A stretch of DNA of 64,000 nt from Stutzerimonas kunmingensis (lineage in GTDB: Bacteria > Pseudomonadota > Gammaproteobacteria > Pseudomonadales > Pseudomonadaceae), in contig NZ_CP090366.1 of assembly GCF_021432085.1 (NCBI RefSeq), forward strand, positions 682,001-746,000. The letters run 5' to 3'. Under the pieces are notes generated by a model. The model worked only from the letters and a program-made list of their open reading frames with translations, was not told the DNA's origin and did not search any database. The position numbers were made by a program, and so were the translations under genes. Below are positions 1 through 64,000 of this stretch, piece by piece; within the stretch, counting starts at the first letter, position 1; each line of letters starts with the position of its first letter.

Positions 1-313
1 CATCAACCGTATCGACGAGGTGGTGGTGTTCGATCCGCTCGGTCGCGAGCAGATCGCCGGTATCGCCGACATCCAGCTCGGGCGCCTGCGCAAGCGTCTG
101 GCCGAGCGCGAACTGAGCCTGGAGCTCAGTCAGGAGGCGATGGACAAGCTGATCGCCATCGGTTACGACCCGGTTTACGGAGCTCGGCCGCTCAAGCGGG
201 CGATCCAGCGCTGGATCGAGAATCCGCTGGCGCAGCAGATCCTCTCCGGTCAGTTCGCGCCGGGTAGCAGCGTCAAGGCGCGGGTAGAGGGCGAGCAGAT
301 CGTCTTCGATTGA
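1..313 (+). CDS. clpB: ClpB disaggregase, C-terminal fragment (5' end outside window)
   Basis: This is the last 103 codons or so of a ClpB/Hsp104-type AAA+ disaggregase, read from base 2 in frame with no start inside the window. ClpB works with DnaK to extract polypeptides from aggregates in the cytoplasm. The visible part is the small domain of the second ATPase module. It opens with the family segment [11 protein letters not shown] and contains the sensor-2 motif [11 protein letters not shown] around residues 58-68 from the edge, followed by the usual short tail ending EGEQIVFD. The tRNA cluster lies about 190 bp downstream on the same strand but has its own promoter. Confidence 0.93.
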
Positions 314-320
314 GTGGGGT

Positions 321-355
321 GGTTACCTGCGGGGTGCAGCACCTCGCAGGTAGCC
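321..355 (+). terminator. Long hairpin after clpB
   Basis: Near-perfect inverted repeat starting 8 bp after the clpB stop. The arms GGTTACCTGCGGGGTGC and GCACCTCGCAGGTAGCC differ at only two paired positions. No T-run follows, so it is either a 3'-end stabilising hairpin or a factor-dependent terminator. Confidence 0.5.
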
Positions 356-426
356 GTGTTGGAGCAGCGTTTTCGCGGGTGCCGCCGGGTGAACGCAAAG
401 TGTTGTCAGGAATCGCATTTTTGGGG

Positions 427-454
427 TTGACAGGCGAGCCGGGAACCGTAAAAT
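427..454 (+). promoter_or_regulatory. Sigma-70 promoter of the tRNA cluster, with GC discriminator
   Basis: A consensus TTGACA (427-432) and TAAAAT (449-454) are separated by 16 bp, about 55 bp upstream of tRNA-Asn. The -10 box is followed directly by GGCGCGCC. GC-rich discriminators of this kind are typical of stable-RNA promoters under stringent (ppGpp/DksA) control; that regulation is inferred. Confidence 0.75.
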
Positions 455-506
455 GGCGCGCCTCTGAGGCGGTAACGTAACGCTGAAGAGCTGGAATTGA
501 AGTTGT

Positions 507-582
507 TCCGCGATAGCTCAGTCGGTAGAGCAAATGACTGTTAATCATTGGGTCCCAGGTTCGAGTCCTGGTCGCGGAGCCA
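507..582 (+). tRNA. tRNA-Asn (GUU)
   Basis: Complete cloverleaf of 76 nt. The acceptor arms TCCGCGA (507-513) and TCGCGGA (572-578) pair, the discriminator is G and CCA is encoded. The anticodon loop CTGTTAA (538-544) gives anticodon GTT at 540-542, closed by AATGA/TCATT. The T-loop GTTCGAG is present. It is the first gene of a three-tRNA unit. Confidence 0.98.
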
Positions 583-591
583 AATTCCAAT

Positions 592-668
592 CGGGGTATA
601 GCGCAGTCCGGTAGCGCGCCTGCTTTGGGAGCAGGATGTCGGGAGTTCGAATCCCCCTACCCCGACCA
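592..668 (+). tRNA. tRNA-Pro (UGG)
   Basis: Complete 77-nt tRNA. Acceptor CGGGGTA (592-598) pairs with TACCCCG (658-664), discriminator A, encoded CCA. The anticodon stem CCTGC/GCAGG encloses TTTGGGA, giving anticodon TGG at 626-628. It lies 9 bp after tRNA-Asn, so both are probably cut from one transcript. Confidence 0.98.
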
Positions 669-673
669 TTTTT

Positions 674-749
674 GGGTCGTTAGCTCAGTTGGTAGAGCAG
701 TTGGCTTTTAACCAATTGGTCGTAGGTTCGAATCCTACACGACCCACCA
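674..749 (+). tRNA. tRNA-Lys (UUU)
   Basis: Complete 76-nt tRNA. Acceptor GGGTCGT (674-680) pairs with ACGACCC (739-745), discriminator A, encoded CCA. The anticodon loop CTTTTAA gives TTT at 707-709. It is the last gene of the cluster, followed by a strong intrinsic terminator 22 bp downstream. Confidence 0.98.
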
Positions 750-771
750 TACGGGCTTCTCAGGAAGCATG

Positions 772-808
772 AAAAGCTGGATGTCTTCGCGGACATCCAG
801 CTTTTTTA
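772..808 (+). terminator. Intrinsic terminator of the tRNA cluster
   Basis: A 10-bp perfect stem, GCTGGATGTC (776-785) and GACATCCAGC (792-801), with loop TTCGCG. It is preceded by AAAA and followed by a seven-base T run, so it can work in both directions. Confidence 0.92.
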
Positions 809-836
809 TTTCCTGCGATTTCTTCTCGGCACATTC

Positions 837-863
837 AAGGCGCACCCAGGGGTGCGCCTTTTC
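837..863. terminator. Hairpin between the tRNA cluster and ndh
   Basis: AAGGCGCACCC and GGTGCGCCTT form a stem with a short loop, followed on the + strand by TTTT. It sits just past the ndh stop and probably ends ndh transcription, or insulates the two convergent units. Confidence 0.65.
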
Positions 864-867
864 TGCG

Positions 868-2163
868 TCAATGGAGCTTCAGGCGCGGCTCCGTCGTGCG
901 GCTGAGCTTGTCGCCCAGCATCATCAGTAGCGTGCGCGGGATGCCGTACAGTGCGATCTGGTGCATGCGGTAGAGCGAGATATAGAACATTCGTGCCAGC
1001 CAGCCTTCGAGCATCACGTTGCCGGTCAGGTTGCCCATCAGATTGCCTACTGCCGAGAAGCTTGACAGCGAAATCAGTGAGCCATAGTCCTTGTAGCGAT
1101 AGGTCGGCAGCGGCTTGCCTTCCAGTCGGTTGTGGATCGAGCGGGCCAGCATCGAGGCCTGCTGGTGGGCTGCCTGTGCACGGGGGGGGACATTGCGGTC
1201 GCTGTCCGGCTGTGGGCAGGCGGCACAATCGCCGAACGCGAAGATGTTCTCGTCGCGCGTGCTCTGCAGTGTCGGGTGGACGACCAGCTGGTTAATGCGG
1301 TTGGTTTCCAGGCCATCCAGTTCGTGAAGGAAGGCGGGTGCCTTGATCCCGGCGGCCCACACCTTGAGGCTGGCCTGGACGAACTCGCCCTGCTTGGTGT
1401 GCAGGCCCTCGGCGGTGACTTCGCTGACGGCCGCGCCTGTGAGCACCGTGACACCCAGGTCCAGCAGTGTCTGGTGCACCGGTTGGCTGATGCGCTCAGG
1501 CAGTGCCGGCAGGACTTTCGGGCCGGCCTCGATGAGGGTGATGTTTACATCCTCCGGCTTGATGCCATCGAGGCCGTAGGCCGCCAGCTCCTTGGCGGCG
1601 TGCAGCAGTTCTGCAGCCAGCTCCACGCCGGTAGCGCCGGCTCCGACGATGGCCATGCTGATGTTGCTCGAGGCACTCTCGCCTGCATGCGCCTTCATGT
1701 AATGGCTCAGCAGTTGCCGGTGGAAGCGCTCGGCCTGCTCGCGCGTATCAAGGAAGATGCAGTGCTCGGAAGCCCCCGAGGTGCCGAAGTCGTTGGTCGT
1801 GCTGCCAACGGCAATCACCAGCGTGTCGTAGTTCAGTGCGCGTGACGGGACCAGTTCCACGCCAAACTCGTCGCGCGTCGCTTCCAGTCGAATGCATTTG
1901 CTCGCGCGATCCAGGCCTGCCATGCGGCCCATCTGGAACTCGAAGTGATTCCATTTGGCCTGAGCGACATAGTTGAGTTCGTCAGCGGACGAGTTCAAGG
2001 AGCCGGCGGCGACTTCGTGCAGCAGCGGCTTCCAGATGTGTGTGAGGTTGGCGTCGACCAGGGTGATGCGGGCTTTGCCACGCTTGCCCAGGGTTCTACC
2101 CAGGCGGGTAGCAAGCTCCAGACCGCCGGCGCCACCGCCGACGATTACGACTCGATGTGACAT
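868..2163 (-). CDS. ndh: Type II NADH:quinone oxidoreductase
   Basis: Single-subunit, non-proton-pumping NADH dehydrogenase of 431 residues that passes electrons from NADH to quinone at the inner membrane face. The first Rossmann motif VIVGGGAGGLE (residues 7-16) binds FAD. The second, AIVGAGATGVELAAEL (about 171-186), binds NADH. FGDCAACPQ near residue 310 is the conserved FAD-contact region. The roughly 70 C-terminal residues (LMGNLTGNVMLEGWLARM onward) form the amphipathic membrane-anchor part. Length and motifs fit Pseudomonas Ndh. The DUF3094 gene lies 53 bp upstream on the same strand, so the two may be cotranscribed. Confidence 0.93.
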   Translation of the reverse strand: MSHRVVIVGGGAGGLELATRLGRTLGKRGKARITLVDANLTHIWKPLLHEVAAGSLNSSADELNYVAQAKWNHFEFQMGRMAGLDRASKCIRLEATRDEFGVELVPSRALNYDTLVIAVGSTTNDFGTSGASEHCIFLDTREQAERFHRQLLSHYMKAHAGESASSNISMAIVGAGATGVELAAELLHAAKELAAYGLDGIKPEDVNITLIEAGPKVLPALPERISQPVHQTLLDLGVTVLTGAAVSEVTAEGLHTKQGEFVQASLKVWAAGIKAPAFLHELDGLETNRINQLVVHPTLQSTRDENIFAFGDCAACPQPDSDRNVPPRAQAAHQQASMLARSIHNRLEGKPLPTYRYKDYGSLISLSSFSAVGNLMGNLTGNVMLEGWLARMFYISLYRMHQIALYGIPRTLLMMLGDKLSRTTEPRLKLH

Positions 2164-2216
2164 GGGAGTGACTCATAGCTGCAAGGGAAACGGCGGGGCG
2201 GCCTGGCGAGCGGAGC

Positions 2217-2390
2217 TCAAAGCACAAGGCGGCTCAAGAGGCGGCTCAATAACCCGAGCCCGATCACCACGACCAGTACCACAAGCAGAAGAAGCCAGGG
2301 GCGAAACGGCTGGCGCTCGACCTGGTGTTGCGGGGCGCGGAGGTATTCATCGACGCGCTGCTGATCTTCGGGCTTCAGGCGGCTGGGCAT
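2217..2390 (-). CDS. Small single-pass membrane protein, DUF3094 family
   Basis: A 57-residue protein. It begins MPSRLKPEDQQRVDEYL, has a basic proline-containing linker (QHQVERQPFRP), then one hydrophobic helix (about residues 32-48) and a basic tail LLSRLLSRLVL. This matches the short DUF3094 family found in pseudomonads. Its function is unknown; it presumably lies in the inner membrane with the N-terminus in the cytoplasm. The ATG at 2390 is preceded by GAGGTG. The stop is 53 bp before ndh on the same strand, suggesting a shared transcript and possibly a link to the respiratory membrane. Confidence 0.85.
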   Translation of the reverse strand: MPSRLKPEDQQRVDEYLRAPQHQVERQPFRPWLLLLVVLVVVIGLGLLSRLLSRLVL

Positions 2391-2479
2391 GGGCACCTCG
2401 AATGGAATGCAGGCATTCTAGCTGTGCAGGGTCAAAAGCCAAGCGCGAAGTGCGGCGCTTTGCCGCGCGGAGGGCTGGC

Positions 2480-2501
2480 GGGCATGCCGGGCGGCATGCC
2501 C
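2480..2501. terminator. Palindromic hairpin downstream of the DUF1631 gene
   Basis: GGGCATGCC and GGCATGCCC form a perfect 9-bp stem with a 4-nt loop, starting 11 bp beyond the DUF1631 stop. No T-run follows, so intrinsic termination is uncertain. Confidence 0.45.
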
Positions 2502-2511
2502 TTGGGGGTAG

Positions 2512-4767
2512 TCAGGTGTTCTTCAGCTTGCGCAGGTTGCCGATGACCGACTCCAGCGCGCGGTCGAACAGCAGGGTGTCGTTGAGTAGCCGAATGGCGC
2601 CGCGCTGGAATTCGGTCGCCAGGCCCATGCGGGTCTTTTCCAGGACTTTCATGCCGGTGCGATTAACGAAGATGTACTTGCCGGTGGGCTTGATCACCGC
2701 TGCCAGCTTGCAGCGCAGCTTGTGTTCTTCGTCTTCCTGGAACTCCACCCAGCTGCCGACGCGCAGATTGTCGACCTGGACCAGCGCGACATCGTTATCC
2801 GGCAGGCTGATTTCCGGTTCCTGCTCGCGGCTCTCGCCAGGTGCAAGCAGGACGATCTCGTCGACCACTTCGACCATTGCCGGTGCGGTTGCTATCGGAG
2901 TGGCCGCTGACTCAGCTGAAGTGCTGTCGTCCGCTGGCGCCTCGCTGGGAGCGCTCTGCGGTTGCTGGAAGCGCTGCAGGGTCTGGACATGGAGCGCTTC
3001 GAGCTGGGTAAAGAAGTCGCCGGTGGAAAAAGGGTCGAAGGCGGCGCTGACCAGTCCGTCGCGTAGCGCTTTAAGCAGGCTCGGGACCAGCTCCAGCAGG
3101 CGTGCGCGCGATTCTTCGTCTTCGTGAGGGGTAACGCTCCACACCAGATCGTCCATCGTGTCCAGGGCGGCCTGCCACTCTTCGGACTGGGTGCCGTGTT
3201 TCAGACAGGTAAGCAGCAGAACCTTGCTCCAGGCTTCCTGCAGTAGCCGCACCACGACTTCCGGAAGCGTCTTGCCGAGCAAGCGCTGGTTCAGGGCGCG
3301 CTCAACTTCCTGTCGGGCGATCTCGGCCTTGGCGCGGCCTTCCTCGGCGTCGCGGGTGCGTTGCTCGAGCAGCTCGCTACGGCGGCGCTCATCGCCGATG
3401 AAGGCAAGGAAGTCGGCCAGCAGCTCGGAGAAAATGGCCGGATCGTCAGTGAAGTCATTGAGCAGTCGAGCCACGATCTGCTCGATCTTCTGGTAGAGAC
3501 TGTCCCGCTGCGCTTCATCCTGATCGCCCCAGCCCATCGCTGCCGAGGCAATCTCGTTAAGCAGGCGGCGTGCCGGATGGCTGCCGCGGCTGAAGAAGGT
3601 CTTGTCCAATACCGCGACCTTGAGAAGCGGGATCTGCAGACGACCGATCAGGGCCTTTAGCGAGTCGGGCAGGGTGCGGTCATCGAGTATGAATTCGAAC
3701 AGCATGGAGACGAGGTTGATCACATCGTCGTCTATCTCGCCGACCACGCGGGACTTGCCGGTCTTGGCACTGACTCGGCTCAGCAGGCCGGCCAGCTGCT
3801 CCTGAAGATCGAACTCGTCGACGGTCTGCGGCGCGCGCGCCTGCATGTGCGACAGCAGGCGGAGGAGGTCGCCACTGGAGATCGGGATCGCATCGCTGGG
3901 GATGTTGCGCGCCGGCAGCATGCTGCTGCCACGGAGCTCTGAAAGCAGGCTGTGCAGGGCGCCGAATGCGGCTTCCTGCAGTCCCTCGTCGACATGTGCA
4001 GCCTGGCCAAGTGGCGCCGATGGTCCATGGCTTCCGGCTGGCGCGCCGGGGCGCTGCTGGCGGCGGGGCGGGGCGGAGTGCAGCTCTGGCAGGATGCCGG
4101 CAGCGACCAGGGTCTGGTTGGCTTCGGCATAGAGTTGGTCGATATCCCCGAGCACGTACTTTTCGAAGAGCTTGAAGATGATCAGCTTGACCTTGATCTC
4201 TACCCCAAGGCTGCTGCTGGCCTCGATGAAGTAGTCGCAGAGTGCGTGTGGGCCGAGCGGGTTGCTCTTGTCATCGAGCTTCTTGCTGACCAGCGCATTG
4301 AAACGAGTGGTCAGGTGCCCCAGCGGTTGAGCCGCACGACTCATGACTTTCGCGACCATGGTGTCGACGGCTACCGACTCTTCCAGCTCATCGTTCTGCA
4401 CAAGTGAAAGACTGTCGAACGACACATTGTCCAGCACCGGCGGCTTGCCGATCTCATACTGATTGAGCTGGGCGAATGCTTCGAACAGCTGTTGCAGAAA
4501 GCCGCGTTCGATGTTGCGGCGCTTCATGCGCAAATCACGCATGGCTTCGAAAAACGCGTTCTGTTCGACGTTGCTGCTCGCACGATCGGCGATCTCGAAG
4601 AGCGAGTCATCGGCGTTGTCGAACAGCGACTGCAAGGCCTGACGCAGCTGTTGGGCGGCCTTGTCGCGCACGCTGATGAGCGCCACAGGCAGGCGGCCTG
4701 CTGGTGAAGAAGGCTTGTGCTCAGGGGCTGCCTTGTTCAGGTGCACCACTTTCGCATCGGTTCGCAT
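2512..4767 (-). CDS. DUF1631 family protein
   Basis: Large cytoplasmic protein of 751 residues with no signal peptide or membrane segment. It is mostly helical and charged, and matches the DUF1631 family, some members of which carry a misleading thymidine phosphorylase label. The last 80 or so residues (from VDNLRVGSWVEFQEDEE to FVNRTGMKVLEKT) look like a small beta-barrel resembling PilZ-type folds; that comparison is inference. The ATG at 4767 follows GGAGAG at good spacing. It is divergent from nadC. Function is unknown; the barrel and long helical body would fit a scaffold or second-messenger effector. Confidence 0.8.
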   Translation of the reverse strand: MRTDAKVVHLNKAAPEHKPSSPAGRLPVALISVRDKAAQQLRQALQSLFDNADDSLFEIADRASSNVEQNAFFEAMRDLRMKRRNIERGFLQQLFEAFAQLNQYEIGKPPVLDNVSFDSLSLVQNDELEESVAVDTMVAKVMSRAAQPLGHLTTRFNALVSKKLDDKSNPLGPHALCDYFIEASSSLGVEIKVKLIIFKLFEKYVLGDIDQLYAEANQTLVAAGILPELHSAPPRRQQRPGAPAGSHGPSAPLGQAAHVDEGLQEAAFGALHSLLSELRGSSMLPARNIPSDAIPISSGDLLRLLSHMQARAPQTVDEFDLQEQLAGLLSRVSAKTGKSRVVGEIDDDVINLVSMLFEFILDDRTLPDSLKALIGRLQIPLLKVAVLDKTFFSRGSHPARRLLNEIASAAMGWGDQDEAQRDSLYQKIEQIVARLLNDFTDDPAIFSELLADFLAFIGDERRRSELLEQRTRDAEEGRAKAEIARQEVERALNQRLLGKTLPEVVVRLLQEAWSKVLLLTCLKHGTQSEEWQAALDTMDDLVWSVTPHEDEESRARLLELVPSLLKALRDGLVSAAFDPFSTGDFFTQLEALHVQTLQRFQQPQSAPSEAPADDSTSAESAATPIATAPAMVEVVDEIVLLAPGESREQEPEISLPDNDVALVQVDNLRVGSWVEFQEDEEHKLRCKLAAVIKPTGKYIFVNRTGMKVLEKTRMGLATEFQRGAIRLLNDTLLFDRALESVIGNLRKLKNT

Positions 4768-4949
4768 CGAGACTCTCCTGCGGTCGCCTGCTTAACGGCG
4801 GTCACAACGCCAGCTTCAAACAGCGTCTTGTAAGGGTAACCAAATCGGCAGGGCAAGGCGGAAGGTTCCGGGCGAGCCCGCAATCTAGTGCGGGTTTCTT
4901 CTGTCGAACCGGATCCAGCGCAGCATAGCCGAGCGGTCTGATTTTACAA

Positions 4950-4973
4950 CGACACCTCGTCAGTAAGGTGTCG
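4950..4973. repeat. 8-bp inverted repeat in the DUF1631-nadC intergenic region
   Basis: CGACACCT (4950-4957) and AGGTGTCG (4966-4973) are perfect arms around an 8-nt spacer. The repeat lies in the 425-bp non-coding gap 4768-5192, just downstream of the proposed DUF1631 start site. It could be an operator or a leader hairpin. Apart from this and the promoters listed, I see nothing else in the gap. Confidence 0.4.
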
Positions 4974-5005
4974 CCATTTCGGTGGCGTCAATATTCTTGA
5001 AGGGC

Positions 5006-5032
5006 ATTATAAGCATCGGATTGCGATGCCAA
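5006..5032 (-). promoter_or_regulatory. Promoter for the DUF1631 gene
   Basis: On the minus strand a perfect TATAAT (5011-5006) is preceded by TTGGCA (5032-5027), with a short 15-bp spacer. It would give a leader of about 230 nt before the ATG at 4767. Confidence 0.5.
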
Positions 5033-5162
5033 GGCCGGTTTTTCATTGGACATGACTTGGCTCACAGATACTCGCAGGTTTTCCGCCGGGAGGTAAAAAA
5101 AGCCTCTCGAATACCCGTCCGGGATGCGCAGGTTGGCGCTGCGTTAGCGAGCACTCAGCCTT

Positions 5163-5186
5163 TATACTCCGCGCAATCTTCAGGAG
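5163..5186 (+). promoter_or_regulatory. nadC -10 element and ribosome-binding site
   Basis: TATACT (5163-5168) lies 25 bp before the nadC ATG and AGGAG (5182-5186) lies 6 bp before it. No good -35 box is seen at 17 bp (TGCGTT), so the promoter assignment is tentative. Confidence 0.4.
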
Positions 5187-5192
5187 TCAGCC

Positions 5193-6041
5193 ATGCCGAA
5201 TCTTACACTTGCCGATCTATCTGCAGAAATCGATGCCAACGTTCGTCGCGCGCTCGCCGAGGACGTCGGCAGTGGTGACATCACGGCGCAGTTGATTCCA
5301 GCCGAGCGGCTGGCGCATGCGTCGGTCATCACTCGCGAGGAGGCAGTGATCAGTGGAACGGCGTGGGTAGACGCCGTATTCCGCCAAGTCGACCCACGCG
5401 TTGCGGTTCACTGGCAGGTTGCCGATGGTGACCGTGTCGGGGCTGACCGGGTGCTGTTCCATCTCGAGGGGCCGGCGCGGGCGCTGCTCACCGGCGAGCG
5501 CAGTGCGCTGAATTTTCTGCAACTGCTGTCGGGCGTGGCGACTCGCTGTCGTCACTACGCGGACATGGTAGACGGGACCGGCGTGCGTTTGCTCGATACG
5601 CGCAAGACCATACCCGGGCTGCGTCTGGCGCAGAAGTATGCCGTTACCTGCGGTGGCTGCCACAACCACCGCATCGGTTTGTACGACGCCTTCCTGATCA
5701 AGGAAAACCACATCGCCGCTTGCGGTGGCATCGCCGAGGCGGTTGCTGCTGCACATCACATCGCGCCGGGCAAGCCTGTGGAGATCGAGGTGGAGAGTCT
5801 GGACGAGCTCGAGCAGGCGCTACTAGCAGGTGCCGATATCGTCATGCTGGACGAGCTCAGTCTGGATGACATGCGCACCGCGGTGGCCATCAATGGGGGG
5901 CGGGCCAAGCTTGAAGCGTCGGGCGGCATCAGCGATGAAACGCTGCGCAGCGTGGCGGAAACGGGGGTGGACTACATCTCCATCGGCGCGCTGACCAAGC
6001 ATGTGCGGGCGGTGGACCTGTCGATGCGCTTGCGGCAGTAA
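5193..6041 (+). CDS. nadC: Nicotinate-nucleotide pyrophosphorylase (quinolinate phosphoribosyltransferase)
   Basis: NadC converts quinolinate and PRPP to nicotinate mononucleotide, CO2 and PPi in de novo NAD synthesis. The 282-residue protein carries the family signatures in order: [13 protein letters not shown] near the N-terminus, [17 protein letters not shown] (about 103-119), [10 protein letters not shown] (about 137), [26 protein letters not shown], and EASGGI near the C-terminus. These include the basic residues for the two phosphate groups and the metal-binding acids. Length is typical. The start is fixed by AGGAG 6 bp upstream. It is monocistronic and convergent with the downstream zapG-like gene. 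Confidence 0.96.
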
Positions 6042-6061
6042 GGGCGGGGCGAGGTTGCGGT

Positions 6062-6086
6062 GCCTGGCGCAGCGGCTGCGCCAGGC
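6062..6086. terminator. Convergent hairpin between nadC and zapG
   Basis: GCCTGGCGCAG and CTGCGCCAGGC form a perfect 11-bp stem with a 3-nt loop, between the two convergent stop codons. There is no clear T-run on either side. Confidence 0.6.
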
Positions 6087-6093
6087 GGATCGG

Positions 6094-6525
6094 TCAGTGA
6101 CGGCTTTTCAGGCCGAAATTCTCGTGCAGGGTGCCGGGGGTGTCGTCGCCCTTGGGCGCATAGTCCTTCGGCGGCTCGGTGAAGGCCGGCGACGAGAGAC
6201 GCTCACGAGTGCCGTGGTTCTCTTCGCTGTGCAGTGCGGCCATCAGGCGTTGACGGGTCTGTTCGTCGAGTGCGAGGCGGCTGGCGCCGTCGGACAGGTG
6301 ATCCTGAATGTCCTGATAGTTGTTGGTCAGTTTGCGCAGCAGGCTGGCGGTGGTGTTGAAGTGGGTAACCACCTCACTCTGATAAGTGTCGAAACGCTCT
6401 TGCAGGTCATCGACCTGACGCTGTGTGCGGTTTGGTGCGCTGCTGCGTGCCACCAGATAACCGATGGCGATGCCGGCGATCAGGCCGACGATCGGGAGCA
6501 ACCAGGTCGCGAGGGTCTGTTCCAC
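6094..6525 (-). CDS. zapG: DUF1043 / YhcB-ZapG family inner-membrane protein
   Basis: A 143-residue protein with one N-terminal membrane helix (WLLPIVGLIAGIAIGYLVA, residues 8-26), followed by a coiled-coil stretch with Q/D/E-rich heptads (QRQVDDLQERFDTYQ... to about residue 70) and a disordered polar tail. This is the architecture of YhcB (ZapG) of E. coli, a divisome- and envelope-associated protein linking cell division with peptidoglycan and LPS synthesis. The family call is good; the division role here is inferred from E. coli. Confidence 0.82.
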   Translation of the reverse strand: MEQTLATWLLPIVGLIAGIAIGYLVARSSAPNRTQRQVDDLQERFDTYQSEVVTHFNTTASLLRKLTNNYQDIQDHLSDGASRLALDEQTRQRLMAALHSEENHGTRERLSSPAFTEPPKDYAPKGDDTPGTLHENFGLKSRH

Positions 6526-6663
6526 GAGTCCTTCCTCTATATAAACGGCTGTGCTTACGTTAACGTCTCGTACCTGCTCTGTATACCGCGACGCGAGGCG
6601 GCGGTTATTGGCAGCTAGTTAGCAAGACGAGTCGACTCGTCCCAAGGTCACGGAGTTCCTGCT

Positions 6664-7290
6664 TTGTTGAAACGCGAAACCCCCCTCAATCTCGACGGCC
6701 CCTGCGGCACCCTTGAAGCGCTGTACTTCGATCAATCGCAGCCGACGGGGCTCGCGCTGATCTGCCACCCGAACCCGGTCAAGGGCGGCACCATGCTGAA
6801 CAAGGTGGTCTCGACCCTGCAGCGCACCGCTCGCGACGCCGGCTACAGCACGCTGCGCTTCAATTATCGCGGTGTCGGCGGCAGCGCCGGCGCGCATGAC
6901 ATGGTCGAGGGCGAGGTGGATGACGCCGAGGCTGCGCTGCGTTGGCTGCGCGAGCAGAATCCGGAGCTGCCGCTGACGCTGCTGGGGTTCTCCTTCGGCG
7001 GGTTCGTCGCCGGCAACCTGGCCCACCGTTTGAACGCGGAGGGCGTGGCGGTACAGCGGCTGATGATGGTGGCGCCGGCAGTGTCGCGCCTCGTCGAGCT
7101 GTCGTTGGCTGACGATTGCCAGCTGACGATCATCCAGCCGGAGCAGGACGAGGTCATCGATGCCGAGTCCGTGTACACCTTTTCCGCGCAGCTGCAGCAC
7201 CCCCATGAGCTGCTGAAAGTGGCAGAATGCGGCCACTTTTTTCATGGCAAGCTGGTGGAATTGAAGGAACTGGTCGCCCCGCGGCTTTGA
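6664..7290 (+). CDS. Alpha/beta hydrolase (COG2945-like)
   Basis: A 208-residue cytoplasmic hydrolase. It has the nucleophile elbow [10 protein letters not shown] (Ser about residue 111) and an oxyanion/substrate region [15 protein letters not shown] near the N-terminus. A catalytic aspartate candidate lies in [12 protein letters not shown], and the catalytic histidine in [10 protein letters not shown] near the C-terminus. COG2945 members are small serine esterases of unknown substrate. The start is TTG at 6664, supported by GGAG 8 bp upstream; no better ATG exists before the conserved core. trpS follows after 49 bp on the same strand. Confidence 0.85.
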
Positions 7291-7339
7291 TGCCCGAACC
7301 TGCTCCTCTCCGCCGCGCTCAACGATCGAGAATGACTGC

Positions 7340-8698
7340 ATGACTACCCGCATCCTGACCGGTATCACCACCACCGGCACGCCGCACCTGGGCAACTACG
7401 CCGGCGCGATCCGCCCGGCCATCCTGGCCAGCCGCGACGCGGCCGCCGACTCCTTTTATTTCCTGGCCGACTACCACGCGCTGATCAAGTGCGATGACCC
7501 GCTGCGTATCCAGCGCTCGCGCCTGGAGATTGCCGCGACCTGGTTGGCATGCGGCCTCGATGCCGAACGCGTGACCTTCTATCGTCAGTCCGACGTTCCG
7601 GAAATCCCCGAGCTGACCTGGCTGCTCACCTGCGTCACCGCCAAGGGGTTGCTCAATCGCGCCCACGCCTACAAGGCCTCGGTGGACAAGAACGTCGAGA
7701 GCGGCGAGGACCCGGATGCCGGCGTGACCATGGGGCTCTACAGCTACCCGGTGCTGATGGCGGCGGACATCCTGATGTTCAACGCGCACAAGGTGCCGGT
7801 TGGCCGCGACCAGATCCAGCATGTGGAAATGGCCCGCGACATTGCTCAGCGCTTCAATCATCTGTTCGGTCACGGTCGTGAGTTCTTCACCCTGCCGGAA
7901 GCGGTGATCGAGGAAGGCGTCGCCACGCTGCCCGGCCTTGACGGACGCAAGATGTCGAAGAGCTACGACAACACCATTCCGCTGTTCGGCAGCGCCAAGG
8001 AGCTCAAGGGCGCGATCGCACGCATCGTCACCGACTCGCGCCTGCCGGGCGAGCCGAAGGACCCCGACAGCTCGCACCTGTTCACTCTCTACCAGGCGTT
8101 CACCACCGCGCAGCAGCAGGATGCGTTCCGCCAGGAGCTGCTCGACGGGCTGGCCTGGGGCGATGCCAAGCAGCGCCTGTTCGAGCTGCTCGACAACGAG
8201 CTCGGCGAGGCGCGCGAGCTGTATCACCAGCTGATCACCAAGCCCGCCGAGCTGGAGGATATTCTCCAGGCGGGTGCGGCCAAGGCGCGCCGAATCGCCA
8301 CGCCATTCCTTGGTGAGCTGCGCGAGGCAGTGGGCCTGCGCAACTTCCGCAGCGAAGTTAAAAGTGCAGCGCCAGCCAAGAAGAAGTCCAGCAAGGTGGC
8401 GCGCTTCGCCAGCTTCCGCGAGGCCGACGGCGCGTTCCGCTTTCGTTTCTTTGCGCCCGACGGTGAGGAGCTGCTGCTGTCCCGTCCGTTGAGCAACCCG
8501 AAGGCGATCGGCAGCCTGACCCAGCGGTTGATTGCCGGCGGGCCGGACGCGCTGGAACTTCGCGAGGACGAAGGCGATCAATTCACCCTGTGGCTGGACG
8601 ACGAATGCGTCGCCGACAGCCCACATTATGAGAGCGCCGAAGCGCTCGATGCCGCCATGCTGCGGGTACGCGAGGCGCTGGCCACGCTCGTCGACTGA
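7340..8698 (+). CDS. trpS: Tryptophan--tRNA ligase, long form
   Basis: Class I aminoacyl-tRNA synthetase charging tRNA-Trp. The HIGH-type motif is HLGN (residues 16-19) in [12 protein letters not shown], and the KMSKS signature is at about 204-208 ([13 protein letters not shown]). At 452 residues it is about 110 longer than the E. coli enzyme. The extra C-terminal domain begins after a lysine-rich linker ([12 protein letters not shown], about residue 345) and resembles the extension in Pseudomonas TrpS, whose role is unclear. It sits between the hydrolase and zapE on one strand. Confidence 0.96.
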
Positions 8699-8789
8699 CG
8701 TGCTGCCGCCAGGGCGGAACGCACCCTGCGACTGCGTTCCGCGGCTTCGCGGCGATCTCCAAGAATGGGTGTCCCAGGAGGGTTGACGC

Positions 8790-9962
8790 TTGAACGACCT
8801 GAGTAAATTGCCAACCACCGAGGGCGCGGCTAAAGTGTCGGCCCCGTTTCACTACCCAGACTCCGCCATGACCCCTCTTGAGCGCTATCAGGCCGACCTG
8901 AAACGTCCTGACTTCTTCCACGATGCCGCCCAGGAAAATGCGGTGCGTCACCTGCAACGTCTGTACGACGATCTGGTGGCCGACGATCGCAGCAAGAGCG
9001 GCCTGCTCGGCAAGCTGTTCGGCAAGAAACAGCAGGAGCCGATCAAGGGCATCTACTTCTGGGGCGGCGTTGGCCGCGGCAAGACCTACCTCGTTGATAC
9101 CTTCTTCGACGCATTGCCGTTCAAGCAGAAGACGCGCACGCACTTTCACCGCTTCATGAAGCGCGTGCACGAGGAAATGAAAACCCTCAAGGGTGAAAAG
9201 AACCCGCTGACCATCATTGGCAAGCGCTTCGCCGACGAGTCGCGGGTGATCTGTTTCGACGAATTCTTCGTCTCCGATATCACCGACGCGATGATTCTTG
9301 CCACGCTGCTCGAAGAGCTGTTCAAGAACGGCGTGAGCCTGGTGGCGACCTCCAACATCGTGCCGGACGGTCTGTACAAGGACGGTCTGCAGCGTGCGCG
9401 CTTCCTGCCGGCCATCGAGCTGCTGAAGAAGCACACCGAGATCGTCAACGTCGACAGCGGCATCGACTATCGCCTGCGTGCGCTGGAGCAGGCCGAGCTG
9501 TTCCACTTCCCGCTCGATGCCGAGGCCGAGCAGAGCCTGGAACGCAGCTTCAAGAGCTTGCTGCCGGAGAACTGCCGGGTCGTCGACAAGGACGCGCTGA
9601 TGATCGAGAACCGCGAAATTCGCGCGGTGAAGACCGGCAACGATGTGGCCTGGTTCGAGTTCCGCGAGCTCTGCGACGGGCCGCGTAGCCAGAACGACTA
9701 CATCGAACTGGGCAAGATATTCGGCGCCATCCTGCTGGCCAATGTCGAGCAGATGAGTGTCACCAAGGACGACATGGCGCGCCGCTTCATCAACCTCGTC
9801 GACGAGTTCTACGACCGCAACGTCAAGCTCATTATCTCCGCCGAGGTCGAGCTCAAGGACCTCTATACCGGTGGTCGCCTGGAGTTCGAATTCCAGCGCA
9901 CCCTGAGCCGTCTGCTGGAAATGCAATCGCACGAGTACCTGTCGCGGCCGCACAAGCCCTGA
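8790..9962 (+). CDS. zapE: Cell division ATPase ZapE (AFG1-like)
   Basis: P-loop ATPase of the AFG1/ZapE family; in E. coli ZapE joins the Z-ring late in constriction and affects its stability. Walker A is GGVGRGKTYL (about residues 92-101 of the long form) and Walker B VICFDEFFVSD. Two starts compete. TTG at 8790 has a perfect AGGAGGG at 8776-8782, 7 bp upstream, giving 390 residues. ATG at 8868 (MTPLERYQADL) has no Shine-Dalgarno but gives the usual 364 residues. I keep 8790 on the RBS evidence and note that the extra 26 residues look non-conserved. An 8-bp inverted repeat (8716-8740) lies in the gap after trpS. Confidence 0.9.
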   Translation: MNDLSKLPTTEGAAKVSAPFHYPDSAMTPLERYQADLKRPDFFHDAAQENAVRHLQRLYDDLVADDRSKSGLLGKLFGKKQQEPIKGIYFWGGVGRGKTYLVDTFFDALPFKQKTRTHFHRFMKRVHEEMKTLKGEKNPLTIIGKRFADESRVICFDEFFVSDITDAMILATLLEELFKNGVSLVATSNIVPDGLYKDGLQRARFLPAIELLKKHTEIVNVDSGIDYRLRALEQAELFHFPLDAEAEQSLERSFKSLLPENCRVVDKDALMIENREIRAVKTGNDVAWFEFRELCDGPRSQNDYIELGKIFGAILLANVEQMSVTKDDMARRFINLVDEFYDRNVKLIISAEVELKDLYTGGRLEFEFQRTLSRLLEMQSHEYLSRPHKP

Positions 9963-9970
9963 CCATGGCG

Positions 9971-9999
9971 TGGCCGCGAAGACCGACTCTTCGCGGCCA
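9971..9999. terminator. Convergent hairpin after zapE
   Basis: TGGCCGCGAAGA and TCTTCGCGGCCA form a perfect 12-bp stem with loop CCGAC, 8 bp after the zapE stop. A weak CTTTCTC tract follows some 10 nt later. It separates zapE from the convergent regulator gene. Confidence 0.7.
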
Positions 10000-10122
10000 A
10001 AGGCCGCTTTCTCGCAACGTCTGGCACTGCGCCTTAATAGGCGCGGTGTTCGTCAAGAAGGCGTATGCCAGCTGTCGGTATCCTGCTTCAGCAAGCCAGC
10101 CTTGGCTGTTCCGTGGTCGCCC

Positions 10123-11112
10123 TTACGACTCAGGCCGGTATTTCTGCCGGTAGTGATTGGGTGACAGCTCGGTGTGCTGGCGGAAAAGGCGGGCAAAGAA
10201 GCTCGCATCGTCGTAGCCCACTTCGTAGCTGATCGTCTTGATGCTCTTGCCGGTGGTGGCGAGCAGGCTCTTCGCCGTCTCGATCCGCAGGCGTTGCAGA
10301 TAGTACAGCGGCTTGTCGCCGGTGGCTGCCTGGAAGCGGCGCATGAAGTTGCGAATGCTCATGCCATGCTGCCGCGCCACGTCCTCGAAGCGAAACTTTT
10401 CGGCGAAGTTGGCTTCCAGCCATTCCTGTATCTGCAGAATCCGCGTATCCAGATGCAGCTTCTGCCCGCCGAAACCCAAGCGCCCCGGGCTGTAACTGCG
10501 TTGTAGCTCGTAAAGTACGTCACGCGCCATGCCTTGGGCCACGTGTGCGCCGCAGAAGCGCTCGACCAGATACATGTACAGGTCGCAGGCCGAGGTAGTG
10601 CCGCCTGCGCAGTAGAGGTTGTCGCTGTCGGTGAGGTGCTTGTCGGCGCTGAAAGCCACACCGGGGAAGCGCTCGACGAAGTCATTGGCAAAGCGCCAGT
10701 GGGTGGTCGCCTCGCGGCCTTCCAGCAGGCCCGCCTGGGCCATCCAGAACACGCCGGTGGCTTCGCCACAGATGACGCTGCCTGCAGCGTGACGCTCGCG
10801 CAACCAGGGCATCACACCCGGATGCTGCGCGCAGAGCGCATCGAAATCTCCCCAGAAGGCCGGCAGGATCACCATATCGGCGTCGTCCAGCGGACTATCC
10901 ACGGCGATGGCGATACCGCTGAAGGTACTGACCGCCTTGCCGTCCGGGCTGACCAGACGGGTTTCGAAAGCAGGGGTGAGGTCAAGGCCGAGCTGCTTGC
11001 CGTAGCGCAGGCTGGCCATGTGGAAGAAATCCTTGGCCTGGGTGAGTGTTGAGGCGAACACCCCTTCGGTGGCAAGTATGCTGACGCGTTGGATCGAGGC
11101 GAGATTGGGCAT
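10123..11112 (-). CDS. GlxA-type AraC family regulator (DJ-1/PfpI + AraC HTH)
   Basis: A 329-residue transcription factor. Residues 1-190 form a DJ-1/PfpI-like (class I amidotransferase fold) ligand domain, with the elbow segment SVICGEATGVFWMAQAGLL around residues 110-128. Residues 215-325 hold the double helix-turn-helix of AraC proteins (FRFEDVARQHGMSIRNFMRRF; YEVGYDDASFFARLFRQHT). GlxA regulators in pseudomonads control amine, arginine and choline-related catabolism, but no obvious target lies beside this one. It is divergent from nfi, with 157 bp between the starts. Confidence 0.88.
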   Translation of the reverse strand: MPNLASIQRVSILATEGVFASTLTQAKDFFHMASLRYGKQLGLDLTPAFETRLVSPDGKAVSTFSGIAIAVDSPLDDADMVILPAFWGDFDALCAQHPGVMPWLRERHAAGSVICGEATGVFWMAQAGLLEGREATTHWRFANDFVERFPGVAFSADKHLTDSDNLYCAGGTTSACDLYMYLVERFCGAHVAQGMARDVLYELQRSYSPGRLGFGGQKLHLDTRILQIQEWLEANFAEKFRFEDVARQHGMSIRNFMRRFQAATGDKPLYYLQRLRIETAKSLLATTGKSIKTISYEVGYDDASFFARLFRQHTELSPNHYRQKYRPES

Positions 11113-11269
11113 GCGATTCTAATTATTGTGGTGAGTAACAGGGTAAATCTGCCGTGTGGCGGCTGGAGCGTCCTATTTTTGCGCGCGCCTGTCCAGCCTT
11201 CGCTGCAACGATGCGGCTGAACCGCCATGGCGACCCGGCGTCGAACCGCTGATGCACAGGAGCGAAGAG

Positions 11270-11998
11270 ATGAGTGAAAACAGTCAGTATCCGACAGCCC
11301 CTTTCGGCGATTGGGATGGCAGCCCGGCCGCGGCGCGTGCGATGCAGCAGAGGCTGGCGGCGCAGGTGAGCTTGCAGGATGACTTCCCACCGTTGCGATT
11401 GATCGCCGGGGTGGATGTCGGTTTCGAGGATGGCGGCACTATCACCCGCGCCGCGGCAGTGCTGCTGGATGCCGATACCCTGGAGCTGGTCGGCAGCAGC
11501 CTGGCGCGAATTCCGACGAACATGCCCTACATTCCGGGCCTGCTTTCGTTCCGTGAGCTACCCGCGGTGCTGCAGGCGCTCGGCGAACTGCCGGCCGTTC
11601 CCGACCTGATCTTTTCCGACGGCCACGGCATCGCCCACCCGCGCCGCCTGGGCATTGCTGCTCACCTGGGCGTGGTGACCGGCCTGCCCACCATCGGCGT
11701 GGCAAAGAAGCTGCTCACCGGGGCGCACGACGAGCTGGATCTGGCGCGTGGTGCACAGGTCGAGTTGCGCGACAAGAAGACCGGCGAAGTGATCGGCTGC
11801 GTGCTGCGCAGCAAGGACAAGGTGCGGCCGCTGATCATTTCCCCGGGTAACCGGGTCAGCATCGTCACCGCACCGCAGCTGGTGATGCGTTATGTCACGC
11901 GCTATCGCCTGCCGGAGCCGACCCGGCTGGCCGACCGGCTGGCATCGCGGCGGGAAGAAAAGGCCGCCGCGCGGCGCTTGTCTGGAGCGGCCGAGTAG
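11270..11998 (+). CDS. nfi: Endonuclease V (deoxyinosine 3' endonuclease)
   Basis: Cleaves the second phosphodiester bond 3' to deoxyinosine in DNA damaged by adenine deamination. The 242-residue protein shows the catalytic acids of the family: Asp in IAGVDVGFEDGG, Glu in LSFRELPAVL, and Asp in DLIFSDGHGIAHPRRLG. The conserved GLPTIGVAKKLL follows. The start is ATG 11270, preceded by AGGAG (11258-11262); an in-frame ATG at 11252 has no such signal. The next gene is ampD, 102 bp away, with a 7-bp GC hairpin (12057-12074) in the gap. Confidence 0.93.
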   Translation: MSENSQYPTAPFGDWDGSPAAARAMQQRLAAQVSLQDDFPPLRLIAGVDVGFEDGGTITRAAAVLLDADTLELVGSSLARIPTNMPYIPGLLSFRELPAVLQALGELPAVPDLIFSDGHGIAHPRRLGIAAHLGVVTGLPTIGVAKKLLTGAHDELDLARGAQVELRDKKTGEVIGCVLRSKDKVRPLIISPGNRVSIVTAPQLVMRYVTRYRLPEPTRLADRLASRREEKAAARRLSGAAE

Positions 11999-12100
11999 TT
12001 AAAGCAGTTGTAACCGGGATTGCCCGCGACCGTGGCGACGCTTGCAGCTGGCGTCTCGCAGGCGCTAGCCTGCGGGCCTGTTGTCAGCTCGGACCCTACG

Positions 12101-12652
12101 ATGATTCTGGATTGCGCTACCGGTTGGTGTCAGGGCGTTCGCCACTGCCCGTCACCGAACTTCAACCAGCGGCCGGCCGGCGAGATTTCCCTGCTGGTGA
12201 TCCACAACATCAGCCTGCCGCCGGGGCAGTTCGGCACCGGCAAGGTTCAGCAGTTCTTCCAGAATTGTCTGCAATGCCATGAGCACCCGTTTTTCGAGGA
12301 GATCGCCGAGCTGCAGGTGTCGGCGCATTTTCTCATCGAGCGTGATGGCGCGATCACTCAGTTCGTCTCCTGTCTGGATCGTGCCTGGCACGCCGGCGTG
12401 TCCTGCTTCGACGGTCGCGAGGGCTGCAACGATTTCTCCATCGGCATCGAGCTGGAGGGGACCGACGACCAACCCTTCAGTGAGGCGCAATACCAGGCGC
12501 TGATCGGATTGTGCCGGGTACTGCAGGGCGCGTTTCCAGCGATTACCCCCGAGCGGGTTTGCGGCCACAGCGATATCGCGCCGGGGCGCAAGACCGATCC
12601 CGGCCCGGCATTCGACTGGCAGCGGCTGCGTGCGGCTTCCATTACCTGCTGA
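12101..12652 (+). CDS. ampD: 1,6-anhydro-N-acetylmuramoyl-L-alanine amidase AmpD
   Basis: Cytoplasmic zinc amidase of peptidoglycan recycling. It removes the stem peptide from anhydro-muropeptides and thereby keeps AmpR-controlled beta-lactamase genes off. The 183-residue length is typical. Zinc ligands are visible: His35 in LLVIHNISLPPG, and His and Asp in GHSDIAPGRKTDPGPAFDW near residues 155-165, with the catalytic Lys between. The start MILDCATGW matches family starts. ampE follows 15 bp downstream, as in other Proteobacteria. No ampC or ampR is in the window. Confidence 0.95.
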   Translation: MILDCATGWCQGVRHCPSPNFNQRPAGEISLLVIHNISLPPGQFGTGKVQQFFQNCLQCHEHPFFEEIAELQVSAHFLIERDGAITQFVSCLDRAWHAGVSCFDGREGCNDFSIGIELEGTDDQPFSEAQYQALIGLCRVLQGAFPAITPERVCGHSDIAPGRKTDPGPAFDWQRLRAASITC

Positions 12653-12667
12653 CGAAAGGAAAGGACG

Positions 12668-13504
12668 ATGAGTTTTCTGGTGATCCTGCTCGTGCTGCTG
12701 GTGGAGAAGTTCTCTGATTGGCGGCCGCGGCTGCAATACGACAGCCCCTGGCTGACGCGCCTGCGCCAGGCGGAGGCCAGCCCGCGTCTGCGACAGACGC
12801 CCTGGCTGGCGCTGCTGTTGCTGGTGTTGCTCCCGTTGCTGCTGCTCGGCCTGGTGCTGCTAGCACTGGAGCCGCTGGCCTACGGGTGGCTGAGCCTGCC
12901 GGTGCATCTGCTGGTGCTGCTCTACAGCCTCGGCCGCGGCCATGCCAAGGCTGAACTCGGTGCGTTCCGCGACGCCTGGCGCCGTGGAGATGATGAAGCC
13001 GCCGCGCTGGCCGCCGAACGTGACGCCGGCCTGCAGGCGCAGGACCCGCCGAGCCTGTTGGCAGCGGTGCAGTCCTGGCTGCTGTGGCGCAGCTACGAGG
13101 GTTTTTTTGCGGTGATCTTCTGGTACCTGCTGCTCGGGCCGATGGCGGCGCTGGCGTACCGGCTGCTGGCGCTGTGCGCCGAGCACACTGAGCTTGAAGG
13201 ATTGCGCGAGCGGGCTGAGCAGCTGCGGCATGCCTTCGACTGGTTGCCGGTGCGGGTGTTGCTCGGCAGTTTTGCGCTGGTCGGCAACTTCGTCGCGGTC
13301 AACCGGGCGCTGTTGCACGAGTTGCTGAGCTGGGATGTGCCAGCCCGGCGGCTGTTGGCCGATGCCGGTCCGTTGGCCGCCGATCTTCCGCCCGCGGTCG
13401 ACGGCGAGGCGGGCATCGCGAGGCTCGACGGGATCGCGGCATTGCTCGTACGTACACGGGTGTTCTGGTATGCGGTGATCGCAGTCTGGACGATCCTCGC
13501 CTGA
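12668..13504 (+). CDS. ampE: AmpE-like inner-membrane regulator
   Basis: A 278-residue integral membrane protein. Hydrophobic segments lie at about 40-68 (WLALLLLVLLPLLLLGLVLLAL), 72-90, 140-165 and at the C-terminus (FWYAVIAVWTILA). It starts MSFLVILLVLLVEKFSDWRP as AmpE does and is cotranscribed with ampD. AmpE has been proposed to act in beta-lactam sensing, but its biochemical role is not settled. The RBS GAAAGGA lies just upstream of the ATG. Low-complexity leucine runs are natural for the family. Confidence 0.88.
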   Translation: MSFLVILLVLLVEKFSDWRPRLQYDSPWLTRLRQAEASPRLRQTPWLALLLLVLLPLLLLGLVLLALEPLAYGWLSLPVHLLVLLYSLGRGHAKAELGAFRDAWRRGDDEAAALAAERDAGLQAQDPPSLLAAVQSWLLWRSYEGFFAVIFWYLLLGPMAALAYRLLALCAEHTELEGLRERAEQLRHAFDWLPVRVLLGSFALVGNFVAVNRALLHELLSWDVPARRLLADAGPLAADLPPAVDGEAGIARLDGIAALLVRTRVFWYAVIAVWTILA

Positions 13505-13648
13505 GGCTTTTGGCCAGCGGCGCCGCTAATGGACGTCCATAACGCCTCTGTATGGGGCTCCACCGCCGAATCGCTGTAACCCGCAGGCCAGACGCCTCGC
13601 CGAGCGTCGGGTTGATACCTGTCGAAGAGCCATCATTTGGCCATTACC

Positions 13649-13675
13649 TTAAGTTACAAAAACGCTTACCGATAT
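13649..13675 (+). promoter_or_regulatory. Sigma-28 (FliA) promoter of the first chemoreceptor
   Basis: TTAAGTTA (13649-13656), 11 bp, then ACCGATAT (13668-13675). Compared with TAAAGTTT-N11-GCCGATAA this is 6/8 and 6/8 with exact spacing. It lies about 95 bp before the GTG start, so the receptor is probably expressed with the late flagellar genes. Confidence 0.75.
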
Positions 13676-13769
13676 CCCGTATAACCCGGGCAGAAGCCAC
13701 TCTCTGACGAGCCCTGCTGCGCGCTGCAACTGCGTGCAAGCCAATACCAATAAAATTGGGAGACGTCGT

Positions 13770-15800
13770 GTGAATAGCCTGTTGTATCCCGCGATTGCGT
13801 TCATGAACCGCCTGAGCTTCGGCATGAAGTTCAGCCTGGTCAGCGTCCTGTTTTTCGTTCCAATGCTGCTGAGCAACTACTACCTGGTGCGCGACTCGTA
13901 CCGGGCGTATGTCGGTACCCGTAACGAGCTGCAGAGCCTCGAGCTGCTTGGCTCGACCCTGCAGGTGCGGCGTAGCATGGAAGACTGGAAAGACCTCGTG
14001 CATATCGAGTCGATCATCGGCCAGACCGGCAATGTCGAGGCGTTGAAGACCCGTCTGAACCGCGTCGAAAGCGAGCTTACGGCGCAGCTGCAGGCGCTCG
14101 CGCCGGTTGGCGATGCGCCCGAGCAGGTGACCGAATTCAATGCCCGTCGCGACGAGCTGGTGACCGGCCTGAACGCCGCCCAGGCCGAGCAATCGTTGCA
14201 GTCCAAGGCAGCCATGGCCGAGTCCCTGCTGGGTCAGTCGCAGGTGATAATCAAGCTCGTCGCCGGCCAGTCTGGCCTCAGCCAGGATCTCGAGCGTGAG
14301 GTCCGTCTGTTGGCCGAGCTGCTGACCACGGTAACCCCGGCCATCAGCGCATCGCTCGGCGAGGGGCGCGCGGTGGGCTCCTACACGTTCGGCCAGGGCT
14401 ACCTGAACTCCGATGCCAGCAATACGCTGGACAACCTCGTGCTGGAACTGGAAAAGCAGCAGGCGCAGTACGCCGCACAGTTGCAGGATGCCCTAGGCGC
14501 AAGCCAGGCCGCGCGTACCCGGCTCGACGCCTTCGCCACCGCCAGTCGTGAGTCCCTGCAGGCGAGCAGCGAGATTCTGCAGGACGAGGTGATCATGGCC
14601 GAGGCGCTGGACCTGCCTTGGGAGCAGTTCTACGAGCGCATCAGCGCGCAGATGGGCAAGACCTACGAGCTGAACGACGCCATTCTCGGTTTCCTCGAGG
14701 TGGAGCTTGCCGAGCGGCTGGAGCAGAAGCGCCTGCTCATGACCCTGCTGCTTTCGGCACTGGCGGTGGTGCTGTGCCTGGTGGCGTATCTGTACGCAGG
14801 CTTCTACGCCTCGACGCGCGCCTCGCTGCACAGTCTCGGCAGGATCATGGACAAGGTCGCCGCCGGTGACATGACCGTGCGCTATCAGGTACAGAGCCGC
14901 GATGAGCTTGGCGAGCTGGGCCAGGTGTTCAATACCACCGTGGCGCAGATCCGCGAGCTGATCGAGCGAGTCGGGCAGACCGTCGCCGAAGTCGAACGCC
15001 AGGCACAGCGGGTCGAAAGCGTCTCCGGCGAGAGCAATCAGACGGTATCCGAGCAGCGTGGGCAGATCGAGCAGGTCGCCACGGCGATGAACGAGATGTC
15101 CGCCACCGCCCAGGAGGTCGCCAGCAGTGCCGAGGCCGCAGTTGGCAGCGCACAGAGCGTCAACGAGGAAACCGTCAGCGGGCGCGAGCTGGTGGTAGCG
15201 CAGGTCGGCGGTATCCAGCGGCTGGCCGGCGAGATCGAGCAGTCGGTGCAGGTGATCAACCAGTTGGCCGACGACAGCAAGGCGATCAGCCAGGTGCTGG
15301 ACGTGATCAAGACCATCGCCGAACAGACCAACCTGCTGGCCCTCAATGCGGCCATCGAGGCCGCGCGTGCGGGCGAGCAGGGCCGTGGCTTCGCGGTGGT
15401 CGCAGACGAGGTGCGCGGGCTGGCGCAGCGGACGCAGAAGTCCACCGCGGAAATCGAGCAGATGATCGCTCGCCTGCACAATGGTGTCGGCGCAGCGGTG
15501 AAAACCATGCATGCCAGCCATACGCTGGCCGAAGACACCGTTGGCCAGTCGGGGCGGGTCGAGCAGGCGCTGGAAAACATCCTCGGCGCGGTGGGGCTGA
15601 TCGTCGATCAGAACCAGCAGATCGCCGCTGCGGCTGAGCAGCAGACAGCCGTGGCGCACGATATCGATCGCAATATCGTCGCGATCAACGAGGCCGGCCA
15701 GCGCACCGCCGAGGGCGCCGGGCACACCGAGCAGGCGAGTCGCGAACTGTCCCAGCTGGTGGGACGCCTGCAGCAGCTGATCGGCGCGTTCCGGGTCTGA
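13770..15800 (+). CDS. Methyl-accepting chemotaxis protein
   Basis: A 676-residue chemoreceptor. TM1 is at about residues 15-35 ([20 protein letters not shown]), followed by a helical periplasmic ligand domain of about 275 residues. TM2 is near 320-340 ([20 protein letters not shown]), then HAMP and the cytoplasmic signalling hairpin, whose tip is [20 protein letters not shown]. The ligand domain is all-helical and long enough for the four-helix or helical-bimodular class; the ligand is unknown. The GTG at 13770 has GGGAG 7 bp upstream and is preferred over the in-frame GTG at 13734. No cheB-type C-terminal pentapeptide is present. Confidence 0.92.
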
Positions 15801-15812
15801 CCGCGGCGATGA

Positions 15813-16598
15813 TCAGGGCTGCGGCCAGCCGAACAGTTCACAGCTGTTGCGATAGCTGGCTGCGGCCAGCTCTTCGGCGCTGACACCCTTCAGATCGGCC
15901 AGCATCCGGCAGATATCCGGCAGCAGTTCCGGGCTGTTGCGCTCGCCGGCGTGGCCGGCTGGTGGGATATCCGGCGAGTCGGTTTCCAGCACGATGGCCT
16001 CCAGCGGCAGTTGCTTGAGCACCCGCTGCATGCGCAGCGCCTGTGGCCAGGTACCGGCACCCCCGAGGCCGAGCCTGAAGCCGAGGCGCAGGTATTCCTG
16101 AGCTTCCTCCCAGCTGCCACTGAAGGCGTGCACGATGCCGGCGCGCTGCAGCTTGTAGCGTTTGAGCATGGCGATCATCGGTGCGTGGGCGCGGCGTACG
16201 TGCAGCAGCACCGGCAGCTCGAACTCCGCAGCCAGCGCCAGCTGCGCTTCGAGCAGTTCGTGCTGGCGCTCGATGTCCGGGTCCTCGACGTAATAATCCA
16301 GGCCGATCTCGCCGATGGCGCAGAGTTTAGGCTCACCGCGTAGCTGCTCCAGCCAGTCGCGCAGCTTGCCCAGGTGCTCGTCCCGGTGCTCGGCGATGAA
16401 CACCGGGTGAAGGCCCAGCGCAGCATGAACCGCTGGCTGCTCGCAGGCTAGTTGCCAGACCCGCTCCAGATTCGCTTCGTGCACGCCGAGTACCACGATG
16501 CGCTCGACGCCAGCGGCCGCGCTGCGGGCGATGACCTGGGTCCTGTCATCATCGAACATCTCGAAATCGAGGTGGGTATGGGTGTCGATAAGCTGCAC
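15813..16598 (-). CDS. TatD family metal-dependent hydrolase
   Basis: A 261-residue TIM-barrel hydrolase. It has the TatD metal ligands: IDTHTHLDFEMFDDD at the N-terminus (HxH), Glu in AIGEIGLDYYV, His in VLLHVRRAH, His in GIVHAFSGSW and Asp in LETDSPDIPP. TatD proteins are Mg-dependent 3'-5' exonucleases or deoxyribonucleases acting in DNA repair and degradation. It is convergent with the chemoreceptor (12 bp between stops), and the next minus-strand gene starts 51 bp upstream. Confidence 0.9.
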   Translation of the reverse strand: MQLIDTHTHLDFEMFDDDRTQVIARSAAAGVERIVVLGVHEANLERVWQLACEQPAVHAALGLHPVFIAEHRDEHLGKLRDWLEQLRGEPKLCAIGEIGLDYYVEDPDIERQHELLEAQLALAAEFELPVLLHVRRAHAPMIAMLKRYKLQRAGIVHAFSGSWEEAQEYLRLGFRLGLGGAGTWPQALRMQRVLKQLPLEAIVLETDSPDIPPAGHAGERNSPELLPDICRMLADLKGVSAEELAAASYRNSCELFGWPQP

Positions 16599-16649
16599 GA
16601 CAGGCTCCGTACGGTCGGCGGTGGGCGGGCGCGTAATGCTACATGGCCT

Positions 16650-16892
16650 TCAGTGGCTTTCCTCTTCGATCTGAATGTCGCTGACGCCCAGCTCTTCAAG
16701 CCGGCTGGCTTCGCTGGGGCGTATCGGGTTTTCCCAGGGGGCGTCGACCGCCGCACGCGGCTCGCGGACGTAATGCAGCAGTATTTCCAGTTCGGCCTGC
16801 TCCAGACCGGGCACTTCGAACGAGCTGATCAGCAGCGAGGCGGGCTCGCCGTTGATGCAGTAGTGGATGCGGTAACGCTTCAGATCGGTCAT
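16650..16892 (-). CDS. Conserved small acidic protein, unknown function
   Basis: An 80-residue soluble protein beginning MTDLKRYRIHYCINGEPASL, with alternating hydrophobic residues that suggest two or three beta strands, then a helix (EQAELEILLHYV) and an acidic end (DIQIEEESH). No family is recognised. It lies between tatD and ada on the same strand and may share tatD's transcript. An RBS-like AGGAAG precedes the ATG. Coding is supported by the RBS, its compact fit between neighbours and codon use like theirs. Confidence 0.7.
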   Translation of the reverse strand: MTDLKRYRIHYCINGEPASLLISSFEVPGLEQAELEILLHYVREPRAAVDAPWENPIRPSEASRLEELGVSDIQIEEESH

Positions 16893-16944
16893 GGCGGGCT
16901 TCCTGCGGTTGGCGGCACTGAAGTATCCGACCGCCGAAATCCGC

Positions 16945-17985
16945 TCAGGCTCCCGAGTCTCCTTGTGCTTCGCGCTCGAGCAACGCCGCCTTGCGTTCCA
17001 GCCCCCAGCGATAGCCGGTCAGCGCCTGATGACTGCCGACCACGCGATGGCAGGGCACCAGCAGGCCGACGGGGTTGCTGGCGCAGGCGCGGGCCACCGC
17101 ACGGGCGTGGCTGCCGAGGGTTGCCGCCAGCTCACCGTAGCGACGCGTCTCGCCGGCGGGAATCTGCTGCAACGCCTGCCAGACGCGCTGCTGAAAGGCC
17201 GTGCCGCGCAGATCGAGCGGCAGCTGGGCGGCACGCTGCGGTTCTTCCAGTTGGCTGACGATTGCCTGCAGCCACTCACCCAGGCCTTCCTGGTCGCGCT
17301 GCAACCGTGCCGCGGCAAAGCGTGAGCGCAGCTCGTCTTCCAGCGCTGTCTGGTCGTCGCCGAACAGCAGGGCGCAGATGCCTTTGTCGCTGCTGGCGAC
17401 CAGCAGCTGGCCGAGCGGGCAGGGCGCCAGGGCGTAGCGCAGGGTTTCGCCCGCACCTTTGCGGCGGCGCTGGGCCGGCGTCAGTGCCTGGGCGTCCGCA
17501 TAGGGTGCCCGCGTGCCGGAGTAGCCGGCAGCGAGGGCGGCATCGAGTACCGAGTCGGCCTCGGTCAGGTGGGTTTCCAGACGTTCGCGGCGGCGCGCCG
17601 CCGACCACGCCCGCGGGGTCATGCCGGTGCGCGCCTTGAATGCCCGTGACAGATAGGCCGGCGACAACCCGATGCGCGCGGCCAGCTGCTGCAGCGGCAG
17701 CGGCGTCTCGGTTTCGTCGAGCAGGCGGCAGGCGGCGATCACCAGCGCATCGAGCTGCTCGCTCGGGCTCGGGCCGCAGGGCGAACAGCGGCGACATGGC
17801 CGGTAACCGGCGGCCTGGGCTGCCGCTGGATCGGTGTAGAACGCCGTCCGCTCGCGAGCTGGCCGGCGTGCCGGGCAGCTGGGTCGGCAGAAAATACCTG
17901 TCGAGCGCACGGCGAACACGAAGCGGCCATCGAAGGCGGCATCGCGTTCGCATAGCGCTTGCCAGCAGCGGTCCTGGTCGAGCAT
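16945..17985 (-). CDS. ada: Ada: bifunctional methylphosphotriester sensor / O6-methylguanine-DNA methyltransferase
   Basis: Adaptive-response protein of 346 residues. The N-terminal zinc domain has four cysteines, C33, C37, C64 and C67 (FCRPSC, PCRRC); the E. coli counterparts are 38, 42, 69 and 72, the first being the methyl acceptor from phosphotriesters. An AraC HTH follows (about 80-180; LAARIGLSPAYLSRAFK). The C-terminal methyltransferase has the active site PCHR with Cys312 (GLLVPCHRVVG). The ATG at 17985 is preceded by GGGGAG; upstream in-frame starts would run into the divergent promoter region of the RIO kinase. Confidence 0.93.
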   Translation of the reverse strand: MLDQDRCWQALCERDAAFDGRFVFAVRSTGIFCRPSCPARRPARERTAFYTDPAAAQAAGYRPCRRCSPCGPSPSEQLDALVIAACRLLDETETPLPLQQLAARIGLSPAYLSRAFKARTGMTPRAWSAARRRERLETHLTEADSVLDAALAAGYSGTRAPYADAQALTPAQRRRKGAGETLRYALAPCPLGQLLVASSDKGICALLFGDDQTALEDELRSRFAAARLQRDQEGLGEWLQAIVSQLEEPQRAAQLPLDLRGTAFQQRVWQALQQIPAGETRRYGELAATLGSHARAVARACASNPVGLLVPCHRVVGSHQALTGYRWGLERKAALLEREAQGDSGA

Positions 17986-18142
17986 GGCGCGACTCCCCTG
18001 GTTGATGCTGCGATTGTCGGTCCTGGCCGGACGTGCGCCAATCCAAAGCGTGCTTTCAAAGTCGATGGGGAGCATGGAAGCCGCCCCGTGATTGCCGTAA
18101 CCTGCAGCATCGCCCTGACCGAGAAGGACCTGCAAGCCGCTG

Positions 18143-19033
18143 ATGAAAACGCCTAAACGACTCGAACCGCTGATCGAGGATGGCCTGATCGACGAGGTGC
18201 TGCGGCCGCTTATGAGCGGCAAGGAAGCAGCGGTATACGTGGTGCGCTGTGGCGATGAGCTGCGCTGCGCCAAGGTCTACAAGGAAGCCAACAAGCGCAG
18301 CTTCCGCCAGGCCGTGAAATACCAGGAAGGCCGCAAGGTGCGCAGCAGTCGTGATGCGCGCGCCATGGCCAAGGGCTCCAAGCACGGGCGCAAGGAGAAG
18401 GAAGACAACTGGCAGAACGCCGAGGTCGCGGCGCTGTTCCGCCTGGCCGACGCCGGCGTGCGCGTCCCCAAACCCTACGACTTTCTCGACGGCGTGCTGC
18501 TGATGGAGATGATCGCCGGCGAGGATGGCGACGCCGCGCCACGGCTTAATGACGTCGACCTGCATCCGGACGACGCCCGCGAGTTCCATGCGTTCATGAT
18601 TCACGAAGTGGTCAAGATGCTCTGCGCGGGGCTGGTGCACGGTGACCTGTCCGAGTTCAACGTACTGCTCGATGAGCACGGCCCGGTGATTATCGACCTG
18701 CCGCAGGCAGTGGATGCCGCCGGCAACAACCATGCGTTCGAAATGCTCGAGCGCGATGTCGGCAACATGTCGGCCTATTTCGGTCGGTTCGCCCCGGAAC
18801 TCAAGTTCACCCGTTACGCCAAGGAGATGTGGGCGCTGTACGAGCAGGGCAAGCTGACCACCGAAACCGAGCTGACCGGGGAATTTGCCGAGCCGGAAGA
18901 TGCCGCGGATATCGATGCGGTAATGCGCGAGATCAAGGCCACGCTGGCCGAGCAGGAGCGCCGGGAGGCCTTGCGCAGCGCTGACGATGCACCGAAGGAT
19001 GAGCCGCCGGAGCCGCCGTGGATGAAGGGCTGA
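18143..19033 (+). CDS. RIO-type serine protein kinase
   Basis: A 296-residue kinase of the RIO1/RIO2 fold. It has a nucleotide loop and Lys in GKEAAVYVVRC...RCAKVYK, the catalytic loop VHGDLSEFNVLLDE (Asp and Asn for phosphotransfer and metal) and the metal-binding Asp in PVIIDLPQAVDA, which replaces DFG. A basic insert (GRKVRSSRDARAMAKGSKHGRKEK) is present and the tail is acidic. Bacterial RIO kinases are widespread in pseudomonads but their substrates are unknown. It is divergent from ada. Confidence 0.88.
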   Translation: MKTPKRLEPLIEDGLIDEVLRPLMSGKEAAVYVVRCGDELRCAKVYKEANKRSFRQAVKYQEGRKVRSSRDARAMAKGSKHGRKEKEDNWQNAEVAALFRLADAGVRVPKPYDFLDGVLLMEMIAGEDGDAAPRLNDVDLHPDDAREFHAFMIHEVVKMLCAGLVHGDLSEFNVLLDEHGPVIIDLPQAVDAAGNNHAFEMLERDVGNMSAYFGRFAPELKFTRYAKEMWALYEQGKLTTETELTGEFAEPEDAADIDAVMREIKATLAEQERREALRSADDAPKDEPPEPPWMKG

Positions 19034-19082
19034 TCGGCCGTCTCTGGCGAAGCCCGAAGACTGCTGCTTCTGTGCAGTTATC

Positions 19083-19115
19083 GGCTAGCGGAGATCTCCA
19101 AGACTCCGCTTAGCC
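19083..19115. terminator. Imperfect hairpin between the RIO kinase and the efflux operon
   Basis: GGCTAGCGGAG and CTCCGCTTAGCC pair with one bulged T around a 10-nt loop, between the convergent RIO kinase and outer-membrane factor genes. No T-run is visible. Confidence 0.45.
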
Positions 19116-19122
19116 AAGGTAT

Positions 19123-20604
19123 TCAGTGCGTCGATTGCCCTGTAGACCTTGCCCCAGCGTCCGCGTTATCCGCGGACGCCGCCTTCCACCCACCCCCCAA
19201 TGCCACATACAACGCCACCTGCGCCGTCGCCAGCGCGGTCCGGCCTTCCAGTGCGCGCTGGCGGGCCTGTAGCGCACCGCGCTGGGCGTCCAGCACCTCG
19301 CTCAGGTTTGCCTCACCCAGCTCGTAGCTGCGCTGCGCCAGCCGATGCGCCCGTTCACGGTGCTCGCGGGTACGGCTGAGGGATGCGTGCCTGCGCTGCT
19401 GACCGGCCATCCTCGTCAGGCCCCGTTCGACTTCCTCCAGCGCGCGGGCCAGCGCCTGCTCGAAGGCGACGTAGGCCGTCTCGCCCTCGGCATCGGCGAG
19501 GTCGATGGCGGCGCCGCGGCGAGGATAGTCCAGCAACGGCAGGCCGAACGTCGCGCCGACCCGGGCGAAGTTGGAGGCGCCGGATATCGCGTCTCCCAGA
19601 GCGAAGCCGGAGCGGCCCACCGCGGCCTGCACCGCCAGCTTGGGGAACAGATCGCGGCGGGCGGCCAGCGATTGCAGCTCGGCGGCGTCCAACCGTGCGG
19701 CTTCGGCGATAAGATCCGGGCGGCGGCGCAGCAGGTCGATGGGCTGGCCCGGGGCGATGCGCTCCTCGGCCAGTGGCACCGGCGCGCTGGCGGCGAGCCG
19801 CGTGGCGGTGCTGCCCGGCGGCTCGGCGAGTAGGGTATCCAGCGCCAGCTGCGCTTCGGCCAGGTGGATGTCCAGCTCGTCCAGATCGGCTTCCAGCGAC
19901 GCCCGCTCGGCGGAGGTGGCTTCGACGTCCAGCCGGGTCACTTCGCCGGCGTGGAACAGCAGCCCGGCGATACGCTCCAGTTCGCGCGCCACTTCGATGC
20001 CTTCGACCAGCAAGGCGCGCTGGCCCTGCAACGCGCGCAGCTGCAGATAGCCCTGCGCGGTGTTAGAGGCCACGGCCAGCCGTGCGGCGATCGTCTGCGC
20101 TTCGGCCGAGCGCAGCTGCTGAGCGGCACTGTCACGCCGCGCGCGGGTGGCGCCGAACAGGTCCAGCTCCCAGGTCGCCTGCAGCGCCAGCTCCCAGGTG
20201 TCGAAGCTGATCACGTCGTCGTCGGGGATGAAGTCGGCCAGCGGGCTGTCGGGTTCGGCTTCCTGATCGTTCTCGTTCCACTGGCGGCTGGCCGAACCAG
20301 GCAGATCGAAGCTCGGCAGCAGGCCGGCGCGCGACTGGCGCAGCTGGGCTCGCGCTGCGGTGACGCGCGCCATGGCTAGGCGCACATCGTGGTTCTGCTG
20401 CATGGCGCGGCTAACCAGCGCGGTGAGCTGCGGGTCATCGAACTGGCGCCACCAGACGGCCAGCGACTCGGCATCGGCCGGGTGCGCACCGGCGGCACTG
20501 AACCAACCTTCCGGCAGTTGCGGATCGGCATGCTGTGGTGCGCTGGAGCAGGCACTCAGGGCCAGGGCGAGCAGCAGCGGAGCGGCCAGGGCCTTGGCAG
20601 TCAT
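19123..20604 (-). CDS. Outer-membrane factor lipoprotein of RND efflux system (NodT/OprM family)
   Basis: A 493-residue TolC-like channel. The signal peptide ends in a lipobox (LLLALALSACSS, Cys about 18). It carries the two OEP repeats with long helices (AVWWRQFDDPQLTALVSRAMQQN; LLRRRPDLIAEAARLDAAE). The trimer would span the outer membrane and reach through the periplasm to the RND pump. Its ATG overlaps the pump's stop codon (ATGA), so translation is coupled. It is the last gene of a three-gene operon. The open frame continues upstream of 20604, but that part is antisense to the pump gene's codons and is rejected. Confidence 0.9.
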   Translation of the reverse strand: MTAKALAAPLLLALALSACSSAPQHADPQLPEGWFSAAGAHPADAESLAVWWRQFDDPQLTALVSRAMQQNHDVRLAMARVTAARAQLRQSRAGLLPSFDLPGSASRQWNENDQEAEPDSPLADFIPDDDVISFDTWELALQATWELDLFGATRARRDSAAQQLRSAEAQTIAARLAVASNTAQGYLQLRALQGQRALLVEGIEVARELERIAGLLFHAGEVTRLDVEATSAERASLEADLDELDIHLAEAQLALDTLLAEPPGSTATRLAASAPVPLAEERIAPGQPIDLLRRRPDLIAEAARLDAAELQSLAARRDLFPKLAVQAAVGRSGFALGDAISGASNFARVGATFGLPLLDYPRRGAAIDLADAEGETAYVAFEQALARALEEVERGLTRMAGQQRRHASLSRTREHRERAHRLAQRSYELGEANLSEVLDAQRGALQARQRALEGRTALATAQVALYVALGGGWKAASADNADAGARSTGQSTH

Positions 20605-23600
20605 GCAGTTTCCTCCGGCCGCACTTTCATGAACAGCAGGTACAGGCACGGCACCGCCAGCAGCGTCAGCAACGTGGCGAAGCCCAGGCCGCCCATGATG
20701 GTAACCGCCATGTTGGCGAAGAACGGGTCGAACAGCAGCGGCACCATGCCCAGTACGGTGGTGCCGGCGGCCATCATCACCGGTCGCAGGCGCGACGCCG
20801 AGGCTTCGATGATGGCGGTCAGGCGCGGTACTTCGTCGTCGATCTGCCGGTCGATCTCGTCCACCAGCACCACGGCGTTCTTGATCAGCATGCCGGTCAG
20901 GCTGAGCAGGCCGAGCAGTGCCATGAAGCCGAACGCCTGACCGGTGAGCAGCAGGCCGAAGCTCACCCCGCAGATCGCCATGGGTACCACCAGCCAGATC
21001 ATCAGCGGCTGGCGCACCCTGGCGAACAGCAGCACGGTGACCAGCACCATCGCCAGGTAGGGCACCGCGAGCGTGCTGGCCAGCGCCTGCTGGGCGTCGG
21101 AAGACTGTTCGTAATCGCCGCCCCACTTCAGGCTGTAGTTGACTGGCAGCTCGATGCCCTCGATCAGCGGGCGAATGCGCTGGTGTGCCTCGTTGGTGTT
21201 CTCGCCATCGCGGGGTTCGGCGCGAATGGAGATGGTGCGCTCGCGGTCGTAGCGCACGATGATGCTGTCCTCGCTGATCGGCTCGATGCCGTCGGCGACC
21301 TGTGCCAGCGGCACGTAGCCGGTGCCGGCGGGGCTCCAGATCAGACGTTGCAGCAGGTCGTCGCTGCCGACACGGTCCTCGGGCGCGGCACGCAGCAAGA
21401 CCGGGATCAGTTCGTCGCGCTCGCGCAGCAGGCTGACCCGCTGGCCCTCGCTACCGGCGGCCAGGGCGCGCGCCACCGCCTGGCGCGTCAGCCCGGCGTC
21501 GGCAAGGCGATCCAGCGCCAGTTGCGGGCGGAGCACCAGTACCTGCTGGCGCCAGTCGTCGCGCACGTTGAAAACCTTGCCTTCGGCCTGCAGGCGCTTG
21601 CGACCCTCGGCGGAAATGGCCCGCAGCACCTCGATGTCCGGGCCGCTGATGCGCGCTTCCAGCTTGGCCTCGGCATTGGGGCCGAACATGAACTGCGCAG
21701 CCGAGACGTCGGCCGAGGGATAGCGTTGTGGCAGCTGCTGGTTGATCTGCCTCACCAGCCCGGCGATCAGCTCGGCATCCTCGGTGCGCACGAGAAAATG
21801 CATCAGCGACGAATTCGGCTGCTCCGGCATATAGGTCAGCATGAAGCGCGAGGCTCCGGCGCCGATGAAGCTGGACACCTCGCTTACCCCCTCCAGCTCC
21901 GCCAAATACGCCTCCACTTCAGAGGCGGTCTCTGCGGTCTCGCGAATATGCGTGCCCTGTGGCAGGAACAGATTGACGTAGAACAGCGGCGTGCTCGACG
22001 GCGGGAAGAAGCTCTGCGGCAAGCGGGTGAACAGCACCATGCTGACCACCGTCAGCACCACTAGCACGCCGACCGTCAGCCAGGGCCGATGCAGCACGCC
22101 GCCGGCCAGTCGGCGGTAGCGGTTGTACCAGGGGCCGTCGTAGGCGGCGTCGGGGTCCTCGTCGGTCTTGGCGTTGCGCAGCAGGTAATGACCGAACAGC
22201 GGCACCAGCAGCAACGCCAGTAGCCAGCTGAGCAGCAGCGACACGGCGATGACGAAGAACAGCGAGAAGAGGAATTCGCCGGTGGTGTCCTGGGATAGGC
22301 CGATGCCGGCGAAGGCGAGGATGCCGATGATGGTGGCGCCGAGCAGCGGCCACTGCGTCTGTTGCAGCGTTTCCTGTGAGGCTTCGAGGATGCTCTTGCC
22401 CTGGCGCTGGCGCACCAGCATGCCGTCACAGACCACCACCGCGTTGTCGACCAGCATGCCCATGGCGATGATCAGTGCGCCGAGGGAAATCCGCTCCAAC
22501 TCGATGCCCGCCAGCCACATCACCAGCAGCGTGCCGAGCACGGTGAGAAACAGCACCGCGCCAATGATGACGCCGGCGCGCAGACCCATGGCGATGCACA
22601 GCACGCCGACCACGATGGCCACCGAGAGGAACACGTTGAGCGCGAAGCTGTTCACCGACTCATCGACGATCTGGTGCTGCTCGTACAGCGGATGCAGTTC
22701 GGCGCCCAGTGGCATGCGGTGTTCGATGGCCTGCAACGCCGCTTCGACGCTGTGGCCGACCTCGACGATATTCGCTCCGGAGACCCCGCTGACGCCCAGG
22801 GTCAGTGCCGCCTGGCCGTTGTGGCGGATGATCTGCCGCGGCCGCTCGGCGTAGTCGCGCGACAGCTTGGCGATGGCGCCCAGCTCGACCCGCTGCGCGC
22901 CCTGGCCGACCGGCAATGCACGCAGCTCGTCGAGCGAATCGAAGGCGCCGCTCGGGCGCAGGCGCACGAAGTACTCGCCGGCATGCACGCCGCCGGCATC
23001 TACCGCGGCATCGGTATCGGCCAGCGCCGCCGCGATCTCGTCGGGGGCGATGCCCATCGCGGCCAGCTGCGCCTGGTCGACCTCCACGAGGATGCGCTCC
23101 TCCTGCACGCCGGCGATCTCGACCTTGCCGACGCCGTCGGCGGCCACCAGCGTGCGGCGCAGATCCTTGGCCGTCTCGTGTAGCTCCTTGAGCGTCAGGC
23201 CGTCGCCGGTCAGCGCATAGAAAATCCCGTAGACGTCGCCGAAATCGTCGTTGACCTGCGGCGGTTCGATCCCCGGTGGCAGGTCGCCCTGGGCATCGTT
23301 GATCTTGTTGCGCAACTCGTCCCAGATCTGCGGCAGCGCATCGCCGTCGTAGCGGTCCTGCATCTCCACGCGAATCTCGGCAATGCCCGGCATCGAGCGC
23401 GAGCGGATCTCCTTGATCTGCGACATCTGCTGGATCGCGCTCTCCAGCGGCTCGGTTACCTGTTGCTCGACCTCCAGCGCCGTGGCGCCGGGGTACTGCA
23501 CATTGACGATGGCCTGCTTGATGGTGAATTCCGGGTCTTCCAGACGGCCGATCTCGAAGAAGGCGAGGGTGCCGCCGAGCAGACAGATCAGTACCAGAAT

Positions 23601-23645
23601 CCAGATGTTGACCGGGCGGGTGATGGCGTAGCGGGCGAAATCCAT
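20601..23645 (-). CDS. RND family efflux transporter permease (AcrB/HAE1-like)
   Basis: Inner-membrane proton-driven pump of 1014 residues, with 12 predicted TM helices and two large periplasmic loops. It opens DFARYAITRPVNIWILV. The TM4 proton-relay region is GMLVDNAVVVCDGM, with a single Asp where AcrB has two. The TM10 region is GMLIKNAVVLVDEID with the relay Lys. The sequence resembles the subgroup with short N-termini (often cation or dye exporters) rather than classical MexB. It lies between MFP (4-bp gap) and OMF (4-bp overlap). Substrates cannot be told from sequence. Confidence 0.93.
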   Translation of the reverse strand: MDFARYAITRPVNIWILVLICLLGGTLAFFEIGRLEDPEFTIKQAIVNVQYPGATALEVEQQVTEPLESAIQQMSQIKEIRSRSMPGIAEIRVEMQDRYDGDALPQIWDELRNKINDAQGDLPPGIEPPQVNDDFGDVYGIFYALTGDGLTLKELHETAKDLRRTLVAADGVGKVEIAGVQEERILVEVDQAQLAAMGIAPDEIAAALADTDAAVDAGGVHAGEYFVRLRPSGAFDSLDELRALPVGQGAQRVELGAIAKLSRDYAERPRQIIRHNGQAALTLGVSGVSGANIVEVGHSVEAALQAIEHRMPLGAELHPLYEQHQIVDESVNSFALNVFLSVAIVVGVLCIAMGLRAGVIIGAVLFLTVLGTLLVMWLAGIELERISLGALIIAMGMLVDNAVVVCDGMLVRQRQGKSILEASQETLQQTQWPLLGATIIGILAFAGIGLSQDTTGEFLFSLFFVIAVSLLLSWLLALLLVPLFGHYLLRNAKTDEDPDAAYDGPWYNRYRRLAGGVLHRPWLTVGVLVVLTVVSMVLFTRLPQSFFPPSSTPLFYVNLFLPQGTHIRETAETASEVEAYLAELEGVSEVSSFIGAGASRFMLTYMPEQPNSSLMHFLVRTEDAELIAGLVRQINQQLPQRYPSADVSAAQFMFGPNAEAKLEARISGPDIEVLRAISAEGRKRLQAEGKVFNVRDDWRQQVLVLRPQLALDRLADAGLTRQAVARALAAGSEGQRVSLLRERDELIPVLLRAAPEDRVGSDDLLQRLIWSPAGTGYVPLAQVADGIEPISEDSIIVRYDRERTISIRAEPRDGENTNEAHQRIRPLIEGIELPVNYSLKWGGDYEQSSDAQQALASTLAVPYLAMVLVTVLLFARVRQPLMIWLVVPMAICGVSFGLLLTGQAFGFMALLGLLSLTGMLIKNAVVLVDEIDRQIDDEVPRLTAIIEASASRLRPVMMAAGTTVLGMVPLLFDPFFANMAVTIMGGLGFATLLTLLAVPCLYLLFMKVRPEETA

Positions 23646-23649
23646 CGGC

Positions 23650-24729
23650 TCAGTTCCGCTCCTGCGCTTCGATCGGCTGCTCGTCGTGCAGCTTGCTGCC
23701 GCCGGCGACGATGATCGGCATCTGCGCCTGCAGGCCGTCGCCGCGAATCAGCGCCTGATTGCCATCGACCTGCTCGAGTTGCACCGGCTGCCGCCGCGCG
23801 CGGCCATCCTCGGCTTGCCAGATGAAGTGCTGGCCGTCGCTGCCGGTCTGCAGCGCCGACAACGGCAGGCGAAAGGCGTCGCGGGTCGTCTGCGGCTGCG
23901 CCGGACGTTCGATGCTGACGCGCATGGCCATACCCGGCAGCAGGTTGTAATTCTCCGGCGGCTCGCCCCGCAGCACCAGACGGTAGGTCCGCGCGCCTTC
24001 ACGAGGCTGGGTGCTGTGCTCCTTGTAGAGCAGCGGCAGGCGCACATCGGCGATCACCAGCTCGCCTTCGGCCTGTAGACCGGCGCCGAGCGGAATGCTC
24101 AAGGCGGCGGTTTCCGGTAGATCAACGCTGACTTCGATATGGCGGTTGTCCTGCATCTCGAATACCGGCGTGCCTACCGCGACCACCATGTCCGGCTCGG
24201 CCAGGCGGCGCGCCACCACGCCATCGAACGGCGCGTTCAGCGTGCTGTGATCGAGGTCGCGCTGGGCGCTGTCGCGCGCCACCCGTGCGGCCACGGTGTT
24301 GGCCTGCAGCGCTTCGATTGCGGCGGGGGCGAGGATGCCTTCGGCGAGGAGGGTGCGCTTGCGTGCCAAATCCGCCTCCAGTTGACGCAGGCGCGCCTCG
24401 GCTTCGCGCAGCTGCAGGCGGTAGTCGGTGCGATCCAGCTGTGCCAGCGGTTGCCCGCGGCGCACCCGCGTACCTTCGTCGACCAGGATGCGCTCGATAC
24501 GGCCGGCCACCTCGAATGACAGCTGCGTGGAGGTCACGCTCTGCACCACGCCGGAGAAGCGCAGCGCCTCGGCTTTCGGCTCGGCCGCCTGCAACGGTTC
24601 GACCAGCGCCACCCGTGGCGGCTCGGGTGCCGGCTCGGCCTCCGAGGAACAACCACCGAGCAGCGGCAGCGCACAGGCGATGATCGTCAACCAGGCCTTG
24701 GACGCTGGGAATGCTCGCGTTGACGTCAT
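23650..24729 (-). CDS. RND periplasmic adaptor (membrane fusion) lipoprotein
   Basis: A 359-residue adaptor. The N-terminal signal has a lipobox (LLGGCSSE, Cys about 26). It shows a barrel/lipoyl half (FEVAGRIERILVDEGTRVRRGQPLAQLD), a coiled-coil hairpin (about 90-150, LREAEARLRQLEADLARKR), a second lipoyl half (LNAPFDGVVARR) and a C-terminal beta-barrel. The start is ATG 24729 with AGGAG 6 bp upstream; the frame stays open further upstream but without signal or homology. It is the first gene of the MFP-RND-OMF operon. No regulator gene is adjacent; the divergent neighbour is a ferritin. Confidence 0.92.
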   Translation of the reverse strand: MTSTRAFPASKAWLTIIACALPLLGGCSSEAEPAPEPPRVALVEPLQAAEPKAEALRFSGVVQSVTSTQLSFEVAGRIERILVDEGTRVRRGQPLAQLDRTDYRLQLREAEARLRQLEADLARKRTLLAEGILAPAAIEALQANTVAARVARDSAQRDLDHSTLNAPFDGVVARRLAEPDMVVAVGTPVFEMQDNRHIEVSVDLPETAALSIPLGAGLQAEGELVIADVRLPLLYKEHSTQPREGARTYRLVLRGEPPENYNLLPGMAMRVSIERPAQPQTTRDAFRLPLSALQTGSDGQHFIWQAEDGRARRQPVQLEQVDGNQALIRGDGLQAQMPIIVAGGSKLHDEQPIEAQERN

Positions 24730-24975
24730 CGTGGCTCCTGTCTGATCGGCGTTGCGGGCGTGCGGGCGCCCGTTGGGACTGACAGTAGAGCCCCGCGTCT
24801 GCGCAGGAGTTCGCTGGCGATGTTCGTAGAAGTGAGGTGACCGGGCGGTCGACTTCTGCCGAGGCTCTGCCACACTCAAGGGTGCGCGGCTGCGGCTCTG
24901 CAGCGCTTGACCGTCGTGAACTCAGCGGGGATGCTTGCCCGCTGTTGAAGGCGCATCACTCATGGGGAATACGCA

Positions 24976-25443
24976 ATGCAAGGCCAGGCACCGGTAATCG
25001 ACTATCTGAAGGAGCTGCTGCGCGGCGAACTGGCGGCGCGCGATCAGTATTTCCTGCATTCGCGAATGTACGCCGACTGGGGCTTCAGCAAGCTCTACGA
25101 GCGCATCAATCACGAGATGGAGGAGGAGACGCAGCACGCCGATGCGCTGTTGCAGCGCATCCTCTTTCTCGAAGGCTCCCCGGACATGACGCCGGAGCCG
25201 ATCAATCCGGGGCACACTGTGCCGGACATGCTGCGCAACGATCTGGCGCTGGAGTACAAGGTGCGCGCCGCACTGGCCCAGGGCATCGCGCTGGCCGAAC
25301 AGCACGGCGACTACCCGACCCGCGACATGCTGGCGCTGCAGCTGCACGACACGGAGGAAGACCACGCCTACTGGCTCGAGCAGCAGCTCGGCCTGATCGA
25401 CCGCATCGGTCTGCAGAACTACCTGCAATCTCAGGCCAGCTGA
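24976..25443 (+). CDS. ftnA: Bacterial ferritin of FtnA type (bacterioferritin-like, no haem ligand)
   Basis: A 155-residue four-helix ferritin subunit storing iron in a 24-mer. Ferroxidase ligands are in place: Glu18, Tyr25, Glu51, His54, Glu93, Glu127 and His130. Position 52, the Met axial haem ligand of true bacterioferritins, is Thr (EETQHADAL), as in P. aeruginosa FtnA, formerly called BfrA. The protein is therefore expected to assemble without intersubunit haem. It is divergent from the efflux operon (246-bp gap, no clear operator seen) and ends in a strong terminator. Confidence 0.92.
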
Positions 25444-25451
25444 GCCTTCCA

Positions 25452-25482
25452 CCCCGCGAGGCAGGGCCTGCCTCGCGGGGTT
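25452..25482. terminator. Strong hairpin between ftnA and the second chemoreceptor
   Basis: CCCCGCGAGGCA and TGCCTCGCGGGG form a perfect 12-bp stem with loop GGGCC, between two convergent stops. It is followed by TTCCTTC on the + strand. Confidence 0.8.
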
Positions 25483-25485
25483 CCT

Positions 25486-27408
25486 TCAGAGCCGGAAGCG
25501 GCTCACCATCGACTGCAATTGACCGCCCAGACGTGCCAGCTCGGTGCTCGACGCCGCGGTTTCCTCGCTGGCGGCGGCGGTCTGTTCCGACACATCGCGC
25601 ACGTTCACCACGCTGCGGCTGATCTCCTCGGCCACCGCGCTCTGCTCCTCGGCGGCCGCGGCGATCTGCTGGTTCATCGCCTGGATGTTCGACACGGTGC
25701 GGGTGATGCTGCCCAGTGAAGCACCGGCCCGGCGCGCCAGCTCGACGCCGCTGTCGGTCAGGTCGCGGCTGGTGTGCATGATCGAGGCAACCTGCTGGGT
25801 GCCGTTCTGTAGCGCGGCGACCAGCTCTTCGATTTCCTCGGTGGACTTCTGCGTACGCTGCGCCAGGCCGCGGACCTCGTCGGCGACCACGGCGAATCCG
25901 CGTCCGGCCTCGCCGGCACGGGCGGCTTCGATGGCGGCGTTGAGCGCCAGCAGGTTGGTCTGCTCGGCCACCGCCCGAATCACGTTCATCACGCTGCCGA
26001 TCTTGTCGCTCTCTTCCTGCAGTGCCTTCATCGCCTCGGTGGAGCGCACCACGGCGCTGGCCATGCGTTCGATCTGGGTGACCACCTCGGTGACCACGCG
26101 ATCGCCTTCCCGGGCTTCGCCGTCCGCCTCGGTGGCGGCCAGCGCGGCCTGTTCGGCATTGCGCGCGACTTCCTGAACGGTCGCCGACATCTCGTGCATG
26201 GCGGTGGCGACCTGATCGGTTTCTTCCTTCTGGCTGTTCACGCCGGCGCTGGTCTGCTGGGTGACGGCCGAGAGCTCCTCGGCGGCGGCGCTGATCTGAC
26301 TGACACCATCGCGGATGCCGCCGATCAGCTCGCGCAGGGTCGAGCCCATCTGCTGGATGCCGCGCTGCAGCACGCCCAGCTCGTCGCGGCGCTGAACCTG
26401 TGCGGTGGCGCTGAGGTCGCCGGAAGCGATGCGCTCGACGTCAGCCAGGGTGGCACGCAGCGGCAGGATGATCTGCCGGGTGATCAGCCAAGCGGCCAGC
26501 ATTCCCAGCACTAGGGCCAGCAGCGCGCTGACGATCAGGCGCGTGCGTGCTGCGGCGCTTTCCACGTCGAGCTGGTCGAGCTGGAACTGGTAGAGCGAGT
26601 CGCTGATACGGACGATTTCCTTCTGCTGGTCGGTCATCTCCTGGCGCGCCTTGGCGATTGCCTGGGTGGCCTTCTCCAGCGCCTCGATGGCGCTGCGGTA
26701 CTCGCCGAGCACCGTGCGCATCTGCTGCAGCGCCGCGCCGCTGCCGGCGTCCAGTGCGCCGGCATGACGGCCGAGGGTGGCCTGCGCGGCGTCGAGCTGG
26801 GCGTAGATCGCCTTCGCCGCCTCGGCACCCGGACTGCTCATGTAGACGCGCAGCAGGTACTGCGCACGCTGCACGTCGTCTTCGATCTGGGTGATCGCCT
26901 GGAATTGTGCGAAACGGCCCTCGTCATAGTCCGAGAGCTGCAGCACCTGACGGTTCACGCCAGCCATCAGCTCGCTCAGACGGCCTGCGGCCTGGTCGAT
27001 GATCTGCCGCGAGGCGTTGGCCTGGGCATAGGCCTTGCGCATGTCGTTCAGCGAATTCTGATACTGCGCGTTGTAGCCGGCCTGCTCCTTGAGCTGGGCG
27101 ACGTTGACCGGGTTCTTGAAGGTTTCCAGCAGCTTGGTCTGCTGGGCGAGGTAGATGCCCAGGTTCTTGTCCAGACGCTCGGTGGATTCGTTGTCACCAT
27201 TGGCCAGCATGAATTGCAGGCGGGCGATACGCAGGTCGGTCAGCGTCTTGTTCAGCAATGAGATTTCGGTCATCCAGCCGCTGCGCTGGATGACACTGCC
27301 GAGGCTGCCCCAGCCGTTCCAGGCGAGGATGAGGGTCAAGATCAGCACGGCACCGAAGCCCAGTGCGAGCTTCCTGCTGACGCCGATGTTTGCAAACCAG
27401 TTGTTCAT
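25486..27408 (-). CDS. Methyl-accepting chemotaxis protein (helical periplasmic sensor)
   Basis: A 640-residue receptor. TM1 is at about 13-33 ([20 protein letters not shown]). The all-helical periplasmic domain of about 250 residues ([21 protein letters not shown]...) resembles the helical bimodular (HBM) type of McpS, which senses organic acids. TM2 is at about 290-310 ([19 protein letters not shown]), followed by HAMP and a signalling domain with tip [20 protein letters not shown]. The ligand class is inference. The start at 27408 ([14 protein letters not shown]) is chosen because upstream codons would overlap the sigma-28 promoter. Confidence 0.91.
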
Positions 27409-27481
27409 GTCATTCCAATCAGATGAATAGTTCGATCCGAGCGGGTGCCTTGCCGGCGGCCCGCGGGTGTCTTCGGGCCCT

Positions 27482-27508
27482 CTTTCGGCCGCGAGCATAC
27501 GAACTTGA
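27482..27508 (-). promoter_or_regulatory. Sigma-28 (FliA) promoter of the second chemoreceptor
   Basis: On the minus strand TCAAGTTC (27508-27501), 11 bp, then GCCGAAAG (27489-27482). This is 6/8 and 6/8 against TAAAGTTT-N11-GCCGATAA with exact spacing, about 74 bp before the start codon. Confidence 0.75.
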
Positions 27509-27578
27509 ATGTAAATCGAGGAATGGTCGCAGCGAATACTGGAGCAGGGGGCGTGGGCCGAGGCGGCCCGCGTTGGTA

Positions 27579-28022
27579 TCAGCCTTTGCCAGGCGCAGTG
27601 ATTGGGGAGGGGCGGGATGACGGGGCGCTGCAGCAGCCGCTTTCGATGCCCTGCAGAATCGGGCAGTCCGGGCGATCATCGCCCTGGCAGTGGTCGACCA
27701 GCTCCTGCAGGGTGTCGCGCAGGCCGACCAGCTCGGCGATCTTGCGGTTCAGCTCGTCGATGTGCGCGCCGGCCAGGACTTTCACGTCGGCGCTGGCGCG
27801 CTGACGGTCCTGCCACAGCGCCAGCAGCTTGCCGACCTCCTCCAGCGAGAAACCCAGGTCACGGGCGCGGCGGATGAAGGCCAGCTGATGCAGGTCGCGC
27901 TCGTTGTAGTGGCGATAGCCATTGGCGCCACGCCCGGCCGGCGTGAGCAGGCCGATGGATTCGTAGTAGCGGATCATCTTCGCCGTGAGGCCACTGTGCT
28001 TGGCTGCCTGACCAATGTTCAT
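27579..28022 (-). CDS. cueR: Copper-responsive MerR regulator CueR
   Basis: A 147-residue MerR-family activator. The N-terminal winged HTH ([21 protein letters not shown]) is followed by the dimer helix and the metal loop Cys112-Cys120 (CQGDDRPDC), the same positions as in E. coli CueR, which bind Cu(I), Ag(I) or Au(I). An extra C-terminal tail has a CC pair (residues 130-131). It starts 13 bp after the copA stop on the same strand, so copA and cueR form an operon and the regulator is made with its target. Two matching operators lie upstream of copA and copZ. Confidence 0.93.
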
Positions 28023-28035
28023 GGTGTGCTCCCGA

Positions 28036-30414
28036 TCATTCTTCCGGCTTCCAGGAACGCAGCAGCAGGGCGTTGCTCACCACGCTGACGCTCGACAGGG
28101 CCATCGCCGCGCCAGCCACCACCGGGCTGAGAAAGCCGAAGGCGGCGAGCGGAATGCCCACCAGGTTGTAGATGAAGGCCCAGAACAGGTTCTGCTGGAT
28201 CTTGCGGTAGGTGCGCCGGCTGATGTCCAGCGCCGCCGGAACCAGCCGTGGATCGCCGCGCATCAGGGTGATGCCGGCGGCGTGCATGGCCACATCGGTA
28301 CCGCCACCCATGGCGATGCCGACATCCGCTGCGGCCAGGGCCGGGGCATCGTTGATGCCGTCACCGACCATCGCCACCACGGCGCCGCCTTTCTTCAGCT
28401 CCGCCACGGTGGCTGCCTTGTCCGCTGGCAGCACCTCGGCATGCACATCATCGATGTGCAGCGCTTCGGCCACCACCCGCGCGCTGCCACGGTTGTCGCC
28501 GGTGATCAGGTGGCTGCGGATATGCCGCGCCGCGAGCCCGGCAATCGCTGCTGCGGCGCCGTCCTTGAGGCTGTCACCAAAAGCGAACAGGCCGAGGATA
28601 CGCGGCTCGGGCGCATGCTCCACCAGCCAGGAGAGGGTGCGACCCTCGGCTTCCCAGCGCTGGGCGGTTTCCAGCAGCTCGCCCGGCTGCAGGCCGTACT
28701 CTTCGAGCATGCGCCGGTTGCCCAGCGCCAGCTGCTGGCCGTCCAGCGTGCCGGCAATGCCGCGGCCGCTCAGGGCCTGGCTCTTCTGTACATCCGGCAC
28801 GGCGATGCCGTCGGCTTCGCAGCGCTCCAGCACGGCGCGCGCCAGCGGGTGTTCGCTGCCCCGCTGCAGGGCGCCGGCCAGGCGCAGTATCCGCGCTTCG
28901 TCGCCGTCCACGGCATGCAGGTGGATGATCTGCGGCTTGCCCGAGGTGAGCGTGCCGGTCTTGTCGAAGGCCACGGCCGTGACCGCATGGGCGACTTCCA
29001 GCGACTCGGCGTCCTTGATCAGGATGCCATGGCGCGCCGCCACGCCGGTGCCGGCCATGATCGCCGCCGGCGTCGCCAGGCCCAGGGCGCAGGGGCAGGC
29101 GATGACCAGCACGGCCACGGCGTTGATCAGCGCGACCTCGATCGGGGCGCCAGTCAGCAGCCAGCCGATCAGGGTGAACACGGCGATCACCAGTACCGCC
29201 GGGACGAACACCTGACTGACCTTGTCCACCAGCTTCTGGATCGGCGCCTTGGCTGCCTGGGCGTCTTCCACCAGGCGGATGATCCGCGCCAGCACGGTCT
29301 CGCCACCGAGCGCAGTAGTGCGCACCAGCAGCCTGCCCTCGCCATTGATCGCGCCGCCGGTGATGCGGTCGCCCGGTGCCTTGTTTACCGGCAGGCTTTC
29401 GCCGCTGATCAGCGCTTCGTCGGCCTGGCTCTCGCCCTCGACCACTTCACCGTCCACCGGGAAACGCTCGCCGGGCTTGACCAGCACCAGGTCGTCCAGG
29501 CGCAGCGCGGCGATGGCGACATCTTCCTCGCGGCCGTCGACTACCCGCGTCGCGCGGTCTGGGCGCAAGGCTTCGAGCGCACGAATGGCGGCGCTGGTCT
29601 GGCGCTTGGCGCGACTTTCCAGGTATTTGCCCAGCAGCACCAGGGCGATCACCACCGCCGAGGCCTCGAAATACAGGTGCGGCATCTGCCCGGCCGGCGT
29701 CGCCCACCATTGATAGAGGCTCAGGCCATAACCGGCGCTGGTGCCGATGGCGACCAGCAGATCCATGTTGCCGGCGCCAGCACGCACCGCCTTCCAGCCG
29801 GCCACGTAGAAGCGTGCGCCGAGGATGAACTGCACTGGGGTGGCGAGCAGGACCTGGATCCACGCTGGCAGCATCCAGTGCTGCCCGAACAGTTCGCCGA
29901 ACATCGGCAGCACCAGCGGTGCGGCCAGCAACAGGGCGGCGATCACCGCCCAGCGTTCACGCTGCAGGCGTCGCGCGGCATCCTGTTCGGGGCGCTGCTG
30001 GTCGCCGGCGCTCGCCTTGTAACCAGCGGCCTCGACCGCCTGGATCAGCACGGCGGGGTCCGGCGTGCCGATCACCTCGACATGCGCGCGCTCGCTGGCC
30101 AGGTTCACCGCCGCGCTGCGCACGCCGGGCACCTTGAGCAGGGCGCGCTCGACCCGGGCGACGCAGCTGGCGCAGGTCATGCCCTCGATGTTCAGCTCGA
30201 TGCTCTGCAGCGGTACGCCGTAGCCGGCCTTTTCCACGGCCTCGATCAGTGTCGCCACACCCAGGTCATCGCCTTCGACGCGCACCTGTTCGTTGGCCAG
30301 GTTGACGTTGGCCGCGGCGACGCCGGGTACCTTGAGCAGGGCGCGTTCGACGCGGCCGGCGCAGCTGGCGCAGGTCATACCGCTGACCGGCAGCGTATGG
30401 GTGGCGCTGGACAT
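28036..30414 (-). CDS. copA: Cu(I)-exporting P1B-type ATPase CopA
   Basis: A 792-residue P-type ATPase pumping Cu(I) from cytoplasm to periplasm. There are two N-terminal HMA domains, each with GMTCASC (about residues 13-19 and 81-87). The TM metal site is CPC in [13 protein letters not shown]; the phosphorylation motif is DKTGTLT. The family HP motif lies in SEHPLARAV, and TGDN and [21 protein letters not shown] form the hinge. All catalytic motifs are intact. The promoter carries a CueR box, and the copper chaperone gene copZ is divergent. Confidence 0.96.
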
Positions 30415-30450
30415 GGCAGTGACTCCTCGGATTGCGATGGCTGCAGGATC

Positions 30451-30475
30451 GACCTTAACCCTATGGCAAGGTCAA
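30451..30475 (-). promoter_or_regulatory. CueR box and promoter of copA
   Basis: Arms GACCTT (30451-30456) and AAGGTC (30468-30473) flank an 11-bp centre. On the minus strand the -35 TTGACC (30475-30470) is followed by a 19-bp spacer and a weak -10 GATCCT (30450-30445). An over-long spacer holding the palindrome is the mark of MerR/CueR activation by DNA distortion. Confidence 0.85.
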
Positions 30476-30501
30476 CACCATGATCTGCGACAGCAGGTGC
30501 C

Positions 30502-30532
30502 TTGACCTTGCCCGGGTGGCAAGGTCGAGAAT
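30502..30532 (+). promoter_or_regulatory. CueR box and promoter of copZ
   Basis: A perfect palindrome with arms GACCTTGCC (30504-30512) and GGCAAGGTC (30518-30526) lies inside a 19-bp spacer between TTGACC (30502-30507) and GAGAAT (30527-30532, 4/6 to consensus). It faces copZ. Confidence 0.88.
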
Positions 30533-30562
30533 CGGCGCCTTCAGCAGACGAGGAGAGCGACG

Positions 30563-30754
30563 ATGCAAGTATTCAACGTGAGCGGAATGACCTGCAGCCA
30601 CTGCGAGCGTGCGGTAACCCAGGCCATCCGGGCTCTGGACCCGCAGGCGCAGGTGCAGGTGGACCTGGCGGCCGGAACGGTGCAGGTTCAGAGCAGCGCC
30701 AGCGAGCAGGCGATTCGCCAGGCGATCAGCGAAGAGGGTTACCAGGTGAGCTGA
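30563..30754 (+). CDS. copZ: Copper chaperone CopZ (HMA domain)
   Basis: A 63-residue cytosolic Atx1-like chaperone. It is a single ferredoxin-like HMA domain with the Cu(I) site GMTCSHC (Cys11, Cys14). It would deliver copper to CopA or buffer it. The RBS GAGGAG lies 11 bp before the ATG. It is driven by its own CueR box, divergent from copA, and convergent with the TetR gene, whose stop is 4 bp away. Confidence 0.93.
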   Translation: MQVFNVSGMTCSHCERAVTQAIRALDPQAQVQVDLAAGTVQVQSSASEQAIRQAISEEGYQVS

Positions 30755-30758
30755 TCGC

Positions 30759-31406
30759 TCACGCCGCAGGCTGGTCGGGATCGTCCGGCCAGTCGCGGAG
30801 CAGGCCGCGGAACAGCGGGTCGATCAGCGCCCTGGTATCGACCTCTGGGGCGAACAGTTCGGTGTCGCGCGTCCAGTCGGTGAACAGTCCGACCACCAGG
30901 GCATGCAGCGACAGCGCGGCGAGCCGCGGCGTGACGCCGGGGCGCAGGCAGGTCGAGGCGTTGCGCAGCAGGTTTTCGCACAGATCGATGAACTGGTTGA
31001 TGAAGGCGTGGTGACGTTCCTCGGCTTCACGCAGTTCATCGGTGAATTCGCACTTGTGCAGCAGGATGGTGAAGATCCGGCGCTTCTGCTCGTTGCTGGC
31101 CAGGGTGCTGATGGCCTCGACCGTCAGGTTGCGCAGGGCGATCAGTGCCTGCAGCGGCTGCTGCTGATCGCAGCTGCACAGGCGCTCGGTCATCTGCTCC
31201 GGTGGCAGGCGAATCTGGTTGAGCATTTCGTGGAACAGGTGCGCCTTGTTCTGAAAATGCCAGTACACCGCGCCGCGCGTCACACCGGCGTCACGGGCGA
31301 TCTGGTCGAGACTGGTGTGGGCCACCCCCTTGTCCAGAAACAGCCGCTCGGCAGACGCGAGGATGGCGATACGAGTTTTTTCGGCTTCTTCTTTGGTTCG
31401 GCGCAT
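30759..31406 (-). CDS. TetR family regulator (AcrR/TtgR-like)
   Basis: A 215-residue repressor. The N-terminal HTH (TSLDQIARDAGVTRGAVYWHFQNKAHLF, about 31-58) and the ligand-domain segment FTILLHKCEFTDEL match the AcrR/TtgR class, which senses antibiotics and other hydrophobic drugs and controls efflux genes. The usual partner is an RND operon, but here the divergent neighbour is a Bcr/CflA MFS exporter. An AcrR-like half site lies between the two starts. Regulation of the MFS gene and of itself is inferred. Confidence 0.87.
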   Translation of the reverse strand: MRRTKEEAEKTRIAILASAERLFLDKGVAHTSLDQIARDAGVTRGAVYWHFQNKAHLFHEMLNQIRLPPEQMTERLCSCDQQQPLQALIALRNLTVEAISTLASNEQKRRIFTILLHKCEFTDELREAEERHHAFINQFIDLCENLLRNASTCLRPGVTPRLAALSLHALVVGLFTDWTRDTELFAPEVDTRALIDPLFRGLLRDWPDDPDQPAA

Positions 31407-31492
31407 GGGCAGATTCAGGCAGATGACGGCTGCTTCGGGCGTCCAGCAGCGATGGAGGGCGGCCAGTGTAACGGCGCATCTCGTCGTGATGC

Positions 31493-31520
31493 ATGTTTAT
31501 AATCGGCGGTGTATGTAACA
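31493..31520. promoter_or_regulatory. Probable TetR-family operator between the tetR and bcr genes
   Basis: Contains TGTATGTA (31510-31517), the half-site of AcrR-type operators (TACATACA on the other strand). An imperfect mirrored half, ATGTTTAT, lies at 31493-31500, and outer TGTT/AACA ends close the repeat. It lies between the divergent starts, 87 bp from the repressor ATG. Confidence 0.45.
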
Positions 31521-31610
31521 GCATCTTGCACGCCGGTGCAAATTCCCGGGCACGGCCGAGGTCCCAATAACTCACCCGGCCACGTCTTCTTTCCAGCTTG
31601 CGAGCCTCTG

Positions 31611-32783
31611 ATGTCCCTGCGGATTCTTCTCATACTGGGCGCGCTCAGCGCGTTCGGTCCCCTGGCGATCGACATGTACCTGCCGGCGTTCCCCTTGCTG
31701 GCGGAGTCGTTCGGCACCAGTGTCGATCACGTGCAGCTTTCGCTGGCGGCCTATTTCATCGGCCTGGCCATTGGTCAGCTGGTCTACGGGCCTTTGGCCG
31801 ATCGCTATGGGCGGCGCGGGCCGCTGCTGGTCGGTGTGACGCTGTTCACCCTGGCATCGCTGGCCAGCGCCTTTGCGCCGTCCATGGACTGGCTGATCGG
31901 CGTGCGTTTCGTCCAGGCGCTCGGTGGCTGTGCCGGCATGGTGGTAGCGCGTGCCGTGGTGCGTGACCTGTGCGACCCGATGACCAGCGCCAAGGTGTTC
32001 TCGCAGCTGATGCTGGTGATGGGCCTGGCGCCTATCCTCGCGCCGGTGGCGGGCGGTGCGTTGCTGGCGTCGTTCGGCTGGCCGTCGATCTTCATCCTGC
32101 TGACGCTGTTCAGCGCGATGTGCCTGGTGGCGGTCACGCTGTGGCTGCCGGAAACCTATCCGGCCGGGCTGCCGCGTCAGCCGATGTCCGGTGCGCTCGG
32201 GCAGTATCTGCGGCTGTTCCGTGATCGCTTCTTCATCGGCCACGTGCTGACCGGTGCGCTGTGCATGGCCGGCATGTTCGCCTACATCACCGGCTCGCCG
32301 TTCGTCTTCATCGAACTGTATGGCGTCAAACCCGAGCATTTCGGCTGGCTGTTCGGCGTCAATGCGGCGGGTTTCATCCTGATGGCGCAGGTCAACGTGC
32401 GGCTGGTGCGCTGGCGCGGGCCGGAGTTCTGGGTGCGGCGCTGGGTGTGGTTCTTCTTCGGCAGTGCGCTGGCGTTGTTGGCAGTGGCGGCCGCACAGCC
32501 CGAATCGCTCTGGCCGTTGCTGATTCCGCTGTTCTGCTGCGTGTCCTGTCTCGGTTGCCTGCTGCCGAACGCCACGGCCTGCGCCATGGCCGACCAGCGC
32601 GCCAATGCCGGCAGCGCCTCGGCCTTGCTCGGCAGCATGCAGTTCACCATTGCCGCCATCGCCGCTTCCGCGGTGGGGGCTTTGCACAACGGCACCGCAG
32701 TGCCCTTGGCGGCGATCATCAGCCTGTGCGGCCTGCTGGCAACGATCGTCGCCTACACCACGGCGCGCGCCAGTACGGAATGA
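31611..32783 (+). CDS. Bcr/CflA family multidrug MFS exporter
   Basis: A 390-residue, 12-TM drug:proton antiporter of the DHA1 type. It opens with LILGALSAFGPLAIDMYLPAFP, the Bcr/CflA signature (D in TM1), followed by GQLVYGPLADRYGRRGPLL between TM2 and TM3 (MFS motif A) and VRFVQALGGCAGMVVARAVVRD in TM4-5. The family exports chloramphenicol, bicyclomycin or sulfonamides. The start is ATG 31611; the frame is open further upstream but only through the operator. It is divergent from the TetR gene. Confidence 0.9.
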   Translation: MSLRILLILGALSAFGPLAIDMYLPAFPLLAESFGTSVDHVQLSLAAYFIGLAIGQLVYGPLADRYGRRGPLLVGVTLFTLASLASAFAPSMDWLIGVRFVQALGGCAGMVVARAVVRDLCDPMTSAKVFSQLMLVMGLAPILAPVAGGALLASFGWPSIFILLTLFSAMCLVAVTLWLPETYPAGLPRQPMSGALGQYLRLFRDRFFIGHVLTGALCMAGMFAYITGSPFVFIELYGVKPEHFGWLFGVNAAGFILMAQVNVRLVRWRGPEFWVRRWVWFFFGSALALLAVAAAQPESLWPLLIPLFCCVSCLGCLLPNATACAMADQRANAGSASALLGSMQFTIAAIAASAVGALHNGTAVPLAAIISLCGLLATIVAYTTARASTE

Positions 32784-32786
32784 CTG

Positions 32787-32951
32787 TCAGGCGCTGAGTG
32801 GCAGGGGATGCGGCGCCTGCAGGCGACGGTGCAGGGTTTCGACGAAGGCGCGCGCTTCGGCTTCGCTGCGAAAGGTGACTTTCTGCCGGTCGAGGCTCAC
32901 CTGCCAGGCGCTGTCGGGGTAGGGCGTCAGGGGACGGACGAGAATGTGCAT
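32787..32951 (-). CDS. Small conserved protein, unknown function
   Basis: A 54-residue soluble protein starting MHILVRPLTPYPDSAWQVSL, then a DRQKVTFRSEAEARAFVETL segment, a beta-beta-alpha arrangement common in tiny pseudomonad proteins of the DUF2188/SPOR-like size class. No firm family. AGGAG lies 8 bp upstream of ATG 32951. It is convergent with the MFS gene (3 bp between stops). Confidence 0.6.
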   Translation of the reverse strand: MHILVRPLTPYPDSAWQVSLDRQKVTFRSEAEARAFVETLHRRLQAPHPLPLSA

Positions 32952-33051
32952 GGCGATCTCCTCGTGAAGTAGACGCGGCACAGTCTAGGCGCAGCCATGG
33001 CTCGCGCGGCGAGCCATGGTGTCGCAGGTCGGCCGGGCGCCGACGAATGGC

Positions 33052-34461
<1,410 letters not shown>

Positions 34462-35088
34462 CTAGTCCATGGCTTCCAGCTGGCTGCGCCCGCGGGTGAT
34501 ATCAGCGAGCAATCTCGCCAGCGGCTGCAGCTGAGCGGCGGGAAGGGCAATCTCCAGGGTCGCGCCTTCGGCATCGAAATGTTCGGCTTCCAGCAGCGCC
34601 TCGAATTCCGCCAGGCGTGCCTTGAACAGCGCCAGCTCGGCGAAGCGGCAATGACAGCGACAGCGCGAGCGCGACACCAGCTCGCTGCGTTCGCCGGCCT
34701 GCAGGCACTTCGCCGTGGTGCCGCCATAGGCACGGGCCAGTCCGCCAGTGCCGAGCTTGATGCCGCCGAACCAGCGGATCACCACCACCGCGACCCGGTC
34801 GAAATCCTGCCCTTCGATGGCGGTGAGCATCGGCCGACCCGCCGTGCCGCCGGGCTCGCCGTCGTCGCTGAAACGGTACTGGTTGCCGATCTTCCACGCC
34901 CAGCAGTTATGCGTAGCGGTGGGATCGCTGACCGCCTGGATAAAGGCCTGGGCCTCTTCGGCGCTCTGCACGGGTGCCGCCTTGGCCAGGAAGCGGCTTT
35001 TGCTGATGACTTCCAGCAATTCGCAGGGCGCGGACAGGGTGAAGGGCATGGCTGTTACGGCGTCGGTGATGGTTTGCAGGGCGGCCAT
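34462..35088 (-). CDS. yigZ: YigZ/IMPACT family protein
   Basis: A 208-residue cytoplasmic protein. The N-terminal UPF0029 (IMPACT) domain shows SKSRFLAKAAPVQSAEEAQAFI, then CWAWKIG, FSDDGEPGGTAGRPML and RWFGGIKLGTGGLARAYG. A C-terminal ferredoxin-like DUF1949 domain follows. The family is linked to translation regulation in eukaryotes and is uncharacterised in bacteria, although some databases carry a peptidase label without good support. The start at 35088 (MAALQTITDAV) is chosen by length; an internal start at MPFTL is possible. Confidence 0.88.
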   Translation of the reverse strand: MAALQTITDAVTAMPFTLSAPCELLEVISKSRFLAKAAPVQSAEEAQAFIQAVSDPTATHNCWAWKIGNQYRFSDDGEPGGTAGRPMLTAIEGQDFDRVAVVVIRWFGGIKLGTGGLARAYGGTTAKCLQAGERSELVSRSRCRCHCRFAELALFKARLAEFEALLEAEHFDAEGATLEIALPAAQLQPLARLLADITRGRSQLEAMD

Positions 35089-35135
35089 TGTAGCGGCGCC
35101 GCCGCGGCTGCGCTGCGTCGTCCTGCAAGAGGCCA

Positions 35136-35163
35136 TCCGGCGAACGGATTGAACTTCGCCGGA
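35136..35163. repeat. Inverted repeat upstream of the copper-storage gene
   Basis: TCCGGCGAA (35136-35144) and TTCGCCGGA (35155-35163) are perfect 9-bp arms with a 10-bp spacer, about 100 bp before the Csp start. Nearby TTGAAC (35150-35155) and TATCTA (35176-35181) are 20 bp apart, a MerR-like spacing, but the CueR consensus arms are absent. Confidence 0.45.
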
Positions 35164-35260
35164 CCGTCCAACCCCTATCTAGTAGGGCGCGGTTGCGCGC
35201 ATGGCCTGGAGAGGCCCCGCCGTACCGCATTTCGCTGGCACATCGGATGGAGGACATTCC

Positions 35261-35590
35261 ATGCTCAATTCCAGTTACCAGTCATGTATCCAGGCCTGTT
35301 CCAATTGCGCACTGGTCTGCGAGACCTGCGCGGCATCCTGCTTGCGCGAGGACGACGTGAAGATGATGGCGCGCTGCATCGAACTCGATCGTGACTGCGC
35401 CGACATGTGTGCGATCGCAGCAGTGCTGATGACCCGCGACAGTGCCTATGCCAAAGCCTTCTGCAAGCTTTGCGCGCAGGTCTGTCGCGATTGCGCCGAG
35501 GAGTGCGGCAAGCACAAGCACGACCATTGCCAGGCCTGCGCCGAGGCCTGTCGCAAGTGCGCTGAAGAGTGCGAAAAGATGGCTGCCTGA
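35261..35590 (+). CDS. Cytosolic four-helix-bundle copper storage protein (Csp3-like, DUF326)
   Basis: A 109-residue cysteine-rich protein with 19 Cys arranged mostly as CxxxC and CxxC along four helices (CIQACSNCALVCETC, CADMC, CKLCAQVCRDCAEEC, CQACAEACRKCAEEC). This matches Csp proteins, which load many Cu(I) ions into a tube lined with thiolates. There is no signal peptide, so it is the cytosolic Csp3 type. GGAGG lies 7 bp before ATG 35261. It lies about 5 kb from copA-cueR/copZ and may complement it. Metal identity is inferred from the family. Confidence 0.9.
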   Translation: MLNSSYQSCIQACSNCALVCETCAASCLREDDVKMMARCIELDRDCADMCAIAAVLMTRDSAYAKAFCKLCAQVCRDCAEECGKHKHDHCQACAEACRKCAEECEKMAA

Positions 35591-35639
35591 TCGGTCGCCG
35601 ATTCGGAGGGCCGCAGCTGCCGCTGCCGGCCCTTTTGCT

Positions 35640-36283
35640 TCAGCTCAGCCAGTCCAGCGTCAGGATCAGACGGCGCTCAGCCGTTGTCGCCTGCGGCGAG
35701 CGATGAATGATCCCGGCGCCTTCGTTACCCAGCCATTTCTCCCCCTTGAACAACGCTACGTCGCCAACCCCGAGCTGCTGGATGGCAGCCGGATCAGTCG
35801 GTTCGGCTGTCGGATCGCCCAGGCGCTGACGCTGCATGCCGCCCTCCCGAAGCCATTCGCTACCTGCGCCGGCGTAGGTGGTGATCAGCCGCAGCGGTAC
35901 ATGATCGACGTGAAAGCGCGGGCACATGGGTTTGTCCAGCACGCGTAGGCGCAGGCCAATGCGCCGCGCATCGACCAGGCAGCTGAACGCCCGCACCAGC
36001 CAGGCCACGTCGGCGACGAAACCGGCATGGCCGGCAATGTCCCGATAGGCCGCCGCCAGGGTTGGCAGCTGCAGCTCACCGTCGCCGGTCGGTTCGAGGG
36101 TCAGCGATTCGGCCAGCGGCTCGCCCAGGGCCAGGAGTGTCTCGGCGAACTCGGCAATGTGCAGCGGCAGCCGGCGCTGCCATACGCTGAGGTTGACGCC
36201 GTCGTTCAGCGCTTCGCCGAGTACTGCCGGGGAGTCGCCCAGCAACTGGCGCGGCTGTGGGCGGATGATCTGCTGCGCCAGCA

Positions 36284-36284
<1 letters not shown>
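35640..36284 (-). CDS. DUF1826 domain protein of a zinc-limitation operon
   Basis: A 214-residue soluble protein of the DUF1826 family. It contains CPRFHVDHVPLRLITTY, an HxD pattern, and later GEGAGIIHRSP-like residues (NEGAGIIHRSP) that resemble the metal and substrate residues of the cupin/2OG-type double-stranded beta-helix; that comparison is inference. The start overlaps the stop of the GTPase gene (TGATG), indicating tight translational coupling. Its place in the putative Zur operon suggests a role in zinc starvation. Biochemical function is unknown. Confidence 0.82.
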
Positions 36285-37486
<1,202 letters not shown>

Positions 37487-37495
37487 GGCGGTCTC

Positions 37496-37900
37496 TCAGG
37501 CGGAACGTTGGTGTTTTTCGCGCTGTTCCTGGCGTTGCTTCGCCTCGATGGACAGCGTCGTGGTGGGGCGCAACAGCAGGCGCTGCAGGCCGATGGGTTC
37601 ACCGGTTTCGGCGCACCAGCCGTATTCGCCGCGGGCGATGGCGTCCAGCGCGGCGTCGATCTTGTCGAGCAGCTTTTTCTCCCGCTCCAGCACACGCAGC
37701 TGCCAGTGACGCTGTTCTTCTGCGCTGCCGATGTCGGCGGGGTCGCTGCTCGGCTCCTGTTCGCGCAGCGCCTGGAATTCTTCCTCGATACGCGCCTGCA
37801 GCTCGGCACGCTGGTGCAAAAGCAGGTCGCGGAAGAAGGCCTGCTGCTCTGCGTTCATGTACGCCTCGGCGGGCTGGACGAGTAGTTCGGCTTCGGTCAT
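37496..37900 (-). CDS. dksA2: DksA2-type zinc-independent DksA paralogue
   Basis: A 134-residue RNA polymerase secondary-channel factor that works with ppGpp. It has a coiled coil (about 20-85) with the acidic tip DPADIG. The zinc finger region keeps one cysteine, Cys96 (YGWCAETGEPIGLQRLLLRP), where canonical DksA has four. This matches P. aeruginosa DksA2, which replaces DksA when zinc is short. The ATG at 37900 has GGGAGG upstream. The Zur-like box lies 31-52 bp before the start. It is the first gene of a three-gene operon. Confidence 0.92.
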   Translation of the reverse strand: MTEAELLVQPAEAYMNAEQQAFFRDLLLHQRAELQARIEEEFQALREQEPSSDPADIGSAEEQRHWQLRVLEREKKLLDKIDAALDAIARGEYGWCAETGEPIGLQRLLLRPTTTLSIEAKQRQEQREKHQRSA

Positions 37901-37930
37901 CGGGAGGCACGTGTCGGAAATAATGTAAGA

Positions 37931-37952
37931 GTTATAACATAACAATTATGTT
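37931..37952 (-). promoter_or_regulatory. Zur-type operator upstream of dksA2
   Basis: The minus strand contains GTTATGTTATAAC (37943-37931), one base from GTTATA-N-TATAAC. It overlaps a perfect repeat with arms AACATAA (37936-37942) and TTATGTT (37946-37952). The AT-rich palindromes stand out in GC-rich DNA and sit where a repressor would block the dksA2 promoter. Confidence 0.78.
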
Positions 37953-38010
37953 CGTGATGCAAGCGCTGTTTGCGTGTCGAGCGGCGCACCGGTAAGCGCG
38001 TTGTTCCGAG

Positions 38011-38049
38011 GCAAAGAAAAAGCCCGCGGCGCGGATCGCGCGGCGGGCT
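38011..38049 (-). terminator. Intrinsic terminator of the rut operon
   Basis: On the minus strand, stem AGCCCGC/GCGGGCT (38049-38043 with 38027-38021), extended by inner GC pairs, is followed by TTTTTCTTT. It lies 25 bp after the rutF stop and separates rut from the zinc operon. Confidence 0.88.
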
Positions 38050-38073
38050 CGGGTGTTGATGGGGGCTGGGCGG

Positions 38074-38601
38074 TCAGACGGCGCCGGGCAGCCCGTGGTA
38101 GTTGCGACCGAAGTACACCAGCGCATCGCTGCTGTCGCGGCGGTACACGGCGAGCACTTCGCAGTAGAGGATGTCGTGGGTGCCGACGCTGGCGCTGTGG
38201 CTGATGCGGCAGTCGAACGACACGGTGGCGCCGTCGAGCAGCGGCGAGCCGGTCACGCCGGTGCTCCACTGTGCTGCGGCGAAGCGTTCTGCCATGGGCG
38301 TCTTGCCGCCGAACAGGTTGGACAGGTCCCGCTGTGCGCCGGCCAGGGTGTTCACGCACAGCTGCCCGTTGGCGGTGACGATGGGATGTGCCGATGCGCT
38401 GCGGTTCAGGCACACCAGCAGCGTTGGTGGTTCGTCGGTGACGCTGCACACCGCGGTGGCGGTGAAGCCGGCGCGGCCGCTGGGGCCGTCGGTGGTGATG
38501 ATGTTGACTGCCGCGGCCAGCCGCGCCATGGCATCACGATAATCTTCACGAATCACTGGAGCGCTGAATTGACTGGTGGTTTCGCATTGAGCCAGTTGCA
38601 T
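38074..38601 (-). CDS. rutF: FMN reductase RutF
   Basis: A 175-residue NADH:FMN reductase that supplies reduced flavin to RutA. The flavin-reductase fold shows [41 protein letters not shown] (FMN phosphate and ring contacts) and [11 protein letters not shown]. It is the last gene of the operon before the terminator and 13 bp downstream of rutE. The transporter gene rutG, next in E. coli, is missing here. Confidence 0.92.
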
Positions 38602-38614
38602 GGTCGGTTCTCCA

Positions 38615-39205
38615 TCAGGCGAGGACGCAGGCGCGGTCGAAGGGCAGGCGTGGCAGGCGGTCGCGCAGCTTGCTGGCGTCGCCGTAGCCGAGGTTGATCA
38701 GCAGATTGGATTTCCAGCTCGTACCGGCGAAGAAGGCCTCGTCCAGTGCCTTGCCGTCGAAGCCGGACATCGGTCCGCAATCGAGCCCCAAAGCGCGGGC
38801 GGCGAGGATCAGGTAGCCGGCCTGCAGCGAGCTGTTGCGCAGCGCGTTCTCGGTGATCAGTGCCGGTTGCCCGGCGTACCAGCTGCGCGCGTCGGCGAAG
38901 GGGAACAGCTCGGGCAGGGTTTCCGGGAAGTCCTCGTCATAGGCGACGATCACCGTCACCGGCGCGGCCAGGGTCTTGTCCAGATTGCCCTTGGACAGGC
39001 AGGGCGCGAGCTTCTGCTTGCCCTCGGCGCTGCGCACGAAGACGAAGCGCGCCGGGCAGCTGTTGACCGCGGTCGGACCGAGGCAGATGTGTTCGTAAAG
39101 CTGCTCGAGCAGGGCGTCGGGCACCGGCTTGTCCAGCCAGGCGCTGTGGGTGCGGGCCTCGCTGAACAGCGTGGCGAGGGCATTCGAGTCGATGGGGGCG
39201 TGCAT
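38615..39205 (-). CDS. rutE: Malonic semialdehyde reductase RutE
   Basis: A 196-residue nitroreductase-fold flavoprotein proposed to reduce toxic malonic semialdehyde to 3-hydroxypropionate at the end of uracil breakdown. Start [19 protein letters not shown], with FMN/substrate segments [26 protein letters not shown] and [12 protein letters not shown]. The length equals E. coli RutE. GAGGA precedes the ATG at 39205; longer in-frame starts would overlap rutD. Confidence 0.92.
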
Positions 39206-39215
39206 GTTCGGGTCC

Positions 39216-40013
39216 TCAGGCTGCTGCAACCTGGCCGCATTGCTCGGCAAGATGGTCCAGCAGGATCTGGTTGAAGGGTTCGCTGTCGCTGACGCTGGAC
39301 GCGTGGCCACCGTAGTTCAGCAGCGCCAGCTGGGCATTGGGCAGGGCGGCGGCCAGGTGCTGCGAACGCTGCCAGGGCACCAGCATGTCGTCGCGGTTGG
39401 CGATCAGCAGGATCGGGGTGGTGATGCGCGGCAGCTCGGCCTCTATATCGAAGGCCAGCAGTGCCTCGATGCGCCGCACCAGATTCATCGTCGGCGGAAA
39501 GTGCGCCAGTGCATGGGCATCGTCGCGTGCCAGTCGCTCGCTGTTGGCCGCGATCCAGTCGGCCGGGTAGAGGAACAGCGCCTGCGCCTGCACATAGGCC
39601 GCCGGGCCGCTGTCGTGCAACAGCTTCAGGCGCACTGCGAAACAGCGGGCGCTGTGCGGGTTGGGGCTGCTCCAGGCATTGATCGGCACCAGGCTCTGCA
39701 GCAACTGCGGCCGCAGCAGGGCGATCTGCAAGCCGACCAGCCCACCGAGGGCATGGCCGATGAAGTGGCAGCGGCGGATGCCCAGGGTGTCCAGCAGCTC
39801 CAGTAACTCCACTGCCATGGACTCGATGGAATAGCCCGCCGGCAGGTTCGCCGGGCTCTTGTTGGTCCCCAGCTGATCGTAGACCAGCACCCGGTAGTCC
39901 TGGGTCAGCGCCGGCAGCTGCGGCGTCCAGAAGGCAGCTGCGCCGCCGAGGCCGGAACTGAGCACCAGGGTCGGTGCATCGGGCTCCATGCGGCCATGAA
40001 GTTCGTAGTGCAT
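39216..40013 (-). CDS. rutD: Aminoacrylate hydrolase-type protein RutD
   Basis: A 265-residue alpha/beta hydrolase. RutD speeds conversion of aminoacrylate to malonic semialdehyde and ammonia. The elbow reads [11 protein letters not shown], with Ala at the usual serine position. E. coli RutD shows the same GHALG pattern, so this is a family feature rather than a defect. The oxyanion region [11 protein letters not shown] and the late histidine GGHASS are present. A 15-bp hairpin lies in the gap to rutC. Confidence 0.9.
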
Positions 40014-40035
40014 GTCACTCCCTCCGTGCAGTATC

Positions 40036-40067
40036 AGCGGGCCAGCCGGCGTGCCGGCTGGCCCGCT
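40036..40067. repeat. Perfect 15-bp inverted repeat between rutC and rutD
   Basis: AGCGGGCCAGCCGGC (40036-40050) and GCCGGCTGGCCCGCT (40053-40067) are separated by 2 bp. There is no T-run on either strand. As an intra-operon hairpin it could stabilise upstream mRNA, attenuate rutDEF expression or be a REP-like insertion. Confidence 0.85.
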
Positions 40068-40077
40068 CCGGCAGGCG

Positions 40078-41289
<1,212 letters not shown>

Positions 41290-41290
<1 letters not shown>

Positions 41291-42372
41291 CAGGCTGATT
41301 CCTTCAGCGCGGTGACGTGCCGACGGCTCTGCATCAGCGGCTGAATCTTCTGGCCGAAGGCTTCGACGCCCTCGAGGAAGTCATCGAAGGTCAGCATCAC
41401 GCCCTGCATGCCGGGCACCGTGGCGATCTCATCGAGCATCCGCGCGACGTTGGCGTAGGAGCCCACCAGCGTGCCCATGTTGATGTTCACCGCCGAAGTC
41501 GGATCGGCCATCTGCCGGATGTTGCTGTCAGCGCCCTTGTCGGCGGCGCCCTGCTCGCCAAGCCAGGCGATGGCTTCCTCGTCAGCGCCGGCCTTGTAGT
41601 GCTCCCACTTGGCCCGGGCGGCTTCGTCGGTTTCGTCGGCGATCACCATGAACAGCACGCAGGAGGTGACGTGGCGGCCGGTCTTCTCGGTGGCCTTGAG
41701 CAGTCGCTCGGTGGCCGGGGCGAAGGCGGTGGGGGTGTTCACGCCCTTGCCGAAGCAGAAGTTGTAGTCGGCGTACTGCGCCGAGAAGGCCATGCCGGCA
41801 TCGGATGAGCCAGCGCAGATGATCTTCATGTCCGCCTGCGGTGTCGGGCTGACGCGGCAGTCCTCCATCTGGAAGTGCTCGCCCTTGAAGTCGCTGCGGC
41901 CGGTGGCCCAGAGGTCGCGCAGCACCTGGGCGTATTCGCCGAGATACTGGTAACGCGTGCCGAAGAATTCATCGCCTGGCCACATGCCCATCTGTGTGTA
42001 TTCCGGCTTCTGCCAGCCGGTCACCAGATTCACGCCAAAGCGCCCGCCCGAGATCGAGTCGATGGTCGAGGCCATGCGCGCGACGATGGCTGGCGGCAGG
42101 GTCAGCGTTGCGGCAGTCGCGAACAGCTGGATCTTGCTGGTGACCGCCGCCAGACCCGCCATCAACGTGAAGGATTCCAGGTTGTGTTCCCAGAACTCGG
42201 TCTTACCACCGAAGCCGCGCAGCTTGATCATCGACAGCGCGAAGTCGAAGCCGTAACCCTCGGCCTTCTGCACGATGGCCTTGTTCAGCTCGAAGGTCGG
42301 CATGTACTGCGGCGCATTCTCGGAGATGAGCCAGCCGTTGTTGCCGATCGGAATGAAAACACCAACATCCAT
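41290..42372 (-). CDS. rutA: Pyrimidine monooxygenase RutA
   Basis: A 360-residue FMN-dependent luciferase-family monooxygenase that opens the uracil (or thymine) ring between N3 and C4. It starts [22 protein letters not shown], with ring-binding and flavin segments [42 protein letters not shown] and [23 protein letters not shown] lies 6 bp before ATG 42372. It is the first gene of rutABCDEF, under a sigma-54-type promoter with NtrC-like and RutR-like sites upstream. Confidence 0.95.
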
Positions 42373-42442
42373 GGGTAGCACCTCTGTACGCAATGGCTAG
42401 AAAGCGCTGCCCGAACGTGACGGGCAGGGTCGAGGGTGCATT

Positions 42443-42458
42443 AGCAGGATGCAGGCCA
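42443..42458 (-). promoter_or_regulatory. Sigma-54 (-24/-12) promoter of the rut operon
   Basis: The minus strand reads TGGCCTGCATCCTGCT. GG and GC are exactly 10 bp apart, against TGGCACG-N4-TTGCW. Predicted transcription start is near 42432, about 60 nt before rutA. Confidence 0.68.
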
Positions 42459-42511
42459 GAAAGTGAATTGCCTTTTTTATCAACGAGATAAGTAGCTTGT
42501 GTGGTGCGATG

Positions 42512-42527
42512 TGGACCATTTGGTCTG
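42512..42527. promoter_or_regulatory. RutR-type palindrome at the rut promoter
   Basis: TGGACCATTTGGTCTG against the E. coli RutR consensus TTGACCANNTGGTCAA, with the core GACCA-NN-TGGTC perfect. Its centre is 75 bp upstream of the -12 GC. RutR releases DNA when bound to uracil or thymine. Confidence 0.8.
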
Positions 42528-42534
42528 AATCAGA

Positions 42535-42549
42535 GCACCTGGTTTGTGC
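42535..42549. promoter_or_regulatory. NtrC-like enhancer site at the rut promoter
   Basis: GCACCTGGTTTGTGC fits GCAC-Y-N5-R-GTGC except at the R position. Its centre is about 97 bp upstream of the -12 GC, near -110 relative to the predicted start, a usual position for NtrC sites. Confidence 0.6.
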
Positions 42550-42608
42550 GCGGCGCACGAAGATCGTGCAGCAGTCGCTTGCTGCCTTCGTCGCTCGTGC
42601 GTCGCACG
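42546..42608. repeat. Two related GC palindromes in the rutR 5' region
   Basis: GTGCGCGGCGCAC (42546-42558) and CGTGCGTCGCACG (42596-42608) are both perfect palindromes around GTGCG/CGCAC, with centres 50 bp apart. They lie just before rutR, so a role in rutR control is possible. The first overlaps the end of the NtrC-like site. Confidence 0.5.
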
Positions 42609-42654
42609 CTCGCCGCGCTACAGTAGCGCCTCGTTCGAACCATCCGGTAATCCC

Positions 42655-43365
42655 GTGACAGACCAGCCCCCCGTTCCGCCCCGCAAGCGCCTTACCGCCA
42701 GCAAGACACCACGGCCAAAGGGCGCAGTCCGCGTACCGAGCGCCAGCGCCCAGGACCGCCGCCTGCGCATGATCGAAAGCAAACGCGCCAGCATTCTTCA
42801 GGCCGCGCTGGAGCTGTTCTCCCGCTTCGGCCTGCACGGCACCAGCCTCGACCAGGTGGCGACCCAGGCAGACGTCTCCAAGACCAACCTTTTGTACTAC
42901 TTCGGCAACAAGGAAGAGCTGTACACCAATGTCCTGCGGCAGCTGCTGGAGGTCTGGTTGCAGCCGCTGCAAGCATTCAGCGTCGAGCAGGACCCGGTCG
43001 AGGCGATCCGCGACTACCTGCGGGTCAAGCTCGAACTCTCCCGCGATCATCCCGCCGAATCGCGGCTGTTCTGCATGGAGATCATGCAGGGTGCGCCATT
43101 GCTGCTGGGCGAGCTGCAGCAGCCGTTGCACGATCTGGTCGAGAACAAGGTCGCCGTGATCCAGGTCTGGATCGACGACGGCAAGCTCGCACCCATCGCG
43201 CCGCATCACTTGATCTTCTCGCTCTGGGCGACCACCCAGCACTACGCCGACTTCCGCGTGCAGGTCGAGGCCGTGGCCGGCAAGACCCTGGATGATCCGG
43301 CGTTCTTCGAGGAAACGCTCAAGAGCCTGCAGTCGCTGATCCTCGATGGGGTGAGGCCGCGTTGA
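42655..43365 (+). CDS. rutR: TetR family regulator RutR
   Basis: A 236-residue repressor divergent from rutA. After a 45-residue basic, proline-rich N-terminal extension the HTH follows (GLHGTSLDQVATQADVSKTNLLYYFGNKEEL), then the RutR ligand domain (LWATTQHYADFRVQV holds the conserved Trp/Gln segment near the pyrimidine pocket). E. coli RutR has 212 residues. The GTG at 42655 is the best start but has only a weak RBS; the real start might be internal, removing part of the extension. It controls pyrimidine and related nitrogen genes by sensing uracil or thymine. Confidence 0.9.
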   Translation: MTDQPPVPPRKRLTASKTPRPKGAVRVPSASAQDRRLRMIESKRASILQAALELFSRFGLHGTSLDQVATQADVSKTNLLYYFGNKEELYTNVLRQLLEVWLQPLQAFSVEQDPVEAIRDYLRVKLELSRDHPAESRLFCMEIMQGAPLLLGELQQPLHDLVENKVAVIQVWIDDGKLAPIAPHHLIFSLWATTQHYADFRVQVEAVAGKTLDDPAFFEETLKSLQSLILDGVRPR

Positions 43366-43736
43366 GATTGCGCGGCAGTTGTCTATGTGGTGCGGTGGCC
43401 TATGAGTTGGCATCTGAACCCAAGGCGGTTACTCATTGCCACTGCACAATGTGCCAAAAACAACATGGGGCAGCGTTCGCGACTTATGGAAGCGTGCCGA
43501 AAGCCGACTTGACGTACTTGACTGGCGAGCAACTGCTTCGCTCGTACAGCTCTTCCGCGCACATCGTGCGGAAATTCTGTAGCGCATGCGGCTCGAGTAT
43601 CCAGTGGGCTGGCAGTGAGGACTATCCGGGCTGGGTTTCCATTGCCCTGGCTACGCTGGATACACCCTTCAAGCCCAAACGGGTAAAGCATTCTCACGAG
43701 CAATCAATGGTCTGTTGGCTGGCGGTAGACGCGTAG
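43362..43736 (+). CDS. GFA family zinc-binding protein
   Basis: A 124-residue protein of the glutathione-dependent formaldehyde-activating (Gfa/CENP-V) fold. The zinc ligands are in GSCLCGAVAYEL, HCHCTMCQKQHG and KFCSACGSSIQW. Few family members are shown to act on formaldehyde. The TTG at 43362 overlaps the rutR stop (TTGA), suggesting coupling, though a second TTG 6 bp later is possible. The sequence is less GC-rich than its neighbours, hinting at later acquisition. The following gap holds a 9-bp inverted repeat (43736-43744 with 43776-43784). Confidence 0.82.
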   Translation: MRLRGSCLCGAVAYELASEPKAVTHCHCTMCQKQHGAAFATYGSVPKADLTYLTGEQLLRSYSSSAHIVRKFCSACGSSIQWAGSEDYPGWVSIALATLDTPFKPKRVKHSHEQSMVCWLAVDA

Positions 43737-43911
43737 CCCGGCGTACAGAGCCGAATAGCGGATGTCATGCAGCGCACGCCGGGCCTCCTGACCGCGTAGG
43801 TGGCAACTGCCGCCTATGCTCTGTTCAGAAAAACACACTGGCCTCTCGGGTCAACGCAGGATAGGCGGTAGGGCGGGTCAATGTGGCGACGCGGACTCGT
43901 TGAGTCCTCGA

Positions 43912-45093
43912 TCAAACCGCCTGCCTGTGCCGATGCCCCTGCGCAACCTGCGCCAGCACCACCAGCGTCACGATGGGCAGCAGCCCGATGTTCACCGCCG
44001 CCCAGCCAGCCTGAGCGATCAACGCGCCAGAGGCGAAGGACATCACCGCGGCGACGCTGCCGTTGCTCAGCTCCATCAGGCCCTGTGCCCGGGCGCGTTC
44101 GCTTGCGGCATGGCCCTGGCCCAGCTGGGTGGTGCCGGCGACCAGCATCAGGTTCCAGCCGATGCCTAGCAGGCAGCTGCTGAGCAGGAAATGCCAGTGG
44201 CTGACGCCTAGCAGCGCGACCACCGCGCTGGCGATCAGCAATCCTCCACCCACACAGGCGACCAGCCGGCAGCCGAAGCGGTCCACCAGCGGCCCGGCGA
44301 CGAATGCCGGGAGGAACATGCCGAGCATGTGCCACTGGATGACCTGACCGCTGGCCTGCAGATCCAGACCTTCGCCATGCATCGCCAGGGGCGTGGCGTT
44401 CATCACCAGGATCATCAGGCCGTGGCCGGCGGCGGTGGTCAGCACCGCGGCGCGAATGGTCGGCCGTGCGAGCAATGCCTGCCAGCTGACCGCCGCCGCA
44501 TCGGCGCGCGTCGCCGGCTTTCCCGAGGTCGCAGGCAACCCGGCCAAGACCATGAACCCCAGTGCCGCCAGGCTGGCGATCAACAGATAGGTGCCAGCGA
44601 AGGGTACGCGAGCGAGATCGCGCACCATATGGCCGAGCGTGGGCGCGATCAGCGCCGCCAGTACGCCACCGCCGATCACGCAGGCCGTGGCTCGCCCCTT
44701 GAAGGCATCGCTCACCGCTTCCAGCGCGGCGAAGCGGTAATACATCGCCGAGGCCTGGTAGGCGCCGATGGGCAGGGCGCCGAGGCAAAGCAGGGTGAAG
44801 CTGTCGAGCCAGAGCGACAGCGCGCTGATCAGCCCGCCCAGCACGCCGGCCAGCGCTCCGATGAGAAAGCCGGCGCGTCGACCGCGGCGCTGCATCAGCC
44901 CCGCCAGTGGTTGCAGGGCGAGCAGGCCACCAAGCATCAGCAGGGCCAGCGGCAGGGTGGCGAGACCGGCCGCCGGCGCCAGGCGCAGCCCGACGATGGA
45001 GGTGAAGATGATCCCGGTCATCGAGCAGGACCAGAACAGCGCCTGGGCGATGAACAGGCGCAGGACCTGAGGGTTACTGAACAATAGGTGCAT
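43912..45093 (-). CDS. MFS transporter
   Basis: A 393-residue, 12-TM major facilitator. It has [21 protein letters not shown] (motif A between TM2 and TM3), a central loop with TSGKPATRADAAA, and a second-half repeat LVDRFGCRLVACVGGGLL. It resembles the uncharacterised YfcJ/Bcr-distant exporters; the substrate is unknown. It starts MHLLFSNPQVLRLFIAQAL. A GlxA-type regulator gene lies 92 bp upstream of its start and may be cotranscribed with it. Confidence 0.82.
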   Translation of the reverse strand: MHLLFSNPQVLRLFIAQALFWSCSMTGIIFTSIVGLRLAPAAGLATLPLALLMLGGLLALQPLAGLMQRRGRRAGFLIGALAGVLGGLISALSLWLDSFTLLCLGALPIGAYQASAMYYRFAALEAVSDAFKGRATACVIGGGVLAALIAPTLGHMVRDLARVPFAGTYLLIASLAALGFMVLAGLPATSGKPATRADAAAVSWQALLARPTIRAAVLTTAAGHGLMILVMNATPLAMHGEGLDLQASGQVIQWHMLGMFLPAFVAGPLVDRFGCRLVACVGGGLLIASAVVALLGVSHWHFLLSSCLLGIGWNLMLVAGTTQLGQGHAASERARAQGLMELSNGSVAAVMSFASGALIAQAGWAAVNIGLLPIVTLVVLAQVAQGHRHRQAV

Positions 45094-45185
45094 GGCGAGG
45101 CCCCTTGAGGGTGATGAGCGGGCACAGCGCTGCCTGGCGATAAGCCGGGCAAGCTGTGAACGGTGAGTGAGGTTCGGACGAAGCG

Positions 45186-46175
45186 TCAGCCGAAGCGCTG
45201 ATAGAAGTCCCGCGGGCTGACCGACAGGTGTTTCTGAAAGCTTCGCCTGAGGTTTTCCGAATGGCCGAAGCCGGTCAGCCGCGCCACCGTCGCGATCGAG
45301 GCCTGGGCGTCGAGCAGCAGGTTACGTGCGGCTTCCAGGCGCACCCGTTCGATGTATTGGCCCGGCCCCATGCCGGTTTCCTGGCTGAACAGGCGGCACA
45401 GCGTGCGCGGCGTCATATGCGCCTGGGCGGCCAGCGCCTCGATGGACAGGTCATCGCCCAGGTGCCCGGGAATCCATTCCAGCAGCGCGGCAAGACGCGC
45501 CACGCCGCCACTCGGCGCCGCCAGCATCGGGCTGAACTGGGTCTGCCCACCCGGCCGGCGCAGAAACATCACCAGCCGCTGCGCAACCGAAAGCGCCAAC
45601 GCGCGGCCGAGATCGGCCTCGACCAACGCCAGCGCCAGGTCGATGCCCGCCGTGACGCCCGCCGAGCTGAACAGATGCGCCGCCTGCGGATCGGTCGGGT
45701 CATAGGTGTGCAACCGGTCACCCTGCACCTCGATGGTCGGGTACGTGCCCAGCGTAGCGAGGTCCGCCCAGTGCGTGGTCGCCTTGCGTCCATCGAACAG
45801 CCCGGCCTCGGCCAGGATCAGCGCGCCGGAACAGACCGAGCCCAGGCGCCGCACCCTGGGTTCGGCGGCCCGCAGCCAGTCGAGCAGCGGTTGGTCGTGC
45901 TTCTGCGAATCCACGCCGACACCGCCCGGAACCAGCAAGGTATCCAGCGTGGCCGGATCGCACACGGCCCAGCTCGCATCCGCCACCAGCTTCAGCCCCG
46001 CCGAGGTAGCGACCGGGCCGACGCTGGCAGCGAGCAGCATCAGCTCGTAATGTCTCGGCAGGCCCTGACGCTGCCGCTCGACATTAGCCGAGGCGAACAC
46101 CTGCATCGGGCCGGTGACATCGAGGCTCATCACATCCGGGTAGATCAGGCAGGCGACGGTGCGGGTGGCGTCCAT
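45186..46175 (-). CDS. GlxA-type AraC family regulator (second copy)
   Basis: A 329-residue regulator with an N-terminal DJ-1/PfpI domain (VACLIYPDVMSLDVTGPMQVF; the elbow RRLGSVCSGALILAEAGLF carries the Cys) and a C-terminal AraC double HTH (LSIEALAAQAHMTPRTLCRLF; TGFGHSENLRRSFQKHLSVSP). The start is ATG 46175 (MDATRTVACL); the frame continues upstream without homology. It is divergent from the Old Yellow Enzyme gene, with a 262-bp repeat-bearing gap. Possible targets are the MFS gene or the reductase. Confidence 0.88.
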   Translation of the reverse strand: MDATRTVACLIYPDVMSLDVTGPMQVFASANVERQRQGLPRHYELMLLAASVGPVATSAGLKLVADASWAVCDPATLDTLLVPGGVGVDSQKHDQPLLDWLRAAEPRVRRLGSVCSGALILAEAGLFDGRKATTHWADLATLGTYPTIEVQGDRLHTYDPTDPQAAHLFSSAGVTAGIDLALALVEADLGRALALSVAQRLVMFLRRPGGQTQFSPMLAAPSGGVARLAALLEWIPGHLGDDLSIEALAAQAHMTPRTLCRLFSQETGMGPGQYIERVRLEAARNLLLDAQASIATVARLTGFGHSENLRRSFQKHLSVSPRDFYQRFG

Positions 46176-46280
46176 GGTGCGGCTCTCAGGGTGGATGCCT
46201 GCAGTCTGCTGCCGAGGCGCCGCTGTCGCAATGACAAGGTTCCCACGGATCTTGCCATGCACATTCCTGGCTCAATAAAA

Positions 46281-46430
46281 ATCTAGATATTGACATTTAT
46301 CGATATGAGGTCGACGATCGGCCTCTTGTCGCAGTTGCGGTATACCCAACTGCACAGCGTCAGCGGGGGAGCTCACATTCGGTGAGGCAGCCTTCATCAT
46401 TTAACATCTAGAATTCACGATATCTAAATC
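46281..46430. promoter_or_regulatory. AT-rich repeats upstream of the Old Yellow Enzyme gene
   Basis: ATCTAGA occurs at 46281 and 46406, each followed within 25 bp by GATAT (46302, 46419); a third ATCTA lies at 46422. The stretch is much more AT-rich than the surroundings. The downstream site overlaps the region just before the start codon, where a repressor (the nearby ArsR-type protein is a candidate) could act. Confidence 0.5.
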
Positions 46431-46437
46431 TTACGTT

Positions 46438-47562
46438 ATGAATCATAAAGCACTTTTTACTCCCGGCTCCCTTGGCTCCTTCACACTACGTAACCGCATC
46501 GTGCTGCCACCGCTGACACGCTCGCGCAGCTCGCAACCGGGCAATATTCCAAACGCCGTAATGGCGACCTACTACCAGCAACGTGCCAGTGCAGGGTTCA
46601 TGGTGACGGAAGGCATTCAGATCGAGCCGCGAGGCCAGGGATATGCCTGGACGCCCGGGATCCACAGCCCTGAGCAGGTCGAAGGCTGGAAGGCTGTTAC
46701 CCAGGCGGTGCACGCTGAGGACGGCGTGATTTTCGCCCAGCTCTGGCATGTCGGCCGTGTCTCGCATACCTCGCTGCAACCCGGTGGTGCGCAACCTGTT
46801 GCGCCGTCCGCCATTGCGGCGACCAACGTCAAAGTCTTTATCGAAACGGGGCCGGGCGAGGGCGCGCTGGTCGAGCCCTCGATGCCGCGGGCGCTGTCCA
46901 ATGCCGAAGTCAAAGAGCTGGTACAGCTCTATGCCGAGGCCGCACGCAACGCGATGGAAGCAGGCTTCGATGGCATCGAGATTCACTGCGCCAACGGCTA
47001 CCTGGTCAACCAGTTCATTTCCGCCCACACCAATCGCAGGACTGACGAATACGGCGGTTCGCTGCAGAACCGACTGCGCTTCCTGCGCGAAGCGGTCCAG
47101 GCGATAGCCGACGCCATAGGTGCCGAGCGCGTGGGGGTTCGCTTTGCGCCGCTGTTCGCCAGCACGGCCGAGGAGCGCGTCTACCTTGGCCTGGTGGAGC
47201 AAGACCCGCATGAGACCTACATCGAAGCGGTGAAGATTCTGCAAACCATCGGCGTCGCGTACGTATCACTGGCTGAGGCCGATTGGGACAGCGCGCCCGA
47301 ATTGCCCAGCAGTTTCAGAGAGGCGGTTCGTGCGGCGTTCAACGGCGCGATCATCTACGCAGGCAAGTACACCCCGGAGCGCGCCACCGCGGCGATCGAA
47401 GCCGGTTGGGCGGATCTGATCGCCTTCGGCCGTCCGTTCATTGCCAACCCGGACCTGCCGGCGCGCATTGCCTGTGGCTGGCCTATGAACCCGCTGGATG
47501 CCAGCAGCATGTACGGCGGCACCGAAAAGGGTTACATCGACTACCCGGTGTACGCGCACTGA
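46438..47562 (+). CDS. Old Yellow Enzyme family alkene reductase (NemA/XenB-like)
   Basis: A 374-residue FMN-dependent ene-reductase. It has an N-terminal FMN segment NRIVLPPLTRSRS (Thr near the flavin), QLWHVGRVSH, and the substrate pair His-Asn in IEIHCANGYLVNQF, where many members have HxxH. The C-terminal phosphate site is IAFGRPFIANPDLP. It reduces activated C=C bonds, nitrate esters or N-ethylmaleimide with NAD(P)H. No Shine-Dalgarno is visible before the ATG at 46438. An ArsR gene follows 88 bp downstream, recalling NemR-like control of nemA by a separate regulator. Confidence 0.92.
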   Translation: MNHKALFTPGSLGSFTLRNRIVLPPLTRSRSSQPGNIPNAVMATYYQQRASAGFMVTEGIQIEPRGQGYAWTPGIHSPEQVEGWKAVTQAVHAEDGVIFAQLWHVGRVSHTSLQPGGAQPVAPSAIAATNVKVFIETGPGEGALVEPSMPRALSNAEVKELVQLYAEAARNAMEAGFDGIEIHCANGYLVNQFISAHTNRRTDEYGGSLQNRLRFLREAVQAIADAIGAERVGVRFAPLFASTAEERVYLGLVEQDPHETYIEAVKILQTIGVAYVSLAEADWDSAPELPSSFREAVRAAFNGAIIYAGKYTPERATAAIEAGWADLIAFGRPFIANPDLPARIACGWPMNPLDASSMYGGTEKGYIDYPVYAH

Positions 47563-47650
47563 GTCGGCGTGCGTGCACGACCGTGGCGTGCACGCAGCCA
47601 GCACCGACAAAGTATCGTAAGATCGCGAAAACCCATTACCTGCCGCGGAT

Positions 47651-47956
47651 ATGAGCATAGACATCAGTGAAGCGCTGAAGGCCCTGGATAACCCCACACG
47701 CCTGGCCATTCTTACCCTGCTGAAGGACCCGAAGACCAACTTCCCCGAGCAGGAAGCCGATCCCGAGCAGCTGGGTGTCTGCGTCAGCATCATCCAGGAG
47801 CGTGTGGGGTTGTCGCAGTCCACCGTTTCGAATTACCTGGCGGCGCTCCAGCGCGCGCAGTTGGTGACGTCGCAGCGTATCGGTCCCTGGACCTACTACA
47901 AGCGAAACGAAGAGAAGATCGCTCAGCTGCTCGAGGCGCTCAGCAAAGCCATCTGA
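47651..47956 (+). CDS. ArsR family transcriptional regulator
   Basis: A 101-residue winged-helix repressor: SEALKALDNPTRLAILTLLKDP, then the recognition helix VGLSQSTVSNYLAALQRAQLV and wing GPWTYYKRNEEKI. A single Cys (VCVSII) precedes the recognition helix; the ELCVCDL arsenic motif is absent, so an electrophile or redox cue is more likely than As. It lies downstream of the ene-reductase on the same strand and probably regulates it. Similar ArsR-OYE pairs occur in other Proteobacteria, where they respond to quinones or reactive electrophiles; application here is inference. Confidence 0.85.
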   Translation: MSIDISEALKALDNPTRLAILTLLKDPKTNFPEQEADPEQLGVCVSIIQERVGLSQSTVSNYLAALQRAQLVTSQRIGPWTYYKRNEEKIAQLLEALSKAI

Positions 47957-48048
47957 GCTGGCTGTGAACTGCGTGTCGCTGGCGTCAGCAGCATGTGAGC
48001 CGATCGTTTTTTCCGCCGGACGTGACGGGGCACTCGCAATGGGCGCAG

Positions 48049-48846
48049 TTATCGACTGACCTTGCTCGCCCGATATCGCCCCGGCGTCATGCCGACCACC
48101 GTCTTGAAGTCATGAATGAAGTGCGCCTGGTCGCTGTATCCGCAGGCCAGGGCGGTGTCCAGTAACGGCTGGCCGGCGCGCAGCTGGTTGCGCACCAGCG
48201 CCACGCGCTGGATGCGGCTGAACTGCTTGGGTGTCATTCCTACATGATGGCGGAACAGGCGCTCCAGTTGGCGCTGGCCGAGCGGTACGGACTGGAGGAG
48301 GTCGGCCAGGCGTGCACGGCCCTCGGTCGCGGTGATCTCCGACAGTAGCTGTTGCACTGGGAAGCGTCGCTCCTGAGTCGCCTGCAGACGTTTCATCAAT
48401 TCCTGCTCTACCAGCAGCTGCTGCGCCTCGCGGCTCAGCTCGGCCAGTTGGTCGACCATTCCGGCAAACCCCAGTCGCTGCCAGTCGGAGCTATGAAAGT
48501 CCGCCAGCTCATCCAGGCTGATGCCAAAGAACGCCGCGCCCATCCCAGGGCGAAAGCGCACGCCCATCAGTCTCACCTGCCCAGCCAGTTGCAATCGCGA
48601 ACTGGCAAGCTGCGGCCCGGCGATCAATGCACGCGGCTTGTGCAGATGACCATCGAAGGCCAGCGGGTCGGCGAAATTGAAGATGACCCCACAGGCGCCG
48701 TCCGGATGCAGCATCTGCTCGTCGTACACCGTGGCGGCGTCACCCTCCAGCCACCAGAAGCGCTGCACATAGGCAGCCAGTGCTGGCGCAGGCGGGCGAG
48801 TCTGGAAGCCACTGATGTGTGGCAGTCGTTCGTGCAGGACGGACAT
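48049..48846 (-). CDS. AraC family transcriptional regulator
   Basis: A 265-residue regulator. The N-terminal domain (AAYVQRFWWLEGD; HPDGACGVIFNFADPL; GVRFRPGMGAAFFG) is the DUF6597-type cupin-like sensor. The C-terminal AraC HTH (HHVGMTPKQFSRIQR; ACGYSDQAHFIHDFKTVVGMTPGRY) is complete. It is divergent from the AhpD-like gene with a 94-bp gap, so regulation of that gene is likely. The inducer is unknown. Confidence 0.87.
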   Translation of the reverse strand: MSVLHERLPHISGFQTRPPAPALAAYVQRFWWLEGDAATVYDEQMLHPDGACGVIFNFADPLAFDGHLHKPRALIAGPQLASSRLQLAGQVRLMGVRFRPGMGAAFFGISLDELADFHSSDWQRLGFAGMVDQLAELSREAQQLLVEQELMKRLQATQERRFPVQQLLSEITATEGRARLADLLQSVPLGQRQLERLFRHHVGMTPKQFSRIQRVALVRNQLRAGQPLLDTALACGYSDQAHFIHDFKTVVGMTPGRYRASKVSR

Positions 48847-48940
48847 GGAAGGCGGCGTTCAAAGATGTCGAAAATCTACAATAGCGCAGCATGGCGGCTG
48901 CGTAGCCTTGGTTGCACATTCAAACCGAGGAGTGACCACC

Positions 48941-49399
48941 ATGCGCATGAACTACGAAGCTGCCGCCCCCGACGTGATGACGGCAATGATCGGGCTGGAA
49001 ACCTACCTGGCGCGCCAGAGCCGCCGCGAGGACGGCGTCGACAAGCCGCTGATGGAGCTGGTCAAGATCCGCGTCTCGCAGATCAACGGGTGCGCCTACT
49101 GCCTTGACATGCACACCAAGGACGCCCGCGCCCTCGGCGAAACCGAGCAGCGCATCTATGCCCTGAGTGCCTGGCGCGAAACCCCGTTCTTTACCGACCG
49201 CGAACGCGCCGCGCTGGCCTGGGCCGAGGCCAACACCCTGTTGCCCCAGGGCGTTTCGCAACAGCTGTTCGAGGAGGTGCGTGAGTATTTTTCCGAAGCC
49301 CAGCTCGCCAACCTGACCCTGGCGATCGCCACCATCAACGCCTGGAACCGCTTCGGCGTGTCCTTCGCGCCGGTGCCGGGCAGCTACCAGCCGGGGTAG
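48941..49399 (+). CDS. Carboxymuconolactone decarboxylase / AhpD-like peroxidase
   Basis: A 152-residue all-helical protein with the AhpD-type redox motif CAYCLDMHTKDARALG (CxxC plus His). It is of the alkylhydroperoxidase class (YnjA-like) and likely reduces organic peroxides in the cytoplasm. The start is ATG 48941, with GAGGAG 8 bp upstream. It is divergent from an AraC regulator gene. Confidence 0.9.
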   Translation: MRMNYEAAAPDVMTAMIGLETYLARQSRREDGVDKPLMELVKIRVSQINGCAYCLDMHTKDARALGETEQRIYALSAWRETPFFTDRERAALAWAEANTLLPQGVSQQLFEEVREYFSEAQLANLTLAIATINAWNRFGVSFAPVPGSYQPG

Positions 49400-49438
49400 G
49401 GCGGATGCCTGCCGCCACTCGGCCGGAAGGTCGGGCGG

Positions 49439-49912
49439 TCAGGGCTTGATCTGCTGGTTGCCCATGGCGCAGAAGCTCTGTGCCTGCCGTGCAGCCGGCA
49501 GCGCGCGCAGCCGGCTCATGCATTGGGCCTGGCTTGGCGTCCGTTCCACGCTGAGCATCGCGTTCTCGTCGACAGCGATCAGGTAGGGCTGGTTGTAGCG
49601 CGGGCCATCGTGCCAGCTGCTGAACTGCAGGTCGCTGAAGGCGCAGCGATAGTGCATATGGCCGGCGAAGCCCTTGAAAAGATCGTTCCGGAAGATGTGA
49701 TGGTATTTCTGCCAGTCACGCGCGCGCTGGCCCTCGCGCACCGCTTCGCGGCAACCCTCCAGTTCGGTGATATCCGCTTCATGTAAAAACGCGCTCTGTG
49801 CCAGGCTGGTGCCGTCCAGCTGCACCGTGGCGACCAGATAGACCCGCTGTTCGGCCGCCTGTGCCGCCAGCGCCATCAGCAAACCCAGCGTCAACATCCC
49901 TGTTCTGATCAA
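49439..49912 (-). CDS. Secreted protein of unknown function
   Basis: A 157-residue protein with a clear signal peptide (MIRTGMLTLGLLMALAAQAAEQ, cleavage near residue 20). The mature part has three or four cysteines (EGCREAV, HYRCAFSD, AQCMSRL, SFCAMG) that could form two disulfides, and a DGPRYNQPYLIAVDENAML strand region. No family is recognised; a periplasmic location is expected. It is divergent from the CNNM gene. Confidence 0.7.
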   Translation of the reverse strand: MIRTGMLTLGLLMALAAQAAEQRVYLVATVQLDGTSLAQSAFLHEADITELEGCREAVREGQRARDWQKYHHIFRNDLFKGFAGHMHYRCAFSDLQFSSWHDGPRYNQPYLIAVDENAMLSVERTPSQAQCMSRLRALPAARQAQSFCAMGNQQIKP

Positions 49913-50172
49913 TCTGCAATGCTCCTGAAGGGCCGTTTCGTCGAGGACCGCACCCTAGCCGAGGAGCGCGTCGGGAAACAAGCGTGCGAGTGGCCGGAAA
50001 AGGGCGCCGATCGAGGAGATGAACTCCATTGTCGGCTGCTGTCGAAATCAGTGTGTCCAGCGCGTTCGCTCATACGAGGAAATGAAATGTTGCAAGCCCA
50101 TCGCGGCATCCGGCTAACGCTCGGCGGCTTTGCTGTAAATTGGTCTGCCATTGGCAATGAAATCCCCCTTAC

Positions 50173-51198
50173 ATGACCCTCCTGATAGCGTTCGCTGTCT
50201 TATCCATCCTCGTTTCATTCATCTGTTCGATCCTCGAGGCCGCACTGCTCTCGCTGACACCGAGCTTTATCGCGCATCAGAAGACGACCCGTCCGAAGCT
50301 GTACGAGCGCCTGAAAGAACTGAAAGACAAGGTCGACCAGCCGCTCGCGGCCATCCTGACCTTGAATACCGTCGCCCACACCGTTGGCGCGACCGGTGTC
50401 GGTGCGCAGGTCACCGTGGTATTCGGCAACGGCTATGTCGGTATCGCCTCGGCGGTGATGACGGTGCTGATCCTGGTGCTTTCGGAAATCCTGCCCAAGA
50501 CCATCGGAGCGCGTTACTGGCGCACGCTGGCGCCTTACCTGCCGCCTCTGTTGAACGGCATGATCCTGGTGCTCAAGCCCTTCATCTACCTGTCCGACAT
50601 GATCATGCGGCTGGTCGGTGGCAAGGAGCCGGAACACGACATCCGCCAGGAGATCAAGGCGTTGACGGTGCTTGGTCGCGAGAACAAGAGCCTCGACGAG
50701 GACGAGCAGCGCGTCATCAGGAACATCCTCGACCTGCACGAGATCAAGGTCCGTGACGTCATGACACCGCGTACGGTGTGCGACTACACGTCGCCGGAGA
50801 CCAGCATTGGCGCATTCAAGGAGCAGGTTGCCGACAGCCAGTTCTCGCGCTACCCGGTGATCGGCGACAACGAGAGCCCGCTGGGTGTGGTGTTCCGCTA
50901 TGACGCCCTGTCAGCGACCGATGACGAGGCGCCGGTCTCGACGATCATGAAGCCGATGAAGGTCGCGCCGGAAATGACCAGCGTCGAAAACCTGATGACT
51001 CAGCTGCTGCATGAGCGCCAGCACATGTGCCTGGTCTACGACGAGTTCGGCAGCTGGCGCGGCCTGGTGACGCTGGAAGACATCATGGAAACCATTATCG
51101 GCCAGCCGATCATGGACGAAACGGACGACATCCCGAACATGCGCCGCTTCGCTAAGCGCCGCTGGGATCACCGTATCAAGCGCGCCCGCGACAGCTGA
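50173..51198 (+). CDS. CNNM/DUF21 transporter with CBS pair (HlyC/CorC family)
   Basis: A 341-residue inner-membrane protein. Its N-terminal DUF21 domain has three to four TM helices (LLIAFAVLSILVSFICSILEAALLSLTP; TAVMTVLILVLSEILPKTIGA-type helix) and a cytosolic CBS pair (RDVMTPRTVCDY; LVYDEFGSWRGLVTLEDIMETIIG). Family members export Mg2+ (MpfA, CorB) or Co2+. The usual CorC_HlyC end domain is absent and a basic tail (RFAKRRWDHRIKRARDS) takes its place. No clear RBS precedes ATG 50173. It ends in a strong terminator. Confidence 0.88.
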   Translation: MTLLIAFAVLSILVSFICSILEAALLSLTPSFIAHQKTTRPKLYERLKELKDKVDQPLAAILTLNTVAHTVGATGVGAQVTVVFGNGYVGIASAVMTVLILVLSEILPKTIGARYWRTLAPYLPPLLNGMILVLKPFIYLSDMIMRLVGGKEPEHDIRQEIKALTVLGRENKSLDEDEQRVIRNILDLHEIKVRDVMTPRTVCDYTSPETSIGAFKEQVADSQFSRYPVIGDNESPLGVVFRYDALSATDDEAPVSTIMKPMKVAPEMTSVENLMTQLLHERQHMCLVYDEFGSWRGLVTLEDIMETIIGQPIMDETDDIPNMRRFAKRRWDHRIKRARDS

Positions 51199-51203
51199 CC
51201 GAG

Positions 51204-51232
51204 CATGCGGAGCGGGTCTGCCGCTCCGCATG
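51204..51232. terminator. Convergent terminator hairpin
   Basis: CATGCGGAGCGG and CCGCTCCGCATG form a perfect 12-bp stem with loop GTCTG, between convergent stops at 51198 and 51246. Confidence 0.8.
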
Positions 51233-51245
51233 AAGCTGCCGGATC

Positions 51246-53474
51246 TCAGCGCTTGACCGTCCCGAGCCGCATGAAACGCGTCTCGCCGCTGGCATCCTCG
51301 ACCCCGTCGTTATCGGTGACGACGAACAGGCGGCCCTGCTTGTCGACCGCCGCACCTTCGACCTTGTCCAGCACCCAGCCACCGGTGCTCTTCAGATCAG
51401 GTAGCAGATCGCGGTCCAGACGCTTGCTTGCGAGCGGGAAGCGCTGACCTTCGGCGGCGGGCTGCAGGCCATTCAGGTCGATGCGGTACAGGCGCTTGAT
51501 CTGTGCCGCCGGGCCCTGCTGGTTGTCGCGCTCGATCACCAGGAACTGGCCGTTGCCGATTGAAGTGAGCTCGGACAATCCGACCCAGCCGCCCTCGGCT
51601 GCGGCGTCGAGCGGGTAGTGGATAAAGCCCCATTCACCAGTGCCCGGGTTGAACACGCCGATGCGCACCCGCCCGGCGGGGTCGCTCTTCCACTCGCGTT
51701 GAAAGGCCACGTAAACGCGGGTGCTGGCGCCTTCGCCGACCACCGCGACGCCCTCGAAACCGTTGCTGGTCTGCTGGGCGACGACTTCCGCGGGCAGGGC
51801 GAACTCGTCCAGTACTTCGCCCCTGGCGTTGGCGCGGATCAGCAGGTTGGGCCTGGCCTTGCCGTTACCTTCCGAAGCCAGCCAGAAATCGCCATTGCTG
51901 GCCTGGGCGATGCCTTCCAGATCGTAGTCGACGCTCGTGCCAGCCTTGCGCAGCTCGATCTGGCGGTCGATCAGTGCCGGTGTCTGGCTGGTGTCGACGC
52001 TGAAGATCCGCGACGCCTTGTAGTAGCTGTCCGGCACCGCATAGAGGCGGTCTGACTGGCTGCGGTCCGCGACCAGGCCGCTCAGCGCGCCCCAGGAGAT
52101 CAGGTCGCGATCAGTGGAGCGGATCTCCGGGTAAGGTGCGGTCTTGGCACCGTACTGGTAGATCGAGAGCGTCGACCGGTAGCCGTCCTCGGCCGAGTCT
52201 TCTTCACTGCTGACCACCAGCAGGTTGCGCGACGGGATCGGCAGGATGCCCTCCGGCCCCAAGCCTGTAGGCAGCAACTGATGCATCACCGGCGCCCAGG
52301 GGCGAGCCACGTCGTAGACGGCGACCGCATTGCCGCGCTCGCTGCCGACGAACAGCAGGCTGTGCTTGCGGAAACGCGCCGCGGCGATGCCCTCCGGCTC
52401 GATGCCCTTGTTTTCCGAGCGGCTTTCCGGGTAGTGCCCGGCGCGGATGAAGGCGTGTTCCAGCGAGGCGCCGGCCTCGTGCCAGACGTGGCCGTTGTAG
52501 TCGAACAGGGTGAAGCTGCGGCTGCCGCCTTCGTCGCCTTCGGCATCCTCGTAGTCGCCCTCGTTGGCGGTTGCCAGCAGCGGCCCGACCCAGGCGATCG
52601 AATCCGGCTCGCGACGCTTGCCAGCAAGCACGCCGACCGGTTCGATGCGGTCGTTCTCCTCGACGTCCACACCTTGCAGATCCACCTGGCCGGCGCTGAA
52701 GTGGCGCATCACCCGGCCACGGCGCAGGTCGACCAGCACGATGTGGTTGTTTTCCTGCAGGGTTACGGCGGCCACGTCCTGGTCGTTGATGCTGACGTAC
52801 TCAGGCTCCGGATCACCCGGCGCGACCTCGGCTAGGCCGGTCAGGTCGACGTCCCGCGTGCGCCAGCGCGACGGCTGACCCTTGAGGTCGACGATGCGCA
52901 GAAAGCCGGCCGGCAGCTGTGGGATCAGCCCGTCGTTGAGGTCCTCGTCGCGCTCGTTCTCGATCGCCACCGCGGCATAGCGGCCCCTCGGGCTGATGGC
53001 GATGGAATCCGGCTGGCCACCCATGGTCAGCGTGGCGACGCGTTTGGGTTGCGCCGGATTGCGAATGTCGAACACCGCCAGCACACCATCGGGCTGGGTG
53101 AAGCCGAGCGAGGTGTTCACCGCGACCAGCGCGTAGTGGCGATGTACGGCGACCGAGGTCGGTTCGCCTTCCAGCTGGATAAAGCCCGCCGGCTGCGGCG
53201 ATTTCGGATCGCGAATGTCCACCAGACCGATGCGCTCGCCAGGGCTGTCGGTGTAGATCAATGTGCGGCCGTCGCGACTCACCGCGGTGATCTCGGCGAC
53301 GGTCTGCCGGGTGGCATCCTCATCGCTACCCAGGTTGCGAAAGACCGGGAAGGTCGCGACCCGCTCGAAGTAGTCTGCGGCGCGGAGAGGTGCCGCCTGC
53401 GAGGCCAGCGGCAACAAGGCCAAGGACAGGGCAGTGGACAATACGGTGCGGGTCAGGCGGGTCGGAGTTCTCAT
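51246..53474 (-). CDS. Secreted beta-propeller protein with phytase-esterase-like domain
   Basis: A 742-residue exported protein: a signal peptide (LSTALSLALLPLASQA, cleavage near 29), then an N-terminal propeller (about 60-420) with repeated blades such as GGQPDSIAISPRGRYAAVA and GVLAVFDIRNPAQPKRVATL. A C-terminal half (about 430-740) resembles the esterase-like activity of phytase domain (GNGQFLVIERDNQQG; VEGAAVDKQGRLFVVTDNDG). Acidic clusters (NEGDYEDAEGDEGGS) suggest calcium binding. A role in phosphate-ester use is possible but unproven. The start is ATG 53474 with GAGG upstream. Confidence 0.83.
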   Translation of the reverse strand: MRTPTRLTRTVLSTALSLALLPLASQAAPLRAADYFERVATFPVFRNLGSDEDATRQTVAEITAVSRDGRTLIYTDSPGERIGLVDIRDPKSPQPAGFIQLEGEPTSVAVHRHYALVAVNTSLGFTQPDGVLAVFDIRNPAQPKRVATLTMGGQPDSIAISPRGRYAAVAIENERDEDLNDGLIPQLPAGFLRIVDLKGQPSRWRTRDVDLTGLAEVAPGDPEPEYVSINDQDVAAVTLQENNHIVLVDLRRGRVMRHFSAGQVDLQGVDVEENDRIEPVGVLAGKRREPDSIAWVGPLLATANEGDYEDAEGDEGGSRSFTLFDYNGHVWHEAGASLEHAFIRAGHYPESRSENKGIEPEGIAAARFRKHSLLFVGSERGNAVAVYDVARPWAPVMHQLLPTGLGPEGILPIPSRNLLVVSSEEDSAEDGYRSTLSIYQYGAKTAPYPEIRSTDRDLISWGALSGLVADRSQSDRLYAVPDSYYKASRIFSVDTSQTPALIDRQIELRKAGTSVDYDLEGIAQASNGDFWLASEGNGKARPNLLIRANARGEVLDEFALPAEVVAQQTSNGFEGVAVVGEGASTRVYVAFQREWKSDPAGRVRIGVFNPGTGEWGFIHYPLDAAAEGGWVGLSELTSIGNGQFLVIERDNQQGPAAQIKRLYRIDLNGLQPAAEGQRFPLASKRLDRDLLPDLKSTGGWVLDKVEGAAVDKQGRLFVVTDNDGVEDASGETRFMRLGTVKR

Positions 53475-53646
53475 GCGGGCCTCGGCGGTCAGTGTGGGGG
53501 ACAGCCAGAACACGCTAGGGCCGGATTGTTACGTGGCGGTGACGGCGAGGAGGTCGAGCATTACGGGAGGAGATGCGGGTGGCATCGGTTCTGCGTTGGC
53601 GGCGCGCTGGTTATCGCGCCGCTGTCAGACGGATACCCGTGCAGGC

Positions 53647-54045
53647 TCAATCCACGGCCGGCGCCGCTTCGTACAGCTCAAGCGGCAGGCCGTCCGGGTC
53701 CGCGAAGAAGGTGAATCGGCGACCGGTGTACTCATCCAGCCGAATCGCTTCTACCGCAATGCCCTGACGCTCCAGCCATGCCTTGCACTGCGCGACGTCA
53801 TCCACAGCAAACGCCAGGTGCCGCAATCCCTGTGCCTCCGGTCGTGAAGGGCGTGGCGGCGCATCGGGAAAGGAAAACAGCTCGAGCTGAGCGCCATCCG
53901 GCAGCGCTAGGTCGAGTTTGTAGGAGCGACGCGCCTCGCGGTAATGCTCGGCAATCACCGTCAGCCCCAGCGTTTCGGTATAGAAGCGCTTCGACACGGC
54001 ATAGTCCGAGCAGATGATCGCGACGTGGTGGATGGAGCGGAGCAT
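53647..54045 (-). CDS. VOC family protein (GloA2/YaeR-like)
   Basis: A 132-residue glyoxalase/dioxygenase-fold protein: IHHVAIICSDYAVSKRFYTETLG, EAQGLRHLAFAVDDV and FFADPDGLPLELYE. It is closely similar in layout to E. coli YaeR. Metal ligand candidates are His in HHVA, His in RHLAF and Glu in LELYE. Whether it has lactoylglutathione lyase activity is unknown. The start is ATG 54045; a TTG two codons earlier is less likely. Confidence 0.87.
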   Translation of the reverse strand: MLRSIHHVAIICSDYAVSKRFYTETLGLTVIAEHYREARRSYKLDLALPDGAQLELFSFPDAPPRPSRPEAQGLRHLAFAVDDVAQCKAWLERQGIAVEAIRLDEYTGRRFTFFADPDGLPLELYEAAPAVD

Positions 54046-54114
54046 GCGCAAGGTCCAGCGGGAATTGTCGGGTAGAGACTGTCAGGAAAGGCGAGCGTTC
54101 GACGAGCCGGATCG

Positions 54115-55041
54115 TTACATCTCGTTCGGTTCTCTGCCCTGGAGGCCCAGCGCAGTCACCGTCAATAGAATCAGCCCCCTGCCCAGGATCTGCAGCGCTG
54201 CCAGGCTCTCATCCAGTACCACGACGCCGAAGAGCGAAGCGGTTACCGGCTCGACCATCGCCACGATGGACGCCACAGCCGGTGCGGTATGTCTGAGCCC
54301 GACGATGTAGAGAATGAAGGACAGCCCTGCGCCGACCACACCCAGAACGATGAACAGTGGCCAACTCGGGGCGCCTGGCACCGACGCTGCCTATTGCGCG
54401 TCGCTCATCGAGGCGAGTATGCCAACGAGCACCGCGAACGCTATGACGAGAATCGCCTGAGGACTGCCGTGGGGCGCCGCGTACTTGAACGCAACAATGA
54501 AAGCCGCATAGGACAAACCTGATAGCAGGCCGGCTCCGGCTGCCACGAGCGTAATGTCGCTCGCGCCGACGTCATGGATACCGGTCAGCAAGATGACGCC
54601 GAGCATCACCGTTGCGATTGCTGCCCATTTGAACAGCGTCGGCCTTTCGAGTCCGAACGCGAAGGATGCCAGGTAGACGAACACCGGCGCTGAGTACATC
54701 AAGGTCGCTGCCACCGCAACGCTGCCCTCGGCGATGCTCAAGAAGTAAAAAGAGAAGTTGCCCGCTACGCCGATGCCGGCGATTACCGACCAGAACCACA
54801 GCCTGTGGCTCGTCATTCCACTGCCGGCCGGGCGTAATGCCAGCCAGATGAGCACGCACACGAGGCCGATCAGGCCCCGGTAGAGCGAGACTACGGTGGG
54901 ACTCCAGCCCTCGCTAATGAGGATGCCGCCTATCCCACCCGATAGTCCCCAGCAAAGTGCCGCAAGCACCACCAATAGCGCGCCCAGGCTTGCCGGTTTC
55001 CCCTGAGTTCTTCCATTTGTTCGCGGCGAGCGCTGCGCCAT
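54115..55041 (-). pseudogene. EamA/DMT family permease interrupted by an in-frame amber codon
   Basis: A ten-TM drug/metabolite transporter in two pieces in the same frame. The first 216 codons (LAALCWGLSGGIGGILISEG; first EamA repeat and part of the second) end in TAG at 54393-54391. The frame then continues without a shift through AASVPGAPSWPLFIVLGV to the second repeat's end (VASIVAMVEPVTASLFGVVVLDES) and stops at 54115. A single substitution (for example from TGG or CAG) would restore one roughly 308-residue protein. It is either a recent pseudogene, a sequencing error or read-through. The fold up to the stop is intact. Confidence 0.85.
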
Positions 55042-55105
55042 AAGGTCATCCTATGCCTTCGAGAAAGCCGCAAGGGACCAACCTGCAGCGCCCGCAGGGG
55101 CGCAT

Positions 55106-55150
55106 GACGAGCAGGTCGGTAACCGCGCGGTCACCGGCCTGCTACTCGTC
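55106..55150 (-). terminator. Hairpin at the end of the PQQ dehydrogenase gene
   Basis: GACGAGCAGG (55106-55115) pairs with CCTGCTACTCGTC (55138-55150), with further inner pairing GGT/ACC. It overlaps the dehydrogenase stop codon and lies before the EamA gene. Confidence 0.45.
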
Positions 55151-56441
55151 ACTGGTTGCGCGTCACCCGCCAGACCACATTGGCCAGGTCGTCCGCGACG
55201 ATCAGCGCACCGCTCGGGTCGACGGTCACGCCCACCGGTCGGCCGCGGGTTTTGCCGTCCTCGCGGAAGCCGGTCATGAAGTCGATGGGTTCGCCTGCCG
55301 GGCGGCCATCGCGGAACGGCACGAAGACCACCTTGTAGCCGGACGGATCTTCGCGGTTCCAGCTGCCGTGCTCGCCGACGAACGCACCTTCGGCGAACTG
55401 CGCGCCCATGACGTCCGAGGAAAAGTCCAGGCCTAGTGCGGCGACGTGGGCGCCCAGTGCGTAGTCCGGCGTGATCGCCTGCTTGACCTTGTCCGGGTCC
55501 TGCGGGCGCACGCGGTCGTCGACGTTCTGGCCCCAGTAGCTGTAGGGCCAGCCATAGAAACCACCTTCCTGCACCGAGGTCAGGTAGTCCGGCACCAGAT
55601 TTTCGCCCAGCTCGTCGCGCTCGTTGACCACCGACCACAGCTGGTCGGTGCCGGGCAGTATCGCCAGGGCCGTGGGGTTGCGTAGGCCGGTTGCGTAGGG
55701 TTTGTAAGCGCCGGTTTCGGTGTTGATCTGCCAGATCATGGCGCGGTCGACCTCGGCTTCCATCCCGCGCTCGGTGATGTTGCTGTTCGAGCCGATGCCG
55801 ACGTAGAGGTACTGGCCATCGGGGCTGATGGTCATCGCCTTGGTCCAGTGGTGGTTGATCTCCGAGGGCAGGTCAACGACCTTGGTCGGCGGACCGCTGG
55901 CTTCGGTCTGACCTTCCTCGTATTTGAAACGCACCAGTTCGTCCTGGTTGGCGACGTAGAGGTTGCCGTCGTGGAAGGCCAGTCCATAGGGGGCATTGAG
56001 TTCATCGGCGAAGACGTTCTGCATTTCGTAGCGGCCGTCGCCATCGGCGTCTCTCAGCAAGGTCAGCCGGTTACCGCTTTTGACCGACGTGTTGCCCTGC
56101 GCCTTGATGTAGCCGGCGATCACGTCTTTCGGTTTCAGCTTGGCTGCATTGCCGCCACGACCTTCGGCCACAAGGATGTCGCCGTTGGGCAGCACCAGGG
56201 TCTGTCGCGGGATCTGCAGGTCGGTGGCTATCGCCGTCACGCTGTAGTTCTCCGGCACCGAGGGGGTCGCATCGCCCCAAGGCGTTGGCTCGGCGATCTT
56301 CATGCTCGGCAGCAGCCCGCGGTCGGGTTCCGGCAGTTTGGGGTTGGCACCGTACAGGCTGGCGGCGCCCTGCTCATCGCCACCACAGGCGCTTAGCAAC
56401 AACGCGATGGTCAGCGCGGAGAGTGCATTGGTGTGCTTCAT
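55149..56441 (-). CDS. PQQ-dependent sugar dehydrogenase (sorbosone dehydrogenase-like lipoprotein)
   Basis: A 430-residue exported lipoprotein. The lipobox is LLLSACGGDE (Cys about 19). It is a six-bladed propeller of the soluble glucose/L-sorbosone dehydrogenase type: PRQTLVLPNGDILVAEGRGG (blade 1), NAPYGLAFHDGNLYVAN, HHWTKAMTISPDGQYLYVGIG, ATGLRNPTALAILPGTDQLW, GFYGWPYSYWGQN and HGSWNREDPSGYKVVFVPF. These carry the conserved His and Arg near PQQ. It oxidises aldoses in the periplasm if PQQ is bound; no pqq genes are in the window. It overlaps the DUF2231 gene by 4 bp. Confidence 0.9.
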   Translation of the reverse strand: MKHTNALSALTIALLLSACGGDEQGAASLYGANPKLPEPDRGLLPSMKIAEPTPWGDATPSVPENYSVTAIATDLQIPRQTLVLPNGDILVAEGRGGNAAKLKPKDVIAGYIKAQGNTSVKSGNRLTLLRDADGDGRYEMQNVFADELNAPYGLAFHDGNLYVANQDELVRFKYEEGQTEASGPPTKVVDLPSEINHHWTKAMTISPDGQYLYVGIGSNSNITERGMEAEVDRAMIWQINTETGAYKPYATGLRNPTALAILPGTDQLWSVVNERDELGENLVPDYLTSVQEGGFYGWPYSYWGQNVDDRVRPQDPDKVKQAITPDYALGAHVAALGLDFSSDVMGAQFAEGAFVGEHGSWNREDPSGYKVVFVPFRDGRPAGEPIDFMTGFREDGKTRGRPVGVTVDPSGALIVADDLANVVWRVTRNQ

Positions 56442-56887
56442 GCTTCACCTCCGTCTCGCAGGTTGGAAAGGCCGATCCACGCGGCGGCGCAGGCCAGCAG
56501 CGTGACGATCACCGAGAGCACCAGGCCGGTCGGCATGACTGCCCAGGCATCCTTGGCGTGCTGCAGTGCATTGATGAAGCCGAGTACCCAGGTCGCCACG
56601 AGCAACAGCAGATAGATCAGCGGTCGCCCTGCCCTGTGCTTGGCCTTGATCAAGTTGACGACCGCGAACAGGATCGCCAGTCCGCAGAACACCAGCCCGC
56701 CGGCGATCAGCCAGGAGGCGAAGTTGCTCCATTGAATCTGGTAGCTGCGAAAGTAGGCGACGTCGCTCAGCAGTGCGCCGAGAAACAACGGCACGCTCCC
56801 GGCCAGTAGGATCGAGTGCAGCGGATGCGGCACATGGCGGGAAACGCTGTGAGTGGTTTCTGTGGTGCGGTGGGTAATGACGGTCAC
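56438..56887 (-). CDS. DUF2231 membrane protein
   Basis: A 149-residue inner-membrane protein with four TM helices: PHPLHSILLAGSVPLFLGALLSDVAYF, WLIAGGLVFCGLAILFAVVNLI, LIYLLLLVATWVLGFINAL and LVLSVIVTLLACAAAWIGL. The conserved HPLH motif near TM1 could bind haem or a quinone. Its stop overlaps the dehydrogenase start (ATGA), so it may be an electron-transfer partner anchoring that dehydrogenase to the respiratory chain. This partnership is an inference from gene order. Confidence 0.83.
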   Translation of the reverse strand: MTVITHRTTETTHSVSRHVPHPLHSILLAGSVPLFLGALLSDVAYFRSYQIQWSNFASWLIAGGLVFCGLAILFAVVNLIKAKHRAGRPLIYLLLLVATWVLGFINALQHAKDAWAVMPTGLVLSVIVTLLACAAAWIGLSNLRDGGEA

Positions 56888-57046
56888 AAGGAACTCCTCA
56901 TTGCTTTCGACCAGCCCTGCGCGGCGCGGATCGCTCTGAAGGTGCTTAAGAGGGGATCGTGTCGTCGGGCCGTTAGTTCACTCCTATCGCTGAGCGGCGG
57001 GGCTGACCTCGGCTGCTGCAGCCCTCGCCCGCTTTTCGTGCTTCAT

Positions 57047-57061
57047 GCACAAACCAAGTGC
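57047..57061. promoter_or_regulatory. NtrC-like enhancer site of the oxygenase/ABC operon
   Basis: GCACAAACCAAGTGC, both halves GCAC and GTGC perfect at the NtrC spacing. Its centre is 96.5 bp upstream of the -12 GC. The wider gap 56888-57268 holds no gene, only this and the next two sites. Confidence 0.6.
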
Positions 57062-57068
57062 TCCGAAC

Positions 57069-57084
57069 CGGACCATTTGATCCG
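57069..57084. promoter_or_regulatory. RutR-like palindrome upstream of the oxygenase/ABC operon
   Basis: CGGACCATTTGATCCG shares 13 of 16 bases with the palindrome at the rut promoter, including the 10-mer GGACCATTTG. It lies 22.5 bp (centre to centre) after the NtrC-like site, exactly as at rut. Confidence 0.68.
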
Positions 57085-57136
57085 TTATTTCCCCGCCATA
57101 ACGCTAAGCCACTGATCCACAAGCGAATCGATCCGG

Positions 57137-57152
57137 TGGCACGCTTTCTGCT
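57137..57152 (+). promoter_or_regulatory. Sigma-54 (-24/-12) promoter of the oxygenase/ABC operon
   Basis: TGGCACGCTTTCTGCT: the -24 half TGGCACG is perfect, the -12 half CTGC differs by one base, and GG and GC are 10 bp apart. Predicted transcription start is near 57163, about 105 nt before the first gene. Confidence 0.82.
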
Positions 57153-57268
57153 CTCTCCTCGCTGTCGCCCGGCGTGCACGCGGGCGGCGGCGTCACGCAT
57201 ACAGAGAAGCGCCCGCGCCATCGGCGACGCGCTCGTTACCCGCCTTGCGTCAGAGGAGTGCGTCACCC

Positions 57269-58279
57269 ATGACTCTGCAATACGTTCCCATCATCGACCT
57301 GGCGCCGTATTTCGCCGGTACGCCGGAGGGCAAGGCCCAGGTGGCCAAGGCCGTGGACCAGGCCTGTCGCGACATCGGCTTTCTGGTCATCACCAATCAT
57401 CAGATCCCCAGTGAACTGATCGAGCGCGTGTCGCGGCTGACGCGGCAGTTCTTCGCCTTGCCGTTGCCGGAAAAGCGCAAGGTCGACCGGCCCAGCCCGG
57501 AAATGGTGCGCGGCTACAGCGCCATCGCCGAGGAGAGTCTGTCGTACTCGCTGGAAGAGGCGTCACCGGGTGATCTCAAGGAATCCTTTTCCATCGGCCC
57601 CAGCGATGTGCCGGCTGAGGACTACTACCGCTGCGCCGCTGCCGGCCCGCATTTCGCGCCGAACGTCTGGCCCACCGGCATCGCGGGTTTCGAGCAAACC
57701 TATCGCGAATACTTCGCTGCCATGAGCGAGCTGTCGCAGTCGCTGATGCGCATCTTCGCCCTGGCACTGGAGCTGCCGGAAACCTTCTTCGACGACAAGA
57801 TCGACAAGCACATCAGCATGTTCCGCAGCCTCAGCTATCCGGACGTGAAGGGCGCGGTCGAACCCGGACAGTTGCGCGCCAGTGCCCACACCGATTACGG
57901 CAGCCTGACCATCGTCAAGCCGGACAACGCGCTGGGCGGTTTGCAGGCACGCAACCGTCAGGGCGAATGGGTAGACGTGCCCTACGTGGAGAACGGCTTC
58001 GCAGTGAACATCGGCGACCTGATGATGCAGTGGACCAACGATCAGTGGATTTCCACGCTGCATCGGGTGATCAACCCGCCTGAGGACAGCCCTGCCGACA
58101 ACGGGCGACAGTCACTGGTGTTCTTCCACCAGCCCAACTACGACGCGCTGATCGAGTGCCTGCCGGGATGCCTAGCCGCGGGCGAAGCGCCACGCCACGC
58201 GCCGGTCACCTCCGGCGACAACCTGCTCTCCAAGTTCGTCAAGCAGACCACCTTCGGCAAAGGCCTGGAGGTCGCATGA
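57269..58279 (+). CDS. 2-oxoglutarate/Fe(II) oxygenase, isopenicillin-N-synthase-like
   Basis: A 336-residue cytoplasmic oxygenase: an N-terminal DIOX_N domain (PIIDLAPYFAGTP; DIGFLVITNHQIP) and a C-terminal jelly-roll. Iron ligands are His207, Asp209 (SAHTDYGSLTIV) and His265 (STLHRVINPP); 2-oxoglutarate binding is by Arg280 and Ser282 (GRQS). Plants and fungi use this fold for hydroxylations, including thymine 7-hydroxylase; bacterial members are mostly uncharacterised. It is the first gene of a six-gene operon with a nucleoside-type importer. ATG 57269 (MTLQYVPIIDL) has GAGGAG 10 bp upstream. Confidence 0.9.
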   Translation: MTLQYVPIIDLAPYFAGTPEGKAQVAKAVDQACRDIGFLVITNHQIPSELIERVSRLTRQFFALPLPEKRKVDRPSPEMVRGYSAIAEESLSYSLEEASPGDLKESFSIGPSDVPAEDYYRCAAAGPHFAPNVWPTGIAGFEQTYREYFAAMSELSQSLMRIFALALELPETFFDDKIDKHISMFRSLSYPDVKGAVEPGQLRASAHTDYGSLTIVKPDNALGGLQARNRQGEWVDVPYVENGFAVNIGDLMMQWTNDQWISTLHRVINPPEDSPADNGRQSLVFFHQPNYDALIECLPGCLAAGEAPRHAPVTSGDNLLSKFVKQTTFGKGLEVA

Positions 58280-58662
58280 GCACGCTTTCCTACGTCAACG
58301 TTTTCGCCCGCGACATCGAAGCGCTGAGCGGCTTCTACCGCGAGCTGTTCGGCTTCCGGAACATTCCCGAGATCGCCTCGCCGATCTTTCGCGGGTTGGA
58401 TACCGGCAAGAGCTGCATCGGCTTCAACGCGCCGGAAGCCTATGAACTGCTGCATCTGGACGAATTCGCCGACACCCGCGGCTGCAAGTTCCTCCTGAAC
58501 ATCGACGTCGATTCGAAAGAGGAGGTCGAGCGGCTGGTACCCATCGCCGTCGCCATGGGCGCGCGGCTGATCAAGGCGCCCTACGAGACCTATTACCACT
58601 GGTATCAGGCGGTGCTGCTGGACCCGGAAGACAACGTGTTTCGCATCAACCACATGCTTTGA
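58276..58662 (+). CDS. VOC family protein of the oxygenase/ABC operon
   Basis: A 128-residue vicinal-oxygen-chelate protein: YVNVFARDIEALSGFYRELFGF, GFNAPEAYELLHLDEF and VLLDPEDNVFRINHML. Its beta-alpha-beta-beta-beta repeats are complete. The usual metal-binding His and Glu are replaced in places (N at the first ligand), so it may bind a ligand without catalysis. Its ATG overlaps the oxygenase stop (ATGA), so the two are made together and may act on the same compound. Confidence 0.85.
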   Translation: MSTLSYVNVFARDIEALSGFYRELFGFRNIPEIASPIFRGLDTGKSCIGFNAPEAYELLHLDEFADTRGCKFLLNIDVDSKEEVERLVPIAVAMGARLIKAPYETYYHWYQAVLLDPEDNVFRINHML

Positions 58663-58687
58663 CGTGCCAACCTCAGGAAGACCAAAA

Positions 58688-59791
58688 ATGCTCAATCAGA
58701 TGAAACGGACCTTGTGTGCGGCGGTGGCTCTCGGCCTGGCGACGACTGTTGGCGCCGCCTCGGCGAAGGAAGGGCAAGGGCTGACCCTCGATAAACCGGC
58801 GAAGATCGCCATGCTCTACATCAGCCCGCGCAATGACGGTGGCTGGACCCAGGCCTTCGACGAGGCGCGGCAGAAGCTCGAAGCCGAGCTGGATACCAAG
58901 ATCCAGTACGTCGAAAGCGTGCCGGAGAACGCTTCATCGATCCGCCCGGCAGTGGACCGGCTGATCCAGCGCGGCGCCAACGTCATCATCGGCACCGCCT
59001 TCGGTTATTCCGACACCTTCAAGGAGCTGGCCGCCAAGTATCCGGACGTGGCCTTCCTCAACGGCTCGGGCACCACCAACAGCGCCAACCTCGAATCCTT
59101 CTACGGCCGCACCTACGAAAGCCAGTACCTGTGCGGCATGGCCGCCGGCGCGGCGTCGAAGACCGGCAAGCTCGGTTTCGTCGCGGCCAACCCCTTCGGT
59201 CAGGTGAACTGGACGGTCAACGCCTTCGCCCTCGGCGCCCAGGCGATCAACCCCGACGCCACCGTCACCGTGGTCTACACCGGCGCCTGGAACGATCCGG
59301 TCAAGGAGCGCGCCGCGGCGATGGCGCTGATCGATGCCGGCGCCGACGTGCTCGGCCAGCACGTCGACAGCCCGACGCCGCAGATCGTCGCCCAGGAGCG
59401 CGGTGTGCATGGCACCGGTCACCACCGCGACATGCGCGAATTTGCCCCGGACGCCACCGTCTGCTCGTCGGTCTGGGTGTGGGACAGGTTCCTCGCGCCG
59501 GAGCTGAAGAAGATCAGCGCCGGCAACTGGACGCCGCCGGAGAACGGCGCGCTGCTGTCCATGGCCGAAGGCGGTACCGATGCAGCCTGCTGTGGCCCGG
59601 CGGTCTCCGAAGCGGACAAGGCGAAGATCATGGCCGCCCGCGAAGCGTTGCTCAAAGGCGAGATGCAGATCTACGCCGGCCCGATGCTCGACCGTGACGG
59701 CACCGAGCGCATCGCCGCCGGTGAGGTGATGGCCGACCCAGCGCTATGGCAGATGGACTGGTTCGTCAAGGGAGTGACCACCCAGCAATGA
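58688..59791 (+). CDS. BMP/PnrA family ABC transporter substrate-binding protein
   Basis: A 367-residue periplasmic receptor. The signal peptide is LCAAVALGLATTVGAASA (cleavage near 29). The Bmp fold follows: PAKIAMLYISPRNDGGWTQAFD, NVIIGTAFGYSDTFKELAAKYPDVAFLNGSG, GFVAANPFGQVNWTVNAFALGAQ and GADVLGQHVDSP. BMP/PnrA proteins bind nucleosides or related bases; the aromatic in GGWTQ takes the stacking place. The start is ATG 58688 with AGGAAG upstream; the ATPase gene overlaps its stop. Confidence 0.9.
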   Translation: MLNQMKRTLCAAVALGLATTVGAASAKEGQGLTLDKPAKIAMLYISPRNDGGWTQAFDEARQKLEAELDTKIQYVESVPENASSIRPAVDRLIQRGANVIIGTAFGYSDTFKELAAKYPDVAFLNGSGTTNSANLESFYGRTYESQYLCGMAAGAASKTGKLGFVAANPFGQVNWTVNAFALGAQAINPDATVTVVYTGAWNDPVKERAAAMALIDAGADVLGQHVDSPTPQIVAQERGVHGTGHHRDMREFAPDATVCSSVWVWDRFLAPELKKISAGNWTPPENGALLSMAEGGTDAACCGPAVSEADKAKIMAAREALLKGEMQIYAGPMLDRDGTERIAAGEVMADPALWQMDWFVKGVTTQQ

Positions 59792-61365
59792 GCAACCTCA
59801 ACGCGATCCAGCTTTCCGGGGTCAGCAAGTCGTTCGACGGCTTCATGGCCCTGTCCCAGGCGGACTTTACCGCCAGGTGGGGCGAGGTCCATGCGCTGCT
59901 CGGCGAGAACGGCGCGGGCAAGTCGTCGCTGATGAACATCGCCGCCGGCCTCTACGCACCGGAGAGCGGATCGCTGTTGATCAACGACAATGCGGTGCGG
60001 CTCAGCGGCCCGCGGGATGCCAGCCGCTACCACATCGGCATGGTTCATCAGCACTTCAAGCTGGTGAAGCCCTTCACCGTGGCCGAGAACATCCAGCTGG
60101 CGCTGCCCGAGGGGCCGGGCAACCACGCCTTCTCGGGCAGCCATCGCCAGCGCCTGGCGGCTTTGGAGCAGCGGATCAGCGACAAGGCGGCCGAGCTGGG
60201 TTTCAGCATCGACCCGCGCAAGATCACCGAGTCGCTTTCGGTGGCCGAGCAGCAGCGGGTGGAGATTCTCAAGGTGCTGCTGGCCGGCGCGCGCATCCTG
60301 ATCCTCGACGAGCCGACGGCGGTACTGACCGACGGGGAAGCCGAACGCCTGCTGGAAACGGTGCGCGCGTTCGCCCGCCAGGGCGCGGCGGTGATCCTGG
60401 TCACCCACAAGATGAGCGACGTGAAACGCTTCGCCGACCGCGTCACCGTGATGCGGGGCGGTCGCACCATCCAGACCCTCGACCCGCAGACGGTATCGGT
60501 GCCCGAGCTGGTGCGCCTGACCGTGGGTGATTCCGCGCCGGCCAGCGAGTATCAGCCGGCGACACCGGGTGAGGTGCGGCTGCAGGTGCGCGATTTGCGT
60601 TCGACCGGGGCAGGCGGACACGGCGCGCTAAATGGCGTGACGCTGAGCCTACGTGCCGGCGAGATCTATGGTGTCGCTGGAGTCGGAGGCAACGGCCAGA
60701 GCGAACTGGCCAACGTGCTGATGGGGTTGCCGGAGCCCTGCCAGGGCACGCTGGACTTGGCGGGCTTCGGCGACTTGCGCCGGGCCAGCCCGGAACAGCG
60801 GCGCCAGCTGCGCATCGCTGCAATCCCTGCTGACCGCTACGGCACCGCGCTGGCTGGCGAGCTCTCGGTGGCCGAGAACTTCGGTGTCGGGCAGATCCAC
60901 AGCGGGCGCTATGGCTCGTTTTTCAATCTGCGGCGCAAGCGTCTGGAGGCCGATGCTGCTGAGGCGGTGGCCGGGTTCGACGTGCAGGGCGTGCGCTCGC
61001 TGAAGCAGAAGGCCGCGCTGCTTTCCGGCGGCAACGCGCAGAAACTGGTGATCGCTCGCGAGTTCTCCCGCGATCCGCAACTGGTGCTGGTACACAGCCC
61101 CAGTCGCGGGCTGGACGTACGCGCCACCGCCGCCGTGCATGCCCGCCTGCGTGCAGCGCGGGATGCCGGCGCAGCGGTGCTGGTGATCAGCGAAGACCTC
61201 GATGAGGTGCTGGCCCTGGCCGATCGCATCGGCGTGATGAGCGGCGGGCGCATCGTCGCCGAATTCGACCGGCCCGCGGATCGCCAGGCCATTGGTAGGG
61301 CGATGGTCAGTCATGGGGAGCTGAGCCATGGCGAGTTGAATCTAGAAGGGGTAAACCATGAATGA
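59788..61365 (+). CDS. ABC transporter ATPase, duplicated nucleotide-binding domains
   Basis: A 525-residue sugar/nucleoside-class ATPase. The first domain is canonical: Walker A GENGAGKSS, signature LSVAEQQRVEILK, Walker B ILILDEPTAVLT. The second is altered: the Walker A position reads GVGGNGQSE, the signature LSGGNAQKLVIARE is intact, and Walker B LVLVHSPSRGLDV lacks the usual acid pair. Such asymmetry is normal for the NupA/YufO group. It overlaps both neighbours (4 and 8 bp). Confidence 0.92.
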   Translation: MSNLNAIQLSGVSKSFDGFMALSQADFTARWGEVHALLGENGAGKSSLMNIAAGLYAPESGSLLINDNAVRLSGPRDASRYHIGMVHQHFKLVKPFTVAENIQLALPEGPGNHAFSGSHRQRLAALEQRISDKAAELGFSIDPRKITESLSVAEQQRVEILKVLLAGARILILDEPTAVLTDGEAERLLETVRAFARQGAAVILVTHKMSDVKRFADRVTVMRGGRTIQTLDPQTVSVPELVRLTVGDSAPASEYQPATPGEVRLQVRDLRSTGAGGHGALNGVTLSLRAGEIYGVAGVGGNGQSELANVLMGLPEPCQGTLDLAGFGDLRRASPEQRRQLRIAAIPADRYGTALAGELSVAENFGVGQIHSGRYGSFFNLRRKRLEADAAEAVAGFDVQGVRSLKQKAALLSGGNAQKLVIAREFSRDPQLVLVHSPSRGLDVRATAAVHARLRAARDAGAAVLVISEDLDEVLALADRIGVMSGGRIVAEFDRPADRQAIGRAMVSHGELSHGELNLEGVNHE

Positions 61366-62494
61366 ACAGGTACGCCCCGTGATGCTCGAGCAGGCCACGC
61401 AGGCGGCCGAGCGCCCGAAACAGCCGCTGCTGTCGCGGCGTTACGCACTGGAGATCCGCCAGCAACTGGCCTGGCATTGGCAGGCTGCGATCATCGGGCT
61501 CGCCCTGTTGCTGGGGCTGGGCATCTCCGCCGCAATCCTGATCGCCGCTGGCGTACCGGCCGGTGAGCTGCTCAATGAGTTTGTCATCCTCACGGTATTC
61601 GATGCACAGAGCCTGAAAGCGGTCTTGTTTCAGGCATCGCCGATGATCCTCGTCGGCTTGGCCGGCTGCATGGCCTTCCGCGCCAGGTTCTGGAACCTCG
61701 GGCTTGAGGGTCAGATGATCTGGGGCGCCATCGGTGCCACGGCGGTCTCACTGTTCGAGGTCGGCCCTCCCGCGCTGCGCCTGCCGCTGATGCTGGCCGC
61801 GGCCGTTTTCTGCGGCCTGCTCTGGGCGCTGGCGCCGGTGCTGCTCAAGCTGCGGCTGAAGGTCAACGAGATCATCTCGACACTGATGCTCAACTACCTG
61901 GCGATCAATTTCCTGCTGCACCTGCTCTACGGCAGCTGGAAAGACCCGAAGAGTTCGTTTCCCTATTCGCCGCAGTTTCAGCCGTTCGAGCGCCTGCCCG
62001 AACTGCTCGAGGGCATCAGTGCCGCGGTGCCGCTGGCGGTGGTCGTCGCGTTGCTGGCGCTGTGGTTTCTCGGCATTTCCCGCGCCGGGTTGTACCTGCG
62101 CTTCGTCGATGCCAACCCCCGGGTGGCGGGCGCGGTGGGCGTGCCGGTGCAGAAGATGATCATCGGCACGGTGCTGATCTCTGGCGCCATGGCCGGGATC
62201 GCCGGGTTTCTGGTCACGGCGGGGCAGGAGGGGCGGCTGACCCAGTCGTTCTATCAGGGCTACGGCTTCTCCGGCATCCTGATTGCCTTTCTCGCGCGCA
62301 ACAATCCGCTGGCCGCGTTAGTGGTAGCACTGCTGATGGCGATGCTCTTCGTCGCCGGGCGCAGCTTGCAGGTGTTCTACCAGATCCCCTTTTCCATGGT
62401 GCAGCTCATCCAGGCAATCCTGGTGATCTGCGTCGCCTCCTCGGATTTCTTTATCCGCCACCGTATCCGCCGCGTTCAGGGAGGCGAAAGCTGA
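61358..62494 (+). CDS. ABC transporter permease (BPD_transp_2), subunit 1
   Basis: A 378-residue permease with about ten TM segments after a cytosolic start of about 40 residues. Family features: GLAGCMAFRARFWNLGLEGQMIWGA (EAA-like region), LRLKVNEIISTLMLNYLAINFL and GAMAGIAGFLVTAGQEGRL. It pairs with the next gene as a heterodimeric channel of a BMP-type nucleoside importer. It overlaps the ATPase gene by 8 bp and the next permease by 1 bp. Confidence 0.9.
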   Translation: MNEQVRPVMLEQATQAAERPKQPLLSRRYALEIRQQLAWHWQAAIIGLALLLGLGISAAILIAAGVPAGELLNEFVILTVFDAQSLKAVLFQASPMILVGLAGCMAFRARFWNLGLEGQMIWGAIGATAVSLFEVGPPALRLPLMLAAAVFCGLLWALAPVLLKLRLKVNEIISTLMLNYLAINFLLHLLYGSWKDPKSSFPYSPQFQPFERLPELLEGISAAVPLAVVVALLALWFLGISRAGLYLRFVDANPRVAGAVGVPVQKMIIGTVLISGAMAGIAGFLVTAGQEGRLTQSFYQGYGFSGILIAFLARNNPLAALVVALLMAMLFVAGRSLQVFYQIPFSMVQLIQAILVICVASSDFFIRHRIRRVQGGES

Positions 62495-63420
62495 TGGACA
62501 TGATCGCCAACTGGCTCGGCAACACACCGGACTTCGCCGTACCTTTTGCCCTCGCGGCGCTGGGGCTGATTCTTACGGAACGCGCCGGCGTGCTGGCCCT
62601 CGGCGCCGAAGGGCTGATGTTGGTCGGTGCGTTGGCCGGTATCGGCGCGCAGCTGGCTTACGGCACGCCGGGCATCTCCCTATTCCTGGCCATGGTTGCA
62701 GCAGCGGTGGTGTCGTTGCTGTTCGCACTGATGGTACTGGTGCTGCGGATCAACCAGGTGATCGCAGGGTTGGCGCTGGTGTTCTTCTGCCAGGGGCTGA
62801 CCGGGCTGCTCGGCACGCTGCTGGACTGGACCAACAAGCCGGTGAAGGGATTGGGCGCGGTCGAGCTGTGGCCGCTGTCGGAGTCGCCGCTCGTGGGCAA
62901 AGTCTTCGTGCAGAACCCGCTGGTGTTCATGACGCCGCTGATCTTTCTCGCCGTGGTCTGGTTTCTTACCCGCACCACCACCGGTCTGCGGATGCGTGCG
63001 GTGGGTGAAAACCCCCAGGCGGCCGACGCAGCGGGCATTTCCGTGCTCGGTTATCGGCTGGTGGCGATTCTCGCTGGCTCCGCGCTGATAGGCCTTGCGG
63101 GCGGCTATATCTCGGTGCTCAGCACCAAGTTGTGGATTGCCGACATGACTGGCGGCCGCGGCTGGATCGCCGTGGCGCTGGTGATCTTCGCCCGCTGGTC
63201 ACCCTGGAAGGCCCTGGCCGGTGCGCTGCTGTTCGGCTGCATCGAGGCGCTGATCCCGCATCTGGCCGCTGCCGGGGTGCGTCTGCCGCAGTACTTCGTG
63301 CTGATGACGCCCTACGCCGTGACCCTGGCGGTGATGATCTGGGTTGCCAGCGGCAAGAACGTTTCCGGCAATCAGCCGGGCGCACTGGGTATTCCCTTTA
63401 TCCGCGAGGAGCGCCGCTGA
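62494..63420 (+). CDS. ABC transporter permease (BPD_transp_2), subunit 2
   Basis: A 308-residue permease with about nine TM segments: LILTERAGVLALGAEGLMLVGAL, LRINQVIAGLALVFFCQGLTG, GENPQAADAAGISVLGYRL and GRGWIAVALVIFARWSPWKAL. ATG 62494 shares its A with the preceding stop. The open frame extends upstream of 62494, but that part is antisense-free overlap with the first permease and is not this gene. It is the last gene of the operon and ends inside a hairpin. Confidence 0.9.
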   Translation: MDMIANWLGNTPDFAVPFALAALGLILTERAGVLALGAEGLMLVGALAGIGAQLAYGTPGISLFLAMVAAAVVSLLFALMVLVLRINQVIAGLALVFFCQGLTGLLGTLLDWTNKPVKGLGAVELWPLSESPLVGKVFVQNPLVFMTPLIFLAVVWFLTRTTTGLRMRAVGENPQAADAAGISVLGYRLVAILAGSALIGLAGGYISVLSTKLWIADMTGGRGWIAVALVIFARWSPWKALAGALLFGCIEALIPHLAAAGVRLPQYFVLMTPYAVTLAVMIWVASGKNVSGNQPGALGIPFIREERR

Positions 63421-63434
63421 AGGTCACGGCGCTC
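63409..63434. terminator. Hairpin over the end of the ABC operon
   Basis: GAGCGCCG (63409-63416) and CGGCGCTC (63427-63434) pair perfectly around a 10-nt loop that contains the permease stop. The convergent gene's stop is at its far edge. Confidence 0.5.
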
Positions 63435-63813
63435 ATTGCGCCGGGCTCTGGTCGCTGGAGCGGCAAGTGATCTCCGCGTAGGGCTCGTCCGGCGAATAGT
63501 CCCCAGGCACCCGCTCGGTGCGCTGGGTATTTGGCGCGACGGTGAAAACCGGCGACGCCGAGGTATCCGAGCGCGCGTCATTCGGTACATGGAACTCGCA
63601 GGTGATCTGGCCGCCTGTGCGGTTCATCACCTTCACCGCCCGCACGCCAAGCAGCTGGCCTTCGACCCCTTCGGATTTGGCCGGCACGCCCATCGGACTG
63701 ATCTCCACATCGAGGCCGTTGAGGTGGGTGACCACTTCCGGCGGCGGCGTTTGTGCGAACGCCAGCGGGGCACAGAGCGCCAGACCGCAGGCGAGAAATA
63801 GCTGCTTGCTCAT
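63433..63813 (-). CDS. Small exported protein, unknown function
   Basis: A 126-residue protein with a signal peptide (MSKQLFLACGLALCAPLAFAQ, cleavage after residue 21). The mature part is about 105 residues and beta-rich: VKVMNRTGGQITCEFHVPNDAR, then VFTVAPNTQRTERVPGDYSPDEPYAEITC, with two Cys that may form one disulfide. It resembles small periplasmic beta-sandwich proteins of pseudomonads with no known role. GGAGG precedes ATG 63813. The last 190 bp of the window beyond it contain nothing that I can support. Confidence 0.72.
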   Translation of the reverse strand: MSKQLFLACGLALCAPLAFAQTPPPEVVTHLNGLDVEISPMGVPAKSEGVEGQLLGVRAVKVMNRTGGQITCEFHVPNDARSDTSASPVFTVAPNTQRTERVPGDYSPDEPYAEITCRSSDQSPAQ

Positions 63814-64000
63814 TGAAACCTCCAATATTCGGTCCCCGTTAGAAGAGCTGGCCGGGGGTCGGTTCGATCGCTGCGCCAATCAATGATTGCAAATGATTAG
63901 AAGCGTCAAAAAAATGGTTGGCATGATTTGTGATGGCTCAAAGCCATGATTGATCTTGCCGTGCCATTTGCGCCGTGTTGAACTGCAGCCGTCGCCAATG

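Follow-up and report, generated by a model that had tools for sequence, protein, structure and literature searches.

A putative NtrC/RutR/sigma-54 promoter module shared by the rut operon and an oxygenase/ABC transporter operon in Stutzerimonas and its relatives

INTRODUCTION

NtrC and RutR sites have been reported at the promoter of the Escherichia coli rut operon (PMC10891134, available in part), and in genomic SELEX, E. coli rut showed signals for both sigma-54 and NtrC (PMC8743547, available in part). RutR regulons were predicted comparatively in RegPrecise for 68 genomes of 13 taxa, with ∼10.9 genes per genome and taxon-specific substitutions in the RutR motif (PMC5343134, available in part). 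With uracil, thymine, or cytosine as the nitrogen source, an ntrC mutant of Pseudomonas stutzeri A1501 is impaired; the word rut does not occur in the main text of that paper (PMC8443478).

We analyzed a 64,000-nucleotide stretch of Stutzerimonas kunmingensis DNA (GCF_021432085.1, contig NZ_CP090366.1, positions 682,001 to 746,000), hereafter the window. A first-pass annotation had proposed that its rut operon and a second operon, encoding an oxygenase, a VOC protein, and a BMP-type ABC transporter, share a composite promoter made of an NtrC-like site, a RutR-like palindrome, and a sigma-54 element. On promoter sequence and gene context, we consider it highly probable that this composite is a real sigma-54 promoter module that unites rut and the nucleobase-type ABC transporter operon in one NtrC/RutR regulon.

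RESULTS

Architecture of the two promoters

Upon re-reading, all motif sequences and centers previously given for both promoters proved correct (Table 1). The recomputed distance from NtrC-like site to palindrome is 22.5 bp at either promoter; that from palindrome to the −12 GC is 74.0 bp before the oxygenase gene and 75.0 bp before rutA. Read with transcription, the proximal NtrC-like sites have the same orientation and are equal at 14 of 15 bases (GCACAAACCAAGTGC and GCACAAACCAGGTGC), and the spacers are also similar (GTGCTCCGAACCGGACCA and GTGCTCTGATTCAGACCA). The agreement of 13 of 16 bases claimed for the palindromes requires that the rut site be read against transcription; with transcription, 11 of 16 bases agree. 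The RutR operator consensus is the palindrome TTGACCANNTGGTCAA, which, counted by eye, the rut site matches at 11 of 14 positions and the site of the oxygenase promoter at 9.

Both promoters have a second NtrC-like site 20 bp upstream of the proximal one, which the first-pass annotation did not list, so that the oxygenase promoter carries tandem NtrC-like sites ∼100 bp upstream of −12. Among 33 transporter-class sites, NtrC-like pairs at a start-to-start distance of 20 bp have a mean score of 5.7 of 8, versus 1.2 to 3.2 at other distances between 15 and 30 bp; the distal site scores ≥6 at 20 or 21 bp in 25 of the 33. A single TGG-N9-TGC lies at an offset of 80 to 92 in 34/34 transporter-class sites.

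Table 1. Promoter elements and genes of the two operons, in window positions
Feature	Position	Strand	Remarks
Oxygenase promoter, distal (second) NtrC-like site GCCCGCTTTTCGTGC	57027..57041	+	center 57034; 7/8 consensus bases
Oxygenase promoter, proximal NtrC-like site GCACAAACCAAGTGC	57047..57061	+	center 57054; no base change in 29/29 aligned genus copies
Oxygenase promoter, RutR-like palindrome CGGACCATTTGATCCG	57069..57084	+	center 57076.5; promoter-proximal half GATC
Oxygenase promoter, sigma-54 −24/−12 element TGGCACGCTTTCTGCT	57137..57152	+	−12 GC center 57150.5
2OG-Fe(II) oxygenase	57269..58279	+	DIOX_N, 2OG-FeII_Oxy; best PDB relative thymine dioxygenase 5c3p
VOC/glyoxalase-like protein	58276..58662	+	relative of 2rbb
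BMP (PnrA-like) substrate-binding protein	58688..59791	+	relative of AtzT 6pi5; start codon putative
ABC transporter ATPase	59788..61365	+	
ABC transporter permease 1	61358..62494	+	
ABC transporter permease 2	62494..63420	+	
rut promoter, distal NtrC-like site GCACGATCTTCGTGC	42555..42569	−	second site, 20 bp farther upstream
rut promoter, proximal NtrC-like site GCACAAACCAGGTGC (forward-strand letters GCACCTGGTTTGTGC)	42535..42549	−	center 42542
rut promoter, RutR-like palindrome CAGACCAAATGGTCCA	42512..42527	−	center 42519.5; promoter-proximal half GGTC
rut promoter, sigma-54 −24/−12 element TGGCCTGCATCCTGCT	42443..42458	−	−12 GC center 42444.5
rutA	41290..42372	−	TIGR03612, 713.7 bits (cutoff 498.3)
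rutB	40544..41290	−	TIGR03614, above cutoff
rutD	39216..40013	−	TIGR03611, above cutoff
rutE-type malonic semialdehyde reductase	38615..39205	−	PRK05365, above cutoff
rutR, divergent from rutA	42655..43365	+	YcdC-like C-terminal domain; GTG start putative

The rutR product scores 291.3 against a cutoff of 230 with PRK15008 and 337.3, below the cutoff of 368, with TIGR03613; its TetR_C_3 YcdC-like domain is matched at 5.7e−58. The two operons lie ∼16 kb apart in this genome, and ∼14 kb of unrelated genes (MFS, AraC-type regulators, old yellow enzyme, CNNM/CBS, phytase-like) fill positions 43400 to 57000 between rutR and the oxygenase operon. In several relatives, the rut and transporter promoters are 1 to 2 kb apart. 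Downstream of the window (L008, 12785 to 15356; G000:C1, ∼751 to 754 kb) are cytosine-deaminase-like and NCS1-type permease genes, named from their translations, which may feed uracil into rut.

The combination of motifs is rare in the genome

To locate the composite in the 4.78-Mb genome, a pattern of 22 fixed bases and one R was used, with up to 3 mismatches. It occurs at exactly two places, both with 0 mismatches, and the reversed control at none. By itself, GACCANNTGRTC is not enriched in the genome (38+31 matches versus 33+33 in the control), and GCACN7GTGC is moderately enriched (156 versus 60). Because each motif alone is common, single motifs prove little, and the evidence lies in their combination. 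We rejected either motif alone as evidence, given that GACCANNTGRTC is unenriched and that 12 other GCACN7GTGC places are without a clear NtrC target. These 12 were read among the matches listed, which cover ∼3 Mb of the genome; they include one −24/−12-like match, on a single strand, and no NtrC target that we recognized. Canonical NtrC targets may lie beyond the ∼3 Mb covered. Four GCACN7GTGC places (L313, L317, L319, and L320) look like copies of one repeated element because they share their neighboring reading frames.

The commonness of each motif is what could be said for a chance similarity of the two promoters. Against it stand the count of two composites versus none in the control and the conservation of the composite in the genus and beyond. 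We therefore reject chance, which we regard as extremely improbable.

Conservation within the genus

Loss of the motifs or of their spacing from orthologous promoters had been named as an observation that would speak against a common regulon. We looked for it within the genus and did not see it: the composite is kept, with some base changes, before 29/29 aligned oxygenase copies and 28/28 aligned rutA copies. The sequence GCACAAACCAAGTGCTC is invariant in all 29 oxygenase promoters, in which the RutR-like and sigma-54 elements hold the same place and show some base changes (e.g., TGGCACAGATTCTGCT in L036 and L043). The 28 rut promoters retain all three elements, with changes such as GCGCAAACC in L058 and GCACAAAACGAGTGC in L072; L076, which is 41% identical and has a stop codon, and the second copies of G005 are not part of this alignment.

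Among 56 genomes of the genus, 28 contain both the oxygenase and rutA, 27 contain neither, none has rutA alone, and the only one with the oxygenase alone is 71% complete (Fisher P = 7.6e−15, uncorrected for linkage or, like the other counts given here, for relatedness). Where a single contig carries both genes (22 genomes), they are separated by 2.9 to 26.9 kb. Two operon-less genomes contain relics: G033 has the whole promoter before the deleted operon, and G012 has the NtrC-like and RutR-like sites but no sigma-54 element.

By locus, the relic promoters, in which the composite or part of it survives, are at L124 (5051 to 5600) and L125 (5321 to 5356), where the transporter operon is deleted; L124 retains small pieces of the operon's first and last genes. 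In G163 (L280, 861 to 1945), the rutA match is split into two overlapping pieces in different frames, and the composite upstream is intact.

Conservation beyond the genus

The scan of related genomes that the first-pass annotation had suggested showed that the composite recurs in the family. With ≤2 mismatches, it matched 78 of 398 genomes in 6 of 19 genera (8 control matches); thus, most of the sampled family genomes are without it. When 84,980 named genomes were scanned for exact matches, 109 stretches resulted. The 80 stretches listed of these 109 contain 92 sites; by title, 74 of the 80 belong to Pseudomonas, Stutzerimonas, or Marinobacter and one to Variovorax. Within this listed set, 84 of the 92 sites lie ≤450 bp from rutA (50 sites), the oxygenase gene (17), or the BMP gene (17), and all 84 have a single TGG-N9-TGC at an offset of 79 to 92 from the GCAC start. 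The offset is 89 to 92 in 81 sites and 79 to 80, about one turn shorter, in the other 3. The eight remaining sites comprise two before RutG-like genes (L134, where the gene was named from its translation, and L185), two at locus edges (L131 and L166), one at a decayed locus (L171), and three judged to be chance matches (L146, from Paenibacillus, L192, and L202). We also considered a wider regulon in the family and rejected it; a looser pattern that includes the sigma-54 element matched 66 of 368 genomes, and beyond the known kinds, the 11 places listed were judged unrelated (4 control matches).

Gammaproteobacterial rutA loci from other families were sampled by protein family. In 15 of these 17 loci, the NtrC-like site that scores best (6 to 8 of 8 bases) is 22.5 to 23.5 or 42.5 to 44.5 bp from the RutR-like center; in the remaining 2, it is at other distances. 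Over these 17 loci, the mean NtrC-like score is 3.88 at 22.5 bp, above the maximum of 500 shuffles (3.35), and 3.12 at 42.5 bp, below that maximum. A position at 9.5 bp scores as high as that at 22.5 bp, perhaps because the scored segment there overlaps the RutR site. The alphaproteobacterial and more distant rutA promoters that we inspected have RutR-like palindromes in some cases and no good NtrC-like site at the fixed place; these promoters appear to be of another kind.

A second layout occurs at four oxygenase promoters (L122, L275, L276, and L281), in loci where rut and the oxygenase operon share a strand. In these promoters, the −24 element (e.g., TGGCACAGCGGTTGC, TGGCATGTCGGTTGC) is immediately preceded by a RutR-like box (e.g., ACCAAATGGTCCA, TCCATTTGGTCAA), and GCAC/GTGC-type sequences lie farther upstream. 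All three kinds of site are present again, but not in the composite geometry. The fixed phase attributed to the hybrid has exceptions at these four promoters and in the sigma-54 element, which shifts by about one turn. A single long rut-oxygenase operon in L122 and L276 was considered and dropped, as the oxygenase gene of each is preceded by a separate promoter of this second layout. A second RutR-like gene is found beside the oxygenase gene in L275 and L281.

One operator base separates the two operons

The promoter-proximal half of the RutR-like site is GGTC at 50/50 rutA sites and GATC at 34/34 oxygenase or BMP sites of the exact scan, whose pattern admitted only A or G at this base, so that no other letter could appear among the 50 + 34. 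The genus sets show the same division, with GGTC in 28/28 rut promoters and GATC in 29/29 oxygenase promoters. With the letter left free, the mapped loci of our G-numbered genomes, which partly repeat the loci of the named genomes, have GGTC at 23 rutA promoters; GATC at 8 oxygenase promoters and GTTC at 1 (L126); GATC at 7 BMP promoters; and GATC at the relic L124. Since GATC breaks the palindrome, RutR would bind it more weakly, and we infer that the transporter operon would be easier to derepress than rut. On the other hand, GGTC and not GATC is found in the copies that precede RutG-like genes and tsx; because these genes also encode importers, the idea that the base is a threshold or general uptake code is weakened. 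The GTTC of L126 likewise speaks against a threshold code. The single base that distinguishes rut operators from BMP transporter operators is directly testable as a threshold setting.

A difference that is unvarying in 84 sites could also mean that the module is real and that one of its sites is read by another regulator, either a TetR paralog at the transporter GATC or another enhancer-binding protein at GCAC. A second RutR-like gene beside the oxygenase in G062 and G194 agrees with the former, and the AAACCAA core of the 15-bp site, more conserved than expected for NtrC alone, agrees with the latter. However, this core varies at some sites (e.g., GCACTGAGCGAGTGC and GCACAATACAGGTGC), and the same spacing is found in E. 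coli rut, a promoter with reported NtrC and RutR sites. We consider a different regulator improbable and retain NtrC and RutR as the presumed pair.

The transporter as the probable core partner

The composite stands directly before the BMP gene, with no oxygenase or VOC gene between, at seven mapped loci (L108 to L111, L115, L116, and L278). For this reason, going by the mapped loci themselves, we take the transporter to be the core partner of rut and the oxygenase to be optional.

Of 20 mapped regions, 8 have rutR enclosed by two inverted copies of the composite; in five more (L117 to L120 and L126), the rut-side copy has GACT for GACC and appears in a looser listing. Inverted copies that flank rutR raise the question of whether the promoters are alike only through copying, by inverted duplication around rutR or by gene conversion, without shared control. 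The 7-nt spacer points the same way, agreeing at 4.55 of 7 positions within genomes versus 4.15 in shuffled pairs (P = 0.012, 22 distinct pairs, uncorrected for relatedness), a weak comparison, with the rut/transporter split set by the operator base itself. Yet the composite is kept across several genera with variable spacers, 0/84 sites cross the GGTC/GATC boundary, and the sigma-54 elements vary in letters and hardly in place. Copying without shared control is very improbable, and shared control remains our preferred reading.

Among 27 chosen genomes, a close RutG is encoded only in G345 and G267 (∼620 bits), directly behind the composite; the curated RutG cutoff of 758.65 bits is not reached by the E. 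coli control either, and other RutG matches are <280 bits. A BMP ortholog is present in 22 of the 27 and missing from G345, G267, G012, G033, and G229. Close RutG and the BMP transporter thus never occur together in these 27 genomes, and G229 has the rut composite and neither of the two. From this nonoverlap, we infer that the ABC transporter takes the place of RutG. G267 has a further copy of the composite (L274, G267:C9:70000-80000, site 3324-3359), with one mismatch and a sigma-54 element at offset 89, in front of tsx-cdd-nupC-deoA-NUP, a nucleoside route made up of tsx, cytidine deaminase, nupC, thymidine phosphorylase, and a NUP gene. The rutA promoters of G345 and G267 (L272 and L273) have a GACCATMTGGTC palindrome and a TGGC-type element; by eye, the NtrC-like sequence is >22.5 bp upstream.

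Likely substrates

The best PDB match of the oxygenase is the fungal thymine dioxygenase 5c3p (2.4e−51), and the next distinct molecule is matched at 1.8e−46. Read from the alignment, with an apparent numbering offset of 2, the oxygenase shares with fungal thymine 7-hydroxylase (5c3p; PMC4787775, available in part) the metal/2OG ligands His214, Asp216, His271, Arg286, and Ser288 and the critical residues Arg190, Tyr217, and Phe292. Because 6jyv, a probable oxidoreductase of unstated function, has the three critical residues as well, they are not specific. Asn87, Glu122, Asn294, Tyr324, and Arg328 are not kept and correspond to Val, Ser (by realignment), Gln, Asn, and Lys, respectively; on these grounds, we rejected the identification of the oxygenase as a thymine 7-hydroxylase.

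AtzT, the closest solved relative of the BMP protein, binds guanine at 0.11 μM, thymine only at 620 μM, and uracil at 1,600 μM (PMC6834077, available in part). In the BMP protein, the aromatic sandwich of AtzT (Tyr45/Trp194) is present as Trp and Trp, and the guanine site is changed (Ser97 to Ala, Glu165 to Gln, Asn218 to His, and Asn220 to Asp; alignment reading with an apparent offset of 5 against the residues given in the available part of PMC6834077).

A pyrimidine or modified pyrimidine is the likely substrate of the operon, and the transporter cluster probably imports uracil-like bases. We give a smaller but appreciable chance to the alternative that the operon belongs to the regulon and imports and oxidizes another heterocycle, such as a purine or a methylated or modified base. 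The strong preference of AtzT for guanine over thymine and uracil (PMC6834077, available in part) and the conserved thymine 7-hydroxylase residues that the oxygenase lacks would fit such a substrate. The altered guanine-contacting residues, the presence of RutG behind the composite instead in two genomes, and the match of the oxygenase to a thymine dioxygenase argue for a pyrimidine.

DISCUSSION

The first-pass annotation had read the two operons as one nitrogen- and pyrimidine-responsive NtrC/RutR/sigma-54 regulon. Conservation in the genus and recurrence in the family make this the best reading, in which the proteins presumed to bind are NtrC and RutR. Phosphorylated NtrC would bind the tandem GCAC-N7-GTGC-like sites, at approximately −109 and −129 if the −12 GC is placed at −12.5, and would activate sigma-54 RNA polymerase under nitrogen shortage. 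RutR would bind the palindrome 22.5 bp downstream of the proximal NtrC-like center, between enhancer and promoter, and would block activation until released by uracil or thymine. Given the position of the operator, next to the enhancer and upstream of where the polymerase usually binds, simple occlusion of the sigma-54 polymerase is unlikely; RutR might instead block NtrC assembly or looping. The resulting logic would be nitrogen limited AND pyrimidine present, which suggests that both clusters are switched on together only when nitrogen is short and bases are available.

A more elaborate version of this regulon is doubtful. In it, the composite would be a portable cassette, with NtrC and RutR sites about two helical turns apart, RutR as an anti-activator, and GGTC and GATC setting two inducer thresholds. 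It would front whichever pyrimidine importer is at hand, be it ABC, RutG-like, or a nucleoside operon, and the optional oxygenase would be a bacterial equivalent of fungal thymine 7-hydroxylase, oxidizing the C5-methyl group of thymine. The GGTC of the RutG and tsx copies lowers its odds.

If the simpler regulon holds, an oxygenase/ABC transporter operon found in several genera of Pseudomonadaceae is assigned to pyrimidine nitrogen scavenging, and its inducers are predicted. The promoters would offer a natural system for studying how activation is blocked by a TetR-type repressor whose site lies between an NtrC enhancer and a sigma-54 promoter; among the many natural examples, the enhancer-operator distance is constant and the position of the sigma-54 element differs by about one helical turn.

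Comparison with known systems

The impaired growth of the A1501 ntrC mutant on pyrimidines fits the regulon, A1501 being a strain other than the one whose genome was analyzed here. Among titles and abstract openings, we found none that reports the oxygenase/transporter operon; most subscription journals and the RegPrecise pages were outside this search. Part of the finding may already have been predicted, because RegPrecise covers RutR regulons in 68 genomes, and a transporter operon may already be listed there. The available part of that work (PMC5343134) is silent on the NtrC-RutR spacing and on a half-site difference between operons.

The atzRSTUVW and atzDGEHF operons of Pseudomonas sp. 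ADP offer a parallel (PMC6834077, available in part). There, too, a BMP-type ABC operon is divergent from a catabolic operon for a nitrogen heterocycle, and sigma-54 promoters are induced by nitrogen starvation. Unlike the system described here, the regulator is the cyanuric acid-responsive AtzR and not RutR, the substrates are others, and the pocket residues differ.

A further likeness is to the E. coli rutABCDEFG promoter, which has NtrC-like, RutR, and sigma-54 sites in the same order (GCATGTTTTATGTGC, TGACCGTTTAGTCCA, and TGGCATCCGCTTTGC), a divergent rutR, and a further upstream NtrC-like site. With the sites as read in the sequence, the distance between NtrC and RutR centers is an identical 22.5 bp. 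In contrast, the distance from RutR to −12 is 86 bp, 11 to 12 bp or about one helical turn longer, and the proximal half-site is AGTC. The hybrid of enhancer and RutR site claimed for the window is not unique to this lineage. Because E. coli rut has the same 22.5-bp spacing, we regard the promoter type as old and known and the second operon as its new member; what we take to be new is the second use of a rut-type promoter, at a transporter operon.
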